From Roseicella frigidaeris (GTDB lineage: Bacteria > Pseudomonadota > Alphaproteobacteria > Acetobacterales > Acetobacteraceae), in contig NZ_QLIX01000012.1 of NCBI RefSeq assembly GCF_003258945.1, positions 1 through 64,000 on the forward strand: 64,000 bases of DNA. Direction: 5' to 3'. Below the pieces are notes generated by a model that worked only from the letters and a program-made list of their open reading frames with translations, was not told the DNA's origin and did no database searches. The translations under genes and the position numbers were made by a program. Within the stretch, counting starts at the first letter, position 1. Each line of letters opens with the position of its first letter. Shown here in pieces: positions 1-64,000 of the stretch.

Positions 1-321
1 CGCGTTTCGATTAGGCAACGTATCCCCGTTTATCAACCATAGCGCAAGTCTCAATATGCGAGACTTATGGGATTTTCGAGTGCGTGGTTGGGCGTGGGTG
101 GGGGCCCTGGGCTGGTTGCGGGCGGTGCAGGGGCCCTGCGCCGCCGCCGCGTCCCGCAAAACGAGACACTGTGCCAGGCCGTGAGGCAGCGGCGGCGCCC
201 CTGCGGATGCCCCTGGGCATGGCCTGCCTGGGGCGAAGCCGGATGATGCGGGCCTCGGCAGCCGCGCGACAGAGGACCGGGCCGGCCCTGCCTGACCGGC
301 CCGGTCCGCCCGCAGCGCGGC
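1..321. other. Gene-free left edge
   Basis: No reading frame here has a start, a ribosome binding site and recognisable protein content. The first 80 bases are less GC-rich than the rest. They contain the inverted repeat AAGTCTC (46-52) and GAGACTT (60-66) around a 7-base loop, which could be the terminator of a gene lying to the left of the window. The rest is GC-rich spacer up to the stop of the ene-reductase gene. Confidence 0.5.
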
Positions 322-1413
322 CTATTCCGCCGCCTGCCGCGGCAGCGCCGGATAGTCGGTGTAGCCCTTGGCGTCGCCGCCATAGAGCGTCTTGGCATCC
401 AGCGCATTCAGCGGCGCGCCGCTGCGCAGCCGCGCCACCAGGTCGGGATTGGCGATGAAGGGCCGGCCGAAGGCGATCAGGTCGGCGCGTCCCTCGCGCA
501 GGGCGGCCTCCGCCAGCGCCAGGTCGTAGCCGTTGTTCGCCATGTAGGCGCCGCGGAAGGCCCGGCGCAGCGCCGCGTAATCGAAGGCGAGGCTGTCGCG
601 CGCGCCGCCGGTCGCGCCCTCCACCACATGCAGGTAGGCGAGGCCGAAGCGGTTCACCTGCTCCGCCACATGGGTGAAAAGCGCCTGCGGATCGCTGTCG
701 GCGATGTCGTTGGCCGGGGAGACGGGGGAGATGCGCAGGCCGGTGCGCTCGCCGCCCCAGACCTCCGTCACCGCCGCCGTCACCTCCAGCAGGAAGCGGG
801 TCCGGTTCTCGATGCTGCCGCCATAGCGGTCGGTCCGGCGATTGGTCTTGTCGCGCAGGAACTGGTCGATCAGGTAGCCATTGGCGCCGTGGATCTCGAC
901 GCCGTCGAAGCCGGCCTCACGCGCGTTCTGCGCCGCGCGGCGGTAATCGGCGACGATGCCGGGAATCTCGTCGGTCTCCAGCGCCCGCGGCTCTGGATGC
1001 GGCTGGAAGCCGCTCTCGGTGAAGGCCTGGCCCTCCGGCCGGATGGCGGAGGGCGCGACCGGCAGGGCGCCGCCCGGTTGCAGGCTCGGATGCGAGATCC
1101 GGCCGACATGCCAAAGCTGCAGCACGATGCGGCCGCCCGCGGCATGCACCGCCTCGGTCACCTGGCGCCAGCCCTGCACCTGCGCCGCGTCGTGGATGCC
1201 GGGCGTGAAGGCATAGCCCTGGCCCTGGGGCGAGATCTGCGTCGCCTCCGCGACGATCAGGCCGGCCGAGGCGCGCTGGGCGTAGTATTCGGCGTTCATC
1301 GGGCCCGGGATGCCCTTGCTGCCGGCGCGGCTGCGGGTGAGCGGCGCCATGACGACGCGGTTCGGCAGGGCGAGCGGCCCGAGCTGGAAAGGCTGGAAGA
1401 GGTCGGCGGTCAT
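322..1413 (-). CDS. Old Yellow Enzyme family alkene reductase (FMN)
   Basis: A 363-residue single-domain (beta/alpha)8 flavoprotein of the NemA/Old Yellow Enzyme family, which reduces activated C=C bonds of enones, nitro-olefins and similar electrophiles with NAD(P)H. Visible family features are the N-terminal LFQPFQLGPLALPNRVVMAPLTR-type FMN entry, HGANGYLIDQFL around residues 180-191 with the proton-donor Tyr, the NRRTDRYGGSIENR block, and the C-terminal FGRPFIANPDLV phosphate loop. The length is normal. It is transcribed away from the Baeyer-Villiger monooxygenase at 1707, with about 290 bp between the starts. This suggests a shared role in cyclic or branched enone/ketone breakdown. The substrate is not predictable. 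Confidence 0.92.
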   Translation of the reverse strand: MTADLFQPFQLGPLALPNRVVMAPLTRSRAGSKGIPGPMNAEYYAQRASAGLIVAEATQISPQGQGYAFTPGIHDAAQVQGWRQVTEAVHAAGGRIVLQLWHVGRISHPSLQPGGALPVAPSAIRPEGQAFTESGFQPHPEPRALETDEIPGIVADYRRAAQNAREAGFDGVEIHGANGYLIDQFLRDKTNRRTDRYGGSIENRTRFLLEVTAAVTEVWGGERTGLRISPVSPANDIADSDPQALFTHVAEQVNRFGLAYLHVVEGATGGARDSLAFDYAALRRAFRGAYMANNGYDLALAEAALREGRADLIAFGRPFIANPDLVARLRSGAPLNALDAKTLYGGDAKGYTDYPALPRQAAE

Positions 1414-1706
1414 CAGGCGATCATCCTGTGCTGCGCTGCCACACGGGCATTGCCTGCAAGCTGGGACGGCAGGCGCGGCTGGCCAATCCAGCCCGCCGCA
1501 TGGCCGCCATTCAGGCAGTGAATGATCCCCCGTCCCGGGACGGTCGCCTGTCCTTCGCCCACCCTCCGAAGGTCAGGCTTGCAATCCTCCGCTTGCCGGA
1601 TCGACACTCCGCGGGTCCAGGAAAGACGCTCCAGCGGCCAGAAATCGGCCCGGCGCCCCGGCATGATCCGGCGCGCCGTTCAACGGGATGCGAAGGGGAG
1701 GACATC

Positions 1707-3323
1707 ATGGGCGACGCCAAGGCGCAATTCGACGCCATCGTCATCGGTGCCGGCTTCTCCGGCATGCACATGCTGAAATCGCTCCGCGACCGGCTCGGCC
1801 TCAACACCCGCGTCTACGAGGCGGGCGAGACGGTGGGCGGCACCTGGTACTGGAACCGCTATCCCGGCGCGCGCTGCGATTCCGACAGCTACATCTACTG
1901 CTTCACCTGGGACCGGCAGCTTCTGCAGGACTGGGAATGGTCCGAGCGCTATCCGGAGCAGCCGGAGATCCTGCGCTACCTCGAACACGTGGCGCAGCGG
2001 CACGACCTGAAGCGCGACATCCGCTTCAACACCCGTGTCACCGCCGGCCACTTCGACGAGGCAACGGATCTCTGGACGGTGCAGACCGATGCCGGCGAGA
2101 CGGCGACGGCGCGTTGGCTGATCACCGCGGTCGGCACGCTCTCGGCGCGCAACATCCCCGAGATCAAGGGCCTCGAGCGCTTCCAGGGCAAGTGGTACCA
2201 CACCAGCAACTTCCCGAAGGGCGGCGTCGACTTCACCGGCAAGCGCGTGGCCGTGGTGGGCACCGGCGCCACGGCGGTGCAGGCGATCCCGATGATCGCG
2301 CAGCAGGCCAAGCAGCTCACCGTCTTCCAGCGGACCGCCAACTACTGCGTGCCGGCGCGCAACGGCAAGGTGGACCCGGAGGTGGTCCGGGCGCGGAAGG
2401 CGGAGTACGACGCCATCGTCCGGCGCATCCGGGAATCGCCCTTCGGGCAGGAGCACTACGCCATCCCGAAATCGGTGCTGGAGACGACGCCGGAGGAGCG
2501 GGAGCGCGAGTTCGACCGCATGTGGGACCAGGGCGGCTTCGCCTTCTGGATCGGCAATTACCAGGACATGCTGACCAACCCGGAAGCCAACGAGATCTGC
2601 GCCGACTATCTGCGCCGGCGCATCCGCCGCACGGTGAAGGACCCCGCCGTCGCCGAGCGCCTGATCCCGAAGGGCTATTACTACGGCACCAAGCGCCAGC
2701 CGCTGGACACCAACTACTACGAGACCTTCAACAAGGAGAACGTGCTGCTGGTGGATGCCAAGACCGATGGCGCCATCGAGGAGATCACCGAACGGGGCAT
2801 CCGGGCCGGCGGCCGCGAGTACGGCTTCGACATCATCGTCTTCGCCACCGGCTTCGACGCCATGACCGGCCCGTTGACGGCGCTGAACCTGCGCGGCCGC
2901 GGCGGCCAGCCGCTGCAGGAGGCCTGGGCGGACGGGCCGCACACCTATCTCGGCATCGCCGTCGCCGGCTTCCCCAACCTCTTCACCATCACCGGGCCGC
3001 AGAGCCCCTCGGTCCTGACCAACATGCCCGTCGCCATCGAGCAGCATGTCGAATGGATCAGCGACTGCATCGACACCCTGCGCCGCGAGGGCCGGACGCG
3101 GATCGAGGCGCTGCCCGAGGCGCAGGCGGCCTGGGGCCAGCATGTGAACGAGGTGATCAGCCAGACGCTCTTCCCGACCGCCAACTCCTGGTACATGGGC
3201 GCCAACATCCCCGGCAAGCCGCGTGCCTTCCTGCCCTATCTCGGCTCGGAAGGCGTCGGCGGCTACCGGCGCCATTGCGATACGGTGGCGGCCGAGGGCT
3301 ATTCCGGCTTCGCGCTGGGCTGA
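1707..3323 (+). CDS. Flavin-dependent Baeyer-Villiger monooxygenase (cyclohexanone monooxygenase-like)
   Basis: Encodes 538 residues of a class B flavoprotein monooxygenase, expected to use NADPH and O2 to turn a ketone into an ester or lactone. FAD-binding GAGFSG is at 14-19, and GGTWYWNRYPG follows at 44-54. The Baeyer-Villiger fingerprint FxGxxxHTxxW/FP is at 159-170 (FQGKWYHTSNFP, with Phe in place of the usual Trp). NADP-binding GTGATA is at 185-190. The frame stays open upstream to 1428. I take the ATG at 1707 because AGGGGAG precedes it by 6 bases and the FAD motif then lies at the usual distance from the N-terminus. The hydrolase gene follows 17 bases after its stop, so the two look co-transcribed. 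Confidence 0.93.
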   Translation: MGDAKAQFDAIVIGAGFSGMHMLKSLRDRLGLNTRVYEAGETVGGTWYWNRYPGARCDSDSYIYCFTWDRQLLQDWEWSERYPEQPEILRYLEHVAQRHDLKRDIRFNTRVTAGHFDEATDLWTVQTDAGETATARWLITAVGTLSARNIPEIKGLERFQGKWYHTSNFPKGGVDFTGKRVAVVGTGATAVQAIPMIAQQAKQLTVFQRTANYCVPARNGKVDPEVVRARKAEYDAIVRRIRESPFGQEHYAIPKSVLETTPEEREREFDRMWDQGGFAFWIGNYQDMLTNPEANEICADYLRRRIRRTVKDPAVAERLIPKGYYYGTKRQPLDTNYYETFNKENVLLVDAKTDGAIEEITERGIRAGGREYGFDIIVFATGFDAMTGPLTALNLRGRGGQPLQEAWADGPHTYLGIAVAGFPNLFTITGPQSPSVLTNMPVAIEQHVEWISDCIDTLRREGRTRIEALPEAQAAWGQHVNEVISQTLFPTANSWYMGANIPGKPRAFLPYLGSEGVGGYRRHCDTVAAEGYSGFALG

Positions 3324-3340
3324 CCGGGGAGGGCATGCGC

Positions 3341-4399
3341 ATGTCGGAGAGCGGCTACTACTCGCAGGCGCTGCACGGCCCCTACGAGACGGAGGAGATC
3401 GGCGACCTCGTGCTCGAGGAAGGCGGCACGCTGCGCGGCTGCCGCCTGGCCTACGCCACCTATGGCCGGCTCAATGCCGCGCGCGACAACGCCATCCTGG
3501 TGCCGACCTGGTATTCCGGCACCCACAAGATCATCGAGCAGGTGCTGATCGGGCCGGGCCGGGCGCTCGACCCGGAGCGCTACTTCATCCTCGTCGTCAA
3601 CCAGATCGGCAGCGGCCTTTCCACCTCGCCGTCGAACACGCCGGCCCCGGCCGGCGGCGCCTATTTCCCCAAGGTCCGCATCGGCGACGACGTCGTGGCG
3701 CAGCACCGGCTGGTGACCGGCAAATTCGGCCTGGAGCGCCTGGCGCTGGTGGTCGGCGGCTCGATGGGGGCGCAGCAGACCTATGAATGGGCGGTGCGCT
3801 ATCCGGAGATGGTGCAGCGCGCCGCTCCCATCGCCGGCACCGCGCGCAACACCCCGCACGACTTCCTCTTCACCGAGACGCTGGTCGAGGCCATCACCTC
3901 CGACCCCGGCTTCGCTAAGGGCTTCTACGCATCGCCGGAAGATGTACGGGAGGGGCTGCTGCGGCACGCCCGGATCTGGGCGGTGATGGGCTGGAGCACC
4001 GAGTTCTACCAGCGGGAGCGGCACAGGACGCTCGGCTTCTCCTCGCTCGACGACTTCATCCTCAACTTCATGTTCGCTTATTTTCGGGTGATGGACCCCA
4101 ACAACCTGCTCTGCATGGCGTGGAAATGGCAGCGCGGCGATGTCGGCCGGCTCGCGGGCGGCGACCTGCGGGCGGCGCTCGGGCGCATCCGGGCCCGCAC
4201 CTGCGTCATGCCGATGACGAGCGACATGTTCTTCCCGCCCAGCGACTGCCAGGCGGAATGGCGCCTGATCCCGGATGCCGCGTTCCATCCGATCGAGACG
4301 GTCGATGGGCATCTCGCGCTGTTCGGCGCCGACCAGGCCGCGATCGCGCAGATCGACCGCCACCTGAAGGCGCTGCTCGCCGCGCCGCCGGGGGGCTGA
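3341..4399 (+). CDS. Alpha/beta hydrolase of the homoserine acetyltransferase (MetX) fold
   Basis: A 352-residue alpha/beta-hydrolase with a complete triad: Ser141 in GGSMGA, Asp in PMTSDMFFPP, and His in VDGHLALFG near the C-terminus. The fold and these motifs match the MetX/homoserine O-acyltransferase family, but many members are esterases. Its position directly behind a Baeyer-Villiger monooxygenase suggests it hydrolyses the ester or lactone product, not that it makes methionine. An alternative ATG at 3335 sits too close to GGGGAGGG (3326-3333), so I use 3341. It ends 20 bp from the convergent alanine dehydrogenase gene. Confidence 0.85.
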   Translation: MSESGYYSQALHGPYETEEIGDLVLEEGGTLRGCRLAYATYGRLNAARDNAILVPTWYSGTHKIIEQVLIGPGRALDPERYFILVVNQIGSGLSTSPSNTPAPAGGAYFPKVRIGDDVVAQHRLVTGKFGLERLALVVGGSMGAQQTYEWAVRYPEMVQRAAPIAGTARNTPHDFLFTETLVEAITSDPGFAKGFYASPEDVREGLLRHARIWAVMGWSTEFYQRERHRTLGFSSLDDFILNFMFAYFRVMDPNNLLCMAWKWQRGDVGRLAGGDLRAALGRIRARTCVMPMTSDMFFPPSDCQAEWRLIPDAAFHPIETVDGHLALFGADQAAIAQIDRHLKALLAAPPGG

Positions 4400-4418
4400 C
4401 AGGCGCCGGCCCGGCCGC

Positions 4419-5555
4419 TCAGGCCGGCGCCACGCCAGGAAGGGCCAGGGCCTGCTCCAGCGGCAGCGCCTCCTGCCCCAGCGCCTGCGCCACGGCCGGA
4501 TGCACGATTCGCCCCGCCTGCACGTTCAGCCCCTGCGCCAGGCCCGGATTGTCAAGCAAGGCCCGCGGGAAGCCGCGATTCGCCAGTTGCAGGGTGAAGG
4601 GCAGCGTCGCGTTGTTCAGCGCCAGGGCGCTGGTGCGGGCGACGGCGCCCGGCATGTTGGTGACGCAGTAATGCACCACGCCATCCACCAGATAGGTCGG
4701 GTCGGCATGGGTGGTGGGCCGGGAGGTCTCGAAGCAGCCGCCCTGGTCGATTGCCACATCCACCAGCACGCTGCCCGGCCGCATCCGCCCCACCATGGCC
4801 CGGCTCACCAGCCTCGGCGCGGCGGCGCCGGGGACGAGGACGGCGCCGATCACCAGATCCGCCTCGGTCACCGCCTGCCCCACCGAGTCCGTGGTGGCGA
4901 AAAGCGTGGCGACCGTGCCGCCGAATTCGCGGTCGAGCGCATCCAGCACCCGCGGGTTGCGATCGAGCACCGTCACCCGCGCCCGCATCCCGGCGGCGAT
5001 CCGGGCGGCGTTGGAGCCGACCACGCCGCCGCCCAGCACCGTCACCTGCGCCGGCGGCACGCCGGGCACGCCGGAGAGCAGGATGCCGGCCCCGCCAGCC
5101 TCCTTCTCGAGACAGCGGGCGCCGACCTGCACCGCCATGCGGCCGGCCACCTCGCTCATCGGCGCCAGCAGCGGCAGCCCGCCCTGGCCGTCCGTCACCG
5201 TCTCATAGGCGATGGCGGTGCAGCCGCTCCGCATCAGCCCCTCCGCCTGCGCCGCATCGGGGGCGAGGTGCAGATAGGTGAAGAGGATCTGGCCGGGCCG
5301 GAGCAGCCGCCATTCCTCGGGCTGCGGCTCCTTCACCTTCACCACCAGCGCGGCGCGGGCGAAGATCGCCGCGGCATCGGGCGCGATGGCCGCGCCGGCG
5401 GCGAGATAGGCTTCGTCGGGAAAGCCGATGCCGGTGCCGGCGCCGGTCTCGACCAGCACCGGATGTCCCTGCGCCACCAATTCGCGCACCGAGGCCGGGG
5501 TCAGTCCGACCCGGTATTCATGGACCTTCACTTCCTTCGGGACGCCGACCTGCAT
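4419..5555 (-). CDS. ald: Alanine dehydrogenase
   Basis: NAD-dependent L-alanine dehydrogenase, 378 residues and full length. It interconverts alanine with pyruvate plus ammonia. Active-site residues fall at the canonical positions: Arg15 in HEYRVGL, Lys75 in VVKVKEP and His96 in TYLHLA. The Rossmann glycine motif [12 protein letters not shown] follows in mid-protein, and the C-terminal half has [16 protein letters not shown]-like sequence typical of the family. The start at [10 protein letters not shown] is preceded by GAGGGAGAG. A 13-codon upstream extension exists but has no binding site. It appears monocistronic. The adjoining 190 bp up to 5746 hold no gene. Confidence 0.95.
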
Positions 5556-5746
5556 CGCCTCTCCCTCGCGGCCCGCCGGGCCGCAACCGCCCATGAGGGA
5601 AGCGCAGGAGGCAGGGCCGGTTTCGTCGCCGGGCGCCGGTGCCGCCGCTTTTCCCGCCGCGCAATGGCGGGACAGCCCTGGGCCACAGCGGCAGCGGCGT
5701 CGATGCGGGGAGCGGAGACCGGCCTCGCCCCCCTCTCCGCCTCACA

Positions 5747-6196
5747 TCACCCGGCCACCCGCCACTGGACCAGCGTATAGGGCGGGTCGGCCTCGTCATG
5801 CGGTTCGAACACGGCCTCGACCGGCGTGCCGATCTCCACCTTGGCATCGGGCGGCACGAGCAGGTTGCCGACCATGCGCACGCCATCCGCCTCCGGCAGC
5901 TCGACCAGCACGATGGTATAGGGGCCGAAGCCGTTCAGCGCCGGATGCACCGGGTGATGCGGCCGCTGCCAGGACCAGATGCGGCCGCGCGGCGCCACCT
6001 CCTCCCAGCCGAGGTCGAAGGAATGGCAGCGATGGCAGACCCATTCCGGGCCCCATTGGTGCTTGCCGCAGCCCTGGCATTTCTGGATCACCAGCTTACC
6101 GGCGCGCGTGCCCTCCCAGTATGGCTTCGCGATCGGCTCCTGCGCCGGGGCCGGCAGCCCGTCCGGCAGGGCACGCTTCCGGATCGCCGCGCTCAC
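5747..6196 (-). CDS. Zn-ribbon/OB-fold protein (DUF35 family), partner of the thiolase-fold protein
   Basis: A 149-residue DUF35-type protein with an N-terminal helix, a rubredoxin-like zinc ribbon (Cys40, Cys43, Cys54, Cys57 as CQGC and CHRC) and a C-terminal OB-fold. Such proteins bind acyl-CoA and work in complexes with thiolase-like or hydratase partners. Its ATG overlaps the stop of the upstream thiolase-fold gene by four bases (6193-6196), so the two are translationally coupled and probably form a complex. The acyl-CoA dehydrogenase lies just upstream of both. Confidence 0.88.
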   Translation of the reverse strand: MSAAIRKRALPDGLPAPAQEPIAKPYWEGTRAGKLVIQKCQGCGKHQWGPEWVCHRCHSFDLGWEEVAPRGRIWSWQRPHHPVHPALNGFGPYTIVLVELPEADGVRMVGNLLVPPDAKVEIGTPVEAVFEPHDEADPPYTLVQWRVAG

Positions 6197-7383
6197 AGGC
6201 TGGCCTCCGTCCCGACGACCAGGCTGCTGACCGGCGTGACCATCGGCCCGCCGAGCACGGCGACCACATTGGCGCCGGGCACCTGGTTGATCGCGGTGCC
6301 GCGCAGCTGCCGCACCGCCTCGTTCACCATCTCAAGCCCGTGCATGTAGCACTCGGCGAGGTTGCCGCCCGAGGTGTTCATCGGCATCTTTCCCTTGCCG
6401 CCAGGCGCCAGCAGCCGGTCCAGCACCAGCTCCTCATTCGCCGTCCGCGGATCGACGAAGCCGTGCTCGATCAGGCTCAGCAGCACGCCGCCGGTGAAGT
6501 TCTCATAGGCCTGCACCACGTCGCACTCCTTCGGGCCGAGCTTCGCCATCTCCCACAGGTTGCGCGCCACCGTCTTGAAATGCGCCGAGGCATAATCGGG
6601 CGCGTTGTGCACCGGCGCGGCGCTGCGGTGATGCCCGCCCTGGGCGGCGCCGAGCAGGTAGACCGGCGTCTGCGGCAGGTCCTTCGCCCGCTCGGCTGGC
6701 ACCACTAGCACCGCCGCCGCGCCGTCATTCTCCTGGCAGCAATCGAAGAGGCGGTGGAAAGGCTCGATGATCCAGCGCGAGGCGTCGTATTTCTCCTCGC
6801 TCAGCGGCCGGCCGCGCATCACCGCATTCGGGTTGGCCTGGGCGTGGTGGTAGGAGGCCATGGCGATGGCCCGCAGCGCCTCGTGCCGGATGCCGTGCTC
6901 GGTCATGAAGCGGGTGATCTTCATGGCGAAGCGCTGCGCCGGCGACATCAGCCCGTAGGGGGCGAGGAAGGCGTCGTCGCCGCCTGCCGCCGCCGCCTGG
7001 GCGCCACGGCCGTAGCGGGCGAACTGCCCCTGGGCGAGGGAGCGGAAGGCGATGACGCAATTCGCCATGCCCGACTGCACCGCCGCCCCGGCATTGCCGA
7101 CCGCCGCGGCCACGCCGCCGCCGCCGCCGCCCCAATGCATGTTGGAGAAGCGCAGCTCGTCCACCCCGAGCGCCGCCGCCAGACGCGGCCCGTCCGAGCG
7201 GTCGTTGCCGTAGGAGGCGAAGCCGTCCACCTCGCGCGGATGGATGCCGGCATCCTTGCAGGCGGCGAGGATCGCCTGCAGCGCCAGCTTGAACTCGGCA
7301 TCCGGCGACTGGCCGTGCTTGTAGTAGGTGGTCTCGCCGATCCCGGCGATCGCCACCTTGCCGCGCAACGTGCGCTCGCTCAT
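6193..7383 (-). CDS. Thiolase-fold protein of the lipid-transfer-protein (Ltp/SCP-x) type, lacking the thiolase Cys
   Basis: Encodes 396 residues with the thiolase superfamily fold (N-terminal VAIAGIGETTY, LQAILAACKDAGI, C-terminal GGN plus GANVVAVLGGP). The place where thiolases carry the nucleophilic Cys reads HWGGGGGG (83-90), and the usual C-terminal GHP motif is replaced by GGNLAECYMHG (339-349). Tyr293 (QAYENF) and Tyr346 remain. From memory, Ltp2-type retro-aldolases of steroid side-chain degradation lack the Cys and rely on tyrosines at about these positions, and they need a DUF35 partner such as the gene overlapping here. I therefore infer an aldolase or other C-C lyase acting on an acyl-CoA and do not call it a true acetyl-CoA acetyltransferase. 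Confidence 0.82.
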   Translation of the reverse strand: MSERTLRGKVAIAGIGETTYYKHGQSPDAEFKLALQAILAACKDAGIHPREVDGFASYGNDRSDGPRLAAALGVDELRFSNMHWGGGGGGVAAAVGNAGAAVQSGMANCVIAFRSLAQGQFARYGRGAQAAAAGGDDAFLAPYGLMSPAQRFAMKITRFMTEHGIRHEALRAIAMASYHHAQANPNAVMRGRPLSEEKYDASRWIIEPFHRLFDCCQENDGAAAVLVVPAERAKDLPQTPVYLLGAAQGGHHRSAAPVHNAPDYASAHFKTVARNLWEMAKLGPKECDVVQAYENFTGGVLLSLIEHGFVDPRTANEELVLDRLLAPGGKGKMPMNTSGGNLAECYMHGLEMVNEAVRQLRGTAINQVPGANVVAVLGGPMVTPVSSLVVGTEASL

Positions 7384-7407
7384 GCGCTTCGCATCCTCCC
7401 CATCCGG

Positions 7408-8562
7408 TCAGGCCGAGGCGAAGAGCCGCCGGCCGATGATCTCCTTCATCACCTCGGCCGCGCCGCCGGCGATGCGGCTGACGCGCGCATCCGCCCAGGC
7501 GCGGCCGATCGGGCTCTCCGCCATGTAGCCGGCGCCGCCGAAGAGCTGCAGGCAGCGGTCCAGCACCTCGCATTGCAGGTCGGTGCAGAAGAGCTTGGCC
7601 ATGCCCGCCTCCACCGGATCGAGCGTGCCCTCGAGCTGGCGGGCGATCAGCCCATCGGTCATCGCCCGCGCCGCCGCGGTCTTGGCGGCGAGCTCGGCGA
7701 GGACGAAGCGGGTGTTCTGGAAATCGGCGATGGTGCGGCCGAAGGCCTTTCGCTCCCGCGTATGGGCGACGGTCCAGCCGATCGCCGCCTCCGCCACCGC
7801 GGTGCCGCGCACCGCCTGCACCAGCCGCTCGCGCGCCAGGTTGGTCATCAGCATGGCGAAGCCCTGGCCCTCCTCGCCGAGGCGGTTGCCGAGCGGCACC
7901 CGCACCTCGTCGAAGAAGAGCTCGGAAGTATCGGCGGCATGCATGCCGATCTTGGCCAGGTTGCGGCCGCGCCGGAAGCCCGGCATGCCGGCCTCGACCA
8001 CGATCAGGCTCATGCCATGCGCGCCCGCCGCGGGGTCGGTCTTGGTCGCGGTGATGATCAGGTCGGCATTCTGGCCGTTCGAGATGTAGGCCTTCTGGCC
8101 GCGGATGACGTAGTGCTCGCCGTCGCGCTCGGCGCGGGTGCGGATCGCCTTCACGTCGCTGCCGGCATCCGGCTCGGTCATGGCGATGGCGCCGATCAGG
8201 CTGCCGTCGCACATGCCGGGCAGCCAGCGGCGCTTCTGCGCCTCGGTGCCGAAGCGGGCGATGTAGGTCGCCACCATGTCGGAATGCACGATGAAGCCGG
8301 GGCCGGAGAGGTTGGCGCGCGCCAGCTCCTCCGTCACCACCGCGCAATGGCCGAAATCGCCCCCTGGCCCGCCCCAGTCGGCCGGGATGTCGCAGCAGAG
8401 CAGGCCGGCCTCGCCGGCCTTGCGCCAAGCCTCCCGCGGCACGATGCCGGCGGCTTCCCAGGCGTCGTTCTGCGGCACCAGCTCCGCCTCGACGAAGCGG
8501 CGCACGGCGGTCCGGAAGATCGCATGGCCTTCGCCAAACACCACCCGCGGGCGGTCCAGCAT
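7408..8562 (-). CDS. Acyl-CoA dehydrogenase family protein
   Basis: FAD-dependent acyl-CoA dehydrogenase, 384 residues, introducing an alpha,beta double bond into an acyl-CoA and passing electrons to ETF. Family blocks visible are IAMTEPDAGSD, GQKAYISNGQNAD, ERKAFGRTIADFQ and QLFGGAGYMAESPIGRAWADAR. The C-terminal site where many family members carry the catalytic Glu (YEGT) reads AGGA. A Glu is present in NLARERLV, aligning by eye with the isovaleryl-CoA dehydrogenase type of base. The start MLDRPRV has GGAAGG upstream. It is first in a three-gene operon with the thiolase-fold and DUF35 genes and faces the MarR gene. Confidence 0.93.
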   Translation of the reverse strand: MLDRPRVVFGEGHAIFRTAVRRFVEAELVPQNDAWEAAGIVPREAWRKAGEAGLLCCDIPADWGGPGGDFGHCAVVTEELARANLSGPGFIVHSDMVATYIARFGTEAQKRRWLPGMCDGSLIGAIAMTEPDAGSDVKAIRTRAERDGEHYVIRGQKAYISNGQNADLIITATKTDPAAGAHGMSLIVVEAGMPGFRRGRNLAKIGMHAADTSELFFDEVRVPLGNRLGEEGQGFAMLMTNLARERLVQAVRGTAVAEAAIGWTVAHTRERKAFGRTIADFQNTRFVLAELAAKTAAARAMTDGLIARQLEGTLDPVEAGMAKLFCTDLQCEVLDRCLQLFGGAGYMAESPIGRAWADARVSRIAGGAAEVMKEIIGRRLFASA

Positions 8563-8583
8563 CGCCCTTCCTCCCCGAATATT

Positions 8584-8628
8584 GCTTGTCGGGCGCATCG
8601 TAAGCAGGCGTACGATCCGATGGCAAGC
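8584..8628. promoter_or_regulatory. Candidate MarR operator between divergent genes
   Basis: The 165-bp gap between the acyl-CoA dehydrogenase and marR starts holds a nested palindrome. ATCGTA (8597-8602) and TACGAT (8611-8616) flank 8 bases. Outside them lie GCTTG (8584-8588) and CAAGC (8624-8628) with almost the same centre. The placement and symmetry suit a dimeric MarR protein controlling both directions. This is inference from symmetry only. Confidence 0.5.
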
Positions 8629-8727
8629 GCCCGGTGCCATGACCGCCCTGGCATCCCTGCACGCTGGCCATGCTCGTGGAAGCGGGCCATCCTTGCCCCT
8701 TTGCCCCTCCAAAGAGTGTCACGACAG

Positions 8728-9240
8728 ATGAGCGATGCGACGCGGACCAATGGCGAGTTCCGCATCGGCTTCCTGGTCCATGACGTCTCCAGGCTGCGGC
8801 AGATCCTGTTCGACCAGGAGATGCGGCCGCATGGCGTCACCCGCGCCCAATGGTCCGTGCTGGCGCAGCTTTCCCGCAAGGAGAATGGCGGGATGACGCA
8901 GGCGGAGCTGGCAAGGCTGCTCGGCCTCGGCAAGGTCGCGGTCGGCTCCATGCTCGATCGGCTCGAGAGCGCCGGCCTCGTGGTCCGGCGGCACGATGCC
9001 CATGACCGCCGGATCAACCGCGTCTTCGTCACCGCCCAGGGGCGCAGGATCCTCGGCCGCATGGTGGAGGTCGGGCGCCGGTTGCACGGCCAGGTCCTCG
9101 CCGGCCTCTCCGCCGAGGAGGTCGCCACCGCCAACCACGTGCTGGCGCGTATGCGGCGCAACATCCGCCAGGCGTTGCAGGAGGGATCGGCCTTCGCCGA
9201 CAGGCCCGAGGATGCGGGCAGCGAGCTCGGGATCGGCTGA
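8728..9240 (+). CDS. MarR family transcriptional regulator
   Basis: A 170-residue winged-helix regulator. The DNA-binding part spans roughly residues 40-110, with TQAELARLLGLGKVAVGSMLDRLESAGLVVRRHDAHDRRINRVFVTAQG being the recognition helix and wing (read as separate short blocks). Helices at both ends form the dimer interface. The ATG at 8728 follows CGACAG and is only a modest ribosome site. Divergent arrangement with the acyl-CoA dehydrogenase operon and the palindrome between them suggest it represses that operon until an acyl-CoA or aromatic effector binds. Confidence 0.92.
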   Translation: MSDATRTNGEFRIGFLVHDVSRLRQILFDQEMRPHGVTRAQWSVLAQLSRKENGGMTQAELARLLGLGKVAVGSMLDRLESAGLVVRRHDAHDRRINRVFVTAQGRRILGRMVEVGRRLHGQVLAGLSAEEVATANHVLARMRRNIRQALQEGSAFADRPEDAGSELGIG

Positions 9241-9345
9241 GCCGCCTTCACCGGATCATCCCACCCGGCGCGGCAGCGCGAGGCCGGGCCGGGTCCGGGC
9301 CCCGTCGCGGGCTGGCCGCGCCGCCGCGCCGCGCGGGGCGGGCGG

Positions 9346-10617
9346 TCAGCGCCGCTGCTCCGGCGGCAAGCGCCGGAGCAGGTAGAGCATGATGCCCATG
9401 GCCGGCAGCGCCGCGGCCGTGGTCAGCAGGAAGAAGCCCGGCCAGCCGAGCGTCTCGGCCAGCCAGCCGGAGGTGGCGCCGAGCGTGCGCAGCGGCAGTG
9501 CCGTGAGGGAGGAGAGCAGCGCATATTGCGTCGCGGTGAAGGCGCGGCTCGTCAGCAGGGAGAGCCAGGTGAGGAAGGCGGCATCGGCCAGCCCGTCGGT
9601 GAAGCTCTCGATGCCCACCTGCGCCCAGAGCATCGGCATGTCGTGCCCGGCCGCGGCGAGGGCGACATACATCAGGTTGGACAGCATCTGCCCCAGCCCC
9701 GTCACCACCAGCGCCTTCCGCACGCCGATCAGCCCGACCAGCCAGCCGCCCACCAGCGCGCCGCCGAGCGTGGCGACCATGCCGAAGACGGTGGCGACGG
9801 TCGCCACATCCTCCCGGCTGAAGCCGAGGGAGCGGTAGAAGGGCGTGGTCATGACGCCGGCCAGCGCCTCGCCCAGCTTGAACAGGGCGATGAAGAGCAG
9901 GATGGCGAGCCAGAGCGGCCGGCGGGTGAAGTCGAGGAAGGGATCGACCACCGAACGGCGCAGCCGCGCCCGCCAGCCGATGACCGCGACCGGCCGCGGC
10001 GGCGGCTCCGGCCCCAGCAGCGTCGCGACGAGACCCACCAGCATCAGCGCCGCGCCATAGAGGAAGGCGCCGCTCCAGCCGAAGGGCTCGACCAGCATCA
10101 GCGTGCCGGCGCCGCTGGCCAGCAGCGCGAGGCGGTAGCCCCAGACATAGGCGGCGAGGCCGAAGGCCTGGCGCCGGTCGTCATCCCCCAGCACCTCGAT
10201 GCGGTAGGCGTCGATGACGATGTCTTGGCTGGCGGAGAGAAAGGCGACCAGGGCGGCGATCAGCGAGGTCCGGACCGGATCGATCTTCGGGTCGCTGAGC
10301 CCGGTGGCGGCGATGGCGAGGACGAGGCCGAGCTGCAGGGTCAGCAGCCAGCCGCGGCGCTGTCCGAGCACCGGCGGCGGCACCGCATCCAGCGCCGGGG
10401 ACCAGAGGAATTTGTTCGCATAGGCCAGCCCGATCAGCGCCGTCAGGCCGATGGCCGAGAGGGAGAGATCGCTCTCGGCGAACCATTGCCGCAGCACCTG
10501 GCCGGCCACCAGCGGCAGGGGGACGCCGGCGGCGAAGCCAAGGGCGAAGAGCAGGGGAAATCGCCGGTCCCGCCACAGCGCAGCGGACTCGACGCGGGCA
10601 GGAACGCCATCGGCCAT
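9346..10617 (-). CDS. ampG: AmpG-like MFS transporter
   Basis: An MFS permease of about 423 residues with some 12 predicted hydrophobic segments. The opening LLFALGFAAGVPLPLVAGQVLRQWF, AYANKFLWSPALD and especially SASQDIVIDAYRIE are typical of the AmpG family, which imports anhydromuropeptides for cell-wall recycling in inner membranes. I chose the ATG at 10617, with AGCGGGG five bases before it. An in-frame ATG at 10647 would add ten residues. It converges on marR and has no obvious operon partner. Other members of this family carry different solutes, so the substrate is inferred. Confidence 0.8.
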   Translation of the reverse strand: MADGVPARVESAALWRDRRFPLLFALGFAAGVPLPLVAGQVLRQWFAESDLSLSAIGLTALIGLAYANKFLWSPALDAVPPPVLGQRRGWLLTLQLGLVLAIAATGLSDPKIDPVRTSLIAALVAFLSASQDIVIDAYRIEVLGDDDRRQAFGLAAYVWGYRLALLASGAGTLMLVEPFGWSGAFLYGAALMLVGLVATLLGPEPPPRPVAVIGWRARLRRSVVDPFLDFTRRPLWLAILLFIALFKLGEALAGVMTTPFYRSLGFSREDVATVATVFGMVATLGGALVGGWLVGLIGVRKALVVTGLGQMLSNLMYVALAAAGHDMPMLWAQVGIESFTDGLADAAFLTWLSLLTSRAFTATQYALLSSLTALPLRTLGATSGWLAETLGWPGFFLLTTAAALPAMGIMLYLLRRLPPEQRR

Positions 10618-10716
10618 GCGCGCCCCGCTAGCAGACACACCCCCCATCCGCCTACAACCGATTGCGCCGCCCCCGCCATGGCCAGCGCAGCGTGGCCGCG
10701 GCGCAGCGGCGGCGCC

Positions 10717-11595
10717 TCAGCCGGGCAGCGCCTCCAGCACCAGCTCGGCGGTGATGCAGACCGCGTTGCCGCCCCGCGGCACGCGCCCGGCATGCACCTG
10801 CCCGCGCATGTCGGCGAGCGCCACCTCCAGCGTGCCGCGTCCGTCCATGACGCCGCCGCCGGTCACCAGCAATTCGGTGGCGATATCCGGCGTGCCGCCC
10901 CCCTCGCGGAAGCGCGGCGCGACCAGGCTGCCGACCCCGCCGCGCAGCACGGCGCCGGCGAAGCCATGCGCCATGCAGGCCTCCTCCAGCGCCGCCACCA
11001 TGTCGATGTTCGGCCGCAGCCGCAGCACCAGGGCGCGGCGGTCCGCCCCCGCATCGGCCGCCGGCCCGGGCATGGTGGCCGGCTGGAACAGGCTGAAATT
11101 CGTCTCGGCATCCTCGGCCACGGCGAAGCCGGCCCCGGCCAGCCCCCAGGCCCGGGCAGTGATAGGGGCCCGCAGGATGGTCTCCTCCGGCAGCACATGC
11201 CCGGCGCGGCGTCCCGCCGCCTCCGTCCAGATCGCGTGGCAATGCACCCATGGCGCGCCGCCGCGCTGGCCGAAGGTCACGCAGGCCCGCTCCAGCGCGG
11301 CGCCGCCCGGCGGCGCATGCGGGGCGCTGTACCAGGCGGCATGGCGTGGATCGGGCGCCGCGGCCGGCAGCACATAGGCGAAGGGATCGCAGCCCCCGCC
11401 CTGCAACTCCAGCACGGCGCTGGCGAAGCCGGCTTGGCGCAGCGGCGCCGCGATCGCCTGCAGGAGGCTCGCCCCCGGCGGCAGGACCAGGTCGAGCGCC
11501 CGGAGCCGCGCGGGCAGGCAGAGCAGCCGGGGTTGCAGCACCGGCCCGGGCTGCGGCAGCGACGGCGGGCGGAGCCCGGGAGATGGCTGGGTCAT
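10717..11595 (-). CDS. Protein with two PPC/DUF296 domains
   Basis: A 292-residue protein that reads as a tandem of two PPC (plants and prokaryotes conserved, DUF296) modules. The first spans roughly residues 30-165, with LLQAIAAPLRQAGFASAVLELQGG and the metal-type HCHAIW. The second spans roughly 190-290, with DMVAALEEACMAHGFAGAVLRGGVGSL, TELLVTGGGVMDG, ADMRGQVHAGRVPRGGNAVCITAELVL. PPC domains trimerise and in bacteria are of unknown function, though often called DNA-binding. It diverges from the TRAP operon with 169 bp between the starts, which suggests shared regulation. No signal peptide is seen. Confidence 0.72.
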   Translation of the reverse strand: MTQPSPGLRPPSLPQPGPVLQPRLLCLPARLRALDLVLPPGASLLQAIAAPLRQAGFASAVLELQGGGCDPFAYVLPAAAPDPRHAAWYSAPHAPPGGAALERACVTFGQRGGAPWVHCHAIWTEAAGRRAGHVLPEETILRAPITARAWGLAGAGFAVAEDAETNFSLFQPATMPGPAADAGADRRALVLRLRPNIDMVAALEEACMAHGFAGAVLRGGVGSLVAPRFREGGGTPDIATELLVTGGGVMDGRGTLEVALADMRGQVHAGRVPRGGNAVCITAELVLEALPG

Positions 11596-11764
11596 GCTGC
11601 GTTTCCTCCCCGGCCGGCGGCCGAAAATATCGCCTCGCCGCCTTGCACGACATGGTCTAAGACCCGCCGAACCGGCACGTCCATGCCAGGGCCGGGGGAG
11701 CAGGTCCGCCTTCGCCGGCGGATGGAAGGCATCCCCCGCCGACCGCAATTGGGGGAAACACCAG

Positions 11765-12775
11765 ATGCTCCGTCTCGATCGCCGCCGCCTGCTTGCCGTC
11801 CCGGCGGTGCTGGCGGCGCCCGGACTGCTCACCCGCCCGGCCCATGCGGCCGAGTTCACCTACAAATACGCCAACAACCTGCCCGACAGCCACCCGATGA
11901 ACCTCCGCGCCAAGGAGGCGGTGGCGCGGATCCGGGAGGAGACCGGCGGCAAGGTCGAGATCCAGATCTTCCCGAACAACCAGCTCGGCTCGGACACCGA
12001 CATGCTGAGCCAGGTGCGCTCGGGGGCGATCGAGTTCTTCACCCTCTCCGGCCTGATCCTCTCGACCCTGGTGCCGGCGGCCTCGATCAACGGCGTCGGC
12101 TTCTCCTTCCCGGATTACGACGCGGTCTGGCGGGCGATGGACGGGCCGCTCGGCGGCTTCATCCGCGCCCAGATCGGCAAGTCCGGCCTCGTCGTCATGG
12201 ACAAGATCTGGGACAACGGCTTCCGCCAGATCACCACCTCCTCGAAGCCGATCACCGCGCCCGAGGACCTGCGCGGCTTCAAGATCCGCGTGCCGGTCAG
12301 CCCGCTCTGGACCTCGCTCTTCCAGGCCTTCGGCGCGGCGCCGACCAGCATCAACATCTCCGAGGTCTATTCCTCCCTGCAGACCAGGATCGTCGATGGG
12401 CAGGAGAACCCGCTGGCCGTCATCTCGACCGTCAAGCTGTATGAGGTGCAGAAATTCTGCTCCCTCACCAACCATATGTGGGATGGCTTCTGGATGCTCG
12501 GCAACCGTCGCGCCTGGGCGGCCCTGCCCAAGGAGGCGCAGGAGGCGGTGGCGAAGAACTGGAACGCCGCCGCCGAGGCCGAGCGGGCAGATGTGGCGAA
12601 GCTGAATGCCGGGCTGCGGACGGAGCTGGAGAAGCAGGGCCTCGCCTTCAACCAGCCCGAGACCGCGCCCTTCCGCGAGGCGCTGAAGAAGGTGGGCTTC
12701 TATGCCCAGTGGAAGCAGCGCTACGGCGACGAGGCCTGGAAGATCCTCGAGCAATCCGCCGGCGCGCTGACCTGA
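11765..12775 (+). CDS. TRAP transporter solute-binding protein (DctP family)
   Basis: Encodes 336 residues: a signal peptide with twin arginine (LDRRRLLAVPAVLAAPGLL, cleavage after PAHA), then a DctP-type periplasmic binding protein. Typical segments are YKYANNLPDSHPMN, GGKVEIQIFPNNQLGSD and LRGFKIRVPVSPLW, the last carrying the Arg that usually clamps the substrate carboxylate. YSSLQTRIVDGQENP follows. Start is the ATG at 11765 behind GGGGGAAA. It feeds the fused permease gene that begins five bases after its stop. The ligand is probably a carboxylate; identity unknown. Confidence 0.93.
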   Translation: MLRLDRRRLLAVPAVLAAPGLLTRPAHAAEFTYKYANNLPDSHPMNLRAKEAVARIREETGGKVEIQIFPNNQLGSDTDMLSQVRSGAIEFFTLSGLILSTLVPAASINGVGFSFPDYDAVWRAMDGPLGGFIRAQIGKSGLVVMDKIWDNGFRQITTSSKPITAPEDLRGFKIRVPVSPLWTSLFQAFGAAPTSINISEVYSSLQTRIVDGQENPLAVISTVKLYEVQKFCSLTNHMWDGFWMLGNRRAWAALPKEAQEAVAKNWNAAAEAERADVAKLNAGLRTELEKQGLAFNQPETAPFREALKKVGFYAQWKQRYGDEAWKILEQSAGALT

Positions 12776-12779
12776 GGCC

Positions 12780-14648
12780 ATGCAGGCGGCGGAGGAGACG
12801 ATGCCGGGGGCGCCCTCCGGCATCCGGCGCCAGCTGGGGCGGGCCGAGGCGGCCCTCGGCCTGGCGGTCGAGGCCGTCGCCGGCCTGCTGGTCGCGGTCG
12901 AGACGGTGGTGCTGTTCGCCGGCGTCCTGGCCCGCTACGTCTTCCACGATTCGCTGGTCTGGTCGGACGAGCTCGCCTCCATCCTCTTCCTCTGGCTCGC
13001 CATGCTCGGGGCCGTGGTCGCCTTCCGGCGCGGCGAGCACATGCGCATGACGGCGCTGGCGACGCGCGCGCCGCCGGCCCTGCGCGGGCTGCTGGAGGCG
13101 CTGGCCGTCGCGGCGCCGATCCTCTTCCTGCTCCTCCTGCTGCATCCGGCGATCGACTACGCCGTCGAGGAGAGCTTCATCGTCACCCCGGCGCTCGAGA
13201 TCCCGGGCAGTTGGCGCGCCGCCGCCCTGCCCACCGGGCTCGGCCTGATGCTGCTGATGGCGGTCTCGCGCCTGCTGCGGCTCGGCGGCGCCGGCCGTAC
13301 CCTCGGCGCCCTGGCGCTGGTCGTGGCCGTCGCCGGCGGGTTCTGGCTCGCCGGGCCGATGCTGGCGCCGCTCGGCAACCTCAACCTGCTGATCTTCTTC
13401 GTCGGGCTGGTGGCGGTGACGGTGCTGGCCGGGGTGCCGATCGCCTTCTGCTTCGGCCTCGCCACCTTCGGCTATCTGGCGCTGACCACCCGGGTGCCGA
13501 TCATGGTGGTGGTCGGGCGGATGGATGAGGGGATGTCGCACCTCATCCTGCTCGCCGTGCCGCTCTTCGTCTTCCTCGGCAGCCTGATCGAGATGACGGG
13601 CATGGCGCGGGCGATGATCCGCTTCCTGGCCAACCTGCTCGGCCATGTGCGGGGCGGGCTTTCCTACGTGCTGGTGGGCGCGATGTACCTCGTCTCCGGC
13701 ATCTCCGGCGCCAAGGCGGCGGACATGGCGGCCGTCGCGCCGGTCCTCTTCCCCGAGATGCGCGAGCGCGGCGCCAAGCCGGGGGACCTGGTGGCGCTGC
13801 TGGCGGCGACCGGCGCGCAGACCGAGACAATCCCCCCCTCCCTGGTGCTGATCACCATCGGTTCGGTGACGGGCGTCTCGATCGGCGCCCTCTTCACCGG
13901 CGGGCTGTTGCCGGGCGCGGTGCTCGCCCTCGTGCTCTGCCTGGTGGTGCGCTGGCGGCATCGCGGCGCGGGCGTGGCGCGCGCCGCGATGCCGCCAGCG
14001 CGGGAGATCCTGCGCAGCTTCGTCATCGCGGTGCCGGCGCTGGCCCTGCCCTTCCTGATCCGCGCCGCCGTCATCGAGGGGGTGGCGACGGCGACCGAGG
14101 TCTCGACCATCGGCATCGCCTATGGCGCGCTGGCGGGGCTGCTGATCTACCGGCAGTTCGACTGGCGCCGGCTGGGGCCGATCCTGGTCGAGACCGCCTC
14201 CCTCTCGGGCGCCATCCTGCTCATCATCGGCGCCGCGACGGGCATGGCCTGGGCGCTGACGCAATCGGGCTTCTCGCGCGACCTGGCCGCCGCCATGGCG
14301 GCGCTGCCGGGCGGCCGCGCCGGCTTCCTCGCCGTCTCCATCCTCGCCTTCGTCGTGCTCGGCAGCGTGCTCGAGGGCATTCCCGCCATCGTGCTGTTCG
14401 GGCCGCTGCTCTTCCCCATCGCCCGGACCATGGGGGTGCACGAGGTGCACTACGCCATGGTGGTCATCCTCGCCATGGGCATCGGCCTCTTCGCCCCGCC
14501 CTTCGGCGTCGGCTACTACGCCGCCTGCGCCATCAGCCGCATCAGCCCGGACGAGGGCATGCGGCCGATCTGGGGCTACATGCTGGCGCTGCTGATCGGC
14601 ACCGTCGTCATTGCCGCCGTGCCCTGGATCTCGATCGGCTTCCTCTAG
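12780..14648 (+). CDS. TRAP transporter fused permease (DctQ-DctM)
   Basis: A 622-residue membrane protein joining the small DctQ subunit (about residues 15-190, four hydrophobic helices with FAGVLARYVFHDSLVWSDELA) to the large DctM subunit (about 200-622, with VTVLAGVPIAFCFGLATFGYLAL, LVGAMYLVSGISGAKAADMAAVAPV and PPFGVGYYAAC). It imports the solute delivered by the DctP protein, driven by Na+ or H+. The ATG is separated from the dctP stop by four bases. Fusion of the two subunits is known in this family. It converges on the SMP-30 gene. Confidence 0.93.
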   Translation: MQAAEETMPGAPSGIRRQLGRAEAALGLAVEAVAGLLVAVETVVLFAGVLARYVFHDSLVWSDELASILFLWLAMLGAVVAFRRGEHMRMTALATRAPPALRGLLEALAVAAPILFLLLLLHPAIDYAVEESFIVTPALEIPGSWRAAALPTGLGLMLLMAVSRLLRLGGAGRTLGALALVVAVAGGFWLAGPMLAPLGNLNLLIFFVGLVAVTVLAGVPIAFCFGLATFGYLALTTRVPIMVVVGRMDEGMSHLILLAVPLFVFLGSLIEMTGMARAMIRFLANLLGHVRGGLSYVLVGAMYLVSGISGAKAADMAAVAPVLFPEMRERGAKPGDLVALLAATGAQTETIPPSLVLITIGSVTGVSIGALFTGGLLPGAVLALVLCLVVRWRHRGAGVARAAMPPAREILRSFVIAVPALALPFLIRAAVIEGVATATEVSTIGIAYGALAGLLIYRQFDWRRLGPILVETASLSGAILLIIGAATGMAWALTQSGFSRDLAAAMAALPGGRAGFLAVSILAFVVLGSVLEGIPAIVLFGPLLFPIARTMGVHEVHYAMVVILAMGIGLFAPPFGVGYYAACAISRISPDEGMRPIWGYMLALLIGTVVIAAVPWISIGFL

Positions 14649-14699
14649 AATTCCCCACAGAACCGCCGCGCGGCCTTGGGGGGGCCTATGGAGCCCCTG

Positions 14700-14741
14700 C
14701 CTGCCGCGGTAAAGCCGCGGCAGGGCAACGGGCAGTGACGG
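14700..14741 (+). repeat. REP-like hairpin, copy 1
   Basis: Stem CCTGCCGCGGT (14700-14710) and GCCGCGGCAGG (14714-14724) with an AAA loop and one T-G pair, followed by the tail GCAACGGGCAGTGACGG. The same stem and tail recur near 23235 and, inverted, near 27956. It lies between the converging TRAP permease and SMP-30 genes and could act as a bidirectional terminator. Confidence 0.7.
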
Positions 14742-14768
14742 TTCCGCTGGGCGCGGCGAGGCAAGCGC

Positions 14769-15674
14769 TCAGGCGGGGGGGATCTCGGCGGCCAGCACCT
14801 GGCCGGACTGGCTCTCGGTGATGAGCAGAGTCGTGCCGTCCGGGGCGAAGCAGCAATTGGTCGGCATCCGGCCGTGCTCGGTGCAATCCAGCCGGAACAG
14901 CGCTTGGCCATGGGCGTCGAACCCCCAGACCTGGCCATGGCCGGGATTGGCGACGAAGAGCCGGTCCGCGGCATCGACAGCCAGGCCATCCGGCCCGCTG
15001 GTGCCGGCGGGCAGGCGGGCGAAGCAATTCGCCTTCCCCACCTGCGCATCGGGCCGCAGGGCGAAGCGCCAGACCTCGCAGCTCCGCGTCATCGCCACGT
15101 AGCAATGCGTGCCGGCGTGGTTGAGGGCGATGCCGTTGGGGCTCGGGCCATTGCCGATCAGGCGGTCCAGCCTGCCATCCGGCCAGAGGCGGAAGACCCG
15201 CCCGCTCGGATCCTGCAACCCGGTCTGCCCCTGGTCGGTGAAGAGGATGGCGCCGGCCGCGTCCACCACCAGGTCGTTGAGCCCCTTGAAGCCCTCGGAC
15301 AGCACCGTCTCCAGCACCGGCGCAATGGCGCCCGTCGCCGGATCGAGGCTGAGCAGCCCGTGCCGGTAGTCGGTGATCAGCAGCGCGCCGGCATGCGCGC
15401 CCTGCGCGGGCCCCGGCGCCATGCCGTTCGGCCAGCCCTCGTATTCGGCAACCAGATCCCAGTCCCGCGGGCCGACGCGGAAGATGCGGCCATTCGGGAT
15501 GTCGGTGACGAGGAAATGACCGGCGGCGTCGAAGCAGGGGCCTTCGAGGAAGCTGTCGATCGCCGCGCCGCCTCGGTTCGCATCCGACCAGGCGGTGCGG
15601 CGTGGGCGGCGATGCGCCTCGGGCAGGCGGGCGAAGGGGCGGACCGGCAGCGGTCGGGGCGGGTTGAACCACAT
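14769..15674 (-). CDS. SMP-30/gluconolactonase-like beta-propeller protein
   Basis: A 301-residue six-bladed propeller of the SMP-30/gluconolactonase (LRE) family, which hydrolyses sugar lactones or related esters with one divalent metal. Expected metal ligands are visible: Glu in FLEGPCFD, Asn in [11 protein letters not shown] and Asp in [19 protein letters not shown], plus [11 protein letters not shown]. The frame is open upstream to 15791. MWFNPP at 15674 is preferred because GGGCGGC precedes it and the family N-terminus then fits. It converges on the TRAP operon, so lactone or carboxylate use may link them, but this is only inference. Confidence 0.85.
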
Positions 15675-15844
15675 GCCGCCCAGCCTGCCGCCGGAGGCGG
15701 GGCCGGACAAGCCGGGGTTGAGCGGGGCCGGGTGGCATGGCATGGCAGCGGCCCTGGCTTGCGCTACCGGCCCGGATGGCCCACCTGCCAAAGCCGACTT
15801 AGCTGGTGCAGTATGCGCCGCCCCATCGCCGGATGCCCCACCGC

Positions 15845-17065
15845 ATGCGTCTCGTTCCGCTCACCCTGCTGCTTCTCCTGCTCGCCGAGGCGCCGGCCCT
15901 CGCGCAGTTCGGCCCGCAGGGGCCACCTGCGGTCGGGGTGATGACGGCGGAGAAGAAGCCGGTCACCGAAAGCTCGGGCTTCACCGGCCGCATCGAGGCC
16001 GTGAACCGGGTCGAGGTCCGTGCCCGCGTCACCGGCTTCCTCCAGGAACGCGCCTTCACCGAGGGGCAGGAGGTCAAGGCCGGCGACGTGCTCTTCCGCA
16101 TCGAGAAGCCGCCCTTCGAGGCGGCGGTGCAGCAGGCGCAGGCGAATGTCGCCTCGGCCCAGGCGCAGCTCGAGAATGCCCGCATCGCGCTGGTCCGGGC
16201 CAAGGACCTGCGGCAGACGGGGTATGGGCCGCAGGTGACCCTCGACAACGCGCAGGCCCAGGAGCGCACGGCGAACGCCCAGGTCCTCGCCGCCCAGGCC
16301 CAATTGCGGAGCGCAGAAATCAACCTGGGATATACGGACATCATCTCGCCGATCGACGGCAAGATCGGCCGCGCCACCTTCACGCCGGGCAATGTCGTCT
16401 CGCCGCAGCTCACCGACCCGCTCGCGGTCATCGTCAGCCAGGATCCGATGCGCGTCGTCTTCACCGTCAGCGCCCGGGCCGCGGTCGAGCTGCGCAACCG
16501 CTACGAGCCGCGCGGCGGCGTGAGCGCCGTGGTGGTCCGGGTCCGCACCACCGATGGGCGCCTCTATCCGGAGAAGGGGCGGGTCGAGTTCATCGACACC
16601 CAGATCGACCGGACGACCGACAGCCTGCTGATCCGTGCCCTGATCCCGAACCCGCGGCGCCAGGAGGTGGCGGCCGGCGGCGCCGGCGACCGCGAGCTGA
16701 TCGACGGTCAGTTCGTCAATGTCTATGTCGAGGGCGCCGAGCCGGTGCCCGCCATCGTCCTGCCGCGCGCCGCGGTGCTGCAGGACCAGGGCGGCAACTA
16801 CGTCATGATCGTCGATGCCGAGAAGAAGGCGCAGCGCCGCCCGGTGCGGCTGGGCCAGGAGATCGGCGCCCAGGTGGTGATCGAGGACGGGCTGCAGGGC
16901 GGCGAGACGGTTATCGCCGAGGGGCTGCAGCGCGTCCGGCCGGGCCAGGAGGTGAACCCGGCCCCCGCCGGCCAGGCGCCGGGCGGCGGTGGAGCGCCAG
17001 GGGGAGCACCAGGGGGCGCACCCGGGGGAGCACCCGGCGGCGCACCTGCGGCCCGGCGGGGCTGA
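15845..17065 (+). CDS. RND efflux periplasmic adaptor (HlyD/MFP family)
   Basis: A membrane fusion protein of about 406 residues. Signal peptide [20 protein letters not shown] is followed by the lipoyl/hairpin part ([29 protein letters not shown], then an alpha-hairpin of about residues 80-140), the beta-barrel region and a membrane-proximal domain ([17 protein letters not shown]). The C-terminus is a glycine/proline run of repeated GGAP units. In-frame ATGs at 15806 and 15833 are possible starts, and none has a strong ribosome site. It precedes the permease gene by six bases and would bridge it to an outer-membrane channel not present here. Confidence 0.92.
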
Positions 17066-17071
17066 GCCGCG

Positions 17072-20000
17072 ATGATCTCCGGCGTCTTCGTCGACCGGCC
17101 GCGGCTGGCGATCGTCATCGCGATCGTCACGACCCTTGCCGGCGCCCTCGCTCTGCTGCGCATCCCGGTCGCGCAGTTCCCGGACATCGTGCCGCCGCAG
17201 GTCTCGGTGCAGGCCACCTATCCCGGCGCCTCGGCCGCGGTGGTGGAGGCGACGGTCGGGCAGATCATCGAAAGCGCCGTCAACGGCGTCGAGAACATGA
17301 TCTACATGCGGTCGAACAGCGCCAATGACGGCACCTACCAGTTGAGCGTCAGCTTCGCCCTCGGCACGAATGCCGACATCAACACCGTCAACGTCAACAA
17401 CCGCATCCAGGCCAACCTGGCGCGCCTGCCGCAGGAGGTGCAGCGCTCCGGGCTCATCGTGCGCAAGCAGTCCTCCTCGGTGCTGCAATTCGTCGCGCTG
17501 ACCTCGAGCAACCCGGACCACAACCCGATCTACCTGTCGAACTATGCCACGATCAACATGATCGACACCATGGCGCGGGTCCCGGGCGTCGGCCAGGTGA
17601 ACCTGTTCGGCAAGCTCGACTACTCCATGCGCATCTGGTTCGAGATCGACCGGCTGACCAACCTGAACCTGACGCCGCAGGACCTGATCACCGCGATCCA
17701 GAGCCAGAACATCCAGGCCGCGGTCGGCCGCATCGGCGCCCAGCCGATGCCCGACACCCAGCAGATCCAGATGAACATCCAGACTCTCGGGCGCCTGATT
17801 ACGCCCGAGCAGTTCGGCAACATCATCCTCCGGGCCAATTCGGACGGCTCGGTGCTACGCATCCGCGACGTCGCGCGGGTCGAGCTCGGCGCGCAGAGCA
17901 TGGATACCGTCTCGCGCCTCAATGGCCGGCCGGCCGTGACCATGGGCGTCTACCTCTCGCCGGGCGCCAACGCGGTGACGGTCGCCAACGCGATGAACAA
18001 GACGCTCGCCCAGCTGGGCACGCGTTTCCCGGAAGGGCTGAAGGCCCAGGTGCTCTACGACAGCACCACCTTCGTGGTCGACACGATCTACGAGGTGATC
18101 AAGACGCTGCTCGAGGCCTTCATCCTCGTCGTCATCGTCGTCTACCTCTTCCTCGGCTCGCTGCGGGCGACGCTGATCCCGACCATCGCGGTGCCGGTCA
18201 GCCTGATCGGCTCCTTCGCCATCCTGCTGGCCATCGGCTACAGCGCCAACACCATCTCGCTGCTCGGCATGGTGCTGGCGATCGGCATCGTCGTCGACGA
18301 CGCCATCGTGGTGGTGGAGAATGTCGAGCGGGTGCTGGAGGAGCACCCGGACTGGACGCCGAACCAGGCCGTCAAGCAGGCGATGAACGAGATCACCGCG
18401 CCGATCATCGCCATCACCCTGGTGCTGCTCTCGGTCTTCGTCCCCATCGCCTTCATCCCCGGCCTCTCCGGCGTGCTGTTCCGGCAGTTCGCGGTGACCA
18501 TCTCGGCGGCGATGGTGATCTCGGCCATCAACGCGCTGACCCTCTCGCCGGCGCTCTGCGTGCTGTTCCTCCGCCACACCGGGCCGAAGCGCGGCCCGAT
18601 CAAGTACGTGCTGCGGGGCATCGACAAGGTGCGGGACGGCTATGCGGCGGTGGTGCGGCGGATCGTGCGCATCTCGGTCGTCTCCCTCGCCATCACGGCC
18701 GCCATCGCCTTCAGCATCTTCGCCATCGGCTCGAAGACGCCGCAGGGCTTCCTGCCGCAGGAGGACCAGGGCACCTTCTTCGTGCAGGTCCAGCTGCCGC
18801 AGGCCGCCTCCCTCTCCCGCACGCGCGAGGCGGTCGAGCAGGTGGAGGGCATCCTCAAGCAGATCCCGGCGGTGGAGAACGTCCTCTCGATCGTCGGCTT
18901 CAGCCTGATCGACCAGGGCGCGCAGTCCAACTCCGCCTTCATGGTGGCGCGGCTGAAGCCCTTCGACCAACGGACCAGCCCGGGCGATTCGGTCTTCGCC
19001 TCCATCGGCCGGGTCTTCGGCGCCGGCGCCGCGGTGCGCACGGCCAATGTCGTCGCCTTCAACCTGCCGCCCATCATCGGCCTCGGCACCGGCGGCGGCT
19101 TCGAGTACCAGCTGCAGGACCTGCAGGGCCGCGATCCGGCCGAGCTGGGCAGCGCCATGCTGGGCCTGATCGTCGCCGCCAACCAGGACCCGCGGCTGCA
19201 GCAGGTCTTCTCCACCTTCTCCGCCACCACGCCCTCGCTCTACCTCGACGTGGACCGGGACAAGGCGCAGGCGCTCGGCGTGCCGATCAGCTCCATCTTC
19301 CAGGCGCTGCAGGCCTCGCTCGGCGGCTACTACGTCAACGACCTCAACCTGTTCGGCCGCACCTGGCAGGTGAACATCCAGGCCGAGGCGAAGGACCGCG
19401 ACGAGGTCTCCGACATCTGGCGCATCCGCGTGCGCAGCAACAGCGGCGACATGGTGCCGCTGCGCGCCCTCGCGGATGTCCGCATCGTGGTCGGGCCGCA
19501 GACCATCAGCCGATACAACAACTACCGCGCCGTGCTGATCAACGGCTCGCCGCGCGCCGGCGTCTCCTCGGGCGACGCCCTGGCGGCCATGGAGGAGCTC
19601 TCGGCGCGGGTGCTGCCGGCCGGCTACAGCTTCGAATGGACCGGCACCGCCTATCAGGAGAAGCTGGCCGCCGGGCAGACCATCTACGTGGTCGCGCTCG
19701 CCGTGCTCTTCGCCTACCTGTTCCTGGTGGCGCTCTACGAGAGCTGGACCATCCCGGTCCCGGTGCTGATGTCCGTCGTCGTCGGCGGCCTCGGCTCCTT
19801 CCTGGCGATCGTGATCGCCGGGCTCAGCCTCGACGTCTACGCCCAGATCGGCCTGGTGGTGCTGATCGCGCTGGCGGCGAAGAACGGCATCCTGATCATC
19901 GAATTCGCCAAGGAGGCGCGCGAGCGCGGGCTGTCGATCCGCGACGCCGCCATCGAGGGGTCGCGCCTGCGCTTCCGCGCCGTCATGATGACCTCGATCG

Positions 20001-20284
20001 CTTTCTGCCTCGGCCTGCTGCCGCTGGTGACGGCGACCGGCGCGGCGATGCTCTCCCGCCGGGCCGTCGGCACCCCGGTCTTCGGCGGCATGCTCGCGGC
20101 CTCGCTCGTCGGCATCTTCATGATCCCGATGCTCTACGTGACCTTCCAATGGACGCGCGAGAAGGTGAAATCCTGGTTCGGCATCGAGCCGCCCGGCACC
20201 TCCGGCGGCGGCCATGGCACCAGCGGCCATGGCGAGGGGCCCCAACCCGGCGGCGGCAAGCGCACGCCCGAGATGGTGAAGTAG
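17072..20284 (+). CDS. RND multidrug efflux permease (HAE1/AcrB family)
   Basis: Encodes 1070 residues, the normal length for an AcrB/MexB-type proton-driven inner-membrane pump. Twelve transmembrane segments and two large periplasmic loops are apparent. The signature [22 protein letters not shown] is at the N-terminus. The proton-relay Asp pair lies in [19 protein letters not shown], and the porter region [11 protein letters not shown] is present. The C-terminus is Gly/His-rich ([12 protein letters not shown]), which is unusual but outside the fold. The preceding adaptor gene forms an operon with it. The substrate range is unknown, and no dedicated regulator is adjacent. Confidence 0.95.
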
Positions 20285-20286
20285 CC

Positions 20287-20775
20287 ATGCCCCTGGCCCG
20301 GCTCCTCCTGCTCCTCGGCCTGGCGGCGCCCTGGCCGGCGCTGGCGCAGCAGCTCGTGCTGCGCGGCGCCGATGGCCGGGAGGTCACGCTCACCGCCGCC
20401 GAGATCGCCGCCATGCCGCATGAGCGCCAGCGGCTGGAGGCGCCCGGCCATGCGGCGGCGGCCTTCGAGGGCGTGCCGCTCGGCGCGCTGCTCGCCCGGC
20501 TGGGGGCGCCGCAGGGCCAGGCCCTGCGTGGGCCGGCGCTTGCCCTCGTCGTCGTGGCGCGGGCCCGGGATGGCTATGTCGTCAGCTTCTCCCTGGCCGA
20601 GACCGACCCGACGCTGCGGCCGGGCGGCGTGTTCCTCGCCGATCGTCGGGCCGATGGGCCGCTCGGGCCCGAGGAGGGCCCCTTCCGCCTCGTCGTCCCG
20701 AGCGAGCAGCGGCCCGCCCGCTCGGCCCGGATGATCGAGCGGATCGAGCTGCGGGACATGCGCGCCACGCCGTGA
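20287..20775 (+). CDS. Small periplasmic molybdopterin-binding-fold (sulfite oxidase-like) protein
   Basis: A 162-residue secreted protein: signal peptide to about residue 20 (LLLLGLAAPWPALAQ), then LRGADGREVTLTAAEIAAMPHE, FEGVPLGALLARLGAP, ARARDGYVVSFSLAETDP and GPFRLVVPSEQRPARSARMIERIELR. This is the pattern of the oxidoreductase molybdopterin-binding fold in a minimal form. The Cys that holds molybdenum in sulfite oxidases is absent, so it is probably not a working Mo enzyme and may bind a ligand. Its ATG is two bases after the RND permease stop, so it may be the third gene of the efflux operon. Confidence 0.7.
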   Translation: MPLARLLLLLGLAAPWPALAQQLVLRGADGREVTLTAAEIAAMPHERQRLEAPGHAAAAFEGVPLGALLARLGAPQGQALRGPALALVVVARARDGYVVSFSLAETDPTLRPGGVFLADRRADGPLGPEEGPFRLVVPSEQRPARSARMIERIELRDMRATP

Positions 20776-20840
20776 CACCCCTTTTCTTCCGCCCCGGCGG
20801 TGGCAGATGATGGGGCGAGCTTGAGATCGGGAGAGGGACG

Positions 20841-23180
20841 ATGGCCAAATTCGGGTTGAGCCAGCCGCTGCGCCGGATCGAGGATCCGCGCCTGCTCAAG
20901 GGCGGCGGCCGCTATACGGACGACATCGCGGTGAAGTCGGGTGCGGCGCATGGCGTGGTCCTGCGCAGCCCGCATGCGGCGGCGAGGATCCTCTCGATCG
21001 ACACCGCACCGGCCCTCGCCGTCCCGGGCGTGCTCGCCGTCATCACCGCGAAGGAGTGGAAGGAGGAGGGGCTCGGCGAGATCCCCTGCGTCATCCCGCT
21101 GAAGAACTCGGACGGCACGCCACGGGCCGAGACGCCGCGCGGCGCGCTGGCCGAGGACCGCGTGCGCTATGTCGGCGATCCGGTCGCCTTCATCGTCGCC
21201 GAGACGCCGCAGGCGGCGCGCGACGGCGCCGAGGCGGTGCTGGTCGAGTACGACCTGCTGCCCTCCGCGACCGAGCTCGCCACGGCGCATGAGCCGGGCG
21301 CGCCGCTGGTCTGGGACGGCGTTGCGAACAACATCGTCTTCGACTGGGATACCGGCGACAAGGCGAAGGCCGAGGCGCTGATGCAGCAGGCCGCGCATGT
21401 GACGCGGCTGACGGTGGTGAACAACCGCGTCGTCGTCGCCAGCATGGAGGGCCGCGCCGCCACCGCGGAATACGACGCGGCGAGCGAGAAATTCACCCTC
21501 ACCTGCGGCACCCAGGGCTCCTGGCTGGTCAAGGGCCTGCTCGCCGCCAATGTCTTCCACGTGCCGGAGGAGAAGATCCGCGTCGTCACCCCCGATGTCG
21601 GCGGCGGCTTCGGCATGAAGCTCTACCTCTATGCCGAGTATGCCCTGGTCTGCATGGCGGCGCGGCGCCTGCAGCGGCCGGTGCGCTGGACCGCCGACCG
21701 GACCGAGGCCTTCCAGTCCGACACGCATGGCCGCGACAACATCACCCTCGGCGAGCTGGCCCTCGACAAGGAGGGCAGGTTCCTCGCGCTGCGGACGCGG
21801 AACTACGCCAATATGGGCGCCTATCTCAACACCTTCGCGCCCATGATCCCGACCATGGCAGGCACCAAGGTGCTGGCCAGCGTCTATAATTTCCAGGCGA
21901 TCCACGCCCGGGTCATCGGCGTGCTGACCAACACCGTCCCGGTCGATGCCTATCGCGGCGCCGGCCGGCCGGAGAGCAACTACGTGGTGGAGCGGCTGAT
22001 CGACGCTGCGGCGCGCGAGCTCGGCATCGACCGGGTCGAGATCCGCAAGCGCAACATGGTGACGCAGAGCGCCATGCCCTACACCTCCGCCATGGGCCAG
22101 CGCTACGACAGCGGCGAGTTCCCGCGCGTGCTGGATGCGGCGCTCGAGAAGATCGACTGGGCCGGCTTCCAGGGGCGCCGCGCTGCTTCCGAGGCCAAGG
22201 GCAAGCGGCGCGGCATCGGCCTCGCCTACTATCTGGAGGCGACCGGCGGCGGCCCGACCGAGCGCGCCGAGGTGCGCTTCGCCGCCGACGGCTTCGCCGA
22301 GGTGCTGGTCGGCACGCAATCCACCGGCCAGGGCCACGAGACCGCCTATGCCATGCTGACCTCGCATGAGCTCGGCATCCCGATCGAGAAGATCCGCATC
22401 ATCCAGGGCGATTCCGACGAGATCCCGACCGGCGGCGGCACCGGCGGCGCCCGCTCCCTCTACTCCGAGGGCCAGGCGATCCTGCTGACCACGGCGACGG
22501 TGATCGAGAAGGGCAAGCAGGCTGCCTCCGAGCATCTCGAGGCCGCCGTCGCGGATATCGAGTTCACGCCGGGCCAGGGCCGCTTCGCGGTGGTCGGCAC
22601 CGACCGCGGCGTCGGCATCCTCGACCTCGCCCGCATCCAGAAGGAGCGGGCGGCGAAGGGCGAGCCGGCGACGCTGCTCGACGCCGCCGAGGTGGCGGAC
22701 ATCCAGTTCCACACCTTCCCCAATGGCTGCCACATCGCCGAGGTGGAGGTGGAGCCGGAGACCGGCCTCATCAGTGTGCAGCGCTACATCGTCGTCGACG
22801 ATGTCGGGCATGCCATCAACCCGCTGATCGTGCGCGGCCAGGTGCATGGCGGCGTGGCGCAGGGCATCGGCCAGGCGGTGCACGAGCGCACGGCCTATGA
22901 CCGGGAGAGCGGCCAGCTCCTCTCCGCCTCCTTCATGGACTATGCGCTGCCGCGGGCGGAGGACCTGCCGGATATCGAGGTCGAGCTGATCGAGGTGCCC
23001 TGCGAGACCAACCCGCTCGGCGTGAAGGGCGCGGGCGAGGCGGGCGCGGTCGGCTCGCCGCCGGCGCTGATGAATGCGCTGGTCGATGCGCTCGCCACGG
23101 TCGGCGTGCAGCATATCGACATGCCGGCGACGCCGGAGGCGGTGTGGAAGGCGATCGCCGGGGCGAAGCTGGCGGCCTGA
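20841..23180 (+). CDS. Molybdenum hydroxylase large subunit (CoxL/xanthine dehydrogenase family, form II-like)
   Basis: A 779-residue molybdopterin-cytosine-dinucleotide subunit of the aldehyde oxidase/xanthine dehydrogenase/CO dehydrogenase family. The N-terminal GQ-less RRIEDPRLLKGGGRYTDDI is typical. GGGFGMK is near residue 253, AYRGAGRPE near 369, and the catalytic GAGEAGAVG with Glu near 730. The AYRGAGR loop (instead of AYRCSFR) argues against true CO oxidation and for a form II enzyme hydroxylating an aldehyde or N-heterocycle. FAD and 2Fe-2S subunits normally encoded beside it are absent from this window. The start follows GGGAGAGGGACG. Confidence 0.92.
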   Translation: MAKFGLSQPLRRIEDPRLLKGGGRYTDDIAVKSGAAHGVVLRSPHAAARILSIDTAPALAVPGVLAVITAKEWKEEGLGEIPCVIPLKNSDGTPRAETPRGALAEDRVRYVGDPVAFIVAETPQAARDGAEAVLVEYDLLPSATELATAHEPGAPLVWDGVANNIVFDWDTGDKAKAEALMQQAAHVTRLTVVNNRVVVASMEGRAATAEYDAASEKFTLTCGTQGSWLVKGLLAANVFHVPEEKIRVVTPDVGGGFGMKLYLYAEYALVCMAARRLQRPVRWTADRTEAFQSDTHGRDNITLGELALDKEGRFLALRTRNYANMGAYLNTFAPMIPTMAGTKVLASVYNFQAIHARVIGVLTNTVPVDAYRGAGRPESNYVVERLIDAAARELGIDRVEIRKRNMVTQSAMPYTSAMGQRYDSGEFPRVLDAALEKIDWAGFQGRRAASEAKGKRRGIGLAYYLEATGGGPTERAEVRFAADGFAEVLVGTQSTGQGHETAYAMLTSHELGIPIEKIRIIQGDSDEIPTGGGTGGARSLYSEGQAILLTTATVIEKGKQAASEHLEAAVADIEFTPGQGRFAVVGTDRGVGILDLARIQKERAAKGEPATLLDAAEVADIQFHTFPNGCHIAEVEVEPETGLISVQRYIVVDDVGHAINPLIVRGQVHGGVAQGIGQAVHERTAYDRESGQLLSASFMDYALPRAEDLPDIEVELIEVPCETNPLGVKGAGEAGAVGSPPALMNALVDALATVGVQHIDMPATPEAVWKAIAGAKLAA

Positions 23181-23234
23181 TTTCACCCCCAGGAAGCCGC
23201 TGGCGCGGCTCTGCGGGGGCCCCGTGATTCACAG

Positions 23235-23277
23235 CCTGCCGCGGCGAAGCCGCGGCAGGGCAACGGGCAGCGATAAG
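23235..23277 (+). repeat. REP-like hairpin, copy 2
   Basis: Perfect 11-bp stem CCTGCCGCGGC (23235-23245) and GCCGCGGCAGG (23249-23259) with a GAA loop, followed by GCAACGGGCAGCGA. It lies between the converging CoxL-type and rsmA genes and is the best preserved copy of the family. Confidence 0.75.
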
Positions 23278-23296
23278 ATGGGCGGGCCTGGTCCGC

Positions 23297-24151
23297 CTAT
23301 CCCTGCCGCGCCAGCAGCGCCCGCGCCAGGCGGTCGAATTCGGCGATGCCGAGCGTCTCCGCCCGCCGCTGCCCCTCGATCCCCGCCGCCGCCAGCAGCC
23401 CCTCGGCATCGCCGAGGCTCTTCAGCGCGCCGCGCAGCATCTTGCGCCGCTGGCCGAAGGCAGCCGCGGTCAGCCGCTCCATGCTGCGGAACAGCGCCGG
23501 GCCGGGATCCTCGGCATGCGGCACGAAGCCGACCACCGCCGACCAGACCTTGGGCGGCGGGCTGAAGGCGCCGGGCGGCAGGCGCAGCAGCAGGTCGCAG
23601 CGGCAGCGCCACTGCGCCAGCACCGCGAGCCGCCCATAGGCCTCCGTGTCCGGGGCGGCGCAGATGCGCTCCGCCACCTCCTGCTGGAACATCAGCGCCA
23701 TGCCCTCCAGCGCCGCGGCGCCGCGCAGCCAGCCGACGAGCAGCGGCGTCGCCACGTTGTAGGGCAGGTTGGCGATGATCTTCCGGGGCGCCGGCAGCAG
23801 GCCCACTAGGTCGATGGCCAGCGCATCGGCCTCGATCACCCGAAGCCGCCCGGGATGGGCCGCCTCCAGCTCCGCCAGCGCGGCGACGGCGCGCCGGTCC
23901 AGCTCCACCGCCGTCACCGCCGCGGCGGGCGAGGCGAGCAGCGCCCGGGTCAGGCCGCCCGGCCCCGGCCCCACCTCCAGCACCTGCCGCCCGGCGAGAT
24001 CACCGGCCAGCGCCGCGATGCGCCGGCACAGAGCCTCGTCGAGCAGGAAATGCTGGCCGAGGGATTTCCGCGCATCCAGCCCGTGCCGGGCGATGGTCTC
24101 GCGCAGCGAGGGCAGCGCGCCGCCCGCTGCCGCTCCCTCCGGCAGCGTCAG
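23297..24151 (-). CDS. rsmA: 16S rRNA dimethyladenosine transferase
   Basis: RsmA/KsgA, about 284 residues, dimethylates the two adjacent adenines in the 3' hairpin of 16S rRNA. Family motifs are RKSLGQHFLLD near the N-terminus, SAM-binding EVGPGPGGLTR, DALAIDL and the adenine-binding NLPYNVATPLL. The start is a puzzle. Reading back from the conserved N-terminus there is no ATG, GTG or TTG in frame before the surA stop. The most plausible start is a CTG (24149-24151) overlapping the TGA of surA, giving (M)TLPEGAAAGGALPSL. A GTG at 23983 would delete the conserved KSLGQHFL region and is rejected. Confidence 0.9.
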   Translation of the reverse strand: MTLPEGAAAGGALPSLRETIARHGLDARKSLGQHFLLDEALCRRIAALAGDLAGRQVLEVGPGPGGLTRALLASPAAAVTAVELDRRAVAALAELEAAHPGRLRVIEADALAIDLVGLLPAPRKIIANLPYNVATPLLVGWLRGAAALEGMALMFQQEVAERICAAPDTEAYGRLAVLAQWRCRCDLLLRLPPGAFSPPPKVWSAVVGFVPHAEDPGPALFRSMERLTAAAFGQRRKMLRGALKSLGDAEGLLAAAGIEGQRRAETLGIAEFDRLARALLARQG

Positions 24152-25458
24152 TGCCGCATCTCGAGCTGCGCCCGACGCCGCAGGTCGCGTTGCAGCTGCC
24201 GGGAGAGGTTCTCGATCCGGTCGCGGAGGATCTGCTGCTTCAGCTCCTCCGGCGTCACCTCGGCGAGGTTCCGGGTGTCGCGCGAGCAGACCATCATCAC
24301 GATCACCCCGTCGGGCGTCAGGATGGGCTGCGAGGCCTTGCCGGGCGTCAGCCCCGCCAGCAGCGCCTTCAAGGGCGGCGGGTTCACCGTCTCCAGCCGG
24401 ATGAGGCCGGGATCGACCGGCCGGTCGCCGGCGCCGTTGCTGCGCGCCGCCGTCTCCACCGCGTCGCAGCTCCGCGCGCCGGCGGCCAGGCGCTGCGCCT
24501 TCTCCACCTGATCGCGCTGCTGCTGCGTCGGGTTGTTCGGGTCGAGCGTGCCGCTGAAGGGGAAGAAGGCCTGGCGCATGCTGATCATGGTCGCCATGTC
24601 GCGGCCGGTCTCGCGCTTCTGCCGCAGCGAGATGATCTGGAAGCCGCCGGGCACGCGGATCGGGTTGCTGATGGCGCCGGGCGGCATGCGCTCGAGCACC
24701 GAGGCGACCTCGGGGTCCACCTCCTCCTTGCGCACCCAGCCCAGGTCGCCGCCCTGCAGCGCCGTCTGCGCCTGGCTGAACTGCGTCGCGGCGATCGGGA
24801 AGGGCGTGCCGCGGCGAAGCTGGCCGATGACATCCTCGACGAAGCGCCGGACCTGCGGCTCGTTCGTCGGATCGTCCACCGGGACGAAGATCTCCGAGGC
24901 CAGGTATTCCGGCTGGCCGACCCGCGCCTTGGCGTTGCGCATCGCCTCGTCCACCTCGGACTGGGCGGGCTCGGCATTCGGGCCGAGCTGCTGGCGGATC
25001 AGCCGCGCCCAGCCGATCTGGGTGCGGATCTGGTCATACAGCACGCGCGGCGCCACGCCGACCTGGGTGAGCTGCTGGCGCAGCGTCCCGGGGGGCAGGT
25101 TGTTGCGCTTCTCCAGCTCGCTGACCGCATCGGCGACATCGGCATCCGTCACCGGGATGCGGCGGCGCCGCACCTCCTGCAGCCGCAGCCGCTCATCGAC
25201 CAGCAGCCGGGACACCTGCGGCGAGAGCCGGTCGAGCGTCTCGGGCGCGACCGCGATGCCGGCATTGAGGGCGAAGAGCCGGGCGCGGCCGATGACGTCG
25301 GCGCGGCTGATCACCTCCCCGTTCACCACCGCGACGATGCGGTTGGCCTGGGCGGCCGCCTGGGATTGCGGCGGCAGCTGCGCTGCAGCGTGCTGCGCAA
25401 GGGCCGGGCCCGCCAGCAGCACGGCGAGCGGCAGGGCGAGGAGGGGAAAACGCGGCAT
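24148..25458 (-). CDS. surA: Periplasmic chaperone/peptidyl-prolyl isomerase SurA
   Basis: A 436-residue SurA-type foldase. Signal peptide (PLLALPLAVLLAGPALA) is followed by the SurA N-terminal domain (IVAVVNGEVISRADVIGRARLF) and a parvulin domain around residues 190-300 (YLASEIFVPVDDP, GGDLGWVRKEEVDPEVASVL, PGAISNPIRVPGGFQIISL). A degenerate second parvulin region lies before the C-terminal helix. It escorts outer-membrane proteins to the BAM machine. The start MPRFPLLALP at 25458 begins the signal peptide. The gene overlaps rsmA by four bases, the usual alphaproteobacterial order, but lptD is not next to it here. Confidence 0.92.
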   Translation of the reverse strand: MPRFPLLALPLAVLLAGPALAQHAAAQLPPQSQAAAQANRIVAVVNGEVISRADVIGRARLFALNAGIAVAPETLDRLSPQVSRLLVDERLRLQEVRRRRIPVTDADVADAVSELEKRNNLPPGTLRQQLTQVGVAPRVLYDQIRTQIGWARLIRQQLGPNAEPAQSEVDEAMRNAKARVGQPEYLASEIFVPVDDPTNEPQVRRFVEDVIGQLRRGTPFPIAATQFSQAQTALQGGDLGWVRKEEVDPEVASVLERMPPGAISNPIRVPGGFQIISLRQKRETGRDMATMISMRQAFFPFSGTLDPNNPTQQQRDQVEKAQRLAAGARSCDAVETAARSNGAGDRPVDPGLIRLETVNPPPLKALLAGLTPGKASQPILTPDGVIVMMVCSRDTRNLAEVTPEELKQQILRDRIENLSRQLQRDLRRRAQLEMRH

Positions 25459-25469
25459 GGCCCCGCTCT

Positions 25470-26090
25470 CTACCCGCCGGCGGGCGGCAGGGCCATACCC
25501 TGCGGCACCGGGCCGGGCGCCCCGAACCAGGCGGCGAAGGCGGCGAAGGTCCCGGCCGCCGCCTCCAGCATCGCCGCGCGGCGCTCCGGATCGGCGCCGC
25601 AACGCTCAAGCGCATCGCAGCATTCGCGCCACAGCGCGGCATGCCGCGGCCCATGGCCGAGCAGGAAGCGCCGCCCCGCCTCGCCCGGCGGCAGCAATCC
25701 GTCCAGGGCCCGCGCGAGGTGCCGCCCCCCCAGCGTCGAGCCCTCGGTCACATAGAGGCAGCCGAGCGCCCGGGCGGCGCTGCCAAGCGGCGGCAGCGCC
25801 GCCAGGCCCATCTCGCCCGCATCGACCCCGAGCGCGGCCAGATCGGCCTCGATCAGCCAGGCCCGCTGCCGCTCGGCCAGCCGGATGCCCCAGGGAGCGA
25901 GATCCGGCGCCGCGCCCAGGGCTGCCTCGGCGCCGCGATGGAAGCCGAGGAAGCGCCGCAGCAGCGCGGCATAGGCGGCGCGGTCGAGCTGCCCGGCCGC
26001 CAGCGCCGCCAGCGCCGGCAGGCCATGCAGCCGCGCATGGATCTCGCCGGTCGCGGCGCGCAGGGCCGCCCGCACCGGGGTTTCGCTCAT
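25470..26090 (-). CDS. Heme oxygenase (biliverdin-producing)
   Basis: A 206-residue alpha-helical heme oxygenase. The N-terminal helix EIHARLHGLPAL carries the likely proximal heme His, and the distal-helix block LGCLYVTEGSTLGGRHLARAL is characteristic of bacterial HemO/BphO proteins. It would open heme to biliverdin with release of iron and CO. Its ATG overlaps the mutL stop by four bases, and surA starts 12 bases after its own stop, so it sits inside a repair/folding operon. No bacteriophytochrome or heme uptake gene is adjacent, leaving iron recycling or bilin supply open. Confidence 0.88.
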   Translation of the reverse strand: MSETPVRAALRAATGEIHARLHGLPALAALAAGQLDRAAYAALLRRFLGFHRGAEAALGAAPDLAPWGIRLAERQRAWLIEADLAALGVDAGEMGLAALPPLGSAARALGCLYVTEGSTLGGRHLARALDGLLPPGEAGRRFLLGHGPRHAALWRECCDALERCGADPERRAAMLEAAAGTFAAFAAWFGAPGPVPQGMALPPAGG

Positions 26091-27883
26091 CGCCGCCCGA
26101 ACAGCGATTCGAGCTCCGCCGGGCCGAGGCGGAGGAAGGTCGGACGGCCATGGCTGCAGGTGGCGGCGCGCGGCGTCGCCTCCATCTGCCGCAGCAGCGC
26201 CGCCATCTCGTCGGGCGTGAGGCGCCGCCCGGCGCGCACCGAGCCATGGCAGGCCAGCCGGGCGATGGCCGCATCCAGCCGCCGCTCCAGAGCCAGCGCC
26301 TCGCCGCTCTCGGCCAGCTCCTCGGCCAGGTCGCGCAGCAGCGGCGCCGGATCGGCGGCGCCGAGCAGCGCCGGCAGGGCGCGCACCAGCACCGCGCCGG
26401 GGCCGAAGCCCTCCACCTCCAGGCCGAGCCGCGCCAGCCCCTCGGCGAAGCCGAGCAGCCGCGCCGCATCCGCCGGCGGCAGGTCGACCACCGCCGGCAG
26501 CAGCAGCGGCTGCGCCCGCACGCCACCCTCGACGAGCTGCGCCCGCAGCGCCTCATGCGTCAGCCGCTCATGCGCCGCATGCTGGTCGACCAGCACCAGC
26601 GCGCCATCCGGCGCCTCGGCCAGGATGTAGGTCTCCAGCAGCTGCGCCAGCGGCCGGCCGAGCGGGTGGTCCGCCGCGACGGCCGGGGCCGGGGCAACGG
26701 CCGGGCGCGGCGGGGCGAAGCCGAGCGGCAGGACGGTGGGCGGCGAGGCGGCGGGTGGCGGCGGCGCGAGGCCGAGCTGCGCCTCGTCGAAGCCGCGGCC
26801 TGGCGCGGCGGGCAGCGGCGCCGGGCCGCGCGGCCGCCAGCCATTCCAGCCGCCGGCGGCGGGCCGGTACTGGGTGAGCGCCGGCGCCGCACCCCCCGCC
26901 CCGACGCCGAGCGCCCGCCGCAGCGCCGCGATCAGCATCCCCCGCACCGCCGCCTCCTCGCGGAAGCGCAGCTCGGTCTTCATCGGGTGGACGTTCACAT
27001 CCACCGCCTCGGGCGGCAGGTCGAGGAAGAGGGCGGCGACCGGATGCCGGCCGGCGGCGATCAGGTCGCGATAGGCGACGCGGAGCGCGGTGCGCAGCAG
27101 CGGGTCGCGCACCGGCCGGCGGTTCACCACCAGATGCTGCTCCGTGCCGGTGGCGCGGGTATAGGCCGGCTGGGCGACGAGGCCGGCCAGCGTCAGGCCG
27201 CCGCCCTCGGCCGCGACCGGCAGGGCGGCGCCGGCGAAATCCTCGCCGAGCAGGGCATGGAGGCGCGCCTCGCGCTCCTGCGGCGGCAGGGCCAGCGCCT
27301 CCCGCCCCTCGCTGGTGACGCGGAAGCCCACCTCCGGCCAGGCCAGGGCCAGGCGCCGCGCCACCTCGATGCAGGCCTCGGCCTCGCTGCGCGGGCTCTT
27401 CAGGAATTTCCGCCGCGCCGGCACCGCCTGGAACAGGTCGCGCATCTCGACCCGCGTGCCCGGCGCGCCGGCGGCGGGCAGGACGGGCCCCTTGCGGCCG
27501 GCCTCGACGGTGAGCGCATGCGCATCGCCCGCCGCCGGCCGGCTGGTGATGGCGAGCCGCGCCACGGCGCCGATGGAGGGCAGCGCCTCGCCGCGGAAGC
27601 CGAGGGTGGCGATGCGGAACAGCATCGCCTCCTCGGGCAGCTTGGAGGTGGCATGCCGCTCGACCGCGAGGGCGAGATCCTCCGGTCCCATGCCGGCGCC
27701 ATCGTCCTCGACCAGGATGCGCTCGATGCCGCCGCCTTCCAGGGTGACGGCGATGCGGCGGGCACCGGCATCGAGGGCGTTCTCCACCAGCTCCTTCACC
27801 ACCGCGGCCGGCCGCTCCACCACCTCGCCGGCGGCGATGCGGTTGGCGGTGGTCTCGGAGAGGAGGCGAATGGCCTGCGACAT
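26087..27883 (-). CDS. mutL: DNA mismatch repair protein MutL
   Basis: Encodes 598 residues. The N-terminal GHKL ATPase is complete: ANRIAAGEVVERPAAVVKELVENALDAG, DDGAGM, ATSKL and TLGFRGEALPSI. A proline/alanine-rich linker lies at about residues 330-395. The C-terminal dimerisation domain includes DQHAAHERLTHE, which fits the endonuclease metal motif DQHA(x)2E(x)4E, so this MutL is predicted to nick DNA itself and not depend on MutH. ATG at 27883 gives the standard MSQAIRLLSE start. It is first in the mutL-hemO-surA-rsmA run. Confidence 0.95.
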   Translation of the reverse strand: MSQAIRLLSETTANRIAAGEVVERPAAVVKELVENALDAGARRIAVTLEGGGIERILVEDDGAGMGPEDLALAVERHATSKLPEEAMLFRIATLGFRGEALPSIGAVARLAITSRPAAGDAHALTVEAGRKGPVLPAAGAPGTRVEMRDLFQAVPARRKFLKSPRSEAEACIEVARRLALAWPEVGFRVTSEGREALALPPQEREARLHALLGEDFAGAALPVAAEGGGLTLAGLVAQPAYTRATGTEQHLVVNRRPVRDPLLRTALRVAYRDLIAAGRHPVAALFLDLPPEAVDVNVHPMKTELRFREEAAVRGMLIAALRRALGVGAGGAAPALTQYRPAAGGWNGWRPRGPAPLPAAPGRGFDEAQLGLAPPPPAASPPTVLPLGFAPPRPAVAPAPAVAADHPLGRPLAQLLETYILAEAPDGALVLVDQHAAHERLTHEALRAQLVEGGVRAQPLLLPAVVDLPPADAARLLGFAEGLARLGLEVEGFGPGAVLVRALPALLGAADPAPLLRDLAEELAESGEALALERRLDAAIARLACHGSVRAGRRLTPDEMAALLRQMEATPRAATCSHGRPTFLRLGPAELESLFGRR

Positions 27884-27955
27884 GCGACTCGGCGCAGCCT
27901 AGCACGACCAGCCCAGCCTGCCTCCCGCCGGGCGCTGCCACGCCCCTCGCACCAG

Positions 27956-27991
27956 CCGCCCGTTGCCCTGCCGTGGCTTGGCCACGGCAGG
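27956..27991 (-). repeat. REP-like hairpin, copy 3 (inverted)
   Basis: Stem CCTGCCGTGGC and GCCACGGCAGG (27967-27977 and 27981-27991 on the plus strand), with the conserved tail reading GCAACGGGCGGC on the minus strand. Both arms carry a matched change (CG to TG/CA) relative to copies 1 and 2, so base pairing is preserved. It lies between pgi and mutL. Confidence 0.7.
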
Positions 27992-28029
27992 CCGTGACGC
28001 GCCTTGGGCCAGAAGCGACTCCCCGGGGC

Positions 28030-28060
28030 CCCCGCGAAGCCGCGCAGCGGCTTCGCGGGG
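28030..28060 (-). terminator. Hairpin terminator of pgi
   Basis: A perfect 14-bp inverted repeat, CCCCGCGAAGCCGC (28030-28043) and GCGGCTTCGCGGGG (28047-28060) with a 3-base loop, begins two bases after the pgi stop codon. There is no U-run, as often seen for GC-rich genomes, so termination strength is uncertain. Confidence 0.55.
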
Positions 28061-28062
28061 AA

Positions 28063-29724
28063 TTATCGAAGCGCCCGCAGCAGCCCCTCGGTCGAGCCGT
28101 CATGCGCCCCGGGCGTCGCCGCTCCCGCCTCCAGCTCCGGCAGCAGCACCCCGGCGAGCTGCTTGCCCAGCTCGACGCCCCACTGGTCGAAGGCGTTGAT
28201 GTGCCAGAGCGCGCCCAGGCAGAAGACCTTGTGCTCGTAGAGGGCGATGAGCTGGCCGAGGGTGAAGGCGTCGAGATGCGGCAGCACCAGCGTCGCGCTC
28301 GGCCGGTCGCCGGGGAAGACCCGGTGCGGCAGCAGCCGGGCGATCTCCTCCGGCGCCGTCCCGGCCGCCGCCATCTCCTGCTCCACCTGCGCCGCCGACT
28401 TGCCGCGCATCAGCGCCTCGGCCTGGGCCAGGCCATTGGCCAGCAGCTTGCGGTGGCTGTCGGCATGGGGGTGGTCGGGCCGGGCGATCAGGATGATGTC
28501 GCAGGGCACCGGCAGGGTGCCCTGGTGGATGAGCTGCATGAAGCTGTGCTGGGCATTGGTGCCGGGCTCGCCGAAGACCACCGCCCCGGTCTGCCGCCCG
28601 ACCGGCGCCCCCTCCAGCGTCACCCGCTTGCCGAGACTCTCCATCTCGAGCTGCTGCAGATGCGCCGGCAGCCGCGCCAGCCGCTCGTCATAGGGCAGCA
28701 CGGCGCGGGTCGGGTAGCCGAGCCCGTCCACATGCCAGAGCTCGGCGAGCGCCAGCAGCACCGGCAGGTTCTCCGCCAGCGGGGCGGCGAGGAAATGCTC
28801 GTCCATCGCCCGGGCGCCGGCGAGCAGCCGGGCGAAGCCCTCCCAGCCGAGCGCCAGGGCGACCGAGAGGCCGATCGCCGACCAGAGCGAGAAGCGGCCG
28901 CCCACCCAGTCGCGGAAGGGGAAGACCCGGTCGGGGGCGATGCCGAAGCCGGCGGTCGCCTTCAGGTTGGTCGAGAGCGCGGCGAAATGCTGGTTCGCCC
29001 CCGCCTCCCCCAGCGCGCCGCGCAGCCAGTCCCGCACCAGCGCGGCGTTGGTCATGGTCTCCTGCGTCGTGAAGGTCTTGGAGGCGACGAGGACGAGGGT
29101 GCGGGCCGGGTCGAGCTGCGGCCGCATCGCCTCCCAGGCATGCGCATCGACATTGGCGAGGTAATGCGCCCGGAGCGGCGCCGCCGGGGTCCAGAGGGCA
29201 CGGGTCACCATGGCCGGGCCGAGATCGGAGCCGCCGATGCCGATATTGACCACATCGGTGAAGCGCTCGCCGGTGGCGCCCCGCAGCGTCCCGTCATGCA
29301 CCGCGGCGCAGAAGGCCTGCATGCGGCCGAGCACCGCCTCGACCTCGGCCGCCACATCCTCGCCCTCGGCGCGGAAGCCGGCGCTGCGCGGCGCCCGCAG
29401 CGCCATGTGCAGCACGGCCCGGCGCTCGGTGGTGTTGATCGCCGCGCCGCCCGCCATGGCGTCGCGCCGCGCGGCGAGGCCGACCGCCTCGGCCAGCGCC
29501 AGCAGCGCCGCCAGCACCTCCTCGGTGAGGGAGGTCTTGGAGAGGTCGAGCAGCAGCCCGTCGGCCCGGCGGGAGAAGCGGTCGAAGCGGCCCGGATCGG
29601 CGGCGAAGAGCGCCCTGATGGCATGCGGCGCGCTGCCATCCGGGCGCGGCCGCCGCGCCAGATCCCCGATCGCCGCCCAGGCTGCCTGCACCCGATCTGC
29701 CTGCACCCGATCGCTCGCCGTCAT
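28063..29724 (-). CDS. pgi: Glucose-6-phosphate isomerase
   Basis: PGI, 553 residues, interconverts glucose-6-phosphate and fructose-6-phosphate in the cytoplasm. Substrate-site blocks are visible: VVNIGIGGSDLGP, SKTFTTQETMTN, the signature GGRFSLWSAIGL, FGEPGTNAQHSFMQLIHQGT with the catalytic His, and near the end WGVELGKQLA with the catalytic Lys. The ATG at 29724 follows GGGGGTTCACGAC; upstream in-frame ATGs at 29739 and 29775 are less likely. The N-terminus contains a duplicated DRVQA pentapeptide from a 15-bp tandem repeat. Confidence 0.94.
   Translation of the reverse strand: MTASDRVQADRVQAAWAAIGDLARRPRPDGSAPHAIRALFAADPGRFDRFSRRADGLLLDLSKTSLTEEVLAALLALAEAVGLAARRDAMAGGAAINTTERRAVLHMALRAPRSAGFRAEGEDVAAEVEAVLGRMQAFCAAVHDGTLRGATGERFTDVVNIGIGGSDLGPAMVTRALWTPAAPLRAHYLANVDAHAWEAMRPQLDPARTLVLVASKTFTTQETMTNAALVRDWLRGALGEAGANQHFAALSTNLKATAGFGIAPDRVFPFRDWVGGRFSLWSAIGLSVALALGWEGFARLLAGARAMDEHFLAAPLAENLPVLLALAELWHVDGLGYPTRAVLPYDERLARLPAHLQQLEMESLGKRVTLEGAPVGRQTGAVVFGEPGTNAQHSFMQLIHQGTLPVPCDIILIARPDHPHADSHRKLLANGLAQAEALMRGKSAAQVEQEMAAAGTAPEEIARLLPHRVFPGDRPSATLVLPHLDAFTLGQLIALYEHKVFCLGALWHINAFDQWGVELGKQLAGVLLPELEAGAATPGAHDGSTEGLLRALR
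29684..29713. repeat. 15-bp tandem duplication in the pgi 5' end
   Basis: GCCTGCACCCGATCT at 29684-29698 is repeated at 29699-29713 with one change. It adds a second DRVQA to the extreme N-terminus of glucose-6-phosphate isomerase without breaking the frame, and probably reflects recent slippage. Confidence 0.6.
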
Positions 29725-29916
29725 GTCGTGAACCCCCATGCTCACCCGCATAGAGAGCAGATCGCGGCCGGGCATGCACGCCCCGGCCTGCGTTCCGCCG
29801 GGGCCTTCGGGTGCGGGGATGATCGGAGCTGGACCCTGTCCCGCCGCGGCTGGCTGTGACGCCCCCGGGGCGGTGGAGCCGCCGCAAAGCCCCGCGGCGG
29901 AGTTGGGGGCGTTCCT

Positions 29917-30021
29917 AGAGCAGATCCCGATCAGGTGGACTCACCTGATCGGGTGAAGATGCTCTGAAAACAGGAGCCTAGGGCGCTTCCCGTGAACCAG
30001 TGTTTACGGGAAGCGCCCTAG
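29917..30021 (+). repeat. Composite two-hairpin element, copy A
   Basis: Hairpin 1: outer arms AGAGCA (29917-29922) and TGCTCT (29960-29965), and inner perfect 12-bp arms CCCGATCAGGTG (29926-29937) and CACCTGATCGGG (29942-29953) with a GACT loop. A 12-base spacer containing AAACAGG follows. Hairpin 2: 16-bp arms CTAGGGCGCTTCCCGT (29978-29993) and ACGGGAAGCGCCCTAG (30006-30021) with a 12-base loop GAACCAGTGTTT. The right arm contains the stop codon of the M16-like gene. Architecture matches the element at 44328-44432. Confidence 0.8.
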
Positions 30022-31370
30022 AGCCCGACCGGCTGCCCCGCCACCACCACCGAGAGCGCCTGCGGCTGCAGCACCCGGGCCGCGACCTGGGCGAGGCGCG
30101 GGGTCGGGATGGCCCGCAGCCGCTCCGCCCGGCCGGCCAGCCAGTCCAGCGGCCGGCCGTTCTGCCGCAGGGTCAGCAGCGATTCCGCAACGCGGCGGCT
30201 GTCGCTGAACTGCAGCGGCAGGGAGCCGGTGAGGTAGGCGACGGCATCCTCGCGCTCGGCCTCGGTCGGGCCCTCCGCCGCCATGCGGGCCCATTCCTCG
30301 CGGGTGACGGCGAGGGTCTCGGCGACGCGGGCATTCTCGGTGGCGACCGAGCCGACGATGGTGCCGCGGCGGAACATCACGTCGAGCCCGGCGCCGATGC
30401 CATAGGCGAGCCCCCGCTGCTCGCGCACCGAATGCATGAGGCGGGAGGCGAAGCCGCCGCCGGCCAGGATGCGCAGCACCACCTGCAGCGCCTCCCAGTC
30501 CGGATCCTCGGCTGGCAGCCCCTCCTGGCCGAAGACCACGGCGGATTGCGGCGAGACGACCGGCAGCACCGCCTGGCCGAAGGCGTGGAAGGGCGGCAGC
30601 GGGGCGACCGCCGGCGGCGCGCCCGCGGGCAGGCCGGCGAAGAGCCGGGCGATGACGCCCTTCAGCGCCTCCGGCGTGATCGCCCCGGCGGCGCAGACCA
30701 GCAGCCCCTCGCGCCGCAACTGGCGGGAGAGCGCGGCGCGGATCGCCTCCGCCGGCACCGCGGCCAGGCTCTCGGCGGTGCCACCCGAGGGGCGCCCGGC
30801 CGGATGGCCGGGAAAGGCACGCGCCCAGAAGCCGCGCCCGGCCTGGCCACGCGGCGTCTCCAGGCTGCGGCGGGCGGCGGCGGCGGCGCGGGCCCGCACC
30901 CGCTCCACCGCATCGGCATCCAGCCGGGGCTCGGCCATGGCCAGGCGGCCGAGGCGAACCGCCTCCGGCAGGGCATCGGCCAGGGCGCGGAAGCTGCCCT
31001 CGAAATTGTCCCGCTCCACCCCGAAATTCAGGCTGATCGCCTCGTCGCGCAGGGCGTCGCCGAACTCGACCGCGCGCAGCGCGCCGGCCCCCTCGGTCAG
31101 CAGCGCCGCGGCCATGGCGACCGTGCCCTCCTGCCCCTCCGGATCGAGCGCGGCGCCACCGCGCCAGGACCAGGAGAGGGCCACCACCGGCACGGCATGG
31201 TCCTCGACCAGCCAGGCGGAGACCCCCTCGGCCTCGACCGTCTGGATCGGCAGCGAGAAGGCAGCCGGCGCCTCCGGCCGCGGCAGCGGGGCGTCGCGTC
31301 CCGGCGCCGTGGCGCCGCCCTCGGCCGCGAGCACGCGCCCCGGCCAGCGGGCCCCGAGGGGCGACCTCAT
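30018..31370 (-). CDS. M16 family peptidase-like protein, inactive-type subunit
   Basis: A 450-residue M16 (pitrilysin/processing peptidase) homologue without the zinc motif HxxEH: the corresponding region reads ALDPEGQEGTVAMAAALLTEGAG. The rest of the fold is recognisable (GGGFASRLMHSVREQRGLAYGIGA in the second half). Such proteins usually pair with an active M16 subunit to form a heterodimer, and that partner is encoded immediately upstream with a four-base overlap (31367-31370). Its TAG stop lies within the right arm of an intergenic hairpin element, which suggests the end of the gene was set by the element. Confidence 0.88.
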   Translation of the reverse strand: MRSPLGARWPGRVLAAEGGATAPGRDAPLPRPEAPAAFSLPIQTVEAEGVSAWLVEDHAVPVVALSWSWRGGAALDPEGQEGTVAMAAALLTEGAGALRAVEFGDALRDEAISLNFGVERDNFEGSFRALADALPEAVRLGRLAMAEPRLDADAVERVRARAAAAARRSLETPRGQAGRGFWARAFPGHPAGRPSGGTAESLAAVPAEAIRAALSRQLRREGLLVCAAGAITPEALKGVIARLFAGLPAGAPPAVAPLPPFHAFGQAVLPVVSPQSAVVFGQEGLPAEDPDWEALQVVLRILAGGGFASRLMHSVREQRGLAYGIGAGLDVMFRRGTIVGSVATENARVAETLAVTREEWARMAAEGPTEAEREDAVAYLTGSLPLQFSDSRRVAESLLTLRQNGRPLDWLAGRAERLRAIPTPRLAQVAARVLQPQALSVVVAGQPVGL

Positions 31371-32794
31371 ATCCGCCGCTCCGGCGCGGCCACGCCCTCG
31401 GGCAGCAGCCAGCCCGTCGTCGCCGGCGCCTGGCCGAGCACGGCCCGCGCCGCCTCGGTCACCTGCGCCAGGGTCACGGCGCGCAGATGCCGCGGCCAGA
31501 ACTCCACCACCTCGAGCGGCAGGCCGGAGGCCAGCGTCGAGCCCAGCATGCGCGGCGCGGCGCCGATGCCATCGAGGGCGAGCAGGGCCCCGGCGGTGAG
31601 CTGGCGCTGGGCGCGGGTGAGCTCGGCCTCGGTCGGCCCCTCCTGCAGCAGCCGCGCCACCACCGCGTCGATCGCCGCCTCGACCTTCTCCGGCGTCACG
31701 CCCGGCTGCGGCAGGGCGGAGAGCAGGAAGGCGGTGACGCCGACGGAATCGCTGTCATAGGAGGCGCTGGCGCCGACGCAGAGCGAGGTCTCGACCAGGG
31801 CCTGATGCAGCCGGCTGCCCGGGCCGCCGCCGAGCAGATGCGCCAGCACCTCCAGCGCCCAGGCCTGGTCCCGGTCGCCCCAGGTCAGGCTCGGCGCCAT
31901 GGCGGCGCGCAGGAAGCTCGCCTCCCGCACCCCCGGATCATGGCGGATGAGGCGCGGCTCGGCCGCGGTGGCGGCCGGCGCGGCGCGGTCGCGCGGGGTG
32001 ACGGCGCGGCTCGGGACGCCGCCATAGTATTCCTCGGCCAGGGCCCGCACCCGCTCCGGCCGGGCATCGCCGGTGACGACCAGCACGGCATTCCCCGGCG
32101 CGTAGCGGCGGCCGTAGAAATCGAGCAGGTCGTCGCGGCTGATGGCGCGGATCTCGTCCTCCCAGCCGATGATCGGCCGGCCCCGCCAGTGCTGCCGGCC
32201 CCAGAGGGCGGCCTCGAATTCCTCCCAGAACCGGGCGCGCGGGTTGCTGTCGGTGCGCTGGCGCCGCTCCTCCAGCACCACGGCGCGCTCCGGCTCCACC
32301 GTCTCGGGCGGGATCAGCGGCCCGGCGAAGCGGTCCGCCTCCATGCGCATGACCAGCGGCAGGCGCGAGGCCTCGACGGTCTGGTGATAGGCGGTGACGT
32401 CGCGCGAGGTGAAGGCGTTGTCCTGCCCGCCCTCCCGCGCCACCACCAGGGAGAGCTGGCCGGGCGGCACGTTGCGGCTGCCCTTGAACATCATGTGCTC
32501 GAGGAAATGCGCGGTGCCGCTGCGCCCGGCCGGGTCCTCGCCGGCGCCCGCGGCGTAGAAGAGGTAGTGGCTGACCACCGGCACGCGGCGGCTCTCGGCA
32601 TGCACCACGCGCAGCCCGTTCGGCAGGGTCCAGGTCGTCGCCCCGAAGAGCGGCCGGTCGCCGGCGAGCTTGGCCCGGTCTTCCGGCGCCGGCTGCACCG
32701 GCGGGGCGGCGAGCCCCGCCCCGGCGGGAAGGCTGAGGGCCACCGGCAGGGCGGCGGCCGAGGCGATGGTGCTGCGGCGGGTCACGGGCGACAT
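31367..32794 (-). CDS. M16 family zinc peptidase, active subunit
   Basis: A 475-residue peptidase with the zinc-binding HFLEHMMF (HxxEH) about 90 residues in. The downstream third ligand Glu is expected in ETVEPERAVVLEE, and GGGPGSRLHQALVE lies in the second half. A signal sequence is present (twin-arginine-like TRRSTIASAAALPVALSLPAGAGLA), so the enzyme is probably periplasmic. It likely degrades peptides or processes proteins together with the inactive partner downstream. The start MSPVTRRS at 32794 begins the signal; longer readings lack one. The BamF-like lipoprotein gene precedes it by 64 bp. Confidence 0.92.
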   Translation of the reverse strand: MSPVTRRSTIASAAALPVALSLPAGAGLAAPPVQPAPEDRAKLAGDRPLFGATTWTLPNGLRVVHAESRRVPVVSHYLFYAAGAGEDPAGRSGTAHFLEHMMFKGSRNVPPGQLSLVVAREGGQDNAFTSRDVTAYHQTVEASRLPLVMRMEADRFAGPLIPPETVEPERAVVLEERRQRTDSNPRARFWEEFEAALWGRQHWRGRPIIGWEDEIRAISRDDLLDFYGRRYAPGNAVLVVTGDARPERVRALAEEYYGGVPSRAVTPRDRAAPAATAAEPRLIRHDPGVREASFLRAAMAPSLTWGDRDQAWALEVLAHLLGGGPGSRLHQALVETSLCVGASASYDSDSVGVTAFLLSALPQPGVTPEKVEAAIDAVVARLLQEGPTEAELTRAQRQLTAGALLALDGIGAAPRMLGSTLASGLPLEVVEFWPRHLRAVTLAQVTEAARAVLGQAPATTGWLLPEGVAAPERRI

Positions 32795-32858
32795 GCCCCA
32801 GCATGTGGGAAGAACCCCGCCGGGCGCAAACCCGCCATGCGGCCCACCCCGCCGGCGC

Positions 32859-33446
32859 TCAGAAGATGCTCTCGAACAGCCGGGTGACCGGGTTGCCGCT
32901 GGTGGCGCGCTGGATGATGGGCGTCTCGCCCTCCGTCGCCTCGCGCCCGAGGGCGGCATTCTCCCGCAGCCGCTGGGATTCGCGGCGGGCATCGAGGGCG
33001 GTGCCCGGCGGCTCCGGCGCCTTCCAGAAGATCAGCCGGTCCACCAGGCCGCGATCCGGCTGGTCGAGCTTCAGGCTTTCCTCATCGACGCGGCGGCGGA
33101 TGTCCTGCCCGACCGGCCGGCCGGCCTGGGAGAGCAGCGCCGATTCGCCCGAGCTCGGCGCCGCGGCGCCGGTGCTGGGGGCGAGGACGGCGCCGGGGGC
33201 GAGGGCGGTCTCCGCGGCGAGGCGGGGCGAGAGCTCCTGCGGCCGCGTCGCGCCGGGGCGGGGCACCGGCAGCTCGCCGAGCGAGGGCGGCATGGACAGG
33301 GGCGCGCGGGTCGTCACCTGGAACTCGTCCGGCGCGTCGCGGGTGAAACCGAAGGTGCGGGCCGTATCCCCGCCGCAGCCCGGCAGCAGGCCGAGCGCGA
33401 CCAGCGCGGGAAGGACGGGCAGGAGACGGGGACGACGCGGGCTCAT
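32859..33446 (-). CDS. DUF3035 lipoprotein, BamF-like component of the BAM complex
   Basis: A 195-residue lipoprotein. The signal peptide ends in the lipobox LLPGC at about residue 24, so the mature protein starts with lipid-modified Cys and is expected on the inner face of the outer membrane. The following DAPDEFQVTTRAPLSMPPSLGELPVPRPG is the hallmark of DUF3035, the family that includes BamF of Caulobacter. The C-terminal part (NPVTRLFESIF) is conserved by memory. It is next to the M16 pair, an arrangement I recall in related genera, where lspA often precedes it; lspA is absent here. Confidence 0.8.
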   Translation of the reverse strand: MSPRRPRLLPVLPALVALGLLPGCGGDTARTFGFTRDAPDEFQVTTRAPLSMPPSLGELPVPRPGATRPQELSPRLAAETALAPGAVLAPSTGAAAPSSGESALLSQAGRPVGQDIRRRVDEESLKLDQPDRGLVDRLIFWKAPEPPGTALDARRESQRLRENAALGREATEGETPIIQRATSGNPVTRLFESIF

Positions 33447-33616
33447 GGCGCCTGCTGTGTAGACCAGAACGTCGCGGGCAGGAACGGGCATCGCGCGCTT
33501 TCGCCGGCCGGGCCGGGACGGCGCCGGCAGAGGGGCCAGCAGGGGGGGCCGGCCAGGGAAGGATGGGCGGCCTCGAGGCGGCGCGCCGGGCGGGGCCGCG
33601 GCGGGGCCCGCCTGAT

Positions 33617-33708
33617 GCCTCCGAGGCGTCGCCTCGGAGGCCGCGGCGACACCGCCGGGCCGGCGGGCAGCCGGGATTCCCGCGGCACCGCCTCGCGGCG
33701 CCGCGGGA
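33617..33708 (-). terminator. Two hairpins downstream of the glycosidase gene
   Basis: TCCCGCGGC (33678-33686) pairs with GCCGCGGGA (33700-33708) ten bases past the glycosidase stop. A second perfect 11-bp hairpin, GCCTCCGAGGC (33617-33627) with GCCTCGGAGGC (33631-33641), follows. Together they probably end transcription. The remaining 270 bp between 33447 and 33717 hold no gene. Confidence 0.5.
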
Positions 33709-33717
33709 CGGCGGATC

Positions 33718-34650
33718 TCAGGCCCAGTCGTCGTTCGTGGCGAGGGCCTTGTAGGCGTCGTAGACGGCCTTGTGCTCGCCATTCGGCCCGACCACGCCGA
33801 ACCAGTTCTCGCTGTCACCGGTGTTACCGCCGCGATCCTGGTAGGAATAGTACATGATGGGCCCGACCCAGGACTCATGGTGCGCCAGGTCGACCGCCTC
33901 GCGCAGCGCCTGCGCCTGCTGGTCCTGGGAGACCGAGTTGTAGCCGCGCGTCGGCGAGCCGAACTCGGTGATCCAGACCTGGGTGTCGGCATCGCCGTTC
34001 CGGACCATGGTGTCGCGGATGCCGTCTTCCATGATCTGCCAGCCGTTCCAGGAATTGGAGCTGCTCGGCATCTCCGGCCAAGTATAGGCGTGGTAGCCGA
34101 CCGCATCCATGGAGTCCGCGGCGCCCTGGGCATACATGCCCTTGAGGAAATCGACCGCGCCGATATGGCCCCAGCCGGTCTCGGGGGCCGGCGACAGGCC
34201 GCCGGAGATGACCGTGTCGCCCGAGCTGACGCTCTTGATGGCCGAATAGGCGGCCTTCTGCAGGCTCATATACTCGCTGACGCCCATCTTCAGGTTGGGC
34301 TCATTGCCGAGCTCCCAGTAATTCACCGAATCACCGAAATGCTCGGCCGCCGCCTTGGCGAATTTCGCGTAGCCGTCGGCGTCGATGCCGCCCCAGCGCG
34401 GCGTCAAGGAAAGCTCGGCCACCACCTTCAGGCCGTGTTCCTTGGCCGCCGACACCATCCGATCCAGCTCGGACCAATCATAGCCGCCATTGCGGTTCGG
34501 CTGGATCGTATCCCACCAGAAGTTGGTGCGGATCCAATCGGCCCCGAGGTTCTGATAATCGGACATCTCGGCGTTCATTGCCGAGGTCCCCGGATTCACC
34601 AGCTCGCCGAGCGGCGTGGAAAAGCCCAGCTGACCAGACGGTACCGCCAT
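33718..34650 (-). CDS. GH39/PslG-like glycoside hydrolase
   Basis: A 310-residue (beta/alpha)8 glycosidase of the clan A type. The acid/base Glu117 lies in YWELGNEPN (111-119) and the nucleophile Glu229 in VWITEFGSPT (225-234). This pair and the NFWWDTIQPNRNGGYDW opening resemble PslG and other GH39-like hydrolases of exopolysaccharides. No N-terminal signal peptide is seen, and the C-terminus is short and acidic (ATNDDWA). Secretion by a C-terminal signal, or a cytoplasmic role, are both possible. By eye its codon choice is less GC-rich than that of its neighbours, and an AT-rich patch lies upstream, hinting at separate ancestry. Confidence 0.78.
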   Translation of the reverse strand: MAVPSGQLGFSTPLGELVNPGTSAMNAEMSDYQNLGADWIRTNFWWDTIQPNRNGGYDWSELDRMVSAAKEHGLKVVAELSLTPRWGGIDADGYAKFAKAAAEHFGDSVNYWELGNEPNLKMGVSEYMSLQKAAYSAIKSVSSGDTVISGGLSPAPETGWGHIGAVDFLKGMYAQGAADSMDAVGYHAYTWPEMPSSSNSWNGWQIMEDGIRDTMVRNGDADTQVWITEFGSPTRGYNSVSQDQQAQALREAVDLAHHESWVGPIMYYSYQDRGGNTGDSENWFGVVGPNGEHKAVYDAYKALATNDDWA

Positions 34651-35324
34651 GAATTGATCCCCTCGTTACTTGAAATGCCCACTAATACCTGGCGGTTGCA
34701 AATCGGCCGCAGACCGACGCACGCGCGGGCAGATTGCCGCAGGTGCAGGCCGCCAGGCCCCGCCGGAGACCGGCAGGCGTGGTTCGGTTGGCCGGCGGCC
34801 CCTTGTCGCTCAGCGACTTCGGGCCCGCACGGAGGACTGGACGAGGCAGCTCGCCCGGACGGGCAAGCAGCTGGCCTGCGGCGCCGATGGACGGCTGACG
34901 CTGGCGCTTGCAGTGATGCCGGCTCGAACATTCAATGTCAATGCATGAAATTGCTCAAGAGCAGTATTTATTGATACAGACGCTTCCGATTCCGATACCC
35001 GGCAGTGTTTATGTTTTTGACATTTATTCTTGTCGTTTTGCATTGCACAGAAGTACGGAACCGACAATTTTGCTATATCGCAACATCAGGCGCCGCCAAA
35101 GGGGCCGCGCGCGGGAACATGCCGCCCGGATGATCGCCGCATCTCAGGATGACGCCGGCTGCACCGCCGCTGCGGAGTGCCTTGAAGCCCCGAGGGTCCC
35201 CGGTCCTGCCGGGGCCCGGGTGGCCCGCCCGCGGGCGGGGCCGGGGCCAGGCCCCGTCCACCGGCCCGTGGGCCGGAGGAGGGGCAACAGGCCATGGACG
35301 GGGGCGTCGCCGCCCCCGCCCGGA
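34651..35324. other. Long intergenic region with an AT-rich patch
   Basis: No convincing gene in 674 bp. The part from about 34930 to 35090 is strikingly AT-rich for this genome. On the minus strand, reading towards the glycosidase, TTGACA occurs at about 34936-34941 but no good -10 box is found at the right spacing. A TTG-started frame of 85 codons (34810-35067, minus) lacks a ribosome site and any recognisable content. The stretch nearest 35250 is GC-rich with overlapping short palindromes, likely the terminator of the aldolase gene. Confidence 0.5.
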
Positions 35325-36086
35325 TCAGCCGCCGCGCGCCTGCTTCACCGCCGCCTTCGCGGCATTGACCATCAGCCCGACCTCGTTGCTGATCGTGACC
35401 AGCTTGAAGCCCATCTGGATCATGCGGTTGGCATAGGCCGCGCTGCCATTGTGCAGGCCGGCAGCGATGCCGCGCTTGCTGGTCTCGGTCAGCAGCTTCT
35501 CGTAGATCTTGAGGATGAAGGGATCCTCGACGTCGAGCTTCGGCTCGAGCCCGTAGGAGAAGCTGAGGTCCGAGGGGCCGACATAGATGCCGTCGATCCC
35601 CGGCACGTCGAGGATCGCCTCGATGTTCTCGATGGCCTGCTTGGTCTCGATCATCGGGATGACGAGGATGTTGTCGTTGGCGGTCTTCTGGTAGCCGCCC
35701 GCCTCGCCGTAGACGCCGGCGCGGATCGGGCCGTTGCTGCGCGTTCCCTGCGGCGGGTACTTGCTGTACTGCACGAGGTTGGCCGCCTCCTGCGGCGTGT
35801 TCACCATCGGGCAGATCACGCCATAGGCGCCGGCATCGAGCACCTTGCCGATGATGCCCGGCTCGTTCCAGGGCACGCGGACCATCGGGGTCACCGGCGC
35901 GCGCGCCATCCCCTGGAAGCAGGCGACGCAGGAGAGGTAGTCCTGAACGCCGTGCTGCATGTCGACCGTCACGCTGTCCCAGCCGGCCTGGGCGTACATC
36001 TCCGCGCTGAAGGCGTTGGGGATGGCGAGCCATCCGTTCACCACGGCCTTGCCGGCCTTCCACGCTTCCTTCACCTGGTTCGCCAT
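35325..36086 (-). CDS. HpcH/HpaI family aldolase (4-hydroxy-2-oxo-heptanedioate aldolase-like)
   Basis: A 253-residue class II, metal-dependent aldolase of the HpcH/HpaI family, cleaving or forming 4-hydroxy-2-oxoacids to pyruvate plus an aldehyde. Seen are VTVDMQHGVQDY (catalytic His), PMIETKQAIENI (metal Glu), GIDGIYVGPSDLSFSYG (metal Asp) and SNGPIRAGVYG. The start MANQVKEAW follows GAGGAGAGG at good spacing; a 53-codon extension upstream is spurious. It is a single gene here, so the pathway served cannot be told. Confidence 0.9.
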   Translation of the reverse strand: MANQVKEAWKAGKAVVNGWLAIPNAFSAEMYAQAGWDSVTVDMQHGVQDYLSCVACFQGMARAPVTPMVRVPWNEPGIIGKVLDAGAYGVICPMVNTPQEAANLVQYSKYPPQGTRSNGPIRAGVYGEAGGYQKTANDNILVIPMIETKQAIENIEAILDVPGIDGIYVGPSDLSFSYGLEPKLDVEDPFILKIYEKLLTETSKRGIAAGLHNGSAAYANRMIQMGFKLVTISNEVGLMVNAAKAAVKQARGG

Positions 36087-36318
36087 CGCGTTCCTCTCCT
36101 CTGCGCCACGCCATCCTGCCGCTGGGCCGCCGCCTGTCCCATCGGGGCGCCGGCCGGCACGGGATGGCCGGAGGCTAGACCAGATCGTCCGGAGCCGAAA
36201 CCTGCGGTGGCGGACCGGGCGCGCTGCCTGCCCTGCGACTGTCACCCGCCGGCAAGCCGGCCGTCATGCGGCGATGATCCATCTCTGGCAGCCTTGGACC
36301 GGCCTGCGGGAGACGGTG

Positions 36319-36570
36319 ATGCACCTTCGGACCCTGGTGATCGAGCGCGACGACCCGGCCGAGCCCGGGCTGCTGCTGCGCCGCTACGCGCGCATCGGCG
36401 TCTGCTGGGAGCCGACGATCGGCAATTGGGCCTGGATGCGGTTCAACGCCGCCGGCCAGCAGGTGGGCGCCGTGACCGGCCCCTTCCCCGCCAGCGAAGC
36501 CGCCTTCGAGGATGCCCAGGCGCGGCTTGGCGGCGAATGGGAGGCGGAGGCGGTGCCCATAGAGGAATGA
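36319..36570 (+). CDS. Small hypothetical protein
   Basis: Not recognised. An 83-residue soluble, acidic protein (MHLRTLVIERDDPAEPGLLLRR..., ending EAEAVPIEE) with a Trp-rich middle (CWEPTIGNWAWMRF). The ATG at 36319 has GGGAG seven bases upstream; an ATG at 36274 would add 15 residues but lacks a ribosome site. Codon usage matches real genes. It points towards the response regulator gene, ending 25 bp from it. Confidence 0.6.
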   Translation: MHLRTLVIERDDPAEPGLLLRRYARIGVCWEPTIGNWAWMRFNAAGQQVGAVTGPFPASEAAFEDAQARLGGEWEAEAVPIEE

Positions 36571-36594
36571 TCCCGCGGCCCGTCCGGGCAGCGC

Positions 36595-37212
36595 TCAGGT
36601 CAGCCCCAGCTCGATCGCCATGCGCATGAGGTCGGAGGTCCGGGTGACGCCGAGCTTCGCCTTGATCTGGGTGCAGGTGTTGGCCACGGTCTTGTAGCTG
36701 ACGGCCAGCACGGTGGCGATCTCGGCCAGGGACTGCCCCTCCCCGAGCAGGCGAAGGATCTCGAGATCGCGGCCGGTGAGCTGCTCCACGGGGTCATCGG
36801 TGGTCGCCGCCCGCAGGGCGAGTTCCTGGGCGATCTCCCGCTCGATGTAGCGGCCGCCCTCGCCGACGCGCCGCACCGCCTCGATCACCTCCTCCGGCGC
36901 CGCCCGCTTGCTGAGATAGCCCGCCGCGCCGGCCCGCAGCGCGCGCGCCGCGTGGAAGGCCTCGGCATGCATGCTGAAGACGATGATCTTCAGGCTCGGC
37001 TGCTCGAGCAGCAGGCGCCGCAGCAATTCGAGGCCGCCGAGCTCCGGCAGGCCGAGATCGAGCACGACGATCTCCGGCTGCGCCGAGCGCAGCATGGCGA
37101 GCGCCTCCCGGCCGGTGCCCGCCTCGCTGACCTCGATGCCGTGGAAGCCGCCCAGCAGGCGGCGCAGCCCGGCCCGGATGACCGCATGGTCATCGACGAG
37201 GAGCAGCTTCAT
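36595..37212 (-). CDS. NarL/FixJ-type response regulator
   Basis: A 205-residue two-domain regulator. The receiver (1-120) has Asp7/Asp8, the phosphoacceptor Asp52 in VVLDLGLPE and Lys in GYLSKRAAP. The LuxR-type helix-turn-helix (about 140-205) reads LTGRDLEILRLLGEGQSLAEIATVLAVSYKTVANTCTQIKAKLG. It would bind DNA as a dimer when phosphorylated by the kinase encoded upstream, with which it shares a four-base ATGA overlap. Targets are unknown; the polysaccharide-type genes on the other side are candidates. Confidence 0.94.
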   Translation of the reverse strand: MKLLLVDDHAVIRAGLRRLLGGFHGIEVSEAGTGREALAMLRSAQPEIVVLDLGLPELGGLELLRRLLLEQPSLKIIVFSMHAEAFHAARALRAGAAGYLSKRAAPEEVIEAVRRVGEGGRYIEREIAQELALRAATTDDPVEQLTGRDLEILRLLGEGQSLAEIATVLAVSYKTVANTCTQIKAKLGVTRTSDLMRMAIELGLT

Positions 37213-38561
37213 GCCGCGGCCGGAGGCCGCAGCGCCTCCGCCCGTTCCGATCGCGGCAGCCGCGCCGTGACCTGCAGGCCGCGGCCAGCCGGGCCGGTCA
37301 CCACCTGCAGGCCGCCGCCGCGCGCCGCGAGGCGATCGCGCAGACCGGCGAGGCCGAAGCCGGGCACCGCGGTCGCGCTCAGCCCGACGCCGTCATCCGA
37401 GATGCAGGTGATCACCTGCTCCTCCGGTCCGGTCCGGATCGATATCTCCACCTGGCCCGGCTGGCCGTGGCGGACCGCATTGGTCACGGATTCCTGCACG
37501 ACGCGGTACACCACCTCCTTTGCCGCCTCCTCCATGCCGTCCTCCTCGACCTCGACATCGAGGGTGAAGGTGATGCCCGGCCGCCGCGCCTGCCAGAAGG
37601 CGACCAGGTTGCGCAGCGCCGGCGCCAGGCCGATCTCGACCGGGCTGGCCGGCCGCAGCCGGCCCAGCATCGACCGGACATGGCCCTGCATGTGGCTGAC
37701 CGATCGGCGGATCGCCGCCGCGCTGTCCGGGATCTCGGCATGGTTCCCGACCTGCGCCGCCGCCTCGATCGCCGCCGCGTCGACCGCGACGCAGAACAGG
37801 AAGGGCCCGATCTCGTCGTGCAGGTCGCGGGCGAGCTCGGCGCGCTCCTCCTCCTGCACGGCGACGAGTTGCTCGTGCAACCGGCGATTATGCCGTTCGG
37901 CGCGCCCGAGCCGCTCCATCATGGCGTTGAAGCCCTCCGTCAGCCGGACCAGCTCCGGCGAGCCGGCCGGCTTGAGGCGGACCGCGAATCCCTCCGATCC
38001 CACCGCGGCCAGCGCCGCCGACAGATCCTCGAGCGGCCGCAGGGCGCGGCTGACGACGAAGCCGACCAGCGCGGCGCTGAGCGCGCAGAACAGGGCGAGC
38101 GCCGCCAGCCCGTCCCGCAACTGTCCCCAGACCTCGGCCACCTCGTTCCGCGGATCGGCCTCGAGAAGCATGCGCCCGGACCTGTCGCCGAATTCGAGCG
38201 GCACCTCCACCGGCGGCAGCGACGGCGCCACCAGCGCCACCAGCCATCCCGGCGCCGGCTGCCGCGGCTCGAGCGGCACCGAGGCGACTCGCATCTGCCC
38301 CGCCTCGTCGACCAGTCGGGCCCGCAGATGCCGGTTGCCGTCGAAGAGATGCACCTGCCGGTCGGGACCCGGGGCCGCGGCCGCCGGGGCGCGGCGGTCC
38401 GCCTCGCCGTTGCGCACGGCCTTCTCGCCATTGGCCAGCGCCGCCTGCATCTCGGTGCGCACGGATTTCGTCGCGGTCCAGCCCGCCGAGAGCCCGCCCA
38501 CGGCGAGGCTGACCAGCAGCACGACGAGGATGGAAGTGATCAGGCGGACGCGCAGCGACAT
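37209..38561 (-). CDS. Sensor histidine kinase (HisKA_3 type)
   Basis: A 450-residue membrane kinase. The first transmembrane helix is at about 8-28, followed by a periplasmic sensor of roughly 120 residues. A second helix at about 150-172 leads into a HAMP-like linker, and the HisKA_3 dimerisation domain has the phospho-acceptor His248 in ELARDLHDEIGPFLF. A GHKL ATPase follows, with VQESVTNAVRHGQPG as the N-box, DDGVGL as the G1 box and GFGLAGLRDRLAARGGGL as the G2 region. It belongs to the NarX/UhpB group and phosphorylates the overlapping response regulator. The sensed signal is unknown. Confidence 0.94.
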   Translation of the reverse strand: MSLRVRLITSILVVLLVSLAVGGLSAGWTATKSVRTEMQAALANGEKAVRNGEADRRAPAAAAPGPDRQVHLFDGNRHLRARLVDEAGQMRVASVPLEPRQPAPGWLVALVAPSLPPVEVPLEFGDRSGRMLLEADPRNEVAEVWGQLRDGLAALALFCALSAALVGFVVSRALRPLEDLSAALAAVGSEGFAVRLKPAGSPELVRLTEGFNAMMERLGRAERHNRRLHEQLVAVQEEERAELARDLHDEIGPFLFCVAVDAAAIEAAAQVGNHAEIPDSAAAIRRSVSHMQGHVRSMLGRLRPASPVEIGLAPALRNLVAFWQARRPGITFTLDVEVEEDGMEEAAKEVVYRVVQESVTNAVRHGQPGQVEISIRTGPEEQVITCISDDGVGLSATAVPGFGLAGLRDRLAARGGGLQVVTGPAGRGLQVTARLPRSERAEALRPPAAA

Positions 38562-38909
38562 GGACGAGACTCTCCCGCGCCCATCCTAAGCGGATCGGCG
38601 CCGCCTTGGCATCGCGCTCCGTCGCGGCGCGCGGCTGGAATCCGCCGAGGCACCGGCCGGCCGCGCGCACCAGGCGATGCCGCGGGACCGGGGTGGCCGG
38701 AGATCGGGAAGAATTCCCCGCGAAATCGGGAAATCGATCCATGGGGGCATCTTCCGGCTACCCCGTATGATCCTCATCGGGGGAAAGGACACTGCCATGA
38801 AGAGGCGGCCAGCATCGCCCTGCGTCGGAATCGTCCATACCGTCACACCAGCGGGCCGCGTCGCGGGGCGCCGCATCCAGCGGTCGCCGGCGGCGCGTCG
38901 GCAGCGGCG
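38562..38909. other. Intergenic region with a possible Arg-rich leader ORF
   Basis: 348 bp between divergent genes. An ATG at 38797 behind GGGGAAAGGA opens a 38-codon frame (MKRRPASPCVGIVHTV..., very Arg-rich) that ends at 38913, overlapping the acyltransferase ATG as ATGA. CCCCG and CGGGG (about 38763-38783) could form a weak hairpin before it. The small frame has a good ribosome site, while the acyltransferase has none of its own, so the leader may couple its translation. Confidence 0.4.
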
Positions 38910-39554
38910 ATGACCGCGGCGCTGCTGTTCGGCATCGGCTCGCCCCTGGTGGTCGATGTCGAGGAGAGCCTGCACCGGGCCGGGCTGCGCGTGGCGGCCG
39001 GCATCCACAATTGCGGCGGGCGGCACTGGCTGCCCGAGGGCATCGCGGTGCTCGCGCCGGAGGCGTTGTCCGGCGCGCTGCTCGACCTGCCCTATCTCGT
39101 GCCGCTCTTCACGCCGCGGCACCGGCGCCTGGCGGCGCGGCAGGCCGCGAGCCTCGGCCTGCGTCACCCGCTCTCGCTCATCGACCCGAGCATCGCCGCG
39201 CCGCGCCGCCTCGAAATCGGGCCCGGCTGCTACCTGAATGCCGGGATCAGCCTCGGCAGCAACAGCACGCTCGGTGCCTTCGTGCTGGTCAACCGCGGCG
39301 CCAGCATCGGGCACCATGCCAGGCTCGGCGCCTTCGTCTCCATCGGGCCGGGCGCGGTGCTGGCCGGCGGGGTGACGATCGGCGAGGGCAGCATGGTCTG
39401 CGCCGGCGCCACCATCCTGCCCGGCGTCACCATCGGGGAGGATGCAGTGGTCGCCGCCGGCGCCGTGGTGACGCGCGACCTGCCGGACGGCCACCTCGCC
39501 GCCGGCAACCCGGCGCGCCACATCCGCCACGACAACGGGCTGAAGGCGGGCTGA
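38910..39554 (+). CDS. NeuD/PglD-like sugar O- or N-acyltransferase
   Basis: A 214-residue protein with an N-terminal Rossmann-like domain (LLFGIGSPLVVDVEESLHRAGLRVAAGI). It is followed from about residue 95 by a left-handed beta-helix of hexapeptide repeats (LEIGPGCYLNAGISLGSNSTLGAFVLVNRGASIGHHARLGAFVSIGPGAVLAGGVTIGEG, read in short blocks). This is the build of NeuD/PglD/PerB acyltransferases that acetylate nucleotide-linked sugars from acetyl-CoA, with the His of IGHHARLG as the likely base. It precedes the double glycosyltransferase gene by six bases, pointing to surface polysaccharide or glycoprotein decoration. Confidence 0.86.
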   Translation: MTAALLFGIGSPLVVDVEESLHRAGLRVAAGIHNCGGRHWLPEGIAVLAPEALSGALLDLPYLVPLFTPRHRRLAARQAASLGLRHPLSLIDPSIAAPRRLEIGPGCYLNAGISLGSNSTLGAFVLVNRGASIGHHARLGAFVSIGPGAVLAGGVTIGEGSMVCAGATILPGVTIGEDAVVAAGAVVTRDLPDGHLAAGNPARHIRHDNGLKAG

Positions 39555-39560
39555 GGCGGC

Positions 39561-41891
39561 ATGGGCAGGCCCGTCGTCCATCTCTACACCATCTGCTGGG
39601 ACGAGGCCGACATGCTCGGCTTCTTCTTCCGGCACTACGATCCCTGGGTCGACTGCTTCGTCGTCTACGACGACGGCTCGGCCGATGGCTCGCTCGAGAT
39701 CCTGCGCGCCCATCCCAGGGTCGAGCTGCGCCGCTTCGAGCGCCGCGTCGCGGAGTCCTTCGTGCTCTCGCACCAGGCCATGCAGGACGAGGCCTGGAAG
39801 GAGAGCCGCGGCCAGGCCGACTGGGTGGTCATCACCGCGATCGACGAGCATCTGCACCTGCGCGGACGCGGGATGGCCGACTACCTGGCCGAGCAGGGGC
39901 GCCGCGGCACCACGCTGATCCCGGCGCTCGGTTTCGACATGCATGCCGCCGCCATGCCGGACGACCATGGCTTGCTGGTCGAGCGGGTCACGCGGGGCCG
40001 GCCGCGCCCGGCCTTCAACAAGCTCAGCCTCTTCGATCCGAACGCCATCCGGGAAACCGGCTTCGGCCCAGGGCGACATGCCGCCAGGCCGCTCGGGCAT
40101 CTGCGCCTGCCCGAGCGGGACGAGGTGATGCTCTGGCACTACAAGCATCTCGGCTTCGAGCGGAATGCGGATCGCGAGGCGAGCCAGGCGGTGCGGCTCG
40201 GCACGCTCGACCGGCAACGCGGCTACGGCCAGCACTATCTCCAGGGGCGGGCGGCGCTGCGGCAGTTCTGGGACGTGATGGAGAGCGAGGGCCGCGACCT
40301 GGCCGCGATGGATTTCGATCCGGCGCGGGCGGCGGCGCAGCCGCTGTGGTGGCGCGCCCCCGGCTTCGCCCCTGCTCCCGCCCCTGCTCCCGCCCCTGCT
40401 CCCGCCGCCGCGCCGACCGTCTCGGTGCTGGTCAAGTGCTACAACCACGCGCCCTATGTCGGGCAGACCATCAAGAGCCTGCTGGCGCAATCCTTCCAGG
40501 ATTTCGAGATCGTCGTCACCGATGACGGCTCGACCGACGGCACCGCCGAGGTGGTGCGGGGTTTCGACGATCCGCGCATCCGGCTGGCAAGGCTGCCGAC
40601 CAACCAGGGCATCTCGGCGGCGATGAACGCGACCATCGCGCGCGCCCGCGGCCGCTACCTTGCCATCCTGAACTCGGATGACTGGGCGCTGCCCGAGCGG
40701 CTGCAACGGCAGGTCGATTTCCTCGACTCGCATCTCGAGGTCTCGCTGGTCTTCGGCCTGCCCCGGCCGGTGGACGATGCCGGCCGGCCCGCCGCGGCCT
40801 ATAACGACTTCGACGCCGCCTTCGCCCTGCCGGACTTCTCGCGCCGCTCCTGGCTGCGGCGCTTCTTCTATCGGGGCAATTGCCTTTGCGCCCCGACCGC
40901 CATGATCCGGCGGGAGGCCTATGACGCGGCCGGCGCCTATGATGTCCGGCTGACCAACCTCCAGGATCTCGACATGTGGATCCGGATGCTGCTCGCCGGC
41001 CACCGGATCCATGTGCTGGCGGAGGCGGTGACGGCCTTCCGCATCCGCGGCCAGGCGGCGAATGCCAGCGCGCCCCGCGCCGACAGCCTGTTGCGCACCC
41101 GCTTCGAGACCTCGCGCATCCTGCGGCATTTCACCACGCTGCCGCCCGCGGTCTTCGAGGAGGTCTTCGGCGGCGAGGCGGTGGAGCAGGCGGAGCCGGA
41201 GGCGCCGGTGCCGCTGCGCATCGCCGAGCTGGCGCGGCGGCACCCGGCCATCGAGTACCAGCATTTCGCGGTCGAGACCTATTTCGAGCATGCGCGGGAC
41301 CCGGCGCAGATCGCGCGGCTGCGGGTCCTGGCCGGCGAGTTGGATGCCTTCGGCAGCGCCGCGCTCGGCGAGCGCGATTCGCATCTGGCCCGCATCGCCG
41401 GCGAGTTGCGCAACGCCCAGGGCTGCATCGCCGAGCTGGAGCAGGCGCAGGCCGAGATCGCCGCCGCCGCCGCGGCCTATCGCAGCACCGCGGAGGCCTT
41501 GCGCCGCGGCCTGGACGAGCGGGAGGCCGAGATGGCGGCGATGACGGCAAGGCTCGCCGAACGGGATCGGGAGCTGGGGGCGATGGCGGCGGGGCTCGCC
41601 GCACGGACCCAGGGCCTGGCGGCGGCGCAGGCGGCGCTCGCGGCGCAGGAGCATCGCCAGGCAGCGACCGAGGTGGCGCTCGCCGCCGCGCAGGAGGCCG
41701 TGTCGCAGATCCGGCAGAGCACCTGCTGGCGGGTGACGGCGCCGCTGCGCGTCGCGGGCCGCGCGCTGCCTCCGCCGCTCCGCCGGGCCTTGCGGCGCGT
41801 GCTTGGCGCGATGCGGCGGCAGGGCATCCCGCGGCTGGGCGTCTCGCCACCGGCCGCCGGCACGGGTCGCCTCGATACCGCCCGGCCATGA
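39561..41891 (+). CDS. Double-domain glycosyltransferase with C-terminal coiled coil
   Basis: A 776-residue fusion. Residues 1-265 form a Glyco_tranf_2_4-type domain (ICWDEADMLGFFFRHYD, VVYDDGSADGSLEIL). An alternating Ala-Pro linker at about 268-284 comes from a 12-bp repeat. Residues 285-530 form a classical GT2 domain (VSVLVKCYNHAPYVGQTIKSL, VVTDDGSTDGT, LNSDDWALPERL, NLQDLDMWIRML). From about 590 to 725 an Ala/Glu-rich coiled coil leads to STCWRVTAPLR, a motif common at the tail of rhamnan- or O-chain-type glycosyltransferases. It probably adds two sugars to a surface glycan acylated by the preceding enzyme. Confidence 0.86.
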   Translation: MGRPVVHLYTICWDEADMLGFFFRHYDPWVDCFVVYDDGSADGSLEILRAHPRVELRRFERRVAESFVLSHQAMQDEAWKESRGQADWVVITAIDEHLHLRGRGMADYLAEQGRRGTTLIPALGFDMHAAAMPDDHGLLVERVTRGRPRPAFNKLSLFDPNAIRETGFGPGRHAARPLGHLRLPERDEVMLWHYKHLGFERNADREASQAVRLGTLDRQRGYGQHYLQGRAALRQFWDVMESEGRDLAAMDFDPARAAAQPLWWRAPGFAPAPAPAPAPAPAAAPTVSVLVKCYNHAPYVGQTIKSLLAQSFQDFEIVVTDDGSTDGTAEVVRGFDDPRIRLARLPTNQGISAAMNATIARARGRYLAILNSDDWALPERLQRQVDFLDSHLEVSLVFGLPRPVDDAGRPAAAYNDFDAAFALPDFSRRSWLRRFFYRGNCLCAPTAMIRREAYDAAGAYDVRLTNLQDLDMWIRMLLAGHRIHVLAEAVTAFRIRGQAANASAPRADSLLRTRFETSRILRHFTTLPPAVFEEVFGGEAVEQAEPEAPVPLRIAELARRHPAIEYQHFAVETYFEHARDPAQIARLRVLAGELDAFGSAALGERDSHLARIAGELRNAQGCIAELEQAQAEIAAAAAAYRSTAEALRRGLDEREAEMAAMTARLAERDRELGAMAAGLAARTQGLAAAQAALAAQEHRQAATEVALAAAQEAVSQIRQSTCWRVTAPLRVAGRALPPPLRRALRRVLGAMRRQGIPRLGVSPPAAGTGRLDTARP
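40370..40408 (+). repeat. 12-bp tandem repeat encoding an Ala-Pro linker
   Basis: The unit GCCCCTGCTCCC occurs three times in a row with slight end variation, encoding (Ala-Pro)n between the two glycosyltransferase domains. Such units change copy number by slippage in steps of four codons, altering linker length without shifting frame. Confidence 0.65.
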
Positions 41892-41975
41892 GGCCGGCCG
41901 GCGGCACAGCCACTGCCCACGGCCGGCCCAGCGCCGGCGCGGGCGAGCCAGGAAGCACCGGGGGGAGGATGCGAC

Positions 41976-44327
41976 GTGCATAGACGAGGTCCGACAGGCG
42001 AATGGATCGCGGCCGGCCGGGCCACCGCGTTGGCAGCACTGCTGGCCATGCCGGGCGGCGCCGCGCTGGCGCAGAGCGCGACACCGGTGACCGAGCTGCC
42101 GACCGTCGAGGCGGTGGGCACGACGCCCCTGACGGCGACCGGCCTGCCGCGCGACCATGTGCCCGGCAACCCCCGCAGCCTCTCCGCCGCCGACCTCTCG
42201 CGCGACGGGCCGCCCAACCTGGTCGACAACCTGGTGCGCCTCTCGGCCGGCATCGCCGTCAACGACACCCAGGGCAGCCCGCTCGCGCCGGATGTGAGCT
42301 ATCGCGGCTTCACCGCCTCGCCGCTGATGGGCACGCCGCAAGGCCTGGCCGTGTACCAGAACGGCACCCGCATCAACGAGGCCTTCGGCGACACGGTGAA
42401 CTGGGACCTGATCCCGTCCATCGCCATCCGCAATGTCGATCTGGTCGGCAGCAGCCCGCTCTTCGGCCTCAATGCGGTGGGTGGCGCGCTCAACCTCCGC
42501 ATGAAGACCGGCTTCGACAGCCCGGGCGGCCGGGTTGATATCTCCGGCGGCTCCTTCGGCCGCATCGGCGTCGCGGCCGAGTACGGCAAGCAGGTCGGCG
42601 ATTTCGCGGCCTATCTGGCGATCGAGAGCCTGAACGAGGATGGCTGGCGCAACGTCTCGCCCTCCCGCGCGAAGCGTCTCTACGGCGATATCGGCTTCCG
42701 CGGCGAGCGATCGACCCTCAACCTCTCGATCGGCGCCGGCAGCACCGCCATCTCCGGCAACGGCCCGACGCCGCTGCAGATCCTCTCGACCGACCGCAAC
42801 GCCGTCTTCACCTATCCGGACCGCACCTACAACCGGATGCAGATGCTGCAGCTCCGTGGCACCTACGAGCTGGCGGCGAATTGGAGCATCGAGGCGAACG
42901 CCTATGTCCGCACCTTCCGGCAGCGGACGCTGAACGCCGATATCGGTGAGTTCGAGGGCTGCGACGACGACGACTTCGCCGGCCTGCTCTGCTTCGAGGA
43001 CGGACCGCCGGTCACCGCGCGCGGCGGCGGCACCGTCAGCGCCGACATCCTCGGCGGCGGCGTGCCGGGCGTGGTCAACCGCACCGGTACCAACACGACC
43101 GGCGCCGGCGGATCGGCGCAGATCGTCTCAACCGAGCCGATCTTCGGCCTGCCCTCCCGCGTGGTCTTCGGCGTCAGCTACGACCATGCGGATACCGACT
43201 TCTACGGCAACACCGAGCTCGGCGTGCTGTCGCCGACGCGGACGGTCGGCAATCTCGGGGTGTTCGTGAACTCGCCCGACGGCGGCATCGCCGATGTCCG
43301 CCTCAACTCCACCAACAATTACTGGGGCGTCTACGGCACCGGCACCATCGATCTCGCGCCGCGCGTCTCGGCCATGATCGGCGGGCGCTTCAACAACGCC
43401 GATATCCGCCTGCGCGACCAGCTCGGCACGGCGCTGAACGGCGACCATACCTATTCGCGCTTCAACCCGACCGCCGGCCTGACCTGGCGCGCCCTCGACA
43501 CCGTCACCGCCTATGTCAGCTATGCCGAGGCGAACCGCGCCCCGACCCCGGCCGAGCTCTCCTGCGCCGATCCGCTGATCCCCTGCACGCTCGGCGCCTT
43601 CTTCCTCGCCGACCCGGCCCTGAAGCAGGTGGTCAGCCGCACCTGGGAAACTGGCGTGCGCGGCACGCTGCCCAGCGCATGGATCGGCGGCCGCACCACC
43701 TGGAACATCGGCGTCTTCCGCACCGACCTCTCCGACGACATCCTGCTGGTGCAGAGCGAGATCCAGGGGCGCGGCTATTTCCAGAATGCCGGCGACACGC
43801 GGCGGCAGGGGATCGAGGCCGGTCTCGCCTGGCGCAACGCCCGCTGGGCGCTCGGGCTCGACTACGCCTTCATCGACGCCACCTTCCGCACGGCGCAGCG
43901 CCTCCCGAGCCCGAACCACCCGGATGCGGGGGCCGACGGCGCCATCCCCGTCGAGCGCGGCGACCGCATCCCCGGCATCCCGCAGCACCGCGTGCGGCTC
44001 GATGCGGAATGGCGGGCGACGGATCGCTGGCGGATGGGCGGCACGCTGATCTTCAACTCCGACCAGTATCTCCGCGGCGACGAGGCGAACCTGCTGAAGC
44101 CGCTCGCCGGCTATGCGGTGGTGAATCTCCGCACCGCGGTGACGCTGATGCCGGGGATCGAGCTCTATGGCATCGTCCGCAACCTGTTCGACCAGCGCTA
44201 CTCGAATTTCGGCACGCTCTACGGGCTGGACGCGGCGAGCGCGCTCAACATGAACCTGACCGATGCGCGCACCGTGGTGCCCGGCATGCCGCGCGCCTTC
44301 TATGGCGGCCTGCGCTTCACCTTCTAG
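41976..44327 (+). CDS. TonB-dependent outer-membrane receptor
   Basis: Encodes 783 residues. The start is a GTG at 41976 behind GGGGGAGG; signal peptide to about residue 32 (ALAALLAMPGGAALAQ). A TonB-box-like stretch and plug domain follow (LVDNLVRLSAGIAVND, YRGFTASPLMGTPQGLAVYQNG, IRNVDLVGSSPLFGLNAVGGALNL). A 22-strand beta-barrel then ends in FYGGLRFTF with terminal Phe, as needed for BAM recognition. It imports an iron chelate, vitamin or carbohydrate; neither a regulator nor a periplasmic partner is adjacent, so the ligand is open. A double hairpin follows its stop codon directly. Confidence 0.94.
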   Translation: MHRRGPTGEWIAAGRATALAALLAMPGGAALAQSATPVTELPTVEAVGTTPLTATGLPRDHVPGNPRSLSAADLSRDGPPNLVDNLVRLSAGIAVNDTQGSPLAPDVSYRGFTASPLMGTPQGLAVYQNGTRINEAFGDTVNWDLIPSIAIRNVDLVGSSPLFGLNAVGGALNLRMKTGFDSPGGRVDISGGSFGRIGVAAEYGKQVGDFAAYLAIESLNEDGWRNVSPSRAKRLYGDIGFRGERSTLNLSIGAGSTAISGNGPTPLQILSTDRNAVFTYPDRTYNRMQMLQLRGTYELAANWSIEANAYVRTFRQRTLNADIGEFEGCDDDDFAGLLCFEDGPPVTARGGGTVSADILGGGVPGVVNRTGTNTTGAGGSAQIVSTEPIFGLPSRVVFGVSYDHADTDFYGNTELGVLSPTRTVGNLGVFVNSPDGGIADVRLNSTNNYWGVYGTGTIDLAPRVSAMIGGRFNNADIRLRDQLGTALNGDHTYSRFNPTAGLTWRALDTVTAYVSYAEANRAPTPAELSCADPLIPCTLGAFFLADPALKQVVSRTWETGVRGTLPSAWIGGRTTWNIGVFRTDLSDDILLVQSEIQGRGYFQNAGDTRRQGIEAGLAWRNARWALGLDYAFIDATFRTAQRLPSPNHPDAGADGAIPVERGDRIPGIPQHRVRLDAEWRATDRWRMGGTLIFNSDQYLRGDEANLLKPLAGYAVVNLRTAVTLMPGIELYGIVRNLFDQRYSNFGTLYGLDAASALNMNLTDARTVVPGMPRAFYGGLRFTF

Positions 44328-44432
44328 CGCGTGATGGCTTGCGGCGGCTCCGCCGAAAAGCCTGCATCACGCGGCCAAACAAGGGCCTGGACCATGATCC
44401 GCGAGCCTGTATCAGCGGATCATGGTCCAGGC
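44328..44432 (+). repeat. Composite two-hairpin element, copy B
   Basis: Hairpin 1: CGCGTGATG (44328-44336) pairs with CATCACGCG (44365-44373), with inner pairs GGCTT/AAGCC and CGGCGG/CCGCCG. The spacer GCCAAACAAGG follows. Hairpin 2: 18-bp arms GCCTGGACCATGATCCGC (44385-44402) and GCGGATCATGGTCCAGGC (44415-44432) with a 12-base loop GAGCCTGTATCA. It starts at the TonB receptor stop and ends 50 bp from the convergent small gene, so it may terminate both. It is the same design as 29917-30021 with different stems. Confidence 0.8.
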
Positions 44433-44481
44433 GCGCCCCCGGCCGGCGCACGGCCCGGCTATGCGGTTCCTGCCATCGGGA

Positions 44482-44985
44482 TCAGTGCGAGTACCGGGCC
44501 TTGAGGCCGGCCATCGGATAGGCGACAGGGGGCTGGGCCAGGAGACGGCCGGCGCTGCTCCGGCGCGCCTCCGACAGCCGATCGGGCACCGCGCCGCGAT
44601 GGCCGCGCATGACGCTGTCGAGGATGAGCCCGCGCATCCGCTCCCGCTCGGTCGGGCTCGCCGGCGCGGCGCCGCCCAGCTCGGCAATCCGCGCCCCCAG
44701 GGTCGCGGCCTGGTCGAGGCAGTCCTCGAAGGCCGCATCGTCGGCGATGCGGGAGGCGGCGAAATCATAGGGATCCTGCAGGAAGGCCCGCATGCGGCGC
44801 AGCAGGATCGCCATCTCGCGCTCCGCCGATTCGATGCTCGGCGGCAGGTGGTAATCCTGCGCCGGCGCCGTGGCGGCGTGGCCGGGAGGTGGCTGGCCGC
44901 GGGCGCGGCGGCGCAGAGCCAGATGCGCGGCGAAGGGCGCCGATGCCGCGGCGAGGCTCACCAATGTCCAGAGCGGATCAGGCAT
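44482..44985 (-). CDS. Hypothetical protein with N-terminal membrane segment
   Basis: Not recognised; 167 residues. An N-terminal hydrophobic stretch (PLWTLVSLAAASAPFAAHLAL) is followed by Arg/Gly-rich sequence, then a helical region (SIESAEREMAILLRRMRAFLQDPYDFAA, CLDQAATLGARIAEL) and a basic C-terminus. It is probably a single-pass inner-membrane or secreted protein. Start ATG at 44985 gives the hydrophobic N-terminus. It converges on the TonB receptor. The 268 bp upstream include the palindrome TACTTAAAGTA near 45098, a possible operator. Confidence 0.6.
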   Translation of the reverse strand: MPDPLWTLVSLAAASAPFAAHLALRRRARGQPPPGHAATAPAQDYHLPPSIESAEREMAILLRRMRAFLQDPYDFAASRIADDAAFEDCLDQAATLGARIAELGGAAPASPTERERMRGLILDSVMRGHRGAVPDRLSEARRSSAGRLLAQPPVAYPMAGLKARYSH

Positions 44986-45179
44986 GCCGGGCGGTCCCGG
45001 GCGAACCGTGGCGGAAGCATCGCGTGCCGGCGGCGGCGCCGGCTCCTCGAAGCAGAACCAAGACTGCCTCCTTTGGCGATCAGTCCCTTGGAAGGTCTAC
45101 TTAAAGTAAGAGATTGTCCGCCCGGCCCTGCCTCACAAAATCATTCCGAATGCTTCAAGCGGAACGGTCCCCGGCGCGG

Positions 45180-45219
45180 CCACCCGGATGGCCAGCCGCC
45201 AGGGGGCCGCTCCGGGTGG
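45180..45219 (-). terminator. Hairpin downstream of the cupin gene
   Basis: CCACCCGGA (45180-45188) and TCCGGGTGG (45211-45219) can pair over a 22-base GC-rich loop, starting 35 bases past the cupin stop. Likely transcription end; no U-run. Confidence 0.4.
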
Positions 45220-45253
45220 AAGACGGCCGCGCCCCGCTGCCGGCGCCGGCCTC

Positions 45254-45739
45254 TCAGCGGGCCTTGCTGGGATCGTCCGCCGGGTTGACGTAGAGGAGGC
45301 CGAACGGCCCCGTGCCGGTGACCTGCACGATCGCCTCCGCCGATGTCGTCCAGACGGAATGCGGCATCATGCCCGGCAGGAAGACGAACCCGCCTGGCGC
45401 CAGGCGCTCGCCGTGCTGGCGATCGAGCGTCTCGCCCATGCCGTGATACACATCGCCCGTGAGGATGGTCAGGTTTTCCGCCGTCGCATGGCGATGCGGC
45501 GCGACGGTGGTGTTGGGCGGGAATTTGACGCGCAACACGAAGGGGCCCGGCTTGCCAGGATCACCGGCCAGCACCGCGATCTGCGTGCCCTTGGGAAGAT
45601 CGGCGGGTCCGGCCTGCCAGGCGACGGCCGAGCCCGCGGGCAGCAGGACCATCTGCCCGTGCTCCTCGGCGAGGCCATCCGTGGCAAGGACCGTGGCGCC
45701 GATGATGGCCAGCCCCATTGCTGTCATCCTGCATCGCAT
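45254..45739 (-). CDS. Secreted cupin-domain protein
   Basis: A 161-residue protein with a signal peptide (MGLAIIGATVLATDGLAEE) and one RmlC-type cupin barrel. Motif 1 is VAPHRHATAENLTILTGDVYHG, giving two His and a Glu as metal ligands. Motif 2 is LAPGGFVFLPGMMPHSVW, with the third His. The fold fits a small periplasmic metal enzyme such as a ChrR-like or quercetinase-like dioxygenase, but the reaction is not evident. The start at 45739 has AGGGGGGA upstream. It is divergent from the GST gene, with 178 bp between. Confidence 0.84.
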   Translation of the reverse strand: MRCRMTAMGLAIIGATVLATDGLAEEHGQMVLLPAGSAVAWQAGPADLPKGTQIAVLAGDPGKPGPFVLRVKFPPNTTVAPHRHATAENLTILTGDVYHGMGETLDRQHGERLAPGGFVFLPGMMPHSVWTTSAEAIVQVTGTGPFGLLYVNPADDPSKAR

Positions 45740-45917
45740 GGCTTATTATCCCCCCTGTTCCTGTCGCATTGCGTCAAGGCCGGCGCAATCTACAGGATTG
45801 CCCGGACGACGCGCCGGCCTGAAGCCGATTTAATGCGGGTGGCTGGACAAGCGGCGGGCATGCTCCGGATGCGCTGCCGGCCTCGGCCGGACAGCCGGTT
45901 CGATCGAAGGGCTGGTC

Positions 45918-46706
45918 ATGCTGAAGCTCTATGAGCATCCGGTCTCCTCCTATGCGCAGAAGGTCAAGATTGCGCTGCGGGAGAAGGGCCTCCCCTTCGA
46001 GGTGGAGGTGCCCGAGGGCCTCGGCTCGGGGCGCAAGGACGGGCCTTTCGTCGCCGCCAATCCACGCGCCGAAGTGCCGGTGCTGATCGACGGCGCAGCG
46101 CGTCTCTTCGACTCCACCATCATCCTCGAATACATCGAGGAGCGCTGGCCCGATCCGCCCCTGCTGCCGCGGGATCCGGCCGCGCGCGCCTTCGCCCGCA
46201 TCACCGAGGATGTCTGCGACACGCAGTACGAGGCGGTGAACTGGGGCTATGGCGAGGTGCTGTGGTTCCGCCGCGCGGACGGTGCCCTGGCCGAGCGGCT
46301 GAAAGCGGAAGCGGCGCGGCAGACGGGCCTGCTGCAAGCCTGGCTCGAGGCGCGGCTGGGCGAGGCGCCGTGGTTCGGCGGCGAGCGGTTCGGCTGGGCC
46401 GATGCGGCGGCCGCCCCGATGGTCAACCGATCAGTGCATTACGGGCTGGGACCGAGGCCCGACAGCCCGCTGGCGCGTTGGCATGTGCGCCTGCGCGAAC
46501 GACCCTCCGTCGCTGCGACCTTCGCCGAGTTCGATGCATCCGTGGAGCGCCGCGGCGATGCCGCCGAGCTCTACGCCAAGGGGCTGCGGCAGCGGGAATA
46601 TCGCGACCATCGCCTGGAATGGCTGGTGAAGTCGGGCGGGATCGACGTGGTCCTGGCCGGGCTGCGCAACCGCAACATCCGCTTTCCCTGGCCGGAGGCT
46701 TCGTAG
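45918..46706 (+). CDS. Glutathione S-transferase family protein
   Basis: A 262-residue GST with an N-terminal thioredoxin-like domain (MLKLYEHPVSSYAQKVKIALREKGLPFE; VPVLIDGAARLFDSTIILEYIEERWP contains the cis-Pro and glutathione-binding Ser) and an all-helical C-terminal domain. The catalytic residue is probably Ser or Tyr near SSYAQK. It is longer than typical at the C-terminus by some 40 residues (EYRDHRLEWLVKSGG...). It may detoxify electrophiles or act as a lyase; no pathway neighbours. Confidence 0.9.
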   Translation: MLKLYEHPVSSYAQKVKIALREKGLPFEVEVPEGLGSGRKDGPFVAANPRAEVPVLIDGAARLFDSTIILEYIEERWPDPPLLPRDPAARAFARITEDVCDTQYEAVNWGYGEVLWFRRADGALAERLKAEAARQTGLLQAWLEARLGEAPWFGGERFGWADAAAAPMVNRSVHYGLGPRPDSPLARWHVRLRERPSVAATFAEFDASVERRGDAAELYAKGLRQREYRDHRLEWLVKSGGIDVVLAGLRNRNIRFPWPEAS

Positions 46707-46741
46707 CCGCGCCTTCCGGCCAGGGCCGCCGACGCCGTCGC

Positions 46742-47533
46742 TCAGTCCCGGGCCAACGCGCAGGCATGGTCCTGCAGCGCCTCGCCCCAGCCGTCATGGC
46801 CGGTGCCGGGCTCGGCCCGCGCGGCGAGGAGGACGAAGCCGGCCTCGGCGTCGGATCGGCCCGTGCCGATGACGACGAGCGTGTAGCGGCCCATCTCCTG
46901 TCGGGCATCCGGCACGCCATCCGCCAGGAGCCGGAAGGGATCACGCGGCGCCAGGCTCTCGCCGCGCAGCCGCATCGCCAGGTAATGCTGCCCCGCCAGC
47001 GGCACCGCCAGGGGGGCCCAGTGCTCGGTCAGGGCCGCGGCCTGCTCGCGCAGGCGGTCGCGGATATCGGCCCGCACGCAATCGACATGGATGTGCAGCT
47101 CATCCTGGCTGCGGGCGAGGCTCGAATTGATCGCCAGGCTGAGGCTCTCGCGCGGCAGGGCACGGCCCGCGCGCGCCTCGACGAAGCGTCGCGCGTCCCA
47201 GGCGGCGGCGAAGTAGTTCGGCGCATCCGGCTCGAGGAGCTCCGGGCTCTCGATGCCGCTGATCCGCCGGGTCGGGATGAGGAGGAATTGCGTCGCGCCG
47301 CGGATGTCCTTCAGCACGGCATGGCCCCGCTCGACGCCCTGGCCGAGCGCGACCAGGTCACAGGGCGCCGGGTCCTGCTGGCGTTGCTGGTTCGGCACGC
47401 AGCGGTCATGGACGATGGTCCAGAGCACGTCGCGGTCGGCGGTGCGGGCGCTGGCGGCGAGCGCCAGCAGGGCGCCGGCGAAGGCGCCCGGCAGGGTCCA
47501 CCCCCGGCGGGCGCGGCCAGGAAGCTCTCGCAT
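46742..47533 (-). CDS. cdh: CDP-diacylglycerol diphosphatase
   Basis: About 263 residues, with an N-terminal hydrophobic signal/anchor (LPGAFAGALLALAASART). The body belongs to the HIT-like CDP-diacylglycerol pyrophosphatase family: LWTIVHDRCVPNQ near the start, FLLIPTRRISGIESPEL, then SQDELHIHVDCV with the catalytic His pair, and GRYTLVVIGT. It cleaves CDP-diacylglycerol to phosphatidate plus CMP at the periplasmic membrane face. In-frame ATGs at 47560 and 47578 give longer versions; GCAGGGGA before 47533 favours the shorter one. Confidence 0.87.
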   Translation of the reverse strand: MRELPGRARRGWTLPGAFAGALLALAASARTADRDVLWTIVHDRCVPNQQRQQDPAPCDLVALGQGVERGHAVLKDIRGATQFLLIPTRRISGIESPELLEPDAPNYFAAAWDARRFVEARAGRALPRESLSLAINSSLARSQDELHIHVDCVRADIRDRLREQAAALTEHWAPLAVPLAGQHYLAMRLRGESLAPRDPFRLLADGVPDARQEMGRYTLVVIGTGRSDAEAGFVLLAARAEPGTGHDGWGEALQDHACALARD

Positions 47534-47621
47534 GCGCCCGTCCCCTGCATCGCGCGTCATGTGGCAGGCATAGCGCAAGCGGCACCGGGAGGGCGAGCCC
47601 CCGTGGCGAGCGGCCCGCCCC

Positions 47622-49409
47622 TCAGAGCGGGCCGAGCTTCCCCAGCTCCGTCGCCTTGATCTGCAAGGCCAGGTATTTCGAGTTGATGCGGCATTGCGAC
47701 AGGCCGCCGGCGATGAACCACACCCCCTCCTGCGGCGTGCGCTTGTACATGTTGTTGAGCTCGCCGTCCTCGCCGAGGCCCCAGACCGGCCCGATCCGCG
47801 CCAGCATCTCCTCGCCCAGCGCCCGCCGCACCAGCTCCTGCTGCGGAAAGTAGCCGGTCGCCAGCACGATGAGATCGGCGGGCACCACCGACCCGTCCTT
47901 CAGCAGCGCACCCTCCGCGGTGAAGCGCTCGATCTGGTCGTATTGCAGCAATCCCAGCTCGCCGCGGATCATGAGCGCCGAGCTGCCGGCATCGAGGTTG
48001 TAGCCGCCGCCGCGCCGGAAGTATTTCATCTGGTGGCCGGCTTCGTCCTCGCCCACGTCGTGCTTGAAGCCGATGCGCTTGAGGCCGGCGATCATCTCCC
48101 GGTCCAGCTCGAGCATGCGCTGCGTGACGGATTTGTAGGCCTTGAGGATCAACGGCGGCGTCGCCGAGGCGACGATCAGGTCGCAATCCTCGAGCGGCCC
48201 GCCTTCGTCCCAGATCGCCTCGTTCAGCCGGGCGCTGGGATCGATGGAGACGACGGTGGTCGAGCCGCGCTGGATCAGCGTCGTCCGCACGCCATGGCTG
48301 TGCAGGTCGAGCGCGATGTCGTTGGCGCTGCTGCCGGTGCCGAGGATGAGCGCACGCTTCCCCTGCCAGGCCGCACCGCTGTCGAAGCCCTCGGAATGGA
48401 TGATCTCGCCCTGGAACTCCGCAAGGCCGGGCAGATCGGGCAGCATCGGATAGCTGCTGACGCCATTGGCGAAGACGAGATGCCGCGGCCGGAGGCTGCG
48501 CTCGCTGCCATCGGACCGCCGCAGCCAGGCGGTCCAGCGCTTCGCCGCCGCGTCCCACTCGCCACGGACGAACTCGGTCTCCGTCCAGCAGTTGATCTCC
48601 ATGGCGTCGGCGTAGAACTCGAACCAGTTCCCCAACATGTCCTTCGGGATGTATTTCGGCCAGGTCGGCGGAAATTCCATGTAGGGCAGGTGATTCAGGT
48701 GGATCGAATTATGCAGCGCCAGGGAGTGGTAGCGCCGGCGCCAACTGTCGCCGATGCGAGGCCATTTTTCGACGACGAGCGTGTCGACGCCGAGCTGGTT
48801 GAGCCGCGCGGCGATCGAGAGCCCCGCCTGGGCGGCGCCGATCACCAGCACCGTCGGGTCCCGGTCCTCATAGGCGCTGGCCTTGCGACGCATGTCGGCC
48901 CAGTTGTCGCCGCCGAAATTCCGTGAATAGGCGGCGCCGGTCGGCCGGTTGTCGCCGATCTTCTCCTCGTGGCCGGTGAGCGATTCCAGCGTGGTCGAGA
49001 GCAGCCAGGCCCGCATCACGCCATCGGATCCGGGGGAGAGGCGGATGATGCCGGCCCCGCGCCCCTCGGCCGTGCCGAATTCGAAGATCGCCTCGATGCT
49101 CTCGATGCCGAGGCGCTTGACCTGCCGTGGCGGCTTCCGCCCCCGCGGCAGATAGAAGCCCCGCGCCGCCACCCGCGCCTGCTCCGCCGCCAGGCGCGCC
49201 GCGATGCCCTCGCGGCCGGCGACGGCGGTCATATGCCAGGTGAAGGCGAGGATGTCCCGCCAATGGGAATCCGCATGGAACAAGGGGGCGATCCGCCCGG
49301 CCTCGCCGCTTGCCAGAGCCGCCTCGAAGGCGTCGAGCCAGGCCACGGCCGCGCGCCGCGCCACCATGGCGAGTTCGAACTCGCGCATGACCTGATCGCA
49401 ATCGTCCAT
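47622..49409 (-). CDS. FAD/NADP-dependent monooxygenase with N-terminal NTF2-like (SnoaL) domain
   Basis: A 595-residue protein of two parts. Residues 1-160 look like a SnoaL/NTF2 cone (AVAWLDAFEAALASGEAGRIAPLFHADSHWRDILAFTWHM). From about 180 a flavin monooxygenase follows: VLVIGAAQAGLSIAARL (FAD), RIGDSWRRRYHSLALHN, the FMO fingerprint FQGEIIHSEGF, LILGTGSSANDIALDL (NADP) and LIVLATGYFPQQ. Similar fusions occur in actinobacterial and rhizobial proteins called flavin-containing monooxygenases; the substrate is unknown. The start at 49409 sits behind GAGGAAG; the frame runs open far upstream but that is non-coding. It diverges from the MFS gene. Confidence 0.9.
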   Translation of the reverse strand: MDDCDQVMREFELAMVARRAAVAWLDAFEAALASGEAGRIAPLFHADSHWRDILAFTWHMTAVAGREGIAARLAAEQARVAARGFYLPRGRKPPRQVKRLGIESIEAIFEFGTAEGRGAGIIRLSPGSDGVMRAWLLSTTLESLTGHEEKIGDNRPTGAAYSRNFGGDNWADMRRKASAYEDRDPTVLVIGAAQAGLSIAARLNQLGVDTLVVEKWPRIGDSWRRRYHSLALHNSIHLNHLPYMEFPPTWPKYIPKDMLGNWFEFYADAMEINCWTETEFVRGEWDAAAKRWTAWLRRSDGSERSLRPRHLVFANGVSSYPMLPDLPGLAEFQGEIIHSEGFDSGAAWQGKRALILGTGSSANDIALDLHSHGVRTTLIQRGSTTVVSIDPSARLNEAIWDEGGPLEDCDLIVASATPPLILKAYKSVTQRMLELDREMIAGLKRIGFKHDVGEDEAGHQMKYFRRGGGYNLDAGSSALMIRGELGLLQYDQIERFTAEGALLKDGSVVPADLIVLATGYFPQQELVRRALGEEMLARIGPVWGLGEDGELNNMYKRTPQEGVWFIAGGLSQCRINSKYLALQIKATELGKLGPL

Positions 49410-49553
49410 CGCTTCCTCGCACCCCGAAGCCTCTGCACGAGGCCGTTCTTGGCGAGGATGATACCCAGGCAGGACAACGAACGTCCATGCAGGAGCGCCA
49501 TTTGCCTCCCGGCCCCGATCTGAGAGGATGGAGGCCGCGGGAGGAAAACGCGC

Positions 49554-50759
49554 ATGCAACGACACTATGGGTGGGTCGTCGTCGCCGTCGGGGCGTTGAT
49601 GGGCTGCATCGGCATGGGATCGATGTTCTCCCTCGCCGTCTTCCTCGACCCCATCGCCACCGCGACCGGCTGGTCGCGCGTCGGCGTCTCCGCCTCGATG
49701 ACCATCGCCTTCCTGGCCATGGGGGTGGGCGCCTTCGGCTGGGGCTGGGTCAGCGACCGCCATGGCCCGCGCATCGTCGGCATCGCCGGCGGTCTGCTGC
49801 TCGGCGCCGGGCTCGTGCTGGCCAGCCGGGCGACGAGCCTGCTGGGCTTCCAGCTCACCTACGGCATCTTCCTCGGCCTGGCCGTCGGCGCCTTCTTCGC
49901 GCCGATGATGGCGACGGCCAGCGCCTGGTTCGACCGGCATCGCGCCCTCGCCGTCTCCCTCGTCTCGGCCGGGCTCGGCATGGCCCCCGTCGTCGTCGCG
50001 CCCTTCGCGCAATGGCTGCTCTCGCGCCAGGACTGGCGCAGCGCGCAGATGGTGATCGGGCTCGTCGCCTGGGCGATCCTGCTGCCGGCGGCGCTGCTGC
50101 TGCGCCGCCCGCCGGCGATGACCCTGGCCGCCGCGACCGCCCAGGCGCCCGGCCAGGGCCTCACGGCACGGCAGGCCCTCGGCACCCGGCAATTCATGGT
50201 GCTGGCGGCCACCTTCTTCGCCTGTTGCCTCGCCCATTCGGGGCCGATCTTCCATGTCGTGAGCTACGCTATGGTCTGCGGCCTTTCCTCCATGGCGGCC
50301 GTCAGCGTCTACAGCCTGCAGGGGCTGGCGGGGCTCGGCGGCAGGCTGCTGCTCGGCCTGCTCGCCGACCGGCATGGCGCCAAGCCGGTGCTGATCGGCG
50401 GGCTGCTGCTGCAGGCCCTGGCGATCGCCGCCTTCCTCCCGGCGCGGAGCCTCGGCGAGTTCTACGCGGTCGCGGCGGTCTTCGGCCTCGCCTATGGTGG
50501 GGTGATGCCGCTCTATGCGGCGCTGGCGCGCGACTATTTCGGTCCTCGCATCATGGGCACGGTGTTCGGCGCCGCGACCATGGTTTCCTGCCTCGGCATG
50601 GCGATGGGGCCGGCCCTCGGCGGCTGGATCTTCGACCGGTTCGGCGGCTATGCGGGGATGCATCTCAGCTCTCTCGTCGTCGGCCTCGGGGCGGTGGCGA
50701 TCGCCCTCGCCTTCCCGCCATTGCCCGGCATGGTCGCCAGGCGGCTCAGGCCGGCCTGA
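49554..50759 (+). CDS. MFS transporter, monocarboxylate/oxalate-formate type
   Basis: A 401-residue, 12-helix major facilitator. The start HYGWVVVAVGALMGCIGMGSMFSLAVF, the loop WGWVSDRHGPR and the C-half LGLLADRHGAKPVLI resemble the OxlT/monocarboxylate transporter group. The 144-bp gap to the divergent monooxygenase suggests they may be regulated together, with the permease importing its substrate; this is inference. The start at 49554 follows GGGAGGAAAA. Confidence 0.88.
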   Translation: MQRHYGWVVVAVGALMGCIGMGSMFSLAVFLDPIATATGWSRVGVSASMTIAFLAMGVGAFGWGWVSDRHGPRIVGIAGGLLLGAGLVLASRATSLLGFQLTYGIFLGLAVGAFFAPMMATASAWFDRHRALAVSLVSAGLGMAPVVVAPFAQWLLSRQDWRSAQMVIGLVAWAILLPAALLLRRPPAMTLAAATAQAPGQGLTARQALGTRQFMVLAATFFACCLAHSGPIFHVVSYAMVCGLSSMAAVSVYSLQGLAGLGGRLLLGLLADRHGAKPVLIGGLLLQALAIAAFLPARSLGEFYAVAAVFGLAYGGVMPLYAALARDYFGPRIMGTVFGAATMVSCLGMAMGPALGGWIFDRFGGYAGMHLSSLVVGLGAVAIALAFPPLPGMVARRLRPA

Positions 50760-51097
50760 TACGAACGGCCGTTGCTGGTGCCCCATCAACGGCCCCTCAG
50801 TCGCCGGGCGGTTTGCTCCGCAAACCTTGGCTACGCGCCACTGGGCGCGGCGCCCGTTCGGGCGCTCGGCATGAATGACGCATTCATGCCGTTGGCATGA
50901 GACCTCTTCCCACAAAGCCGCGACAGGACAAACGGGCAGCGACGGTTGTGTAGACACCCTACAAACCCTGCCGTCGGGCTTCCACGGCCGCTGCGGGCCG
51001 GCGCCGCGAGAAGGGCGGCGGCCTTGACGCCGGCGCGCCGCGGCCCGCGAATGCCGGGCCGCGCCCTTCGGCCATCACCTTCACCGAGACAGGAACC
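50760..51097. other. Intergenic region with several hairpins and decayed REP copy
   Basis: No gene in 338 bp. GGTTTGC/GCAAACC (50810-50816, 50820-50826) and GGCATGAATG/CATTCATGCC (50868-50877, 50881-50890) form perfect short hairpins after the MFS stop and probably terminate it. At 50914-50945 AAGCCGCGACAGGACAAACGGGC resembles the right arm and tail of the REP-like family but has lost its left arm. The remainder leads to the enolase-superfamily gene. Confidence 0.55.
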
Positions 51098-52243
51098 ATG
51101 ACGGACCCCATCATCCGCGCCGAAGCCTTCGTTTGCCGTGCGCCCATCGCCGTGCCGGTCGTCAACGCCTTCGGCGCGATGGCGGAGCGGGTCGCGGTGT
51201 TCCTGCGCCTGACGGATGCGGCGGGCCATAGCGGCTGGGGCGAGATCTGGTCGAATTTTCCGACCCTCGGCGCCGAGCACCGCGCCCGGCTCTTCGATGC
51301 CTTCATCGCGCCGCGGCTGCTCGGCCGCAGCATCGCCGATCCCGCCAGCTTCTGGGCGGAGAGCGACCGGGCGCTGCATCTCTGGGGGTTGCAGGCGGGT
51401 GAGCCGGGCGCCTTCGCGGCGGCGCTCGCCGGTGCCGACCTGGCGCTGCACGATCTCGGCGCCCGCCGCGCCGGTCTGCCGCTCTGGCGCTGGTTCGGCG
51501 GCACCGAGGGCGGCCCGGTGCCGGTCTATGCGAGCGGCCTCAACCCGGATGCCCAGGCCCTGGCGCAGATCGAGCAGGCCCGGGCCGCCGGGCACCGCGC
51601 CTTCAAGATCAAGATCGGCTTCGGCGAGCAGCGCGACCTCGCCACGCTGCGCCCGGTCTTCGCCAGCCTCCGCGCCGGCGAGCAGGTGATGGTGGACATC
51701 AACCAGGGCTGGGAGCTGCGCACCGCGGCGCGCATGGTGCGGGTGCTGGACGAATTCCCGCTCGCCTGGATCGAGGAGCCGCTGGCTGCCGATCGCCCCG
51801 CCTGGGAATGGGCGCAGGTCGCCGCCGCCAGCGCGGCACCGCTGGCCGCGGGCGAGAACCTCCGCGGCACGCGGGAATTCCATCAGGCCCTGGCACAATG
51901 CCATCTTGAGGTGGTGCAGCCGGATTGCTGCAAATGGGGTGGTGCCTCGGCCATCCTGCCGGTGGCCCGGGCGATCCTGGCCTCGGGCCGGCGCTATTGC
52001 CCGCATTTCCTCGGCGGCGGCATCGGACAGCTCGCCTCCCTGCACCTGCTGGCCGCCATCCGTGGCGCCGGGGTGCTGGAGATGGACGCCAATCCCAATC
52101 CGCTGCGGAGCCTGGTGGTCGATCCGGTGCTGCGGGTGACCGAGGGCCGGGTCGCGCTGCCGGAGGGGCCGGGCCTCGGCACCGTGCCGGATCTGGCGGC
52201 GCTCGATCGCTATGTGGTGCTGCGGACCCGCCGCGACGCCTGA
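51098..52243 (+). CDS. Mandelate racemase/muconate lactonizing enzyme family protein
   Basis: A 381-residue enolase-superfamily enzyme. An N-terminal capping domain is followed by a barrel with the KxK base Lys170/Lys172 (FKIKIG), metal ligands Asp200 (VMVDINQGW), Glu226 (WIEEP) and Glu253 (AGEN), Asp276 in VQPDCCKW, and His303 in CPHFLGGGIG. The set of Lys and His on opposite faces is that of the mandelate racemase subgroup: acid-sugar dehydratases and racemases. It is not beside any sugar-acid genes. The start at 51098 follows CCGAGACAGGAACC. Confidence 0.9.
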   Translation: MTDPIIRAEAFVCRAPIAVPVVNAFGAMAERVAVFLRLTDAAGHSGWGEIWSNFPTLGAEHRARLFDAFIAPRLLGRSIADPASFWAESDRALHLWGLQAGEPGAFAAALAGADLALHDLGARRAGLPLWRWFGGTEGGPVPVYASGLNPDAQALAQIEQARAAGHRAFKIKIGFGEQRDLATLRPVFASLRAGEQVMVDINQGWELRTAARMVRVLDEFPLAWIEEPLAADRPAWEWAQVAAASAAPLAAGENLRGTREFHQALAQCHLEVVQPDCCKWGGASAILPVARAILASGRRYCPHFLGGGIGQLASLHLLAAIRGAGVLEMDANPNPLRSLVVDPVLRVTEGRVALPEGPGLGTVPDLAALDRYVVLRTRRDA

Positions 52244-52297
52244 TGCCCTGGGCCGGTTCGCCGGCCGGTCCGGGATGCTCGAGGCGGCTCCGGTCCG

Positions 52298-52723
52298 TCA
52301 GGGCGGTGCCGAGCCGCGGCGGAAGCGGATGAGGATCTCGACATCCCCCGGCCGCTCGGCGAGCACCTGGCGGAGGATGGCAAGCAGCGTCTCGGGCGAG
52401 ACGTCGAGATCGATGGTCTGCGCCGTCGCCTCGTAGACCAGATGCGAATGCGGCTCCGGCACGGTGTCGAAGACCGGCTCGCTCGCGGTGCTGGGCAGCC
52501 GGCCGAGCAGCCCGCAGGCCACGAGCGTCTCGAGTTGCCGGACGAGGTCCTGGGGCGAGGCGGCAAGGCCGGTGCCGGCCGCCATGCGGATGACCTCGCC
52601 CAGGCCGAGATGGGTATCGGGCGCGGCGCGCAGCAAGGCGAGCAGCCGCGCCAGCGGCCCCTGGCCCGGCAGGCCGGCGCGGCGCAACTCCTCCCGGATC
52701 GCGGCGTCCCTTGCTTGCGGCAT
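52298..52723 (-). CDS. Fur-family-like transcriptional regulator, metal-site poor
   Basis: A 141-residue protein whose N-terminal winged helix (HLGLGEVIRMAAGTGLAASPQDLVRQLETLVACGLLGRL) and following HSHLVYEATAQTIDLDVSPE align with the Fur/PerR/Irr family. The zinc Cys pairs are absent (one Cys in the whole protein), and the His cluster is reduced to HSH. It is therefore an odd or Irr-like member. It lies downstream of katG on the same strand with 107 bp between, so it may act in peroxide or heme/iron control. It could also be a degenerate regulator. Confidence 0.6.
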   Translation of the reverse strand: MPQARDAAIREELRRAGLPGQGPLARLLALLRAAPDTHLGLGEVIRMAAGTGLAASPQDLVRQLETLVACGLLGRLPSTASEPVFDTVPEPHSHLVYEATAQTIDLDVSPETLLAILRQVLAERPGDVEILIRFRRGSAPP

Positions 52724-52830
52724 GCGAGACTTCCCGCCCTGCATCGCCGGTGCCCGCCAGATCCCGCGGGCCCGGTGGCGGCCAGCCGGGCGCGGCCGGA
52801 GCCGGCCGCGCCCGCTGGCATTCAGCGCCG

Positions 52831-55119
<2,289 letters not shown>

Positions 55120-55266
55120 TCAGGCGCGAGGTCTGTGCGCCGCCAGCCGGCGGCGAACGGCGTGGTGCGGCAGGGGCGCCGGCCATCACGCCGCAATGTG
55201 CTTGGCCTTGCAGGACGCTAGCGGCAATCAGAGGATAAAAGAAAGTCCCAGTCCCGAATGGGTGCG

Positions 55267-55281
55267 ATAGATGCAAACTAT
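55267..55281 (+). promoter_or_regulatory. OxyR-type binding site
   Basis: ATAG (55267-55270), seven bases, then CTAT (55278-55281): the exact core spacing of the OxyR consensus ATAG-N7-CTAT. Flanking quarter sites at the next N7 steps are weak (GAAT to the left, GCAG to the right). It is 22 bp ahead of the oxyR ATG and in the divergent katG promoter region, matching autoregulation plus katG activation. Confidence 0.75.
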
Positions 55282-55302
55282 CATGACAGCAGGGCTGACC
55301 CG

Positions 55303-56208
55303 ATGAACCTGCGCGACCTGCGCTACCTCCTCGCCGTGGCCGAGCACGCGCATTTCGGCCGCGCCGCCGAGGCCTGCGGCATCAGCCAGCCCACGCTCTC
55401 CGTGCAGGTCCGCAAGCTGGAGGAGTTGTTCGGCGTGGCGCTGTTCGAGCGGACGAGCAAGCGCGTGGTGCCGACCGCCGCCTGCGAGCGGCTGCTCGGG
55501 CATGTCCGCGCCGCGGTGGCAGAGACCGACGCCATGCTCACCCTGGCCCGCAACCTGCGCGACCCGCTGGCCGGCCGCTTCCGCCTCGGCATCATCCCGA
55601 CGCTGGCGCCCTATCTGCTGCCGCTGGTCTTCGCGCCATTGCGCGAGGCCCTGCCGGCGCTCGAGATCGAGCCCTGGGAGGATCAGACGACCGCGCTGCT
55701 CGACCGGTTGCGGGCGCATGAGCTGGATGCCGCCCTGCTGGCGACCGAGGTGGACGGGCCGGATCTCGTCAGCCAGCCGCTCTTCGCCGAGCCCTTCCTC
55801 GCCGCCCTGCCGCCGGAGCACCCGCTGGCGCAGCGCGAGGTGGTGGCGGAGGCGGACCTGGCGCGCGACATCCTGATCCTGGCCGAGGGGCATTGCCTGC
55901 GCGACCAGGCCCTGGCGGCATGCGGACGCGGCGGCGCGCTTGGCAGCACGCTGCGGGCGGCGAGCCTCTCGACGCTGCTCAACATGGTGGCGGCGGGCTA
56001 TGGCACCACGCTGATCCCGGCCCTGGCGGCGGGGGCGGCGCAGGATGCCGGCATCGTGCTGCGGCCGCTAGCGGCGCGAGTGGGCCGGACGGTCCGCATC
56101 GCCTGCCGCGCCAGCTTCCCGCGCCGCGCCGCGCTGGACGCGGTGGGCGAGGTGATCGCCTCGCGCCTGCGGGGTTTTGCCGAGGGCGCTGCCGCCGGCA
56201 CGGTCTGA
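55303..56208 (+). CDS. oxyR: Hydrogen-peroxide-sensing LysR regulator OxyR
   Basis: A 301-residue LysR protein: DNA-binding helix-turn-helix at 1-60 (LRDLRYLLAVAEHAHFGRAAEACGISQPTLSVQVRKLEELFG in blocks), then an effector domain. The redox Cys pair sits at 198 (EGHCLRDQA) and 207 (AACG), matching the disulfide switch of E. coli OxyR, so oxidation should activate it. I chose the ATG at 55303 over 55258 because MNLRDLRY is the family N-terminus and the upstream stretch contains the operator. It activates katG across the gap. Confidence 0.94.
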   Translation: MNLRDLRYLLAVAEHAHFGRAAEACGISQPTLSVQVRKLEELFGVALFERTSKRVVPTAACERLLGHVRAAVAETDAMLTLARNLRDPLAGRFRLGIIPTLAPYLLPLVFAPLREALPALEIEPWEDQTTALLDRLRAHELDAALLATEVDGPDLVSQPLFAEPFLAALPPEHPLAQREVVAEADLARDILILAEGHCLRDQALAACGRGGALGSTLRAASLSTLLNMVAAGYGTTLIPALAAGAAQDAGIVLRPLAARVGRTVRIACRASFPRRAALDAVGEVIASRLRGFAEGAAAGTV

Positions 56209-56298
56209 CACCGACGGCGCCAAAACCTGCTTGAAGTCACTCGACGGAGTCGCATCTGCTGCGTTGAGGGAAGAGCCAGACACGGAGGAGATCGTCCC

Positions 56299-56508
56299 AT
56301 GGCATCGGCATCCGGCCAGAAGAACCTCGCCGCGGGCGGGCCCGCGGCACAGCCGCCGAACACGCGGCCGGATCATGGCCCCCTGCCGGAGCCCGGCCCG
56401 GCTCCGGTGGGGCCGGCCGTCCATGAGCCCAAGCAGACGCCGGCCTCGACGCCGCATGATCCCGGCCCCGCCCCGCCGGGCCCCGCGGTGGAGCATCACG
56501 ACAAATAG
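56299..56508 (+). CDS. Small proline-rich hypothetical protein
   Basis: Not recognised. A 69-residue protein of low complexity, rich in Pro, Ala, Gly and His (NTRPDHGPLPEPGPAPVGP, PGPAPPGPAVEHHDK), predicted disordered and without a signal peptide. The ATG at 56299 has GGAGGAG at ideal spacing, the main reason to believe it is expressed. It lies 90 bp behind oxyR on the same strand and could be co-transcribed. Confidence 0.55.
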   Translation: MASASGQKNLAAGGPAAQPPNTRPDHGPLPEPGPAPVGPAVHEPKQTPASTPHDPGPAPPGPAVEHHDK

Positions 56509-56937
56509 GGTTCTCCGGCAGCGCCACGGCGCTGCAGACGGCTGGCGTGCCTTACAAGAACGCGCCGTCCTTGAGGCGGCGTGACGACCAGGGCGGATGT
56601 CGCAAGGCATCCGCCCTAATCATGTCCGCTCCCGGCCCATGCCTGGGCGGCGGCCGAACCTGTTCGAAGGGGGCGTCTCTCGCCATGCGCGGAAGCCGCC
56701 CTGTCCCCGCCTGCCCGGTGCGGCGCCCATCGAGGCGGGCCCTGGCGCACCCCACGCATATCTTAAATTATTGTCAATTTATTGAGCATCTCTAGAGGCA
56801 TTTCGCCCAATATAATTACCACTATCACGTTACTTTGCGAATTTGCCTAGAGGGTATTCACTTTTGTGCATCGCAAAACGGTGCGGAACCCGATCCCGGG
56901 CCACCGCCCGCGCCGCCGTGATGGAGGCAGCCCGTCG
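56509..56937. other. Intergenic region with AT-rich promoter segment
   Basis: No gene supported in 429 bp. A shadow frame at 56547-56795 lacks a ribosome site. The segment 56760-56870 is AT-rich, unlike its surroundings, and carries the promoter listed separately. The remaining GC-rich part includes GGCGG/CCGCC pairs that could end the small upstream gene. Confidence 0.5.
56811..56816 (+). promoter_or_regulatory. Candidate sigma-70 -10 box of the ABC/rutA operon
   Basis: TATAAT matches the -10 consensus exactly, inside an AT-rich stretch 120 bp before the first gene. The -35 region is poor (ATCTCT at 17-bp spacing), so activator help may be needed. CTCTAGAG near 56790 is a perfect palindrome in that position and could be its binding site. 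Confidence 0.35.
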
Positions 56938-58230
56938 ATGCCGCATGAGTCTCCCCCCGGCGCCATGCGCCGATCCCTGGTCAAGGCCGCGCTCGGCGCG
57001 GCCGGCGCCGCCGCCGGATCGGGTGCCCTCACCGGCTTCCCGACCATCTGGGCGCAGAACATCAAGGACATCACGCTGCAGCATGCCGGGCCGCCAGTGA
57101 CCGCGATCGGGCAGATCGCGGAGCAGGCGAGCAAGGATCTCGGCTTCACCGTCCGCATGCAGGCGGTCGAGGGCGCCGACCTGCTGAACCGCTTCCTGTC
57201 GCAATCGAGCGCGATCGACGTGGCGGATGTGGCGCTCACCTTCCTGCGGTACCTGGTCGGCCGCAACGTGCTGCAGGCGATCCCGCTCTCGAAGATCAAG
57301 TACTGGGACCAGACCATCCCGCTCTTCACCAAGGGCGAGTATCCGGACGGGCGACGCGCCTCGACGCAGGGCATCGCCCCCTATGGCGTGATCTACGTCA
57401 CGGGCGCCGATGCCAAATCCTTCTCCGACGGCCCGAGCAAGTGGCTGAGCGGCATCCCCTCCGTCACCAATGCCGATACCCTCGGCATCCGGCCCGATCT
57501 CGTCGGGCGGCCAGTGACGAGCTGGGCCGACCTGCTCGACCCGGCCTTCAAGGGCAAGGCGGCGCTGCAGGACCAGCCGACGATCGGCATCATCGATGTC
57601 GCCCTCGCGGTCGAGGCGCGCGGCGCCGCGACCTACGGCAACAAGGGCAACATGACCAAGGCCGAGATCGACAAGACGATCGGCCTGATGATGGACATCA
57701 AGCGCAGCGGCCAGTTCCGCTCCTTCTGGACCACCTTCGATCAGTCGGTGAACCTGATGGCCTCGGGCGAGGTGGTGATCCAGTCCATGTGGTCGCCCGC
57801 CGTCTCCGCCGTGCGCACCCGCGGCATCCCCTGCACCTTCCAGCCGCTGAAGGAGGGCTACCGCGGCTGGGGCTACACCTTCGGCATGATGAAGCACCTC
57901 ACCGGGCTGAAGCGCGACTGCGCCATCGAATACGCCAACTGGTATGCCTCCGGCTTCCAGGGCGCCTTCATCGCCCGCCAGGGCTACTACTCGGCCCAGC
58001 CGGAGACCACCCGCAAATACCTCACCCCGGCCGAGTGGGACTACTGGTACGCCGGCAAGCCCGCGGCCACCGACCTGCCCGATCCCTACGGCAAGCCCGC
58101 GATCAAGGCCGGCGAGGTGCGCGACGGCGGCGCCTTCTGGGAGCGCATGGGCAACATCGCGGTGTGGAATTCGGTGATGGACGAGGACCGCTACCTCACC
58201 CGCCGCTGGAACGAGTTCATCTCGTCCTGA
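56938..58230 (+). CDS. ABC transporter substrate-binding protein (polyamine type)
   Basis: A 430-residue secreted binding protein with a Tat-like signal (MRRSLVKAALGAAGAAAGSGAL). The mature part resembles PotD/PotF-like extracellular proteins: WAQNIKDITLQHAGPPV, a hinge region, YGVIYVTGADA, LLDPAFKGKAALQDQPTIGIIDVAL, MASGEVVIQSMWSPAV, and many Trp/Tyr in the cleft. It begins an operon with RutA, two permeases and an ATPase. The start MPHESPPGAMRR at 56938 has GGAGG ten bases before; 56866 also opens the frame. Ligand unknown; the rutA link hints at a nitrogen compound. Confidence 0.9.
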   Translation: MPHESPPGAMRRSLVKAALGAAGAAAGSGALTGFPTIWAQNIKDITLQHAGPPVTAIGQIAEQASKDLGFTVRMQAVEGADLLNRFLSQSSAIDVADVALTFLRYLVGRNVLQAIPLSKIKYWDQTIPLFTKGEYPDGRRASTQGIAPYGVIYVTGADAKSFSDGPSKWLSGIPSVTNADTLGIRPDLVGRPVTSWADLLDPAFKGKAALQDQPTIGIIDVALAVEARGAATYGNKGNMTKAEIDKTIGLMMDIKRSGQFRSFWTTFDQSVNLMASGEVVIQSMWSPAVSAVRTRGIPCTFQPLKEGYRGWGYTFGMMKHLTGLKRDCAIEYANWYASGFQGAFIARQGYYSAQPETTRKYLTPAEWDYWYAGKPAATDLPDPYGKPAIKAGEVRDGGAFWERMGNIAVWNSVMDEDRYLTRRWNEFISS

Positions 58231-58321
58231 CGCCGGCCGCGCCCCGCCCTCCCCTTCGACCGCGTGATCGAGCCCCGCCGGCAGCATCGCCCCGGGTGCT
58301 CAGCTCCAGGAGCGATGTCGC

Positions 58322-59410
58322 ATGCAGCTCGGTGTCTTCATTCCCATCGGCAACAACGGCTGGCTGATCTCCACCACCTCGCCCCAGTACATGCCGAGCT
58401 TCGACCTGAACCGCACCATCGTGGAGAAGGCGGAGCGCTTCGGCTTCGACTTCGCCCTCTCGATGATCAAGCTGCGCGGCTTCGGCGGGCCGAGCGGCTT
58501 CTGGGACCACAACCTCGAAAGCTTCACCCTGATGGCCGGGCTGGCGGCGGTGACGAGCCGCATCCAACTCTTCGCCACCTGCGCCGTGCTGACCCTGCCG
58601 CCCGCCATCGCCGCCCGCATGGCGGTGACGATCGACAGCATCTCGCATGGCCGCTTCGGGGTGAACCTGATCACCGGCTGGCAGCGGGCGGAATACACCC
58701 AGATGGGCCTCTGGCCCGGCGCCTCCCACTACCACCGGCGCTACGACTACTGCGCCGAATACGTGACGATCATGAAGGAGCTCTGGACCACCGGCCGCTC
58801 CGACCTCAAGGGCGACTTCTTCCAGATGGAGGATTGCCGCTGCAGCCCGCTGCCGCAGGCGCATATCCCCATCATCTGCGCCGCGCAGAGCGATGCCGGC
58901 ACGCGCTACGCCGCCGAGCACGCCGACTACAATTTCTGCGCCAGCTTCGGCGTCAACCAGCCGCAGGCTGTGGCGCCGAGCGTCGCCCGCCTGGTGAAGG
59001 CGACGGAGGAGACGGGGCGGGATTGCGGCGCCCTGGTGCTGACCATGATCATCGCCGACGAGACCGACGCCGCGGCGATGGCGAAATGGGAGCACTACAA
59101 GGCCGGCGCCGATCTCGAGGCGCTGGCCTGGCGCGACGCGCAGGCGGGCGACGACCCCAGCCGCGACCCCTATGCCGGCCCGAACCGGCGCAAGACGCTG
59201 GCCGAGAACGGCCGGCCGCTGCCGACCAACCAGGGCGTCCTCTGCGGCTCCTACGCCTCCATCGCCCGCATGCTGGACGAGATGGCGACGGTGCCCGGGG
59301 TGCGCGGCGTCATGCTCACCTTCGACGATTTCGTCATCGGCATGGAGCAGTTCGGCACCCGCATCCTGCCGCTGATGCACTGTCGCAACACCGTCAGCCA
59401 GGCGGCGTGA
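58322..59410 (+). CDS. rutA: Pyrimidine oxygenase RutA (LLM-class flavin monooxygenase)
   Basis: A 362-residue FMN-dependent luciferase-like enzyme that follows RutA of E. coli almost block for block: [98 protein letters not shown]. RutA opens the uracil/thymine ring with O2 and FMNH2 supplied by a reductase. The other rut genes (B, C, D, F, G) are absent here, and the gene lies within an ABC transporter operon. Its stop overlaps the first permease start (TGATG). Confidence 0.93.
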
Positions 59411-60327
59411 TGGAGGCGGTCGGGCAGGCAACGGCCTTCACGGCCCCGGCGCGGGCGCGCCGGCGGCCGCGGCTGACCTCCGAGGCGATCTCCTGGCTGC
59501 AGGTCGGGCCGCTCGCCTTCATCCTCATCGTCTTCTTCGCGCTGCCGACGGTGCTCTTCCTCGTCGTCAGCTTCTTCGACTACGACCGGACCGGCATCTA
59601 CCCGGCCTTCATGCTGGACAATTACCGGGAGGTGCTGACCACGCCGGCGACGCTGCGGATCTATGTCAGCTCGCTGAAATTCGCCTTCATCGTCTGGGCC
59701 ATCACCCTCCTCCTCGGCTTCAGCATCGCGCATTTCCTGGTCTTCCATGTCCGCAGCGCGGCGGTGCGAACGGTGCTCTTCCTGCTCTGCGCCATTCCCT
59801 TCTGGACCTCGGGCATCATACGCACCATCGCCTGGATCCCCTTCCTTGGCCGCAACGGCGCCTTCAACCAGGCGCTGATCGACCTGCACCTGATCGACCA
59901 GCCGCTGGAATTCCTGCTCTTCTCCCCCTTCGCCGTCTGCGTCACCTATGTGCATCTCTTCACGCTGCTGATGATCGGGCCCATCGCCAATTCCCTGGCG
60001 AAGATCGACCCGGCCCTGCTGGAGGCGGCGCGCGATGCCGGCGCCAGCCGCTGGCGGACCATGGTGGATGTGGTGATCCCGCTCTCGAAGACCGGCATCG
60101 CCCTCGGCTCCATCCTCGTCTTCACCCAGGTGATGGGCGACTTCTTCGTGGTGAAGCAGATGAGCGGCGGCCAGAGCGCCTCCATCGTCTCGGCGCTCGC
60201 CACCGAGATCCAGGCCATGCAGTACCCGCCGGCGGCGGCCAGCGCCATGCTGCTCGTCCTCTTCGTCGCCATCATGGTGGCCGGGATGATGCGCGTGGTC
60301 GACGTGCGCAAGGAGCTGGTGCGGTGA
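59410..60327 (+). CDS. ABC transporter permease 1 (PotB-like)
   Basis: A 305-residue inner-membrane subunit with about six helices (VGPLAFILIVFFALPTVLFLVVSFF near the start). The coupling loop reads LLEAARDAGASRWRTMVDVVIPLSKTGI, the EAA motif that docks onto the ATPase. The ATG overlaps the rutA stop by one base, so the two genes are coupled. It forms a heterodimer with permease 2. PotB/PotH-type transporters usually carry polyamines, but the cargo here may be related to pyrimidine breakdown. Confidence 0.92.
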   Translation: MEAVGQATAFTAPARARRRPRLTSEAISWLQVGPLAFILIVFFALPTVLFLVVSFFDYDRTGIYPAFMLDNYREVLTTPATLRIYVSSLKFAFIVWAITLLLGFSIAHFLVFHVRSAAVRTVLFLLCAIPFWTSGIIRTIAWIPFLGRNGAFNQALIDLHLIDQPLEFLLFSPFAVCVTYVHLFTLLMIGPIANSLAKIDPALLEAARDAGASRWRTMVDVVIPLSKTGIALGSILVFTQVMGDFFVVKQMSGGQSASIVSALATEIQAMQYPPAAASAMLLVLFVAIMVAGMMRVVDVRKELVR

Positions 60328-61178
60328 TCGGCGGCGGCGCCCGGTCGCGGGACCCGCGGGAGAAGCGGCCCTGGACCTTCTATGCGCTGGCGACGCTCAT
60401 GGGCGTGTTCCTGCTTTTCCTCTACGGCCCGATGTTCGTCATCTACCTGCTCTCCTTCCAGGGGCCGAATGGCGGCGTCACCTTCCCCATGGTCGGCGTT
60501 TCCACCGTCTGGTTCGAGGACATCCTGAAGCCCGGGCAGATGGCCAATATCCCGGTTGCCTTCGGGCGCTCGATCCTGCTCGCCGCCATCGTCAGCACCA
60601 TCACCGTCCTGGTCTCGGTTGCCGCCGGCCTCGGCTTCCGCCGACGCTTCCGCGGCTCCGGTATCCTGTTCTACCTGGCCGTCGCCAGCCTGGTGATGCC
60701 GAGCCTGCTGGTCGGCTTCGGCATCGGGCTCGGCTTCCAGCTCTTCGGCTGGAAGGCGGATCTGTTCAGCTCGGCGCTGGCCGCGCAGCTCACCTGGACG
60801 CTGCCCTTCGGGCTCTTTGCCATGTTCGCGGTCTTCAACCGCTTCAACCGCGCCTATGAGGAGGCCGCGACGGATCTCGGCGCCAATGCCTGGCAGCGGC
60901 TCCGCTGGGTGACGCTGCCGATCCTGCTGCCTGGCATCCTCGGCGTCGCCATGGGCGCCTTCACCCTCTCCTATGACGAATACGCCCGCACCACGCTGGT
61001 CGCCGGCAACCGCAACACCCTGCCGCTCGAGATCTACGCGCTGATCTCGAGCTCCACCTCGCCGACACTCTTCGCCATCGGCACCCTGACCACCACCGTT
61101 TCCTTCCTGGTGATCGGCGCCACCCTGGCTTTCGTATTCCGGCTGCAGCGGCGCCGCGCGCTGGCGCGGCACGGCTGA
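60324..61178 (+). CDS. ABC transporter permease 2 (PotC-like)
   Basis: A 284-residue membrane subunit with GTG start overlapping permease 1 by four bases (GTGA). About six helices; the EAA loop is YEEAATDLGANAWQRLRWVTLPILLPGI. Typical PotC/PotI traits include FLYGPMFVIYLLSF and YDEYARTTLVAGNRNTLPLEIYAL, which is diagnostic of the polyamine family. The arrangement is complete with permease 1 and the ATPase. Confidence 0.92.
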   Translation: MIGGGARSRDPREKRPWTFYALATLMGVFLLFLYGPMFVIYLLSFQGPNGGVTFPMVGVSTVWFEDILKPGQMANIPVAFGRSILLAAIVSTITVLVSVAAGLGFRRRFRGSGILFYLAVASLVMPSLLVGFGIGLGFQLFGWKADLFSSALAAQLTWTLPFGLFAMFAVFNRFNRAYEEAATDLGANAWQRLRWVTLPILLPGILGVAMGAFTLSYDEYARTTLVAGNRNTLPLEIYALISSSTSPTLFAIGTLTTTVSFLVIGATLAFVFRLQRRRALARHG

Positions 61179-61188
61179 GGAGCGATCC

Positions 61189-62202
61189 ATGGACAGCAAC
61201 GGCTTCCGCCCCGAGCACCGCTTCGATGTCGAGCTGGTCGCCGTCACCAAGCGCTACGGCGGCACCGTGGCGGTGGACGGCGTCTCGCTCCGCATCCCGC
61301 GCGCCACCTATTGCTGCCTGCTGGGGCCGAGCGGCTGCGGCAAGACCAGCACGCTGCGGATGATCGCCGGGCACGAGGTGATCTCCGAGGGCGACGTGCT
61401 CATCCACGACGTCAACGTCACCGACCTGCCGCCGGTGCAGCGCGGGACGGCGATGATGTTCCAGAGCTACGCCCTCTTCCCGCATCTGAATTGCCTCGAC
61501 AACGTCGCCTTCAGCCTGAAGGCGCGCGGCGTTCCGAAGCCCGAGCGGCACCGGCGGGCCCGTGACTACCTCGCCCGGGTGCATCTGCAGGACTATGCCG
61601 AGCGGCTGCCCGGGCAGCTTTCCGGCGGCCAGCAGCAGCGCGTCGCCCTGGCCCGCGCCCTGATCACCGAGCCCCGCATCCTGCTGCTGGACGAGCCGCT
61701 CTCGGCGCTCGACCCCTTCCTGCGGGGCCAGGTGCGGGAGGAGCTGAAGCGGCTGCAGCGCGAGTTGGGCATCACCTTCATCCACGTGACCCACAGCCAG
61801 GACGAGGCGATGGCCCTCGCCGACTTGATGGTCATCATGGAGGCCGGCCGCATCCGCCAGGCCGGGCCGCCGCGCGAGATCTTCGAGCGGCCGGCGGATG
61901 CCTTCGTCGCCCGCTTCATCGGCGGCCACAACATCCTGCGCGACGGCGCCGGCACCATCGCCGTCCGCGCCGACCGCTGCCGCCTCGGCATCCCCGAAGC
62001 CGGGCCGCATATCCGCGGCCGCGTCGCCGCGGTGGAGTATCAGGGCAGCAGCGTGCGCGTGGCCCTCGCGGTCGATGGCGGGCCGCCGCTGTCCGTCGTC
62101 ATGCCGGACGACCGCTTCTTCGCCGGGCCGGTGCAGCCGGGCGAGGAGGCGGCGCTCACCTGGTCGACGCGGGACGCCCACGCCCTCCCCGATCCCGCCT
62201 GA
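61189..62202 (+). CDS. ABC transporter ATP-binding protein (PotA-like)
   Basis: A 337-residue ATPase energising the transporter. Walker A is GPSGCGKTST, the Q-loop FQSYALFPHLNCLDN, the signature LSGGQQQRVALARAL, Walker B LLLDEPLSALD and the switch His VTHSQDEAMALADLM. The C-terminal 100 residues form a TOBE-type domain (FVARFIGGHNILRDG, VEYQGSSVRVALAVDGG), as in the PotA/UgpC group. It sits ten bases behind permease 2. Confidence 0.95.
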   Translation: MDSNGFRPEHRFDVELVAVTKRYGGTVAVDGVSLRIPRATYCCLLGPSGCGKTSTLRMIAGHEVISEGDVLIHDVNVTDLPPVQRGTAMMFQSYALFPHLNCLDNVAFSLKARGVPKPERHRRARDYLARVHLQDYAERLPGQLSGGQQQRVALARALITEPRILLLDEPLSALDPFLRGQVREELKRLQRELGITFIHVTHSQDEAMALADLMVIMEAGRIRQAGPPREIFERPADAFVARFIGGHNILRDGAGTIAVRADRCRLGIPEAGPHIRGRVAAVEYQGSSVRVALAVDGGPPLSVVMPDDRFFAGPVQPGEEAALTWSTRDAHALPDPA

Positions 62203-62242
62203 CGGGCGGCCGCGCCCCGCAGCCAGAACGAAGGCCACGCCC

Positions 62243-63817
62243 ATGCATCGCCGGAGCCTCCTCCTCGCCGCCGCATCCCTTGCCGCGCCACGCCTCGCCG
62301 GCGCCGCGGCCGGCAAGCTGCTCACCTTCGTCCCCTACGCCGATGTCGCCGCGCCGGACCCGATCTGGAGCAGCACCTACGCCACCCGCACCTCGGCGCT
62401 CGCCGTCTTCGACACGCTCTACGGCGTGGATGAGGCGCTGACTGCGCGGCCGCAGATGGTCGAGGGCCATGTGGTGGAGGAGGAGGGCCGCCGCTGGACC
62501 CTGACGCTGCGCGAGGGCCTCGTCTTCCATGACGGCGAGAAGGTGCTGGCGCGCGACTGCGTCGCCTCGATCCGGCGCTGGGGGCAGCGGGACGGCTTCG
62601 GCCAGGCGCTGCTCGCCGCGACCGAGTCCCTGAGCGCGCCGGACGACCGCAGCATCGTCTTCCGCCTCAAGCGCCCCTTCCCGATGCTGCCGGATGCGCT
62701 GGCCCGCCCCAGCGCCCTGGTCTGCGCCATGATGCCCGAGCGCATCGCCCGCACCGATGCCTACAGCCAGATCCCCGAGGTGATCGGCAGCGGCCCGTTC
62801 CGCTACCTGGCGGCGGAGCGGGTGCCGGGCGCGCGCGTGGTCTATGAGCGGCACGCCGCTTACCGGCCACGGCCGGAGGGCAGCCCGAGCTTCACCGCCG
62901 GACCGCGGATCCCCTATCTGGACCGCGTCGTCTTCAACGTCATGCCGGACCCGGCCGCGGCGGCGGCGGCCTTGCAGGCGGGCGAGGTGGACTGGATCGA
63001 GCAGCCGCTGATCGACCTCCTGCCCCTGCTCCGCCGCTCGCGCGACATCACCGTCGAGGTGAAGGACCGCTCCGGCTATCTCGGGCAATTCCGCTTCAAT
63101 CACCTGCATCCGCCCTTCAACAACGCCGCCATCCGCCGCGTCATCCTGGCGGCGATCAGCCAGACCGATTGCATGAAGGCGGTGGTCGGCAGCGAGGAGG
63201 CGATCGCCAACAGCCGGGTCGGCATCTACACGCCGGGCTCGCCCTTCGAGAGCGATGCGGGGAAACCGCCGACGCCGCCGGCCGATCTGGCGCCGCTGCG
63301 CAAGGCGCTGGCCGAGGCCGGCTACAAGGGCGAGCGCGTCGTCATGCTCGCCGCCGCCGAGGTGCCGCGCATCACCGCGGTCTGCGAGGTAACGCGCGAC
63401 GTGCTGGCGCGGCTCGGCGTGAATGTCGACTACGTGCAGGCGGATTGGGGCACCATCGGCGCCCGCACCACGAGCAAGGAGCCGGTGGAGCGCGGCGGCT
63501 GGAGCTGCTACTGCACCTATGTCGGCGGCATCGATGCGATGAGCCCGGCGGTGCATTCGGCGCTGCGCGGCAATGGGGTCAATGGCGGCCCGGCCGGCTG
63601 GCCGAGCAGCGCCCGCATTGAGGAGCTGCGCGATCGGTTCTTCCAGGCGTCCGATGCCGAGGCGCAGAAGGCGGCGACGCGGGCCCTGCAACTCCAGGCC
63701 TGGCAGGACGTGCCCTTCGTGCCGCTCGGGCAGTTCATCCAGCCGGTTGCCTACCGCACGTCCTTGACCGGCATGGTGCCCGGCGTGCCGCTCTTCACCA
63801 ATATCCGCAAGGCCTGA
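62243..63817 (+). CDS. ABC transporter substrate-binding protein, dipeptide/nickel type (SBP_bac_5)
   Basis: A 524-residue periplasmic binding protein. Signal peptide MHRRSLLLAAASLAAPRLAGA, then the DppA/OppA-type fold: DTLYGVDEALTARPQMVEGHVVEEEGRRWTLTLREGLVFHDGEKVLARDCVASI, GSGPFRYLAAERVPGARVVYERH, LDRVVFNVMPDPAAAAAALQAGEVDW, FNHLHPPFNNAAIRRVILAAI (read as blocks). It belongs to a different family from the potA-type transporter before it, so its own permeases may lie elsewhere. It continues the operon direction 40 bp after potA. Confidence 0.92.
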   Translation: MHRRSLLLAAASLAAPRLAGAAAGKLLTFVPYADVAAPDPIWSSTYATRTSALAVFDTLYGVDEALTARPQMVEGHVVEEEGRRWTLTLREGLVFHDGEKVLARDCVASIRRWGQRDGFGQALLAATESLSAPDDRSIVFRLKRPFPMLPDALARPSALVCAMMPERIARTDAYSQIPEVIGSGPFRYLAAERVPGARVVYERHAAYRPRPEGSPSFTAGPRIPYLDRVVFNVMPDPAAAAAALQAGEVDWIEQPLIDLLPLLRRSRDITVEVKDRSGYLGQFRFNHLHPPFNNAAIRRVILAAISQTDCMKAVVGSEEAIANSRVGIYTPGSPFESDAGKPPTPPADLAPLRKALAEAGYKGERVVMLAAAEVPRITAVCEVTRDVLARLGVNVDYVQADWGTIGARTTSKEPVERGGWSCYCTYVGGIDAMSPAVHSALRGNGVNGGPAGWPSSARIEELRDRFFQASDAEAQKAATRALQLQAWQDVPFVPLGQFIQPVAYRTSLTGMVPGVPLFTNIRKA

Positions 63818-63889
63818 CCGCGCGGGCCTGCCATCTCGCCAGGCCTGCCGTTCTCGCCTAGCCTCCCAGGAAAAGCATGGGAGGAAGCA

Positions 63890-64000
63890 ATGACCAGCAT
63901 CGCACGCCGGCGGCTCGTGCAGGCTTCGGCCGCCGCAACGCTCGCCACCGGCCTGGCGCGGCCTGCCCTGGCCGCCTCGGGGCCGATCAAGATCGGCTGG
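63890..64000 (+). CDS. Substrate-binding protein of a branched-chain amino acid-type ABC transporter (start only)
   Basis: Only the first 37 codons are in the window, which cuts the gene at its right end. ATG at 63890 behind GGGAGGAAG. Residues: a Tat-like signal (MTSIARRRLVQASAAATL, cleaved after ALAA) and then SGPIKIGW, which is the usual opening of LivJ/LivK-type periplasmic binding proteins. More sequence is required to be sure of the family. Confidence 0.6.
   Translation, partial: MTSIARRRLVQASAAATLATGLARPALAASGPIKIGW

Follow-up and report, generated by a model that had tools for sequence, protein, structure and literature searches.

A probable CoA-dependent retro-aldolase of the thiolase fold, encoded with a DUF35 partner in Roseicella frigidaeris

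The window analysed here is a stretch of 64,000 nucleotides from Roseicella frigidaeris (contig C4, positions 1 to 64,000 of NZ_QLIX01000012.1; genome 5.8 Mb), and the locus of interest comprises a three-gene cassette and a divergent regulatory gene, with the following features.

5747-6196, minus strand: DUF35 partner, 149 aa, with a rubredoxin-like zinc ribbon and an OB fold (Pfam)
6026-6079, minus strand: zinc ribbon of the DUF35 protein, Cys40-x2-Cys43-x10-Cys54-x2-Cys57, invariant in the DUF35 alignment (A2)
6193-7383, minus strand: putative Ltp2-like aldolase, 396 aa (P0001), a thiolase fold without the nucleophilic Cys
6346-6351, minus strand: codons of C345-Y346; Tyr346 is the predicted general acid, Cys345 is clade-specific
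6496-6507, minus strand: codons of Y293-E294-N295-F296; Tyr293 is the predicted base, and Asn295 replaces the oxyanion His of Ltp2
7114-7137, minus strand: codons of H83-W84-G85 to G90; G88 stands at the column of the thiolase Cys
7408-8562, minus strand: acyl-CoA dehydrogenase (ACAD), LCAD-like, 384 aa, first gene of the cassette
8597-8616, no strand assigned: operator-like palindrome (inverted repeat) ATCGTAAGC-AG-GCGTACGAT, between the ACAD and MarR genes
8728-9240, plus strand: MarR-family regulator, divergent (Pfam MarR_2/MarR)

Family, fold, the absent cysteine, the tyrosine pair, the DUF35 pairing and the cassette itself were computed directly. The aldolase and DUF35 genes lie where the original prediction had placed them, and overlap as it had claimed, the GTG start of the latter sharing 4 nt (GTGA) with the stop codon of the former. 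The ACAD, which had been taken for an isovaleryl-type enzyme, proved to be LCAD-like instead, scoring 348 bits with Geobacillus 2PG0, its closest relative, and 339 bits with LCAD, against 240 bits for isovaleryl-CoA dehydrogenase. Eleven relatives have a near-identical palindrome a short way upstream of their ACAD gene, and 1.84 Mb of fetched DNA held one stray match. A MarR homologue (cluster c11) is encoded near the cassette in 13 loci, the window included. The palindrome is a likely, putative MarR operator.

The DUF35 protein carries the Pfam domains zf-ChsH2 and OB_ChsH2_C, and its top PDB match is ChsH2 (6OK1_B). Its C-x2-C-x10-C-x2-C zinc ribbon, OB fold and adjacent gene are those of a ChsH2-type DUF35 protein, and its zinc ligands follow the C4 pattern of TcChsH2, as opposed to the Cys3His1 pattern of Shy. 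A DUF35 gene lies directly downstream of the aldolase gene, on the same strand, in 79/79 assessable orthologous loci. DUF35 genes also adjoin those of BbsAB, PhlBC and an archaeal thiolase, however, so that adjacency to thiolases and acyltransferases alike means this arrangement is not in itself proof of an aldolase.

Thiolase_C_1 is the sole Pfam domain of the aldolase reading frame. Among NCBIfam models, those for thiolases match weakly, and the top match is PRK07855, an Ltp2-like 'lipid-transfer protein' subfamily, at 350.7 bits, below its cut-off of 469. The Ltp2 structure 6OK1 is the best PDB match by sequence (238 bits vs 141 for the next) and by profile (318 vs 180 bits). It is also the best fold match of the AlphaFold2 model (mean pLDDT 77.6, pTM 0.85; low-confidence stretches at 124-145, 205-217 and 252-262), with predicted Foldseek TM-scores of 0.83 (query) and 0.86 (target). 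Structures of thiolases and acyltransferases all score far below 6OK1 on sequence, profile and fold. Among named relatives, the closest is that of Roseicella sp. DB1501 (97% identity). Of 200 genomes sampled from the host's family, 29 encode close homologues, which cover 16 of 102 genera; such homologues are also found in Gammaproteobacteria, Betaproteobacteria and bins of Rokuibacteriota and Chloroflexota.

Residue columns were assigned by alignment with the thiolases 7YVY (Pyrococcus) and BbsB (7PXP), and with a paralogue from the same genome that retains ACATG, HDCF and GHP motifs. The nucleophilic Cys of 7YVY and BbsB, which thiolases carry at a helix of the N-terminal domain, aligns with G88. 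This column is Gly in 84/84 orthologues and likewise in TcLtp2 and CtSal, and W84 and the six-Gly run G85-G90 are unchanged throughout the 84 sequences. The HWGGGGGG stretch that the original prediction had read as the vacated nucleophile region is thus borne out, as is the loss of the GHP motif, since Tyr346 stands at the column of its His; Tyr293 takes the place of the His of HDxF. BbsAB (benzoylsuccinyl-CoA thiolase) and SCP2 thiolases share the fold, and BbsAB also has a DUF35 subunit, but these enzymes combine a nucleophilic Cys with HDxF, in contrast to the Gly and YENF of the window protein. A thiolase or acyltransferase that recruits its Cys from elsewhere (Cys345, Cys215/216 or Cys109) would be compatible with the weak NCBIfam thiolase scores, with the conservation of Cys345 beside the GHP-His column (83/84 orthologues) and with that of Cys215-Cys216 (84/84). 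We nevertheless consider this unlikely, and set it aside as the leading reading: the nucleophile column is invariably Gly, Tyr stands in for the His needed to activate a Cys, the aldolase TcLtp2 equally possesses Cys215/216, and thiolase structures rank far below 6OK1 as noted above. On its sequence, the window protein very probably cannot perform 3-ketoacyl-CoA thiolysis, which pathway models would assume from a name such as acetyl-CoA acetyltransferase or thiolase. Relatives are annotated in databases as 'acetyl-CoA acetyltransferase', as thiolase and in part as lipid-transfer protein; the warning that a generic label would mislead was therefore apt, as orthologues do carry it.

The two Tyr residues, claimed earlier to occupy Ltp2-like positions, do align with Tyr294 and Tyr344 of TcLtp2, which PMC12329534 describes as catalytic base and acid, respectively. 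The match is hardly accidental: both are kept in 84/84 orthologues, and of the 11 Tyr in the protein they are the only ones that are invariant and also Tyr in TcLtp2. The surrounding motif differs, as YENF (84/84) replaces Y294-D-H296-F, placing Asn295 (84/84) at the column of the TcLtp2 oxyanion residue His296; Cys345, adjacent to Tyr346, is a further mark of the clade. According to the same source, mutation of H296 lowers efficiency about 14-fold, and an Asn at the oxyanion site may therefore be tolerated.

It is possible, judging from the sequence, that the change from His to Asn supports a different reaction. Some other CoA-dependent carbon-carbon lyase, acting through the Tyr/Asn site by water-driven retro-Claisen cleavage or decarboxylation, would accommodate Asn295 and Cys345 as clade-specific changes in the active site, and the related TbSLP slowly decarboxylates malonyl-CoA (PMC12329534). 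Such a lyase appears improbable given that both acid/base Tyr residues of the proven retro-aldolase are retained without exception, and that the relative CtSal showed no decarboxylation of malonyl-CoA (PMC12329534). A non-catalytic scaffold or lipid-transfer protein, as the annotation of part of the family implies, is very improbable: 93 positions are invariant over the 84 orthologues, the full putative active site among them, which suggests that catalysis is under selection.

Phylogenetic analysis places the protein near, and not within, the steroid enzymes. In the maximum-likelihood tree the aldolase belongs to a 31-row clade of its own (support 100/100) next to Ltp2, nested in a 46-row Ltp2-like clade (100/99). 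The true Ltp2s form a separate clade (98/92) that includes two loci with igr-like neighbours, namely igr-type MaoC hydratase and ACAD genes (L091, L108). CtSal, 4U4E, thiolases and six paralogues from the same genome fall outside the 46-row clade, the paralogue L082 being its immediate outgroup. Tyr occupies both columns in all examined members of the Ltp2-like clade, whereas outgroup proteins other than IpfD place His, Gln or Glu at the second of these. The six paralogues (L082-L087) are further SCP2-like thiolase-fold genes of four active-site types (YDCF/H; YDAF or YDSF/H; YDDF/Q; and HDCF/H with Cys), several of which likewise have a DUF35 neighbour. With Ltp2-type residues, a clade of its own and a PRK07855 score below cut-off, the window protein would work like an Ltp2 without being one.

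The window pair resembles Ltp2-ChsH2 of Thermomonospora curvata (6OK1) in its Cys-less thiolase fold, its Tyr base and acid columns and its C4 zinc-ribbon DUF35 protein; it differs in YENF/Asn295 for YDHF/His296, the loop of Trp and six Gly, Cys345, its separate clade and its non-steroid context. That TcLtp2 is the closest characterised relative, and the Ltp2-like PRK07855 the top NCBIfam match, might suggest a true Ltp2 orthologue, acting in the removal of the steroid C3 side chain. We regard this as very unlikely, and reject it because of the tree, the motif, the score relative to the NCBIfam cut-off and what the genome encodes. Base and acid Tyr are both present (Y293, Y346, 84/84), but YDHF with its oxyanion His is replaced, the protein lies outside the Ltp2 clade and under the PRK07855 cut-off, and a steroid (igr-type) gene context is missing, none of the 80 loci of relatives having igr-type neighbours and other genes standing there instead. 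Two steroid markers were sought in the host genome, and these two only: the search for 3-ketosteroid dehydrogenase (KstD) returned no match above cut-off, and a MaoC hydratase domain of the ChsH2 type was not found. Because the KstD family search gives weak matches in all 14 control genomes, only the absence of a match over the cut-off was counted. Together, these two absences make steroids an unlikely substrate. Of the retro-aldol branch for a side chain that had been proposed at the outset, sequence and fold uphold a retro-aldolase of Ltp2 type that lacks the Cys, has two Tyr and is paired with a DUF35 protein; the side chain itself is unproven, given YENF, a position outside the Ltp2 clade, an LCAD-like ACAD and the two steroid markers that were not found.

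Other thiolase-fold aldolases offer instructive comparisons. IpfDE acts in ibuprofen degradation, together with a CoA ligase and a Rieske dioxygenase, and is reported to be a retro-aldolase that yields propionyl-CoA and 4-isobutylcatechol (PMC9195938). We assigned ipfD of pIBU218 from the gene order of PMC9195938, in which it is flanked by the dioxygenase and OB-fold genes; the gene (L133 38640-39827) is annotated as a hypothetical protein and described as a thiolase. In our alignment IpfD shares the Tyr pair (YDAF and Y) and a nucleophile column without Cys. IpfDE thus parallels the window pair in its Cys-less fold, Tyr pair and adjacent OB-fold (DUF35-type) gene, but IpfD is only 30% identical to the window protein, forms a weakly placed long branch outside the Ltp2-like clade, and has an adjacent two-subunit Rieske dioxygenase. 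With Ltp2 and IpfD, two unrelated pathways thus possess two-Tyr proteins that are described as retro-aldolases. Sal-Shy, the bile acid aldolase of Comamonas testosteroni (9MYR), similarly pairs a thiolase-fold aldolase that has the first Tyr with a DUF35 partner. In Sal, however, Cys304 of YDCY serves as the acid and the second Tyr has given way to Gln, Shy has a Cys3His1 zinc finger, and Sal falls outside the Ltp2-like clade in the present tree; the YENF motif and C4 partner of the window pair separate it from this type, with its catalytic Cys and Cys3His1 partner.

The surroundings of the cassette vary considerably. Only 16 of 80 loci have the ACAD gene immediately upstream of the aldolase gene, so that the ACAD is not a general feature of the clade and was rejected as an obligate partner. 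In Roseomonas-type relatives, the locus encodes a type III CoA-transferase, a second ACAD, a RipB/Ich-like MaoC hydratase and a RipC-like CitE lyase, together with an MFE-2-type hydratase, an acyl-CoA synthetase, a TctC receptor and a MarR regulator. Neighbours in relatives thus have functions in CoA activation, dehydrogenation and hydration. Roseicella DB1501 harbours the cassette inside such a CoA-transferase/MaoC/CitE locus (L001 7671-10624, compared with window 5747-8562 and L128), whereas contig C3 of the present genome retains CoA-transferase, second ACAD, MaoC and CitE genes intact without it. Given its different sites in two related genomes, the cassette looks like a block that has relocated as a whole. 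No hydratase gene lies within the window's cassette.

Elsewhere, betaproteobacterial homologues (57-64% identical) stand beside a Rieske oxygenase, a PDR/VanB-type reductase and CoA-transferases. Two of three loci also encode a KstD-like FAD enzyme near the aldolase. These loci (L088 1402-10635, L094 and L090) are on conjugative or large plasmids. In Delftia (L088) the Rieske oxygenase is close to 7FHR, a structure whose only name is putative phthalate 4,5-dioxygenase. The Rieske context recalls, by analogy, the logic of ibuprofen degradation, and the plasmid clusters possibly encode an undescribed aromatic-CoA pathway. Outside the Roseomonas group, an Amidohydro_2 protein of ~400 aa (cluster c9, e.g., L036 6949-8163) is encoded near the aldolase in 19 loci (L033-L080), and in three gammaproteobacterial bins (L060 10869-14267, L062, L068) a single-chain biotin carboxylase/carboxyltransferase of ~1130 aa follows directly after the DUF35 gene. 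The window also contains, at 1707-4399 on the plus strand, a Baeyer-Villiger-type monooxygenase (1707-3323) followed by a MetX-like alpha/beta hydrolase. This pair could act on a ketone product, but it was rejected as a downstream step, as a homologue of the monooxygenase is near only 3 of 82 loci. As neighbours vary between clades, no single substrate can be read from context.

Taken together, we consider it likely that the aldolase and DUF35 proteins form a CoA-dependent retro-aldolase complex, built like Ltp2-ChsH2, that is not a thiolase and acts outside steroid metabolism. We infer the reaction, the complex, the order of steps, the partner hydratase and the non-steroid substrate class as follows. 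The overlapping genes would yield a complex of Ltp2-ChsH2 architecture, in which the bound zinc-ribbon/OB protein may shape the substrate cleft of the aldolase. The upstream ACAD would supply an enoyl-CoA, to which a hydratase encoded elsewhere (candidates being a MaoC/RipB-like enzyme on contig C3 and an MFE-2-type enzyme on C1) would add water to give a beta-hydroxyacyl-CoA. Tyr293, as predicted base, would deprotonate the beta-hydroxyl, and cleavage of the bond between C-alpha and C-beta would produce a carbonyl compound (ketone or aldehyde) together with an acyl-CoA enolate, which Tyr346, as predicted acid, would reprotonate for release of acetyl-CoA or propionyl-CoA. Such a step would fit substrates with a fully substituted beta carbon, as these do not permit oxidation to a ketone followed by thiolysis. 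More tentatively, and with somewhat less than even confidence, we propose that the clade defined by the Trp-Gly loop and YENF represents a distinct class of thiolase-fold aldolases, unconnected with steroids and with Asn rather than His at the oxyanion site, whose substrate would be a beta-hydroxyacyl-CoA with a fully substituted beta carbon in a pathway yet to be described. In Acetobacteraceae the enzyme might work with an alkylsuccinate/itaconate-type module; in Betaproteobacteria it might act once a CoA ester has undergone Rieske dearomatisation, as in ibuprofen degradation.

The natural exchange of Asn for His offers a way to test what the oxyanion residue does. If the reading advanced here is true, Tyr-based retro-aldol cleavage would be a general route past quaternary beta carbons that extends beyond steroids, and would be common to steroid, ibuprofen and at least one further pathway in Proteobacteria, Chloroflexota and Rokuibacteriota.

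Follow-up and report, generated by a model that had tools for sequence, protein, structure and literature searches.

Two-hairpin repeats bounded by CTAG in Roseicella frigidaeris: probable non-autonomous MITE copies next to stop codons

Introduction

In a stretch of 64,000 nucleotides of Roseicella frigidaeris (contig NZ_QLIX01000012.1, positions 1 to 64,000), which we call the window, two distant sites carry a pair of hairpins in the same order, each next to a stop codon. What kind of element is this, and why does it stand at the end of a gene? The original prediction considered a structured mobile or RNA element. Such repeats are already known in related bacteria: two-arm intergenic repeats abound in Caulobacter and its relatives among the Alphaproteobacteria, and according to the accessible text of one source the mechanism of their mobility is yet to be found (PMC2229807). 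Our analysis suggests that both sites are probably copies of a non-autonomous MITE of the CIR/Bru-RS/RIME kind, which would be mobilized by an IS630 transposase and target CTAG with duplication of TA. The analysis shows the repeat family, its ends, its site preference, its presence or absence at orthologous places, the lack of copies inside called genes and an IS630 element that shares an end with it.

Layout of the two elements

We found exactly the claimed order of hairpin 1, linker and hairpin 2 both in copy A (29917-30021) and in copy B (44328-44432). The features of both sites are listed below; genes were called with our own codon-usage script.

29915..29918, no strand: 5' CTAG bounding copy A (sequence)
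29917..29965, + strand: copy A hairpin 1, with the outer stem AGAGCA/TGCTCT and an inner 12-bp stem (folding)
29938..29942, no strand: GACTC (GANTC) in the loop of copy A hairpin 1 (sequence)
29966..29977, + strand: copy A linker GAAAACAGGAGC; AAAACA is mostly conserved in A1 (sequence)
29978..30021, + strand: copy A hairpin 2, bounded by two CTAG, one internal (29978-29981) and one terminal (folding)
30018..30021, no strand: 3' CTAG of copy A; 30018-30020 on the - strand are TAG, the stop codon of the M16 peptidase gene
30018..31334, - strand: peptidase M16 gene abutting copy A; the start is the caller's choice and the frame is open to 31370
28063..29691, - strand: gene for phosphoglucose isomerase, flanking copy A opposite the peptidase gene
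44324..44327, no strand: 5' CTAG of copy B; 44325-44327 are TAG, the stop codon of the TonB-receptor gene
44328..44373, + strand: copy B hairpin 1 (folding; pairs counted in 27 B copies)
44374..44384, + strand: copy B linker GCCAAACAAGG (sequence)
44385..44432, + strand: copy B hairpin 2 with an 18-bp perfect stem; its 3' boundary is CCAG at 44427-44430 (sequence, folding)
42048..44327, + strand: TonB-dependent receptor gene abutting copy B

Both linkers contain AAACA and measure 12 nt in copy A and 11 nt in copy B. The perfect stems of hairpin 2 (16 bp in copy A, 18 bp in copy B) and their 12-base loops (GAACCAGTGTTT and GAGCCTGTATCA, respectively) were reproduced. When folded as RNA, copy A reached -70.4 and copy B -68.2 kcal/mol (z-scores of -11.4 and -7.4), and none of 200 shuffles was equally stable. 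Among the perfect stems of the 64-kb window with loops of 3-14 bases, the two hairpin-2 stems rank second and third in length. After two-mer-block shuffling of the window, 18 of 20 sequences lacked a perfect stem of at least 12 bp and the other two had one.

We saw no intrinsic-terminator pattern in either copy, and a simple terminator, against which the original prediction had already argued, was rejected. No Rfam family reached its gathering score in the window. Both copies were said to face the same way. This holds in window coordinates, where both lie on the + strand, and fails relative to the abutted genes: copy A is antisense to the M16 peptidase gene ending at 30018, and copy B is sense, following the TonB-receptor gene that ends at 44327. 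The elements touch a stop codon, as had been noticed, because the abutting genes end in TAG within the CTAG that bounds each element.

Family size, subfamilies and distribution

In the R. frigidaeris genome (5.82 Mb, 87 contigs), BLAST with copy A gave at least 64 matches with the best 40 of 215 candidates scored, and BLAST with copy B gave at least 47 with the best 40 of 99 scored. Some of these rows are the palindrome read backwards, and a few rows of the following search may be likewise. A covariance model (R1) built from 47 A copies, the type of search that the original prediction had proposed, yielded at least 148 matches at E<=0.01 in this genome among 150 scored candidates (3112 at first look).

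We then counted profile matches in 121 stretches of this genome, which are the window and 120 others picked for carrying matches. Here, we found 191 non-overlapping matches, and 132 of them were full-length (98 A-type, 34 B-type). Sixty stretches of 20 kb from a sister species (G003) contained 83 matches, including 55 full-length copies (16 A and 39 B). Thus, the two-hairpin layout recurs far beyond the two sites of the window. Hairpins standing singly, which had been named as evidence against a joint element, do occur as partial matches: the 5' part alone (hairpin 1, mostly with linker) was seen 33 times in R. frigidaeris and 20 times in G003, the 3' part alone seven and four times, and 19 and four matches fell into neither class. 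Copies A and B, the stems of which differ almost entirely, thus belong to two subfamilies that share one design. The 187 full copies from both sets of stretches measure 84-106 nt and are too short to encode a transposase; like MITEs, they are short, dispersed and numerous.

Within the genus, BLAST with copy A gave 31 matches in G001, 30 in G003, a single marginal match in G004 and none in G002. Three weak B-like matches (22-29 bits, model R2) were present at one locus of G002 (L200). Eight matches were found in G015, another genus of the same family, and 24 of the 29 genomes searched in this way had no match. A class-wide search with R1 matched at least 14 of 289 genomes at E<=0.001, our own included, from eleven families by label; this number is a low bound because strict filters and 13 candidates per genome were used. 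Eight plasmid records carry the repeat (Shinella 2, Komagataeibacter 2, Martelella 1, Rhizobium 1, labelled Roseateles 2), and five plasmid loci scored 70, 70, 61, 34 and 22 bits with R1. The pattern of linker plus hairpin-2 start was found in 33 stretches of genome contigs, 32 of them with titles that name rhizobial genera or 'Rhizobiales' and one from Neoroseomonas alba, which carries a near-identical copy (L105). The copies from Shinella, Martelella, Rhizobium, Komagataeibacter and Neoroseomonas share the layout, linker and ends of those described here.

Base pairing and covariation

Across the 47 A copies, 94.8% of the cells pair, and 19 of 37 pairs have changed on both sides. Every pairing measure of the A copies lay above all 500 shuffles, and sliding the partners by one base lowered pairing to at most 43.4%. 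Compensated changes were seen at 8 of the 12 inner pairs of hairpin 1, at none of its six outer-stem pairs and at 11 of the 19 pairs of hairpin 2. In the 27 B copies, 93.8% of the cells pair. For B, the six double-changed pairs were unexceptional (80 of 500 shuffles had as many), and so were the 21 further pair types (65 of 500), whereas the number of double-changed cells and the covariation score were exceptional (0 of 500 shuffles for both).

Hairpins that are this stable and that covary might be kept for an RNA function in 3' UTRs (mRNA stabilizer, RNase III site or bidirectional transcription barrier), with mobility being old or incidental. We consider this explanation improbable. An RNA-level constraint may be visible in hairpin 2 of the B copies, where G.U cells exceed A.C cells by 30 to 9. 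However, the ratios were only 22:12 (hairpin 1) and 29:23 (hairpin 2) in the A copies and 12:11 in hairpin 1 of the B copies, and counting by columns gave 35 versus 26, so that the asymmetry is not convincing overall.

To see how paired changes arise between close relatives, nearest-neighbour copies were compared. Thirty-four pairs of A copies showed nine complementary double changes and 78 single changes, whereas random placement of the same substitutions leads one to expect 2.3 same-pair changes of any kind. Four of the nine are double transversions between copies that are only 3-7 differences apart. Since some of the nine concern pairs in which subgroups differ, inheritance or exchange between copies may have contributed. 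For seven pairs of B copies, two complementary double changes (0.7 expected) and 24 single changes were counted. A MITE does not need arms that pair this faithfully, and transposition by itself does not explain it. Occasional arm-to-arm correction, which would be a template switch in the folded single strand, would fit the counts of paired changes; selection and inheritance are further possibilities.

Element ends

In the aligned flanks of both subfamilies, the 5' end reads CTAG-AGC... and the 3' end ...CTAG. The end tally covers 186 of the 187 full copies; the remaining one lies at the edge of a stretch and was dropped. In R. frigidaeris, 58 of 98 A copies have CTAG at the 5' boundary (CTGG 18, CCAG 7) and 62 of 98 have it at the 3' boundary; for the B copies, these numbers were 12 and 11 of 34. 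In G003, CTAG was found at 7 (5') and 3 (3') of 16 A copies and at 23 and 19 of 38 B copies. The commonest other forms are CTGG and CCAG. Around the expected position, the script picks whichever tetranucleotide is most like CTAG and therefore leans towards CTAG. The same search carried out 30 bases further out returned CTAG in 6 and 1 of 185 cases, compared with 99 (5') and 94 (3') at the ends. Outside the elements, 77 CTAG were counted in 469,550 bp of R. frigidaeris stretches. Where two elements are adjacent, 49 of 59 junctions carry the loose form C-T/C-A/G-G, which is often expected by chance too, and several 3'-3' neighbours share exactly CTAG.

Among the copies that keep TA at both ends, 56 carry CTAG twice, seven differ at the outer base, one differs at the inner base and none has the same odd tetranucleotide at both ends. 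This outer-base test therefore favours duplication of TA, with G...C belonging to the element, over duplication of CTAG, although it is based on eight copies (sign test, p about 0.07).

Like MITEs, the elements carry terminal inverted repeats. Those of the B copies of R. frigidaeris are CTAGAGCGTGATC and CTAGACCATGATC, and those of the A copies are imperfect (TAGAGCAGATCC and TAGGGCGCTTCC). Many copies from Rhizobiales run from CTAGAGCATTTCC to GGAAATGCTCTAG, and many of the copies found with the linker pattern from CTAGAGC to GCTCTAG. At the 3' end, A elements read TAGGGCGCTTCCC and many Rhizobiales copies TAGAGCATTTCC.

Filled and empty sites

The original prediction of a mobile element is supported by orthologous sites. 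Both flanks of 31 of the 141 element clusters of R. frigidaeris were matched in the G003 stretches. When both flanks aligned well (at least 79% identity and at least 120 bases, n = 16), 13 sites had no element in G003 and three had one, in one case of a different type. Thus, the empty sites that had been suggested for strains are seen in a sister species, as single CTAG-like sequences versus two when filled. In the reverse direction, where 10 of 73 G003 clusters were matched, two of six sites were empty in R. frigidaeris.

Nine junctions were inspected, and the empty sites read CTAG (two), CCAG (two), CTAA (one), CTAT (one) and CGTC (one), with two being unreadable (L069 and L180 as filled sites). 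At L264/L180, the filled G003 site reads CTAG-element-CTAG and the R. frigidaeris site a single CTAG. At L082/L270, two tandem R. frigidaeris elements with one CTAG end and one CCAG end stand against a single CTAG in G003. These and other sites reveal a target-site duplication when filled and empty sites are compared, as for a MITE. The empty site of L270/L054 is a single CCAG, and those of L242 and L222 are CTAA and CTAT. At L137, the empty site is CTAA and the filled 3' end CTAG, so that duplication of TA then needs a later substitution. In L140/L240, a copy is inserted at CCAG inside an older B element.

As to the two window copies, R1 and R2 detected no element in G001-G004 at the position corresponding to copy A (G004, where the left neighbour differs, being compared on the right side only), and the three weak R2 matches in L200 lie elsewhere. 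The target duplication of copy A is unreadable, since the sequence to its left could not be aligned with the relatives. Similarly, neither model detected an element at the position of copy B in G003 or in the related receptor genes of G001 and G004. At both places the relatives' genes end at the same position. In these element-free relatives, the peptidase gene stops with TAG in G002, G003 and G004 and with TGA in G001. The receptor gene stops with TGA in all five sequences of relatives (G003 one, G001 one, G004 three), and a pre-insertion CTAG is therefore not seen at copy B.

Gene context and stop codons

A called gene is present on each side of 133 of the 142 R. frigidaeris elements of at least 86 nt, and none of the 133 lies inside a called gene. 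Gaps with an element were convergent in 42, co-directional in 73 and divergent in 18 cases, as compared with 17, 88 and 52 among 157 gaps of at least 60 bp without an element. Of 57 genes ending within 8 bases of an element, 52 have TAG as their stop codon, versus 31 of 100 other neighbours. Over all called genes and all matches, these proportions were 70 of 81 abutting genes versus 51 of 358 others. A TAG that belongs to the element could also terminate an open reading frame that the insertion has truncated.

A position mostly behind genes and in convergent gaps is also what an RNA function in 3' UTRs would lead one to expect. However, this location is accounted for by CTAG. Moreover, the orientation of the elements is even, with 35 in the same and 38 in the opposite direction in co-directional gaps and 25 versus 32 relative to the gene with the abutted stop, and the predominance of empty sites in the sister species speaks against a retained RNA as well.

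A relation to a known RNA was seen below threshold. The consensus of RF02600 (Brucella sRNA CI27) resembles our elements in consisting of a hairpin 1, an aaCaAa linker and a hairpin 2 opening with cuaaaGC, and we infer that RF02600 contains a Bru-RS element. Its best score was 33.6 bits (E 3.5e-4) for a Shinella copy (L092), and two places in the R. frigidaeris genome gave 28.8 and 26.1 bits. Similarity to an sRNA at these three places would be in keeping with an RNA function. However, all matches are below the gathering score of 59.8 bits, and membership in RF02600 was rejected. Copy A of the window scored 27.9 bits in a match cut at the stretch end, and a widened stretch gave none at E<=0.01; copy B was not among the matches. 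One of 14 control genomes, that of Caulobacter vibrioides, also had a match below the cut-off.

Candidate transposases

Non-autonomous insertion at CTAG would call for a transposase acting in trans. IS630-family transposases (PF13358) are present in all five genomes of the genus. An insertion sequence of G002 (L278) encodes HTH_Tnp_IS630 and DDE_3 proteins in two frames, and its ends are TA-GAGCGTGATCC and TA-GAGCGTGATTC, both within CTAG. Its end is identical to the 5' end of the B elements over TAGAGCGTGATC. Thus, an IS630-family insertion sequence flanked by TA shares its terminal repeat with the elements, in G002 and not in R. frigidaeris itself; G002 is the genome in which the copy A query found no copy. 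Two IS630 elements of R. frigidaeris, L284 (TA-GAGCCATTCCC and TA-GAGCCGTTCCC) and L293 (TA-GAGCGGTTTCC at both ends; it looks frame-broken), also start with TA-GAGC and match the MITE ends less well than L278. Further IS630 ends start with TA-GAGC (L283, G002) and TA-GAGT (L292, G004). Ends of this style recur in this IS630 group, the transposases of which are candidates for moving the R. frigidaeris copies. No matching ends were found around the R. frigidaeris IS630 locus L274, and no ends at all at most of the 21 IS630 loci that were inspected; crude scripts applied to 58 transposase loci gave mostly nothing convincing. We infer that an IS630 transposase is the mover and that TA is the true duplication.

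It is unlikely, in our view, that the mover is an IS5-family transposase instead. IS711 of Brucella, an IS5-family element, inserts at TA, and an IS5-type element of R. frigidaeris (DUF4096 match; L279, 88-899) starts with TTA-GAGCC at both ends. The transposase family is not proven because L279 also starts with GAGCC. However, beyond GAGC its end GAGCCTGTTTGAGAATGG is unlike the MITE ends, whereas the IS630 end GAGCGTGATCC resembles them; IS5 ends were examined with crude scripts in 30 loci. A REP/REPIN system moved by RAYT (Y1 tyrosine transposase) shares the high copy number, the palindromes, the two hairpins and the intergenic location, yet it was rejected as highly implausible: Y1_Tnp matches are lacking in R. 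frigidaeris, G001, G002 and G003 and occur only in G004, which has one marginal copy A match, and the ends are CTAG or near forms paired at hairpin 2 and not the unpaired GTAG or CGTC tag that the accessible text of PMC3733652 describes for tagged REPs.

Discussion

For non-autonomous MITE copies of this kind, we propose the following course of events. An IS630 (Tc1/mariner-like) transposase acting in trans would recognize ends starting with TA-GAGC and the like on an element of about 100 bp plus the duplicated target. Insertion would take place at CTAG with duplication of TA, which would look like a second CTAG since the element starts with G and ends with C. Outside the elements, CTAG is rare in this genome; TAG stop codons are one obvious place for it, where an insertion should leave the protein intact; for these reasons most copies would come to stand behind genes and many would start or end on TAG. 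Inside the element, two hairpins are joined by the conserved A-rich linker (AAACA). Since hairpin 2 is itself bounded by CTAG, new copies would also land in or beside old ones.

If so, the anatomy gives a testable answer to how two-arm repeats move: a CTAG target, TA duplication and IS630-type ends. That many copies start at a stop codon can be explained without an RNA function, insertion at CTAG being harmless there, and covarying hairpins behind genes need not mean a regulatory RNA. It is conceivable, and we put it forward only tentatively, that the CIR, Bru-RS and RIME repeats as a whole are IS630-driven, CTAG-targeting colonizers of TAG stops, the arms of which are kept by arm-to-arm correction and not by selection on RNA. 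A literature search, with most subscription papers outside its reach, returned no paper linking these repeats to IS630 or CTAG.

RUP of Streptococcus pneumoniae (107 bp) has been proposed to be moved by IS630-Spn1 (accessible parts of PMC2229807 and PMC3049150). Like our elements, it has a TA-containing target and terminal repeats similar to an IS630-family insertion sequence, but as far as these parts describe it, it has no two-arm layout with linker, and its host is different. By analogy, RUP and IS630-Spn1 may be regarded as the nearest mechanistic precedent.

Bru-RS1 and Bru-RS2 of Brucella are related repetitive palindromic elements, 103 and 106 bp long in one locus according to the accessible text (PMC10800456). 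Our elements are of similar length, compared by description. As to layout, RIME1 of Rhizobium, reportedly described by Osteras in 1995, is said to comprise about 108 bp with two palindromes; the likeness is one of layout, and elements of the type studied here were found in Rhizobium, Shinella and Martelella.

CIR (CcrM-associated intergenic repeats) of Caulobacter and Brucella may be the closest described class, as judged by comparing descriptions in the accessible text of PMC2229807. There, CIR is given as about 110 bp of two inverted-repeat arms and a linker, intergenic, with GANTC at the loop of one arm; its table lists TA at the termini, terminal inverted repeats as absent and the target duplication as unknown, and the other repeats described there lack the two-arm layout with linker. 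The elements studied here have this layout, with two arms and a linker in about 110 bp, TA termini and an intergenic location (0 of 133 inside genes). They differ from the tabulated CIR in that terminal inverted repeats, the target and filled and empty sites were seen; the lack of such repeats in that table speaks against our reading. GANTC is found in the loop of some copies as well. In the loop region of hairpin 1, it is present in 74 of the 187 full copies, among them copy A and not copy B (35 of 98 A and 12 of 34 B copies in R. frigidaeris, 3 of 16 A and 24 of 39 B copies in G003), with a background of one GANTC per 1259 bp.

Terminal alterations, nested and shortened copies

Among the A copies of the source genome that do not begin with CTAG, the 5' end reads CTGG or CCAG in 25 of 40 cases, and the same two motifs account for 29 of the 36 non-CTAG 3' ends (stretches of this genome in both counts). 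Since the altered ends are mostly CTGG or CCAG, it looks as if the source genome were losing CTAG through transitions.

One A element (L140, 1532-1636) lies within an older B element, as seen by comparison with L240 (2359-2368), and its insertion point is the CCAG that opens hairpin 2 of the B element.

Short forms consisting of hairpin 1 and the linker were found at L137 (1493-1661) and L180 (1519-1590), and both end at the internal CTAG. Such half-elements may be capable of independent movement. Another shortened form (L178, 1471-1545) is a 75-nt match that spans the whole model.

Insertion sequences and other hairpins

The short contig C64 of the source genome carries an IS5-type insertion sequence (L279, 88-899) with the ends TTA-GAGCCTGTTTGAGAATGG, which adjoins an IS630-type transposase. 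In G002, a genome of the same genus, three weak B-like matches (22-29 bits) follow each other in L200 (3801-4128). They may represent decayed copies arranged as an array; G002 is also the source of the IS630-family insertion sequence L278.

The longest perfect inverted repeat of the window (13949-14001; 22 bp, loop of 9) is located within a called gene (12780-14648, plus strand). Directly behind the phosphoglucose isomerase gene, a G+C-rich hairpin with the core CGAAGCCGCGCAGCGGCTTCG was observed (28030-28060). This hairpin may be a second dispersed one, because a similar core is present beside another site (L270 after 11487, L054 after 361).
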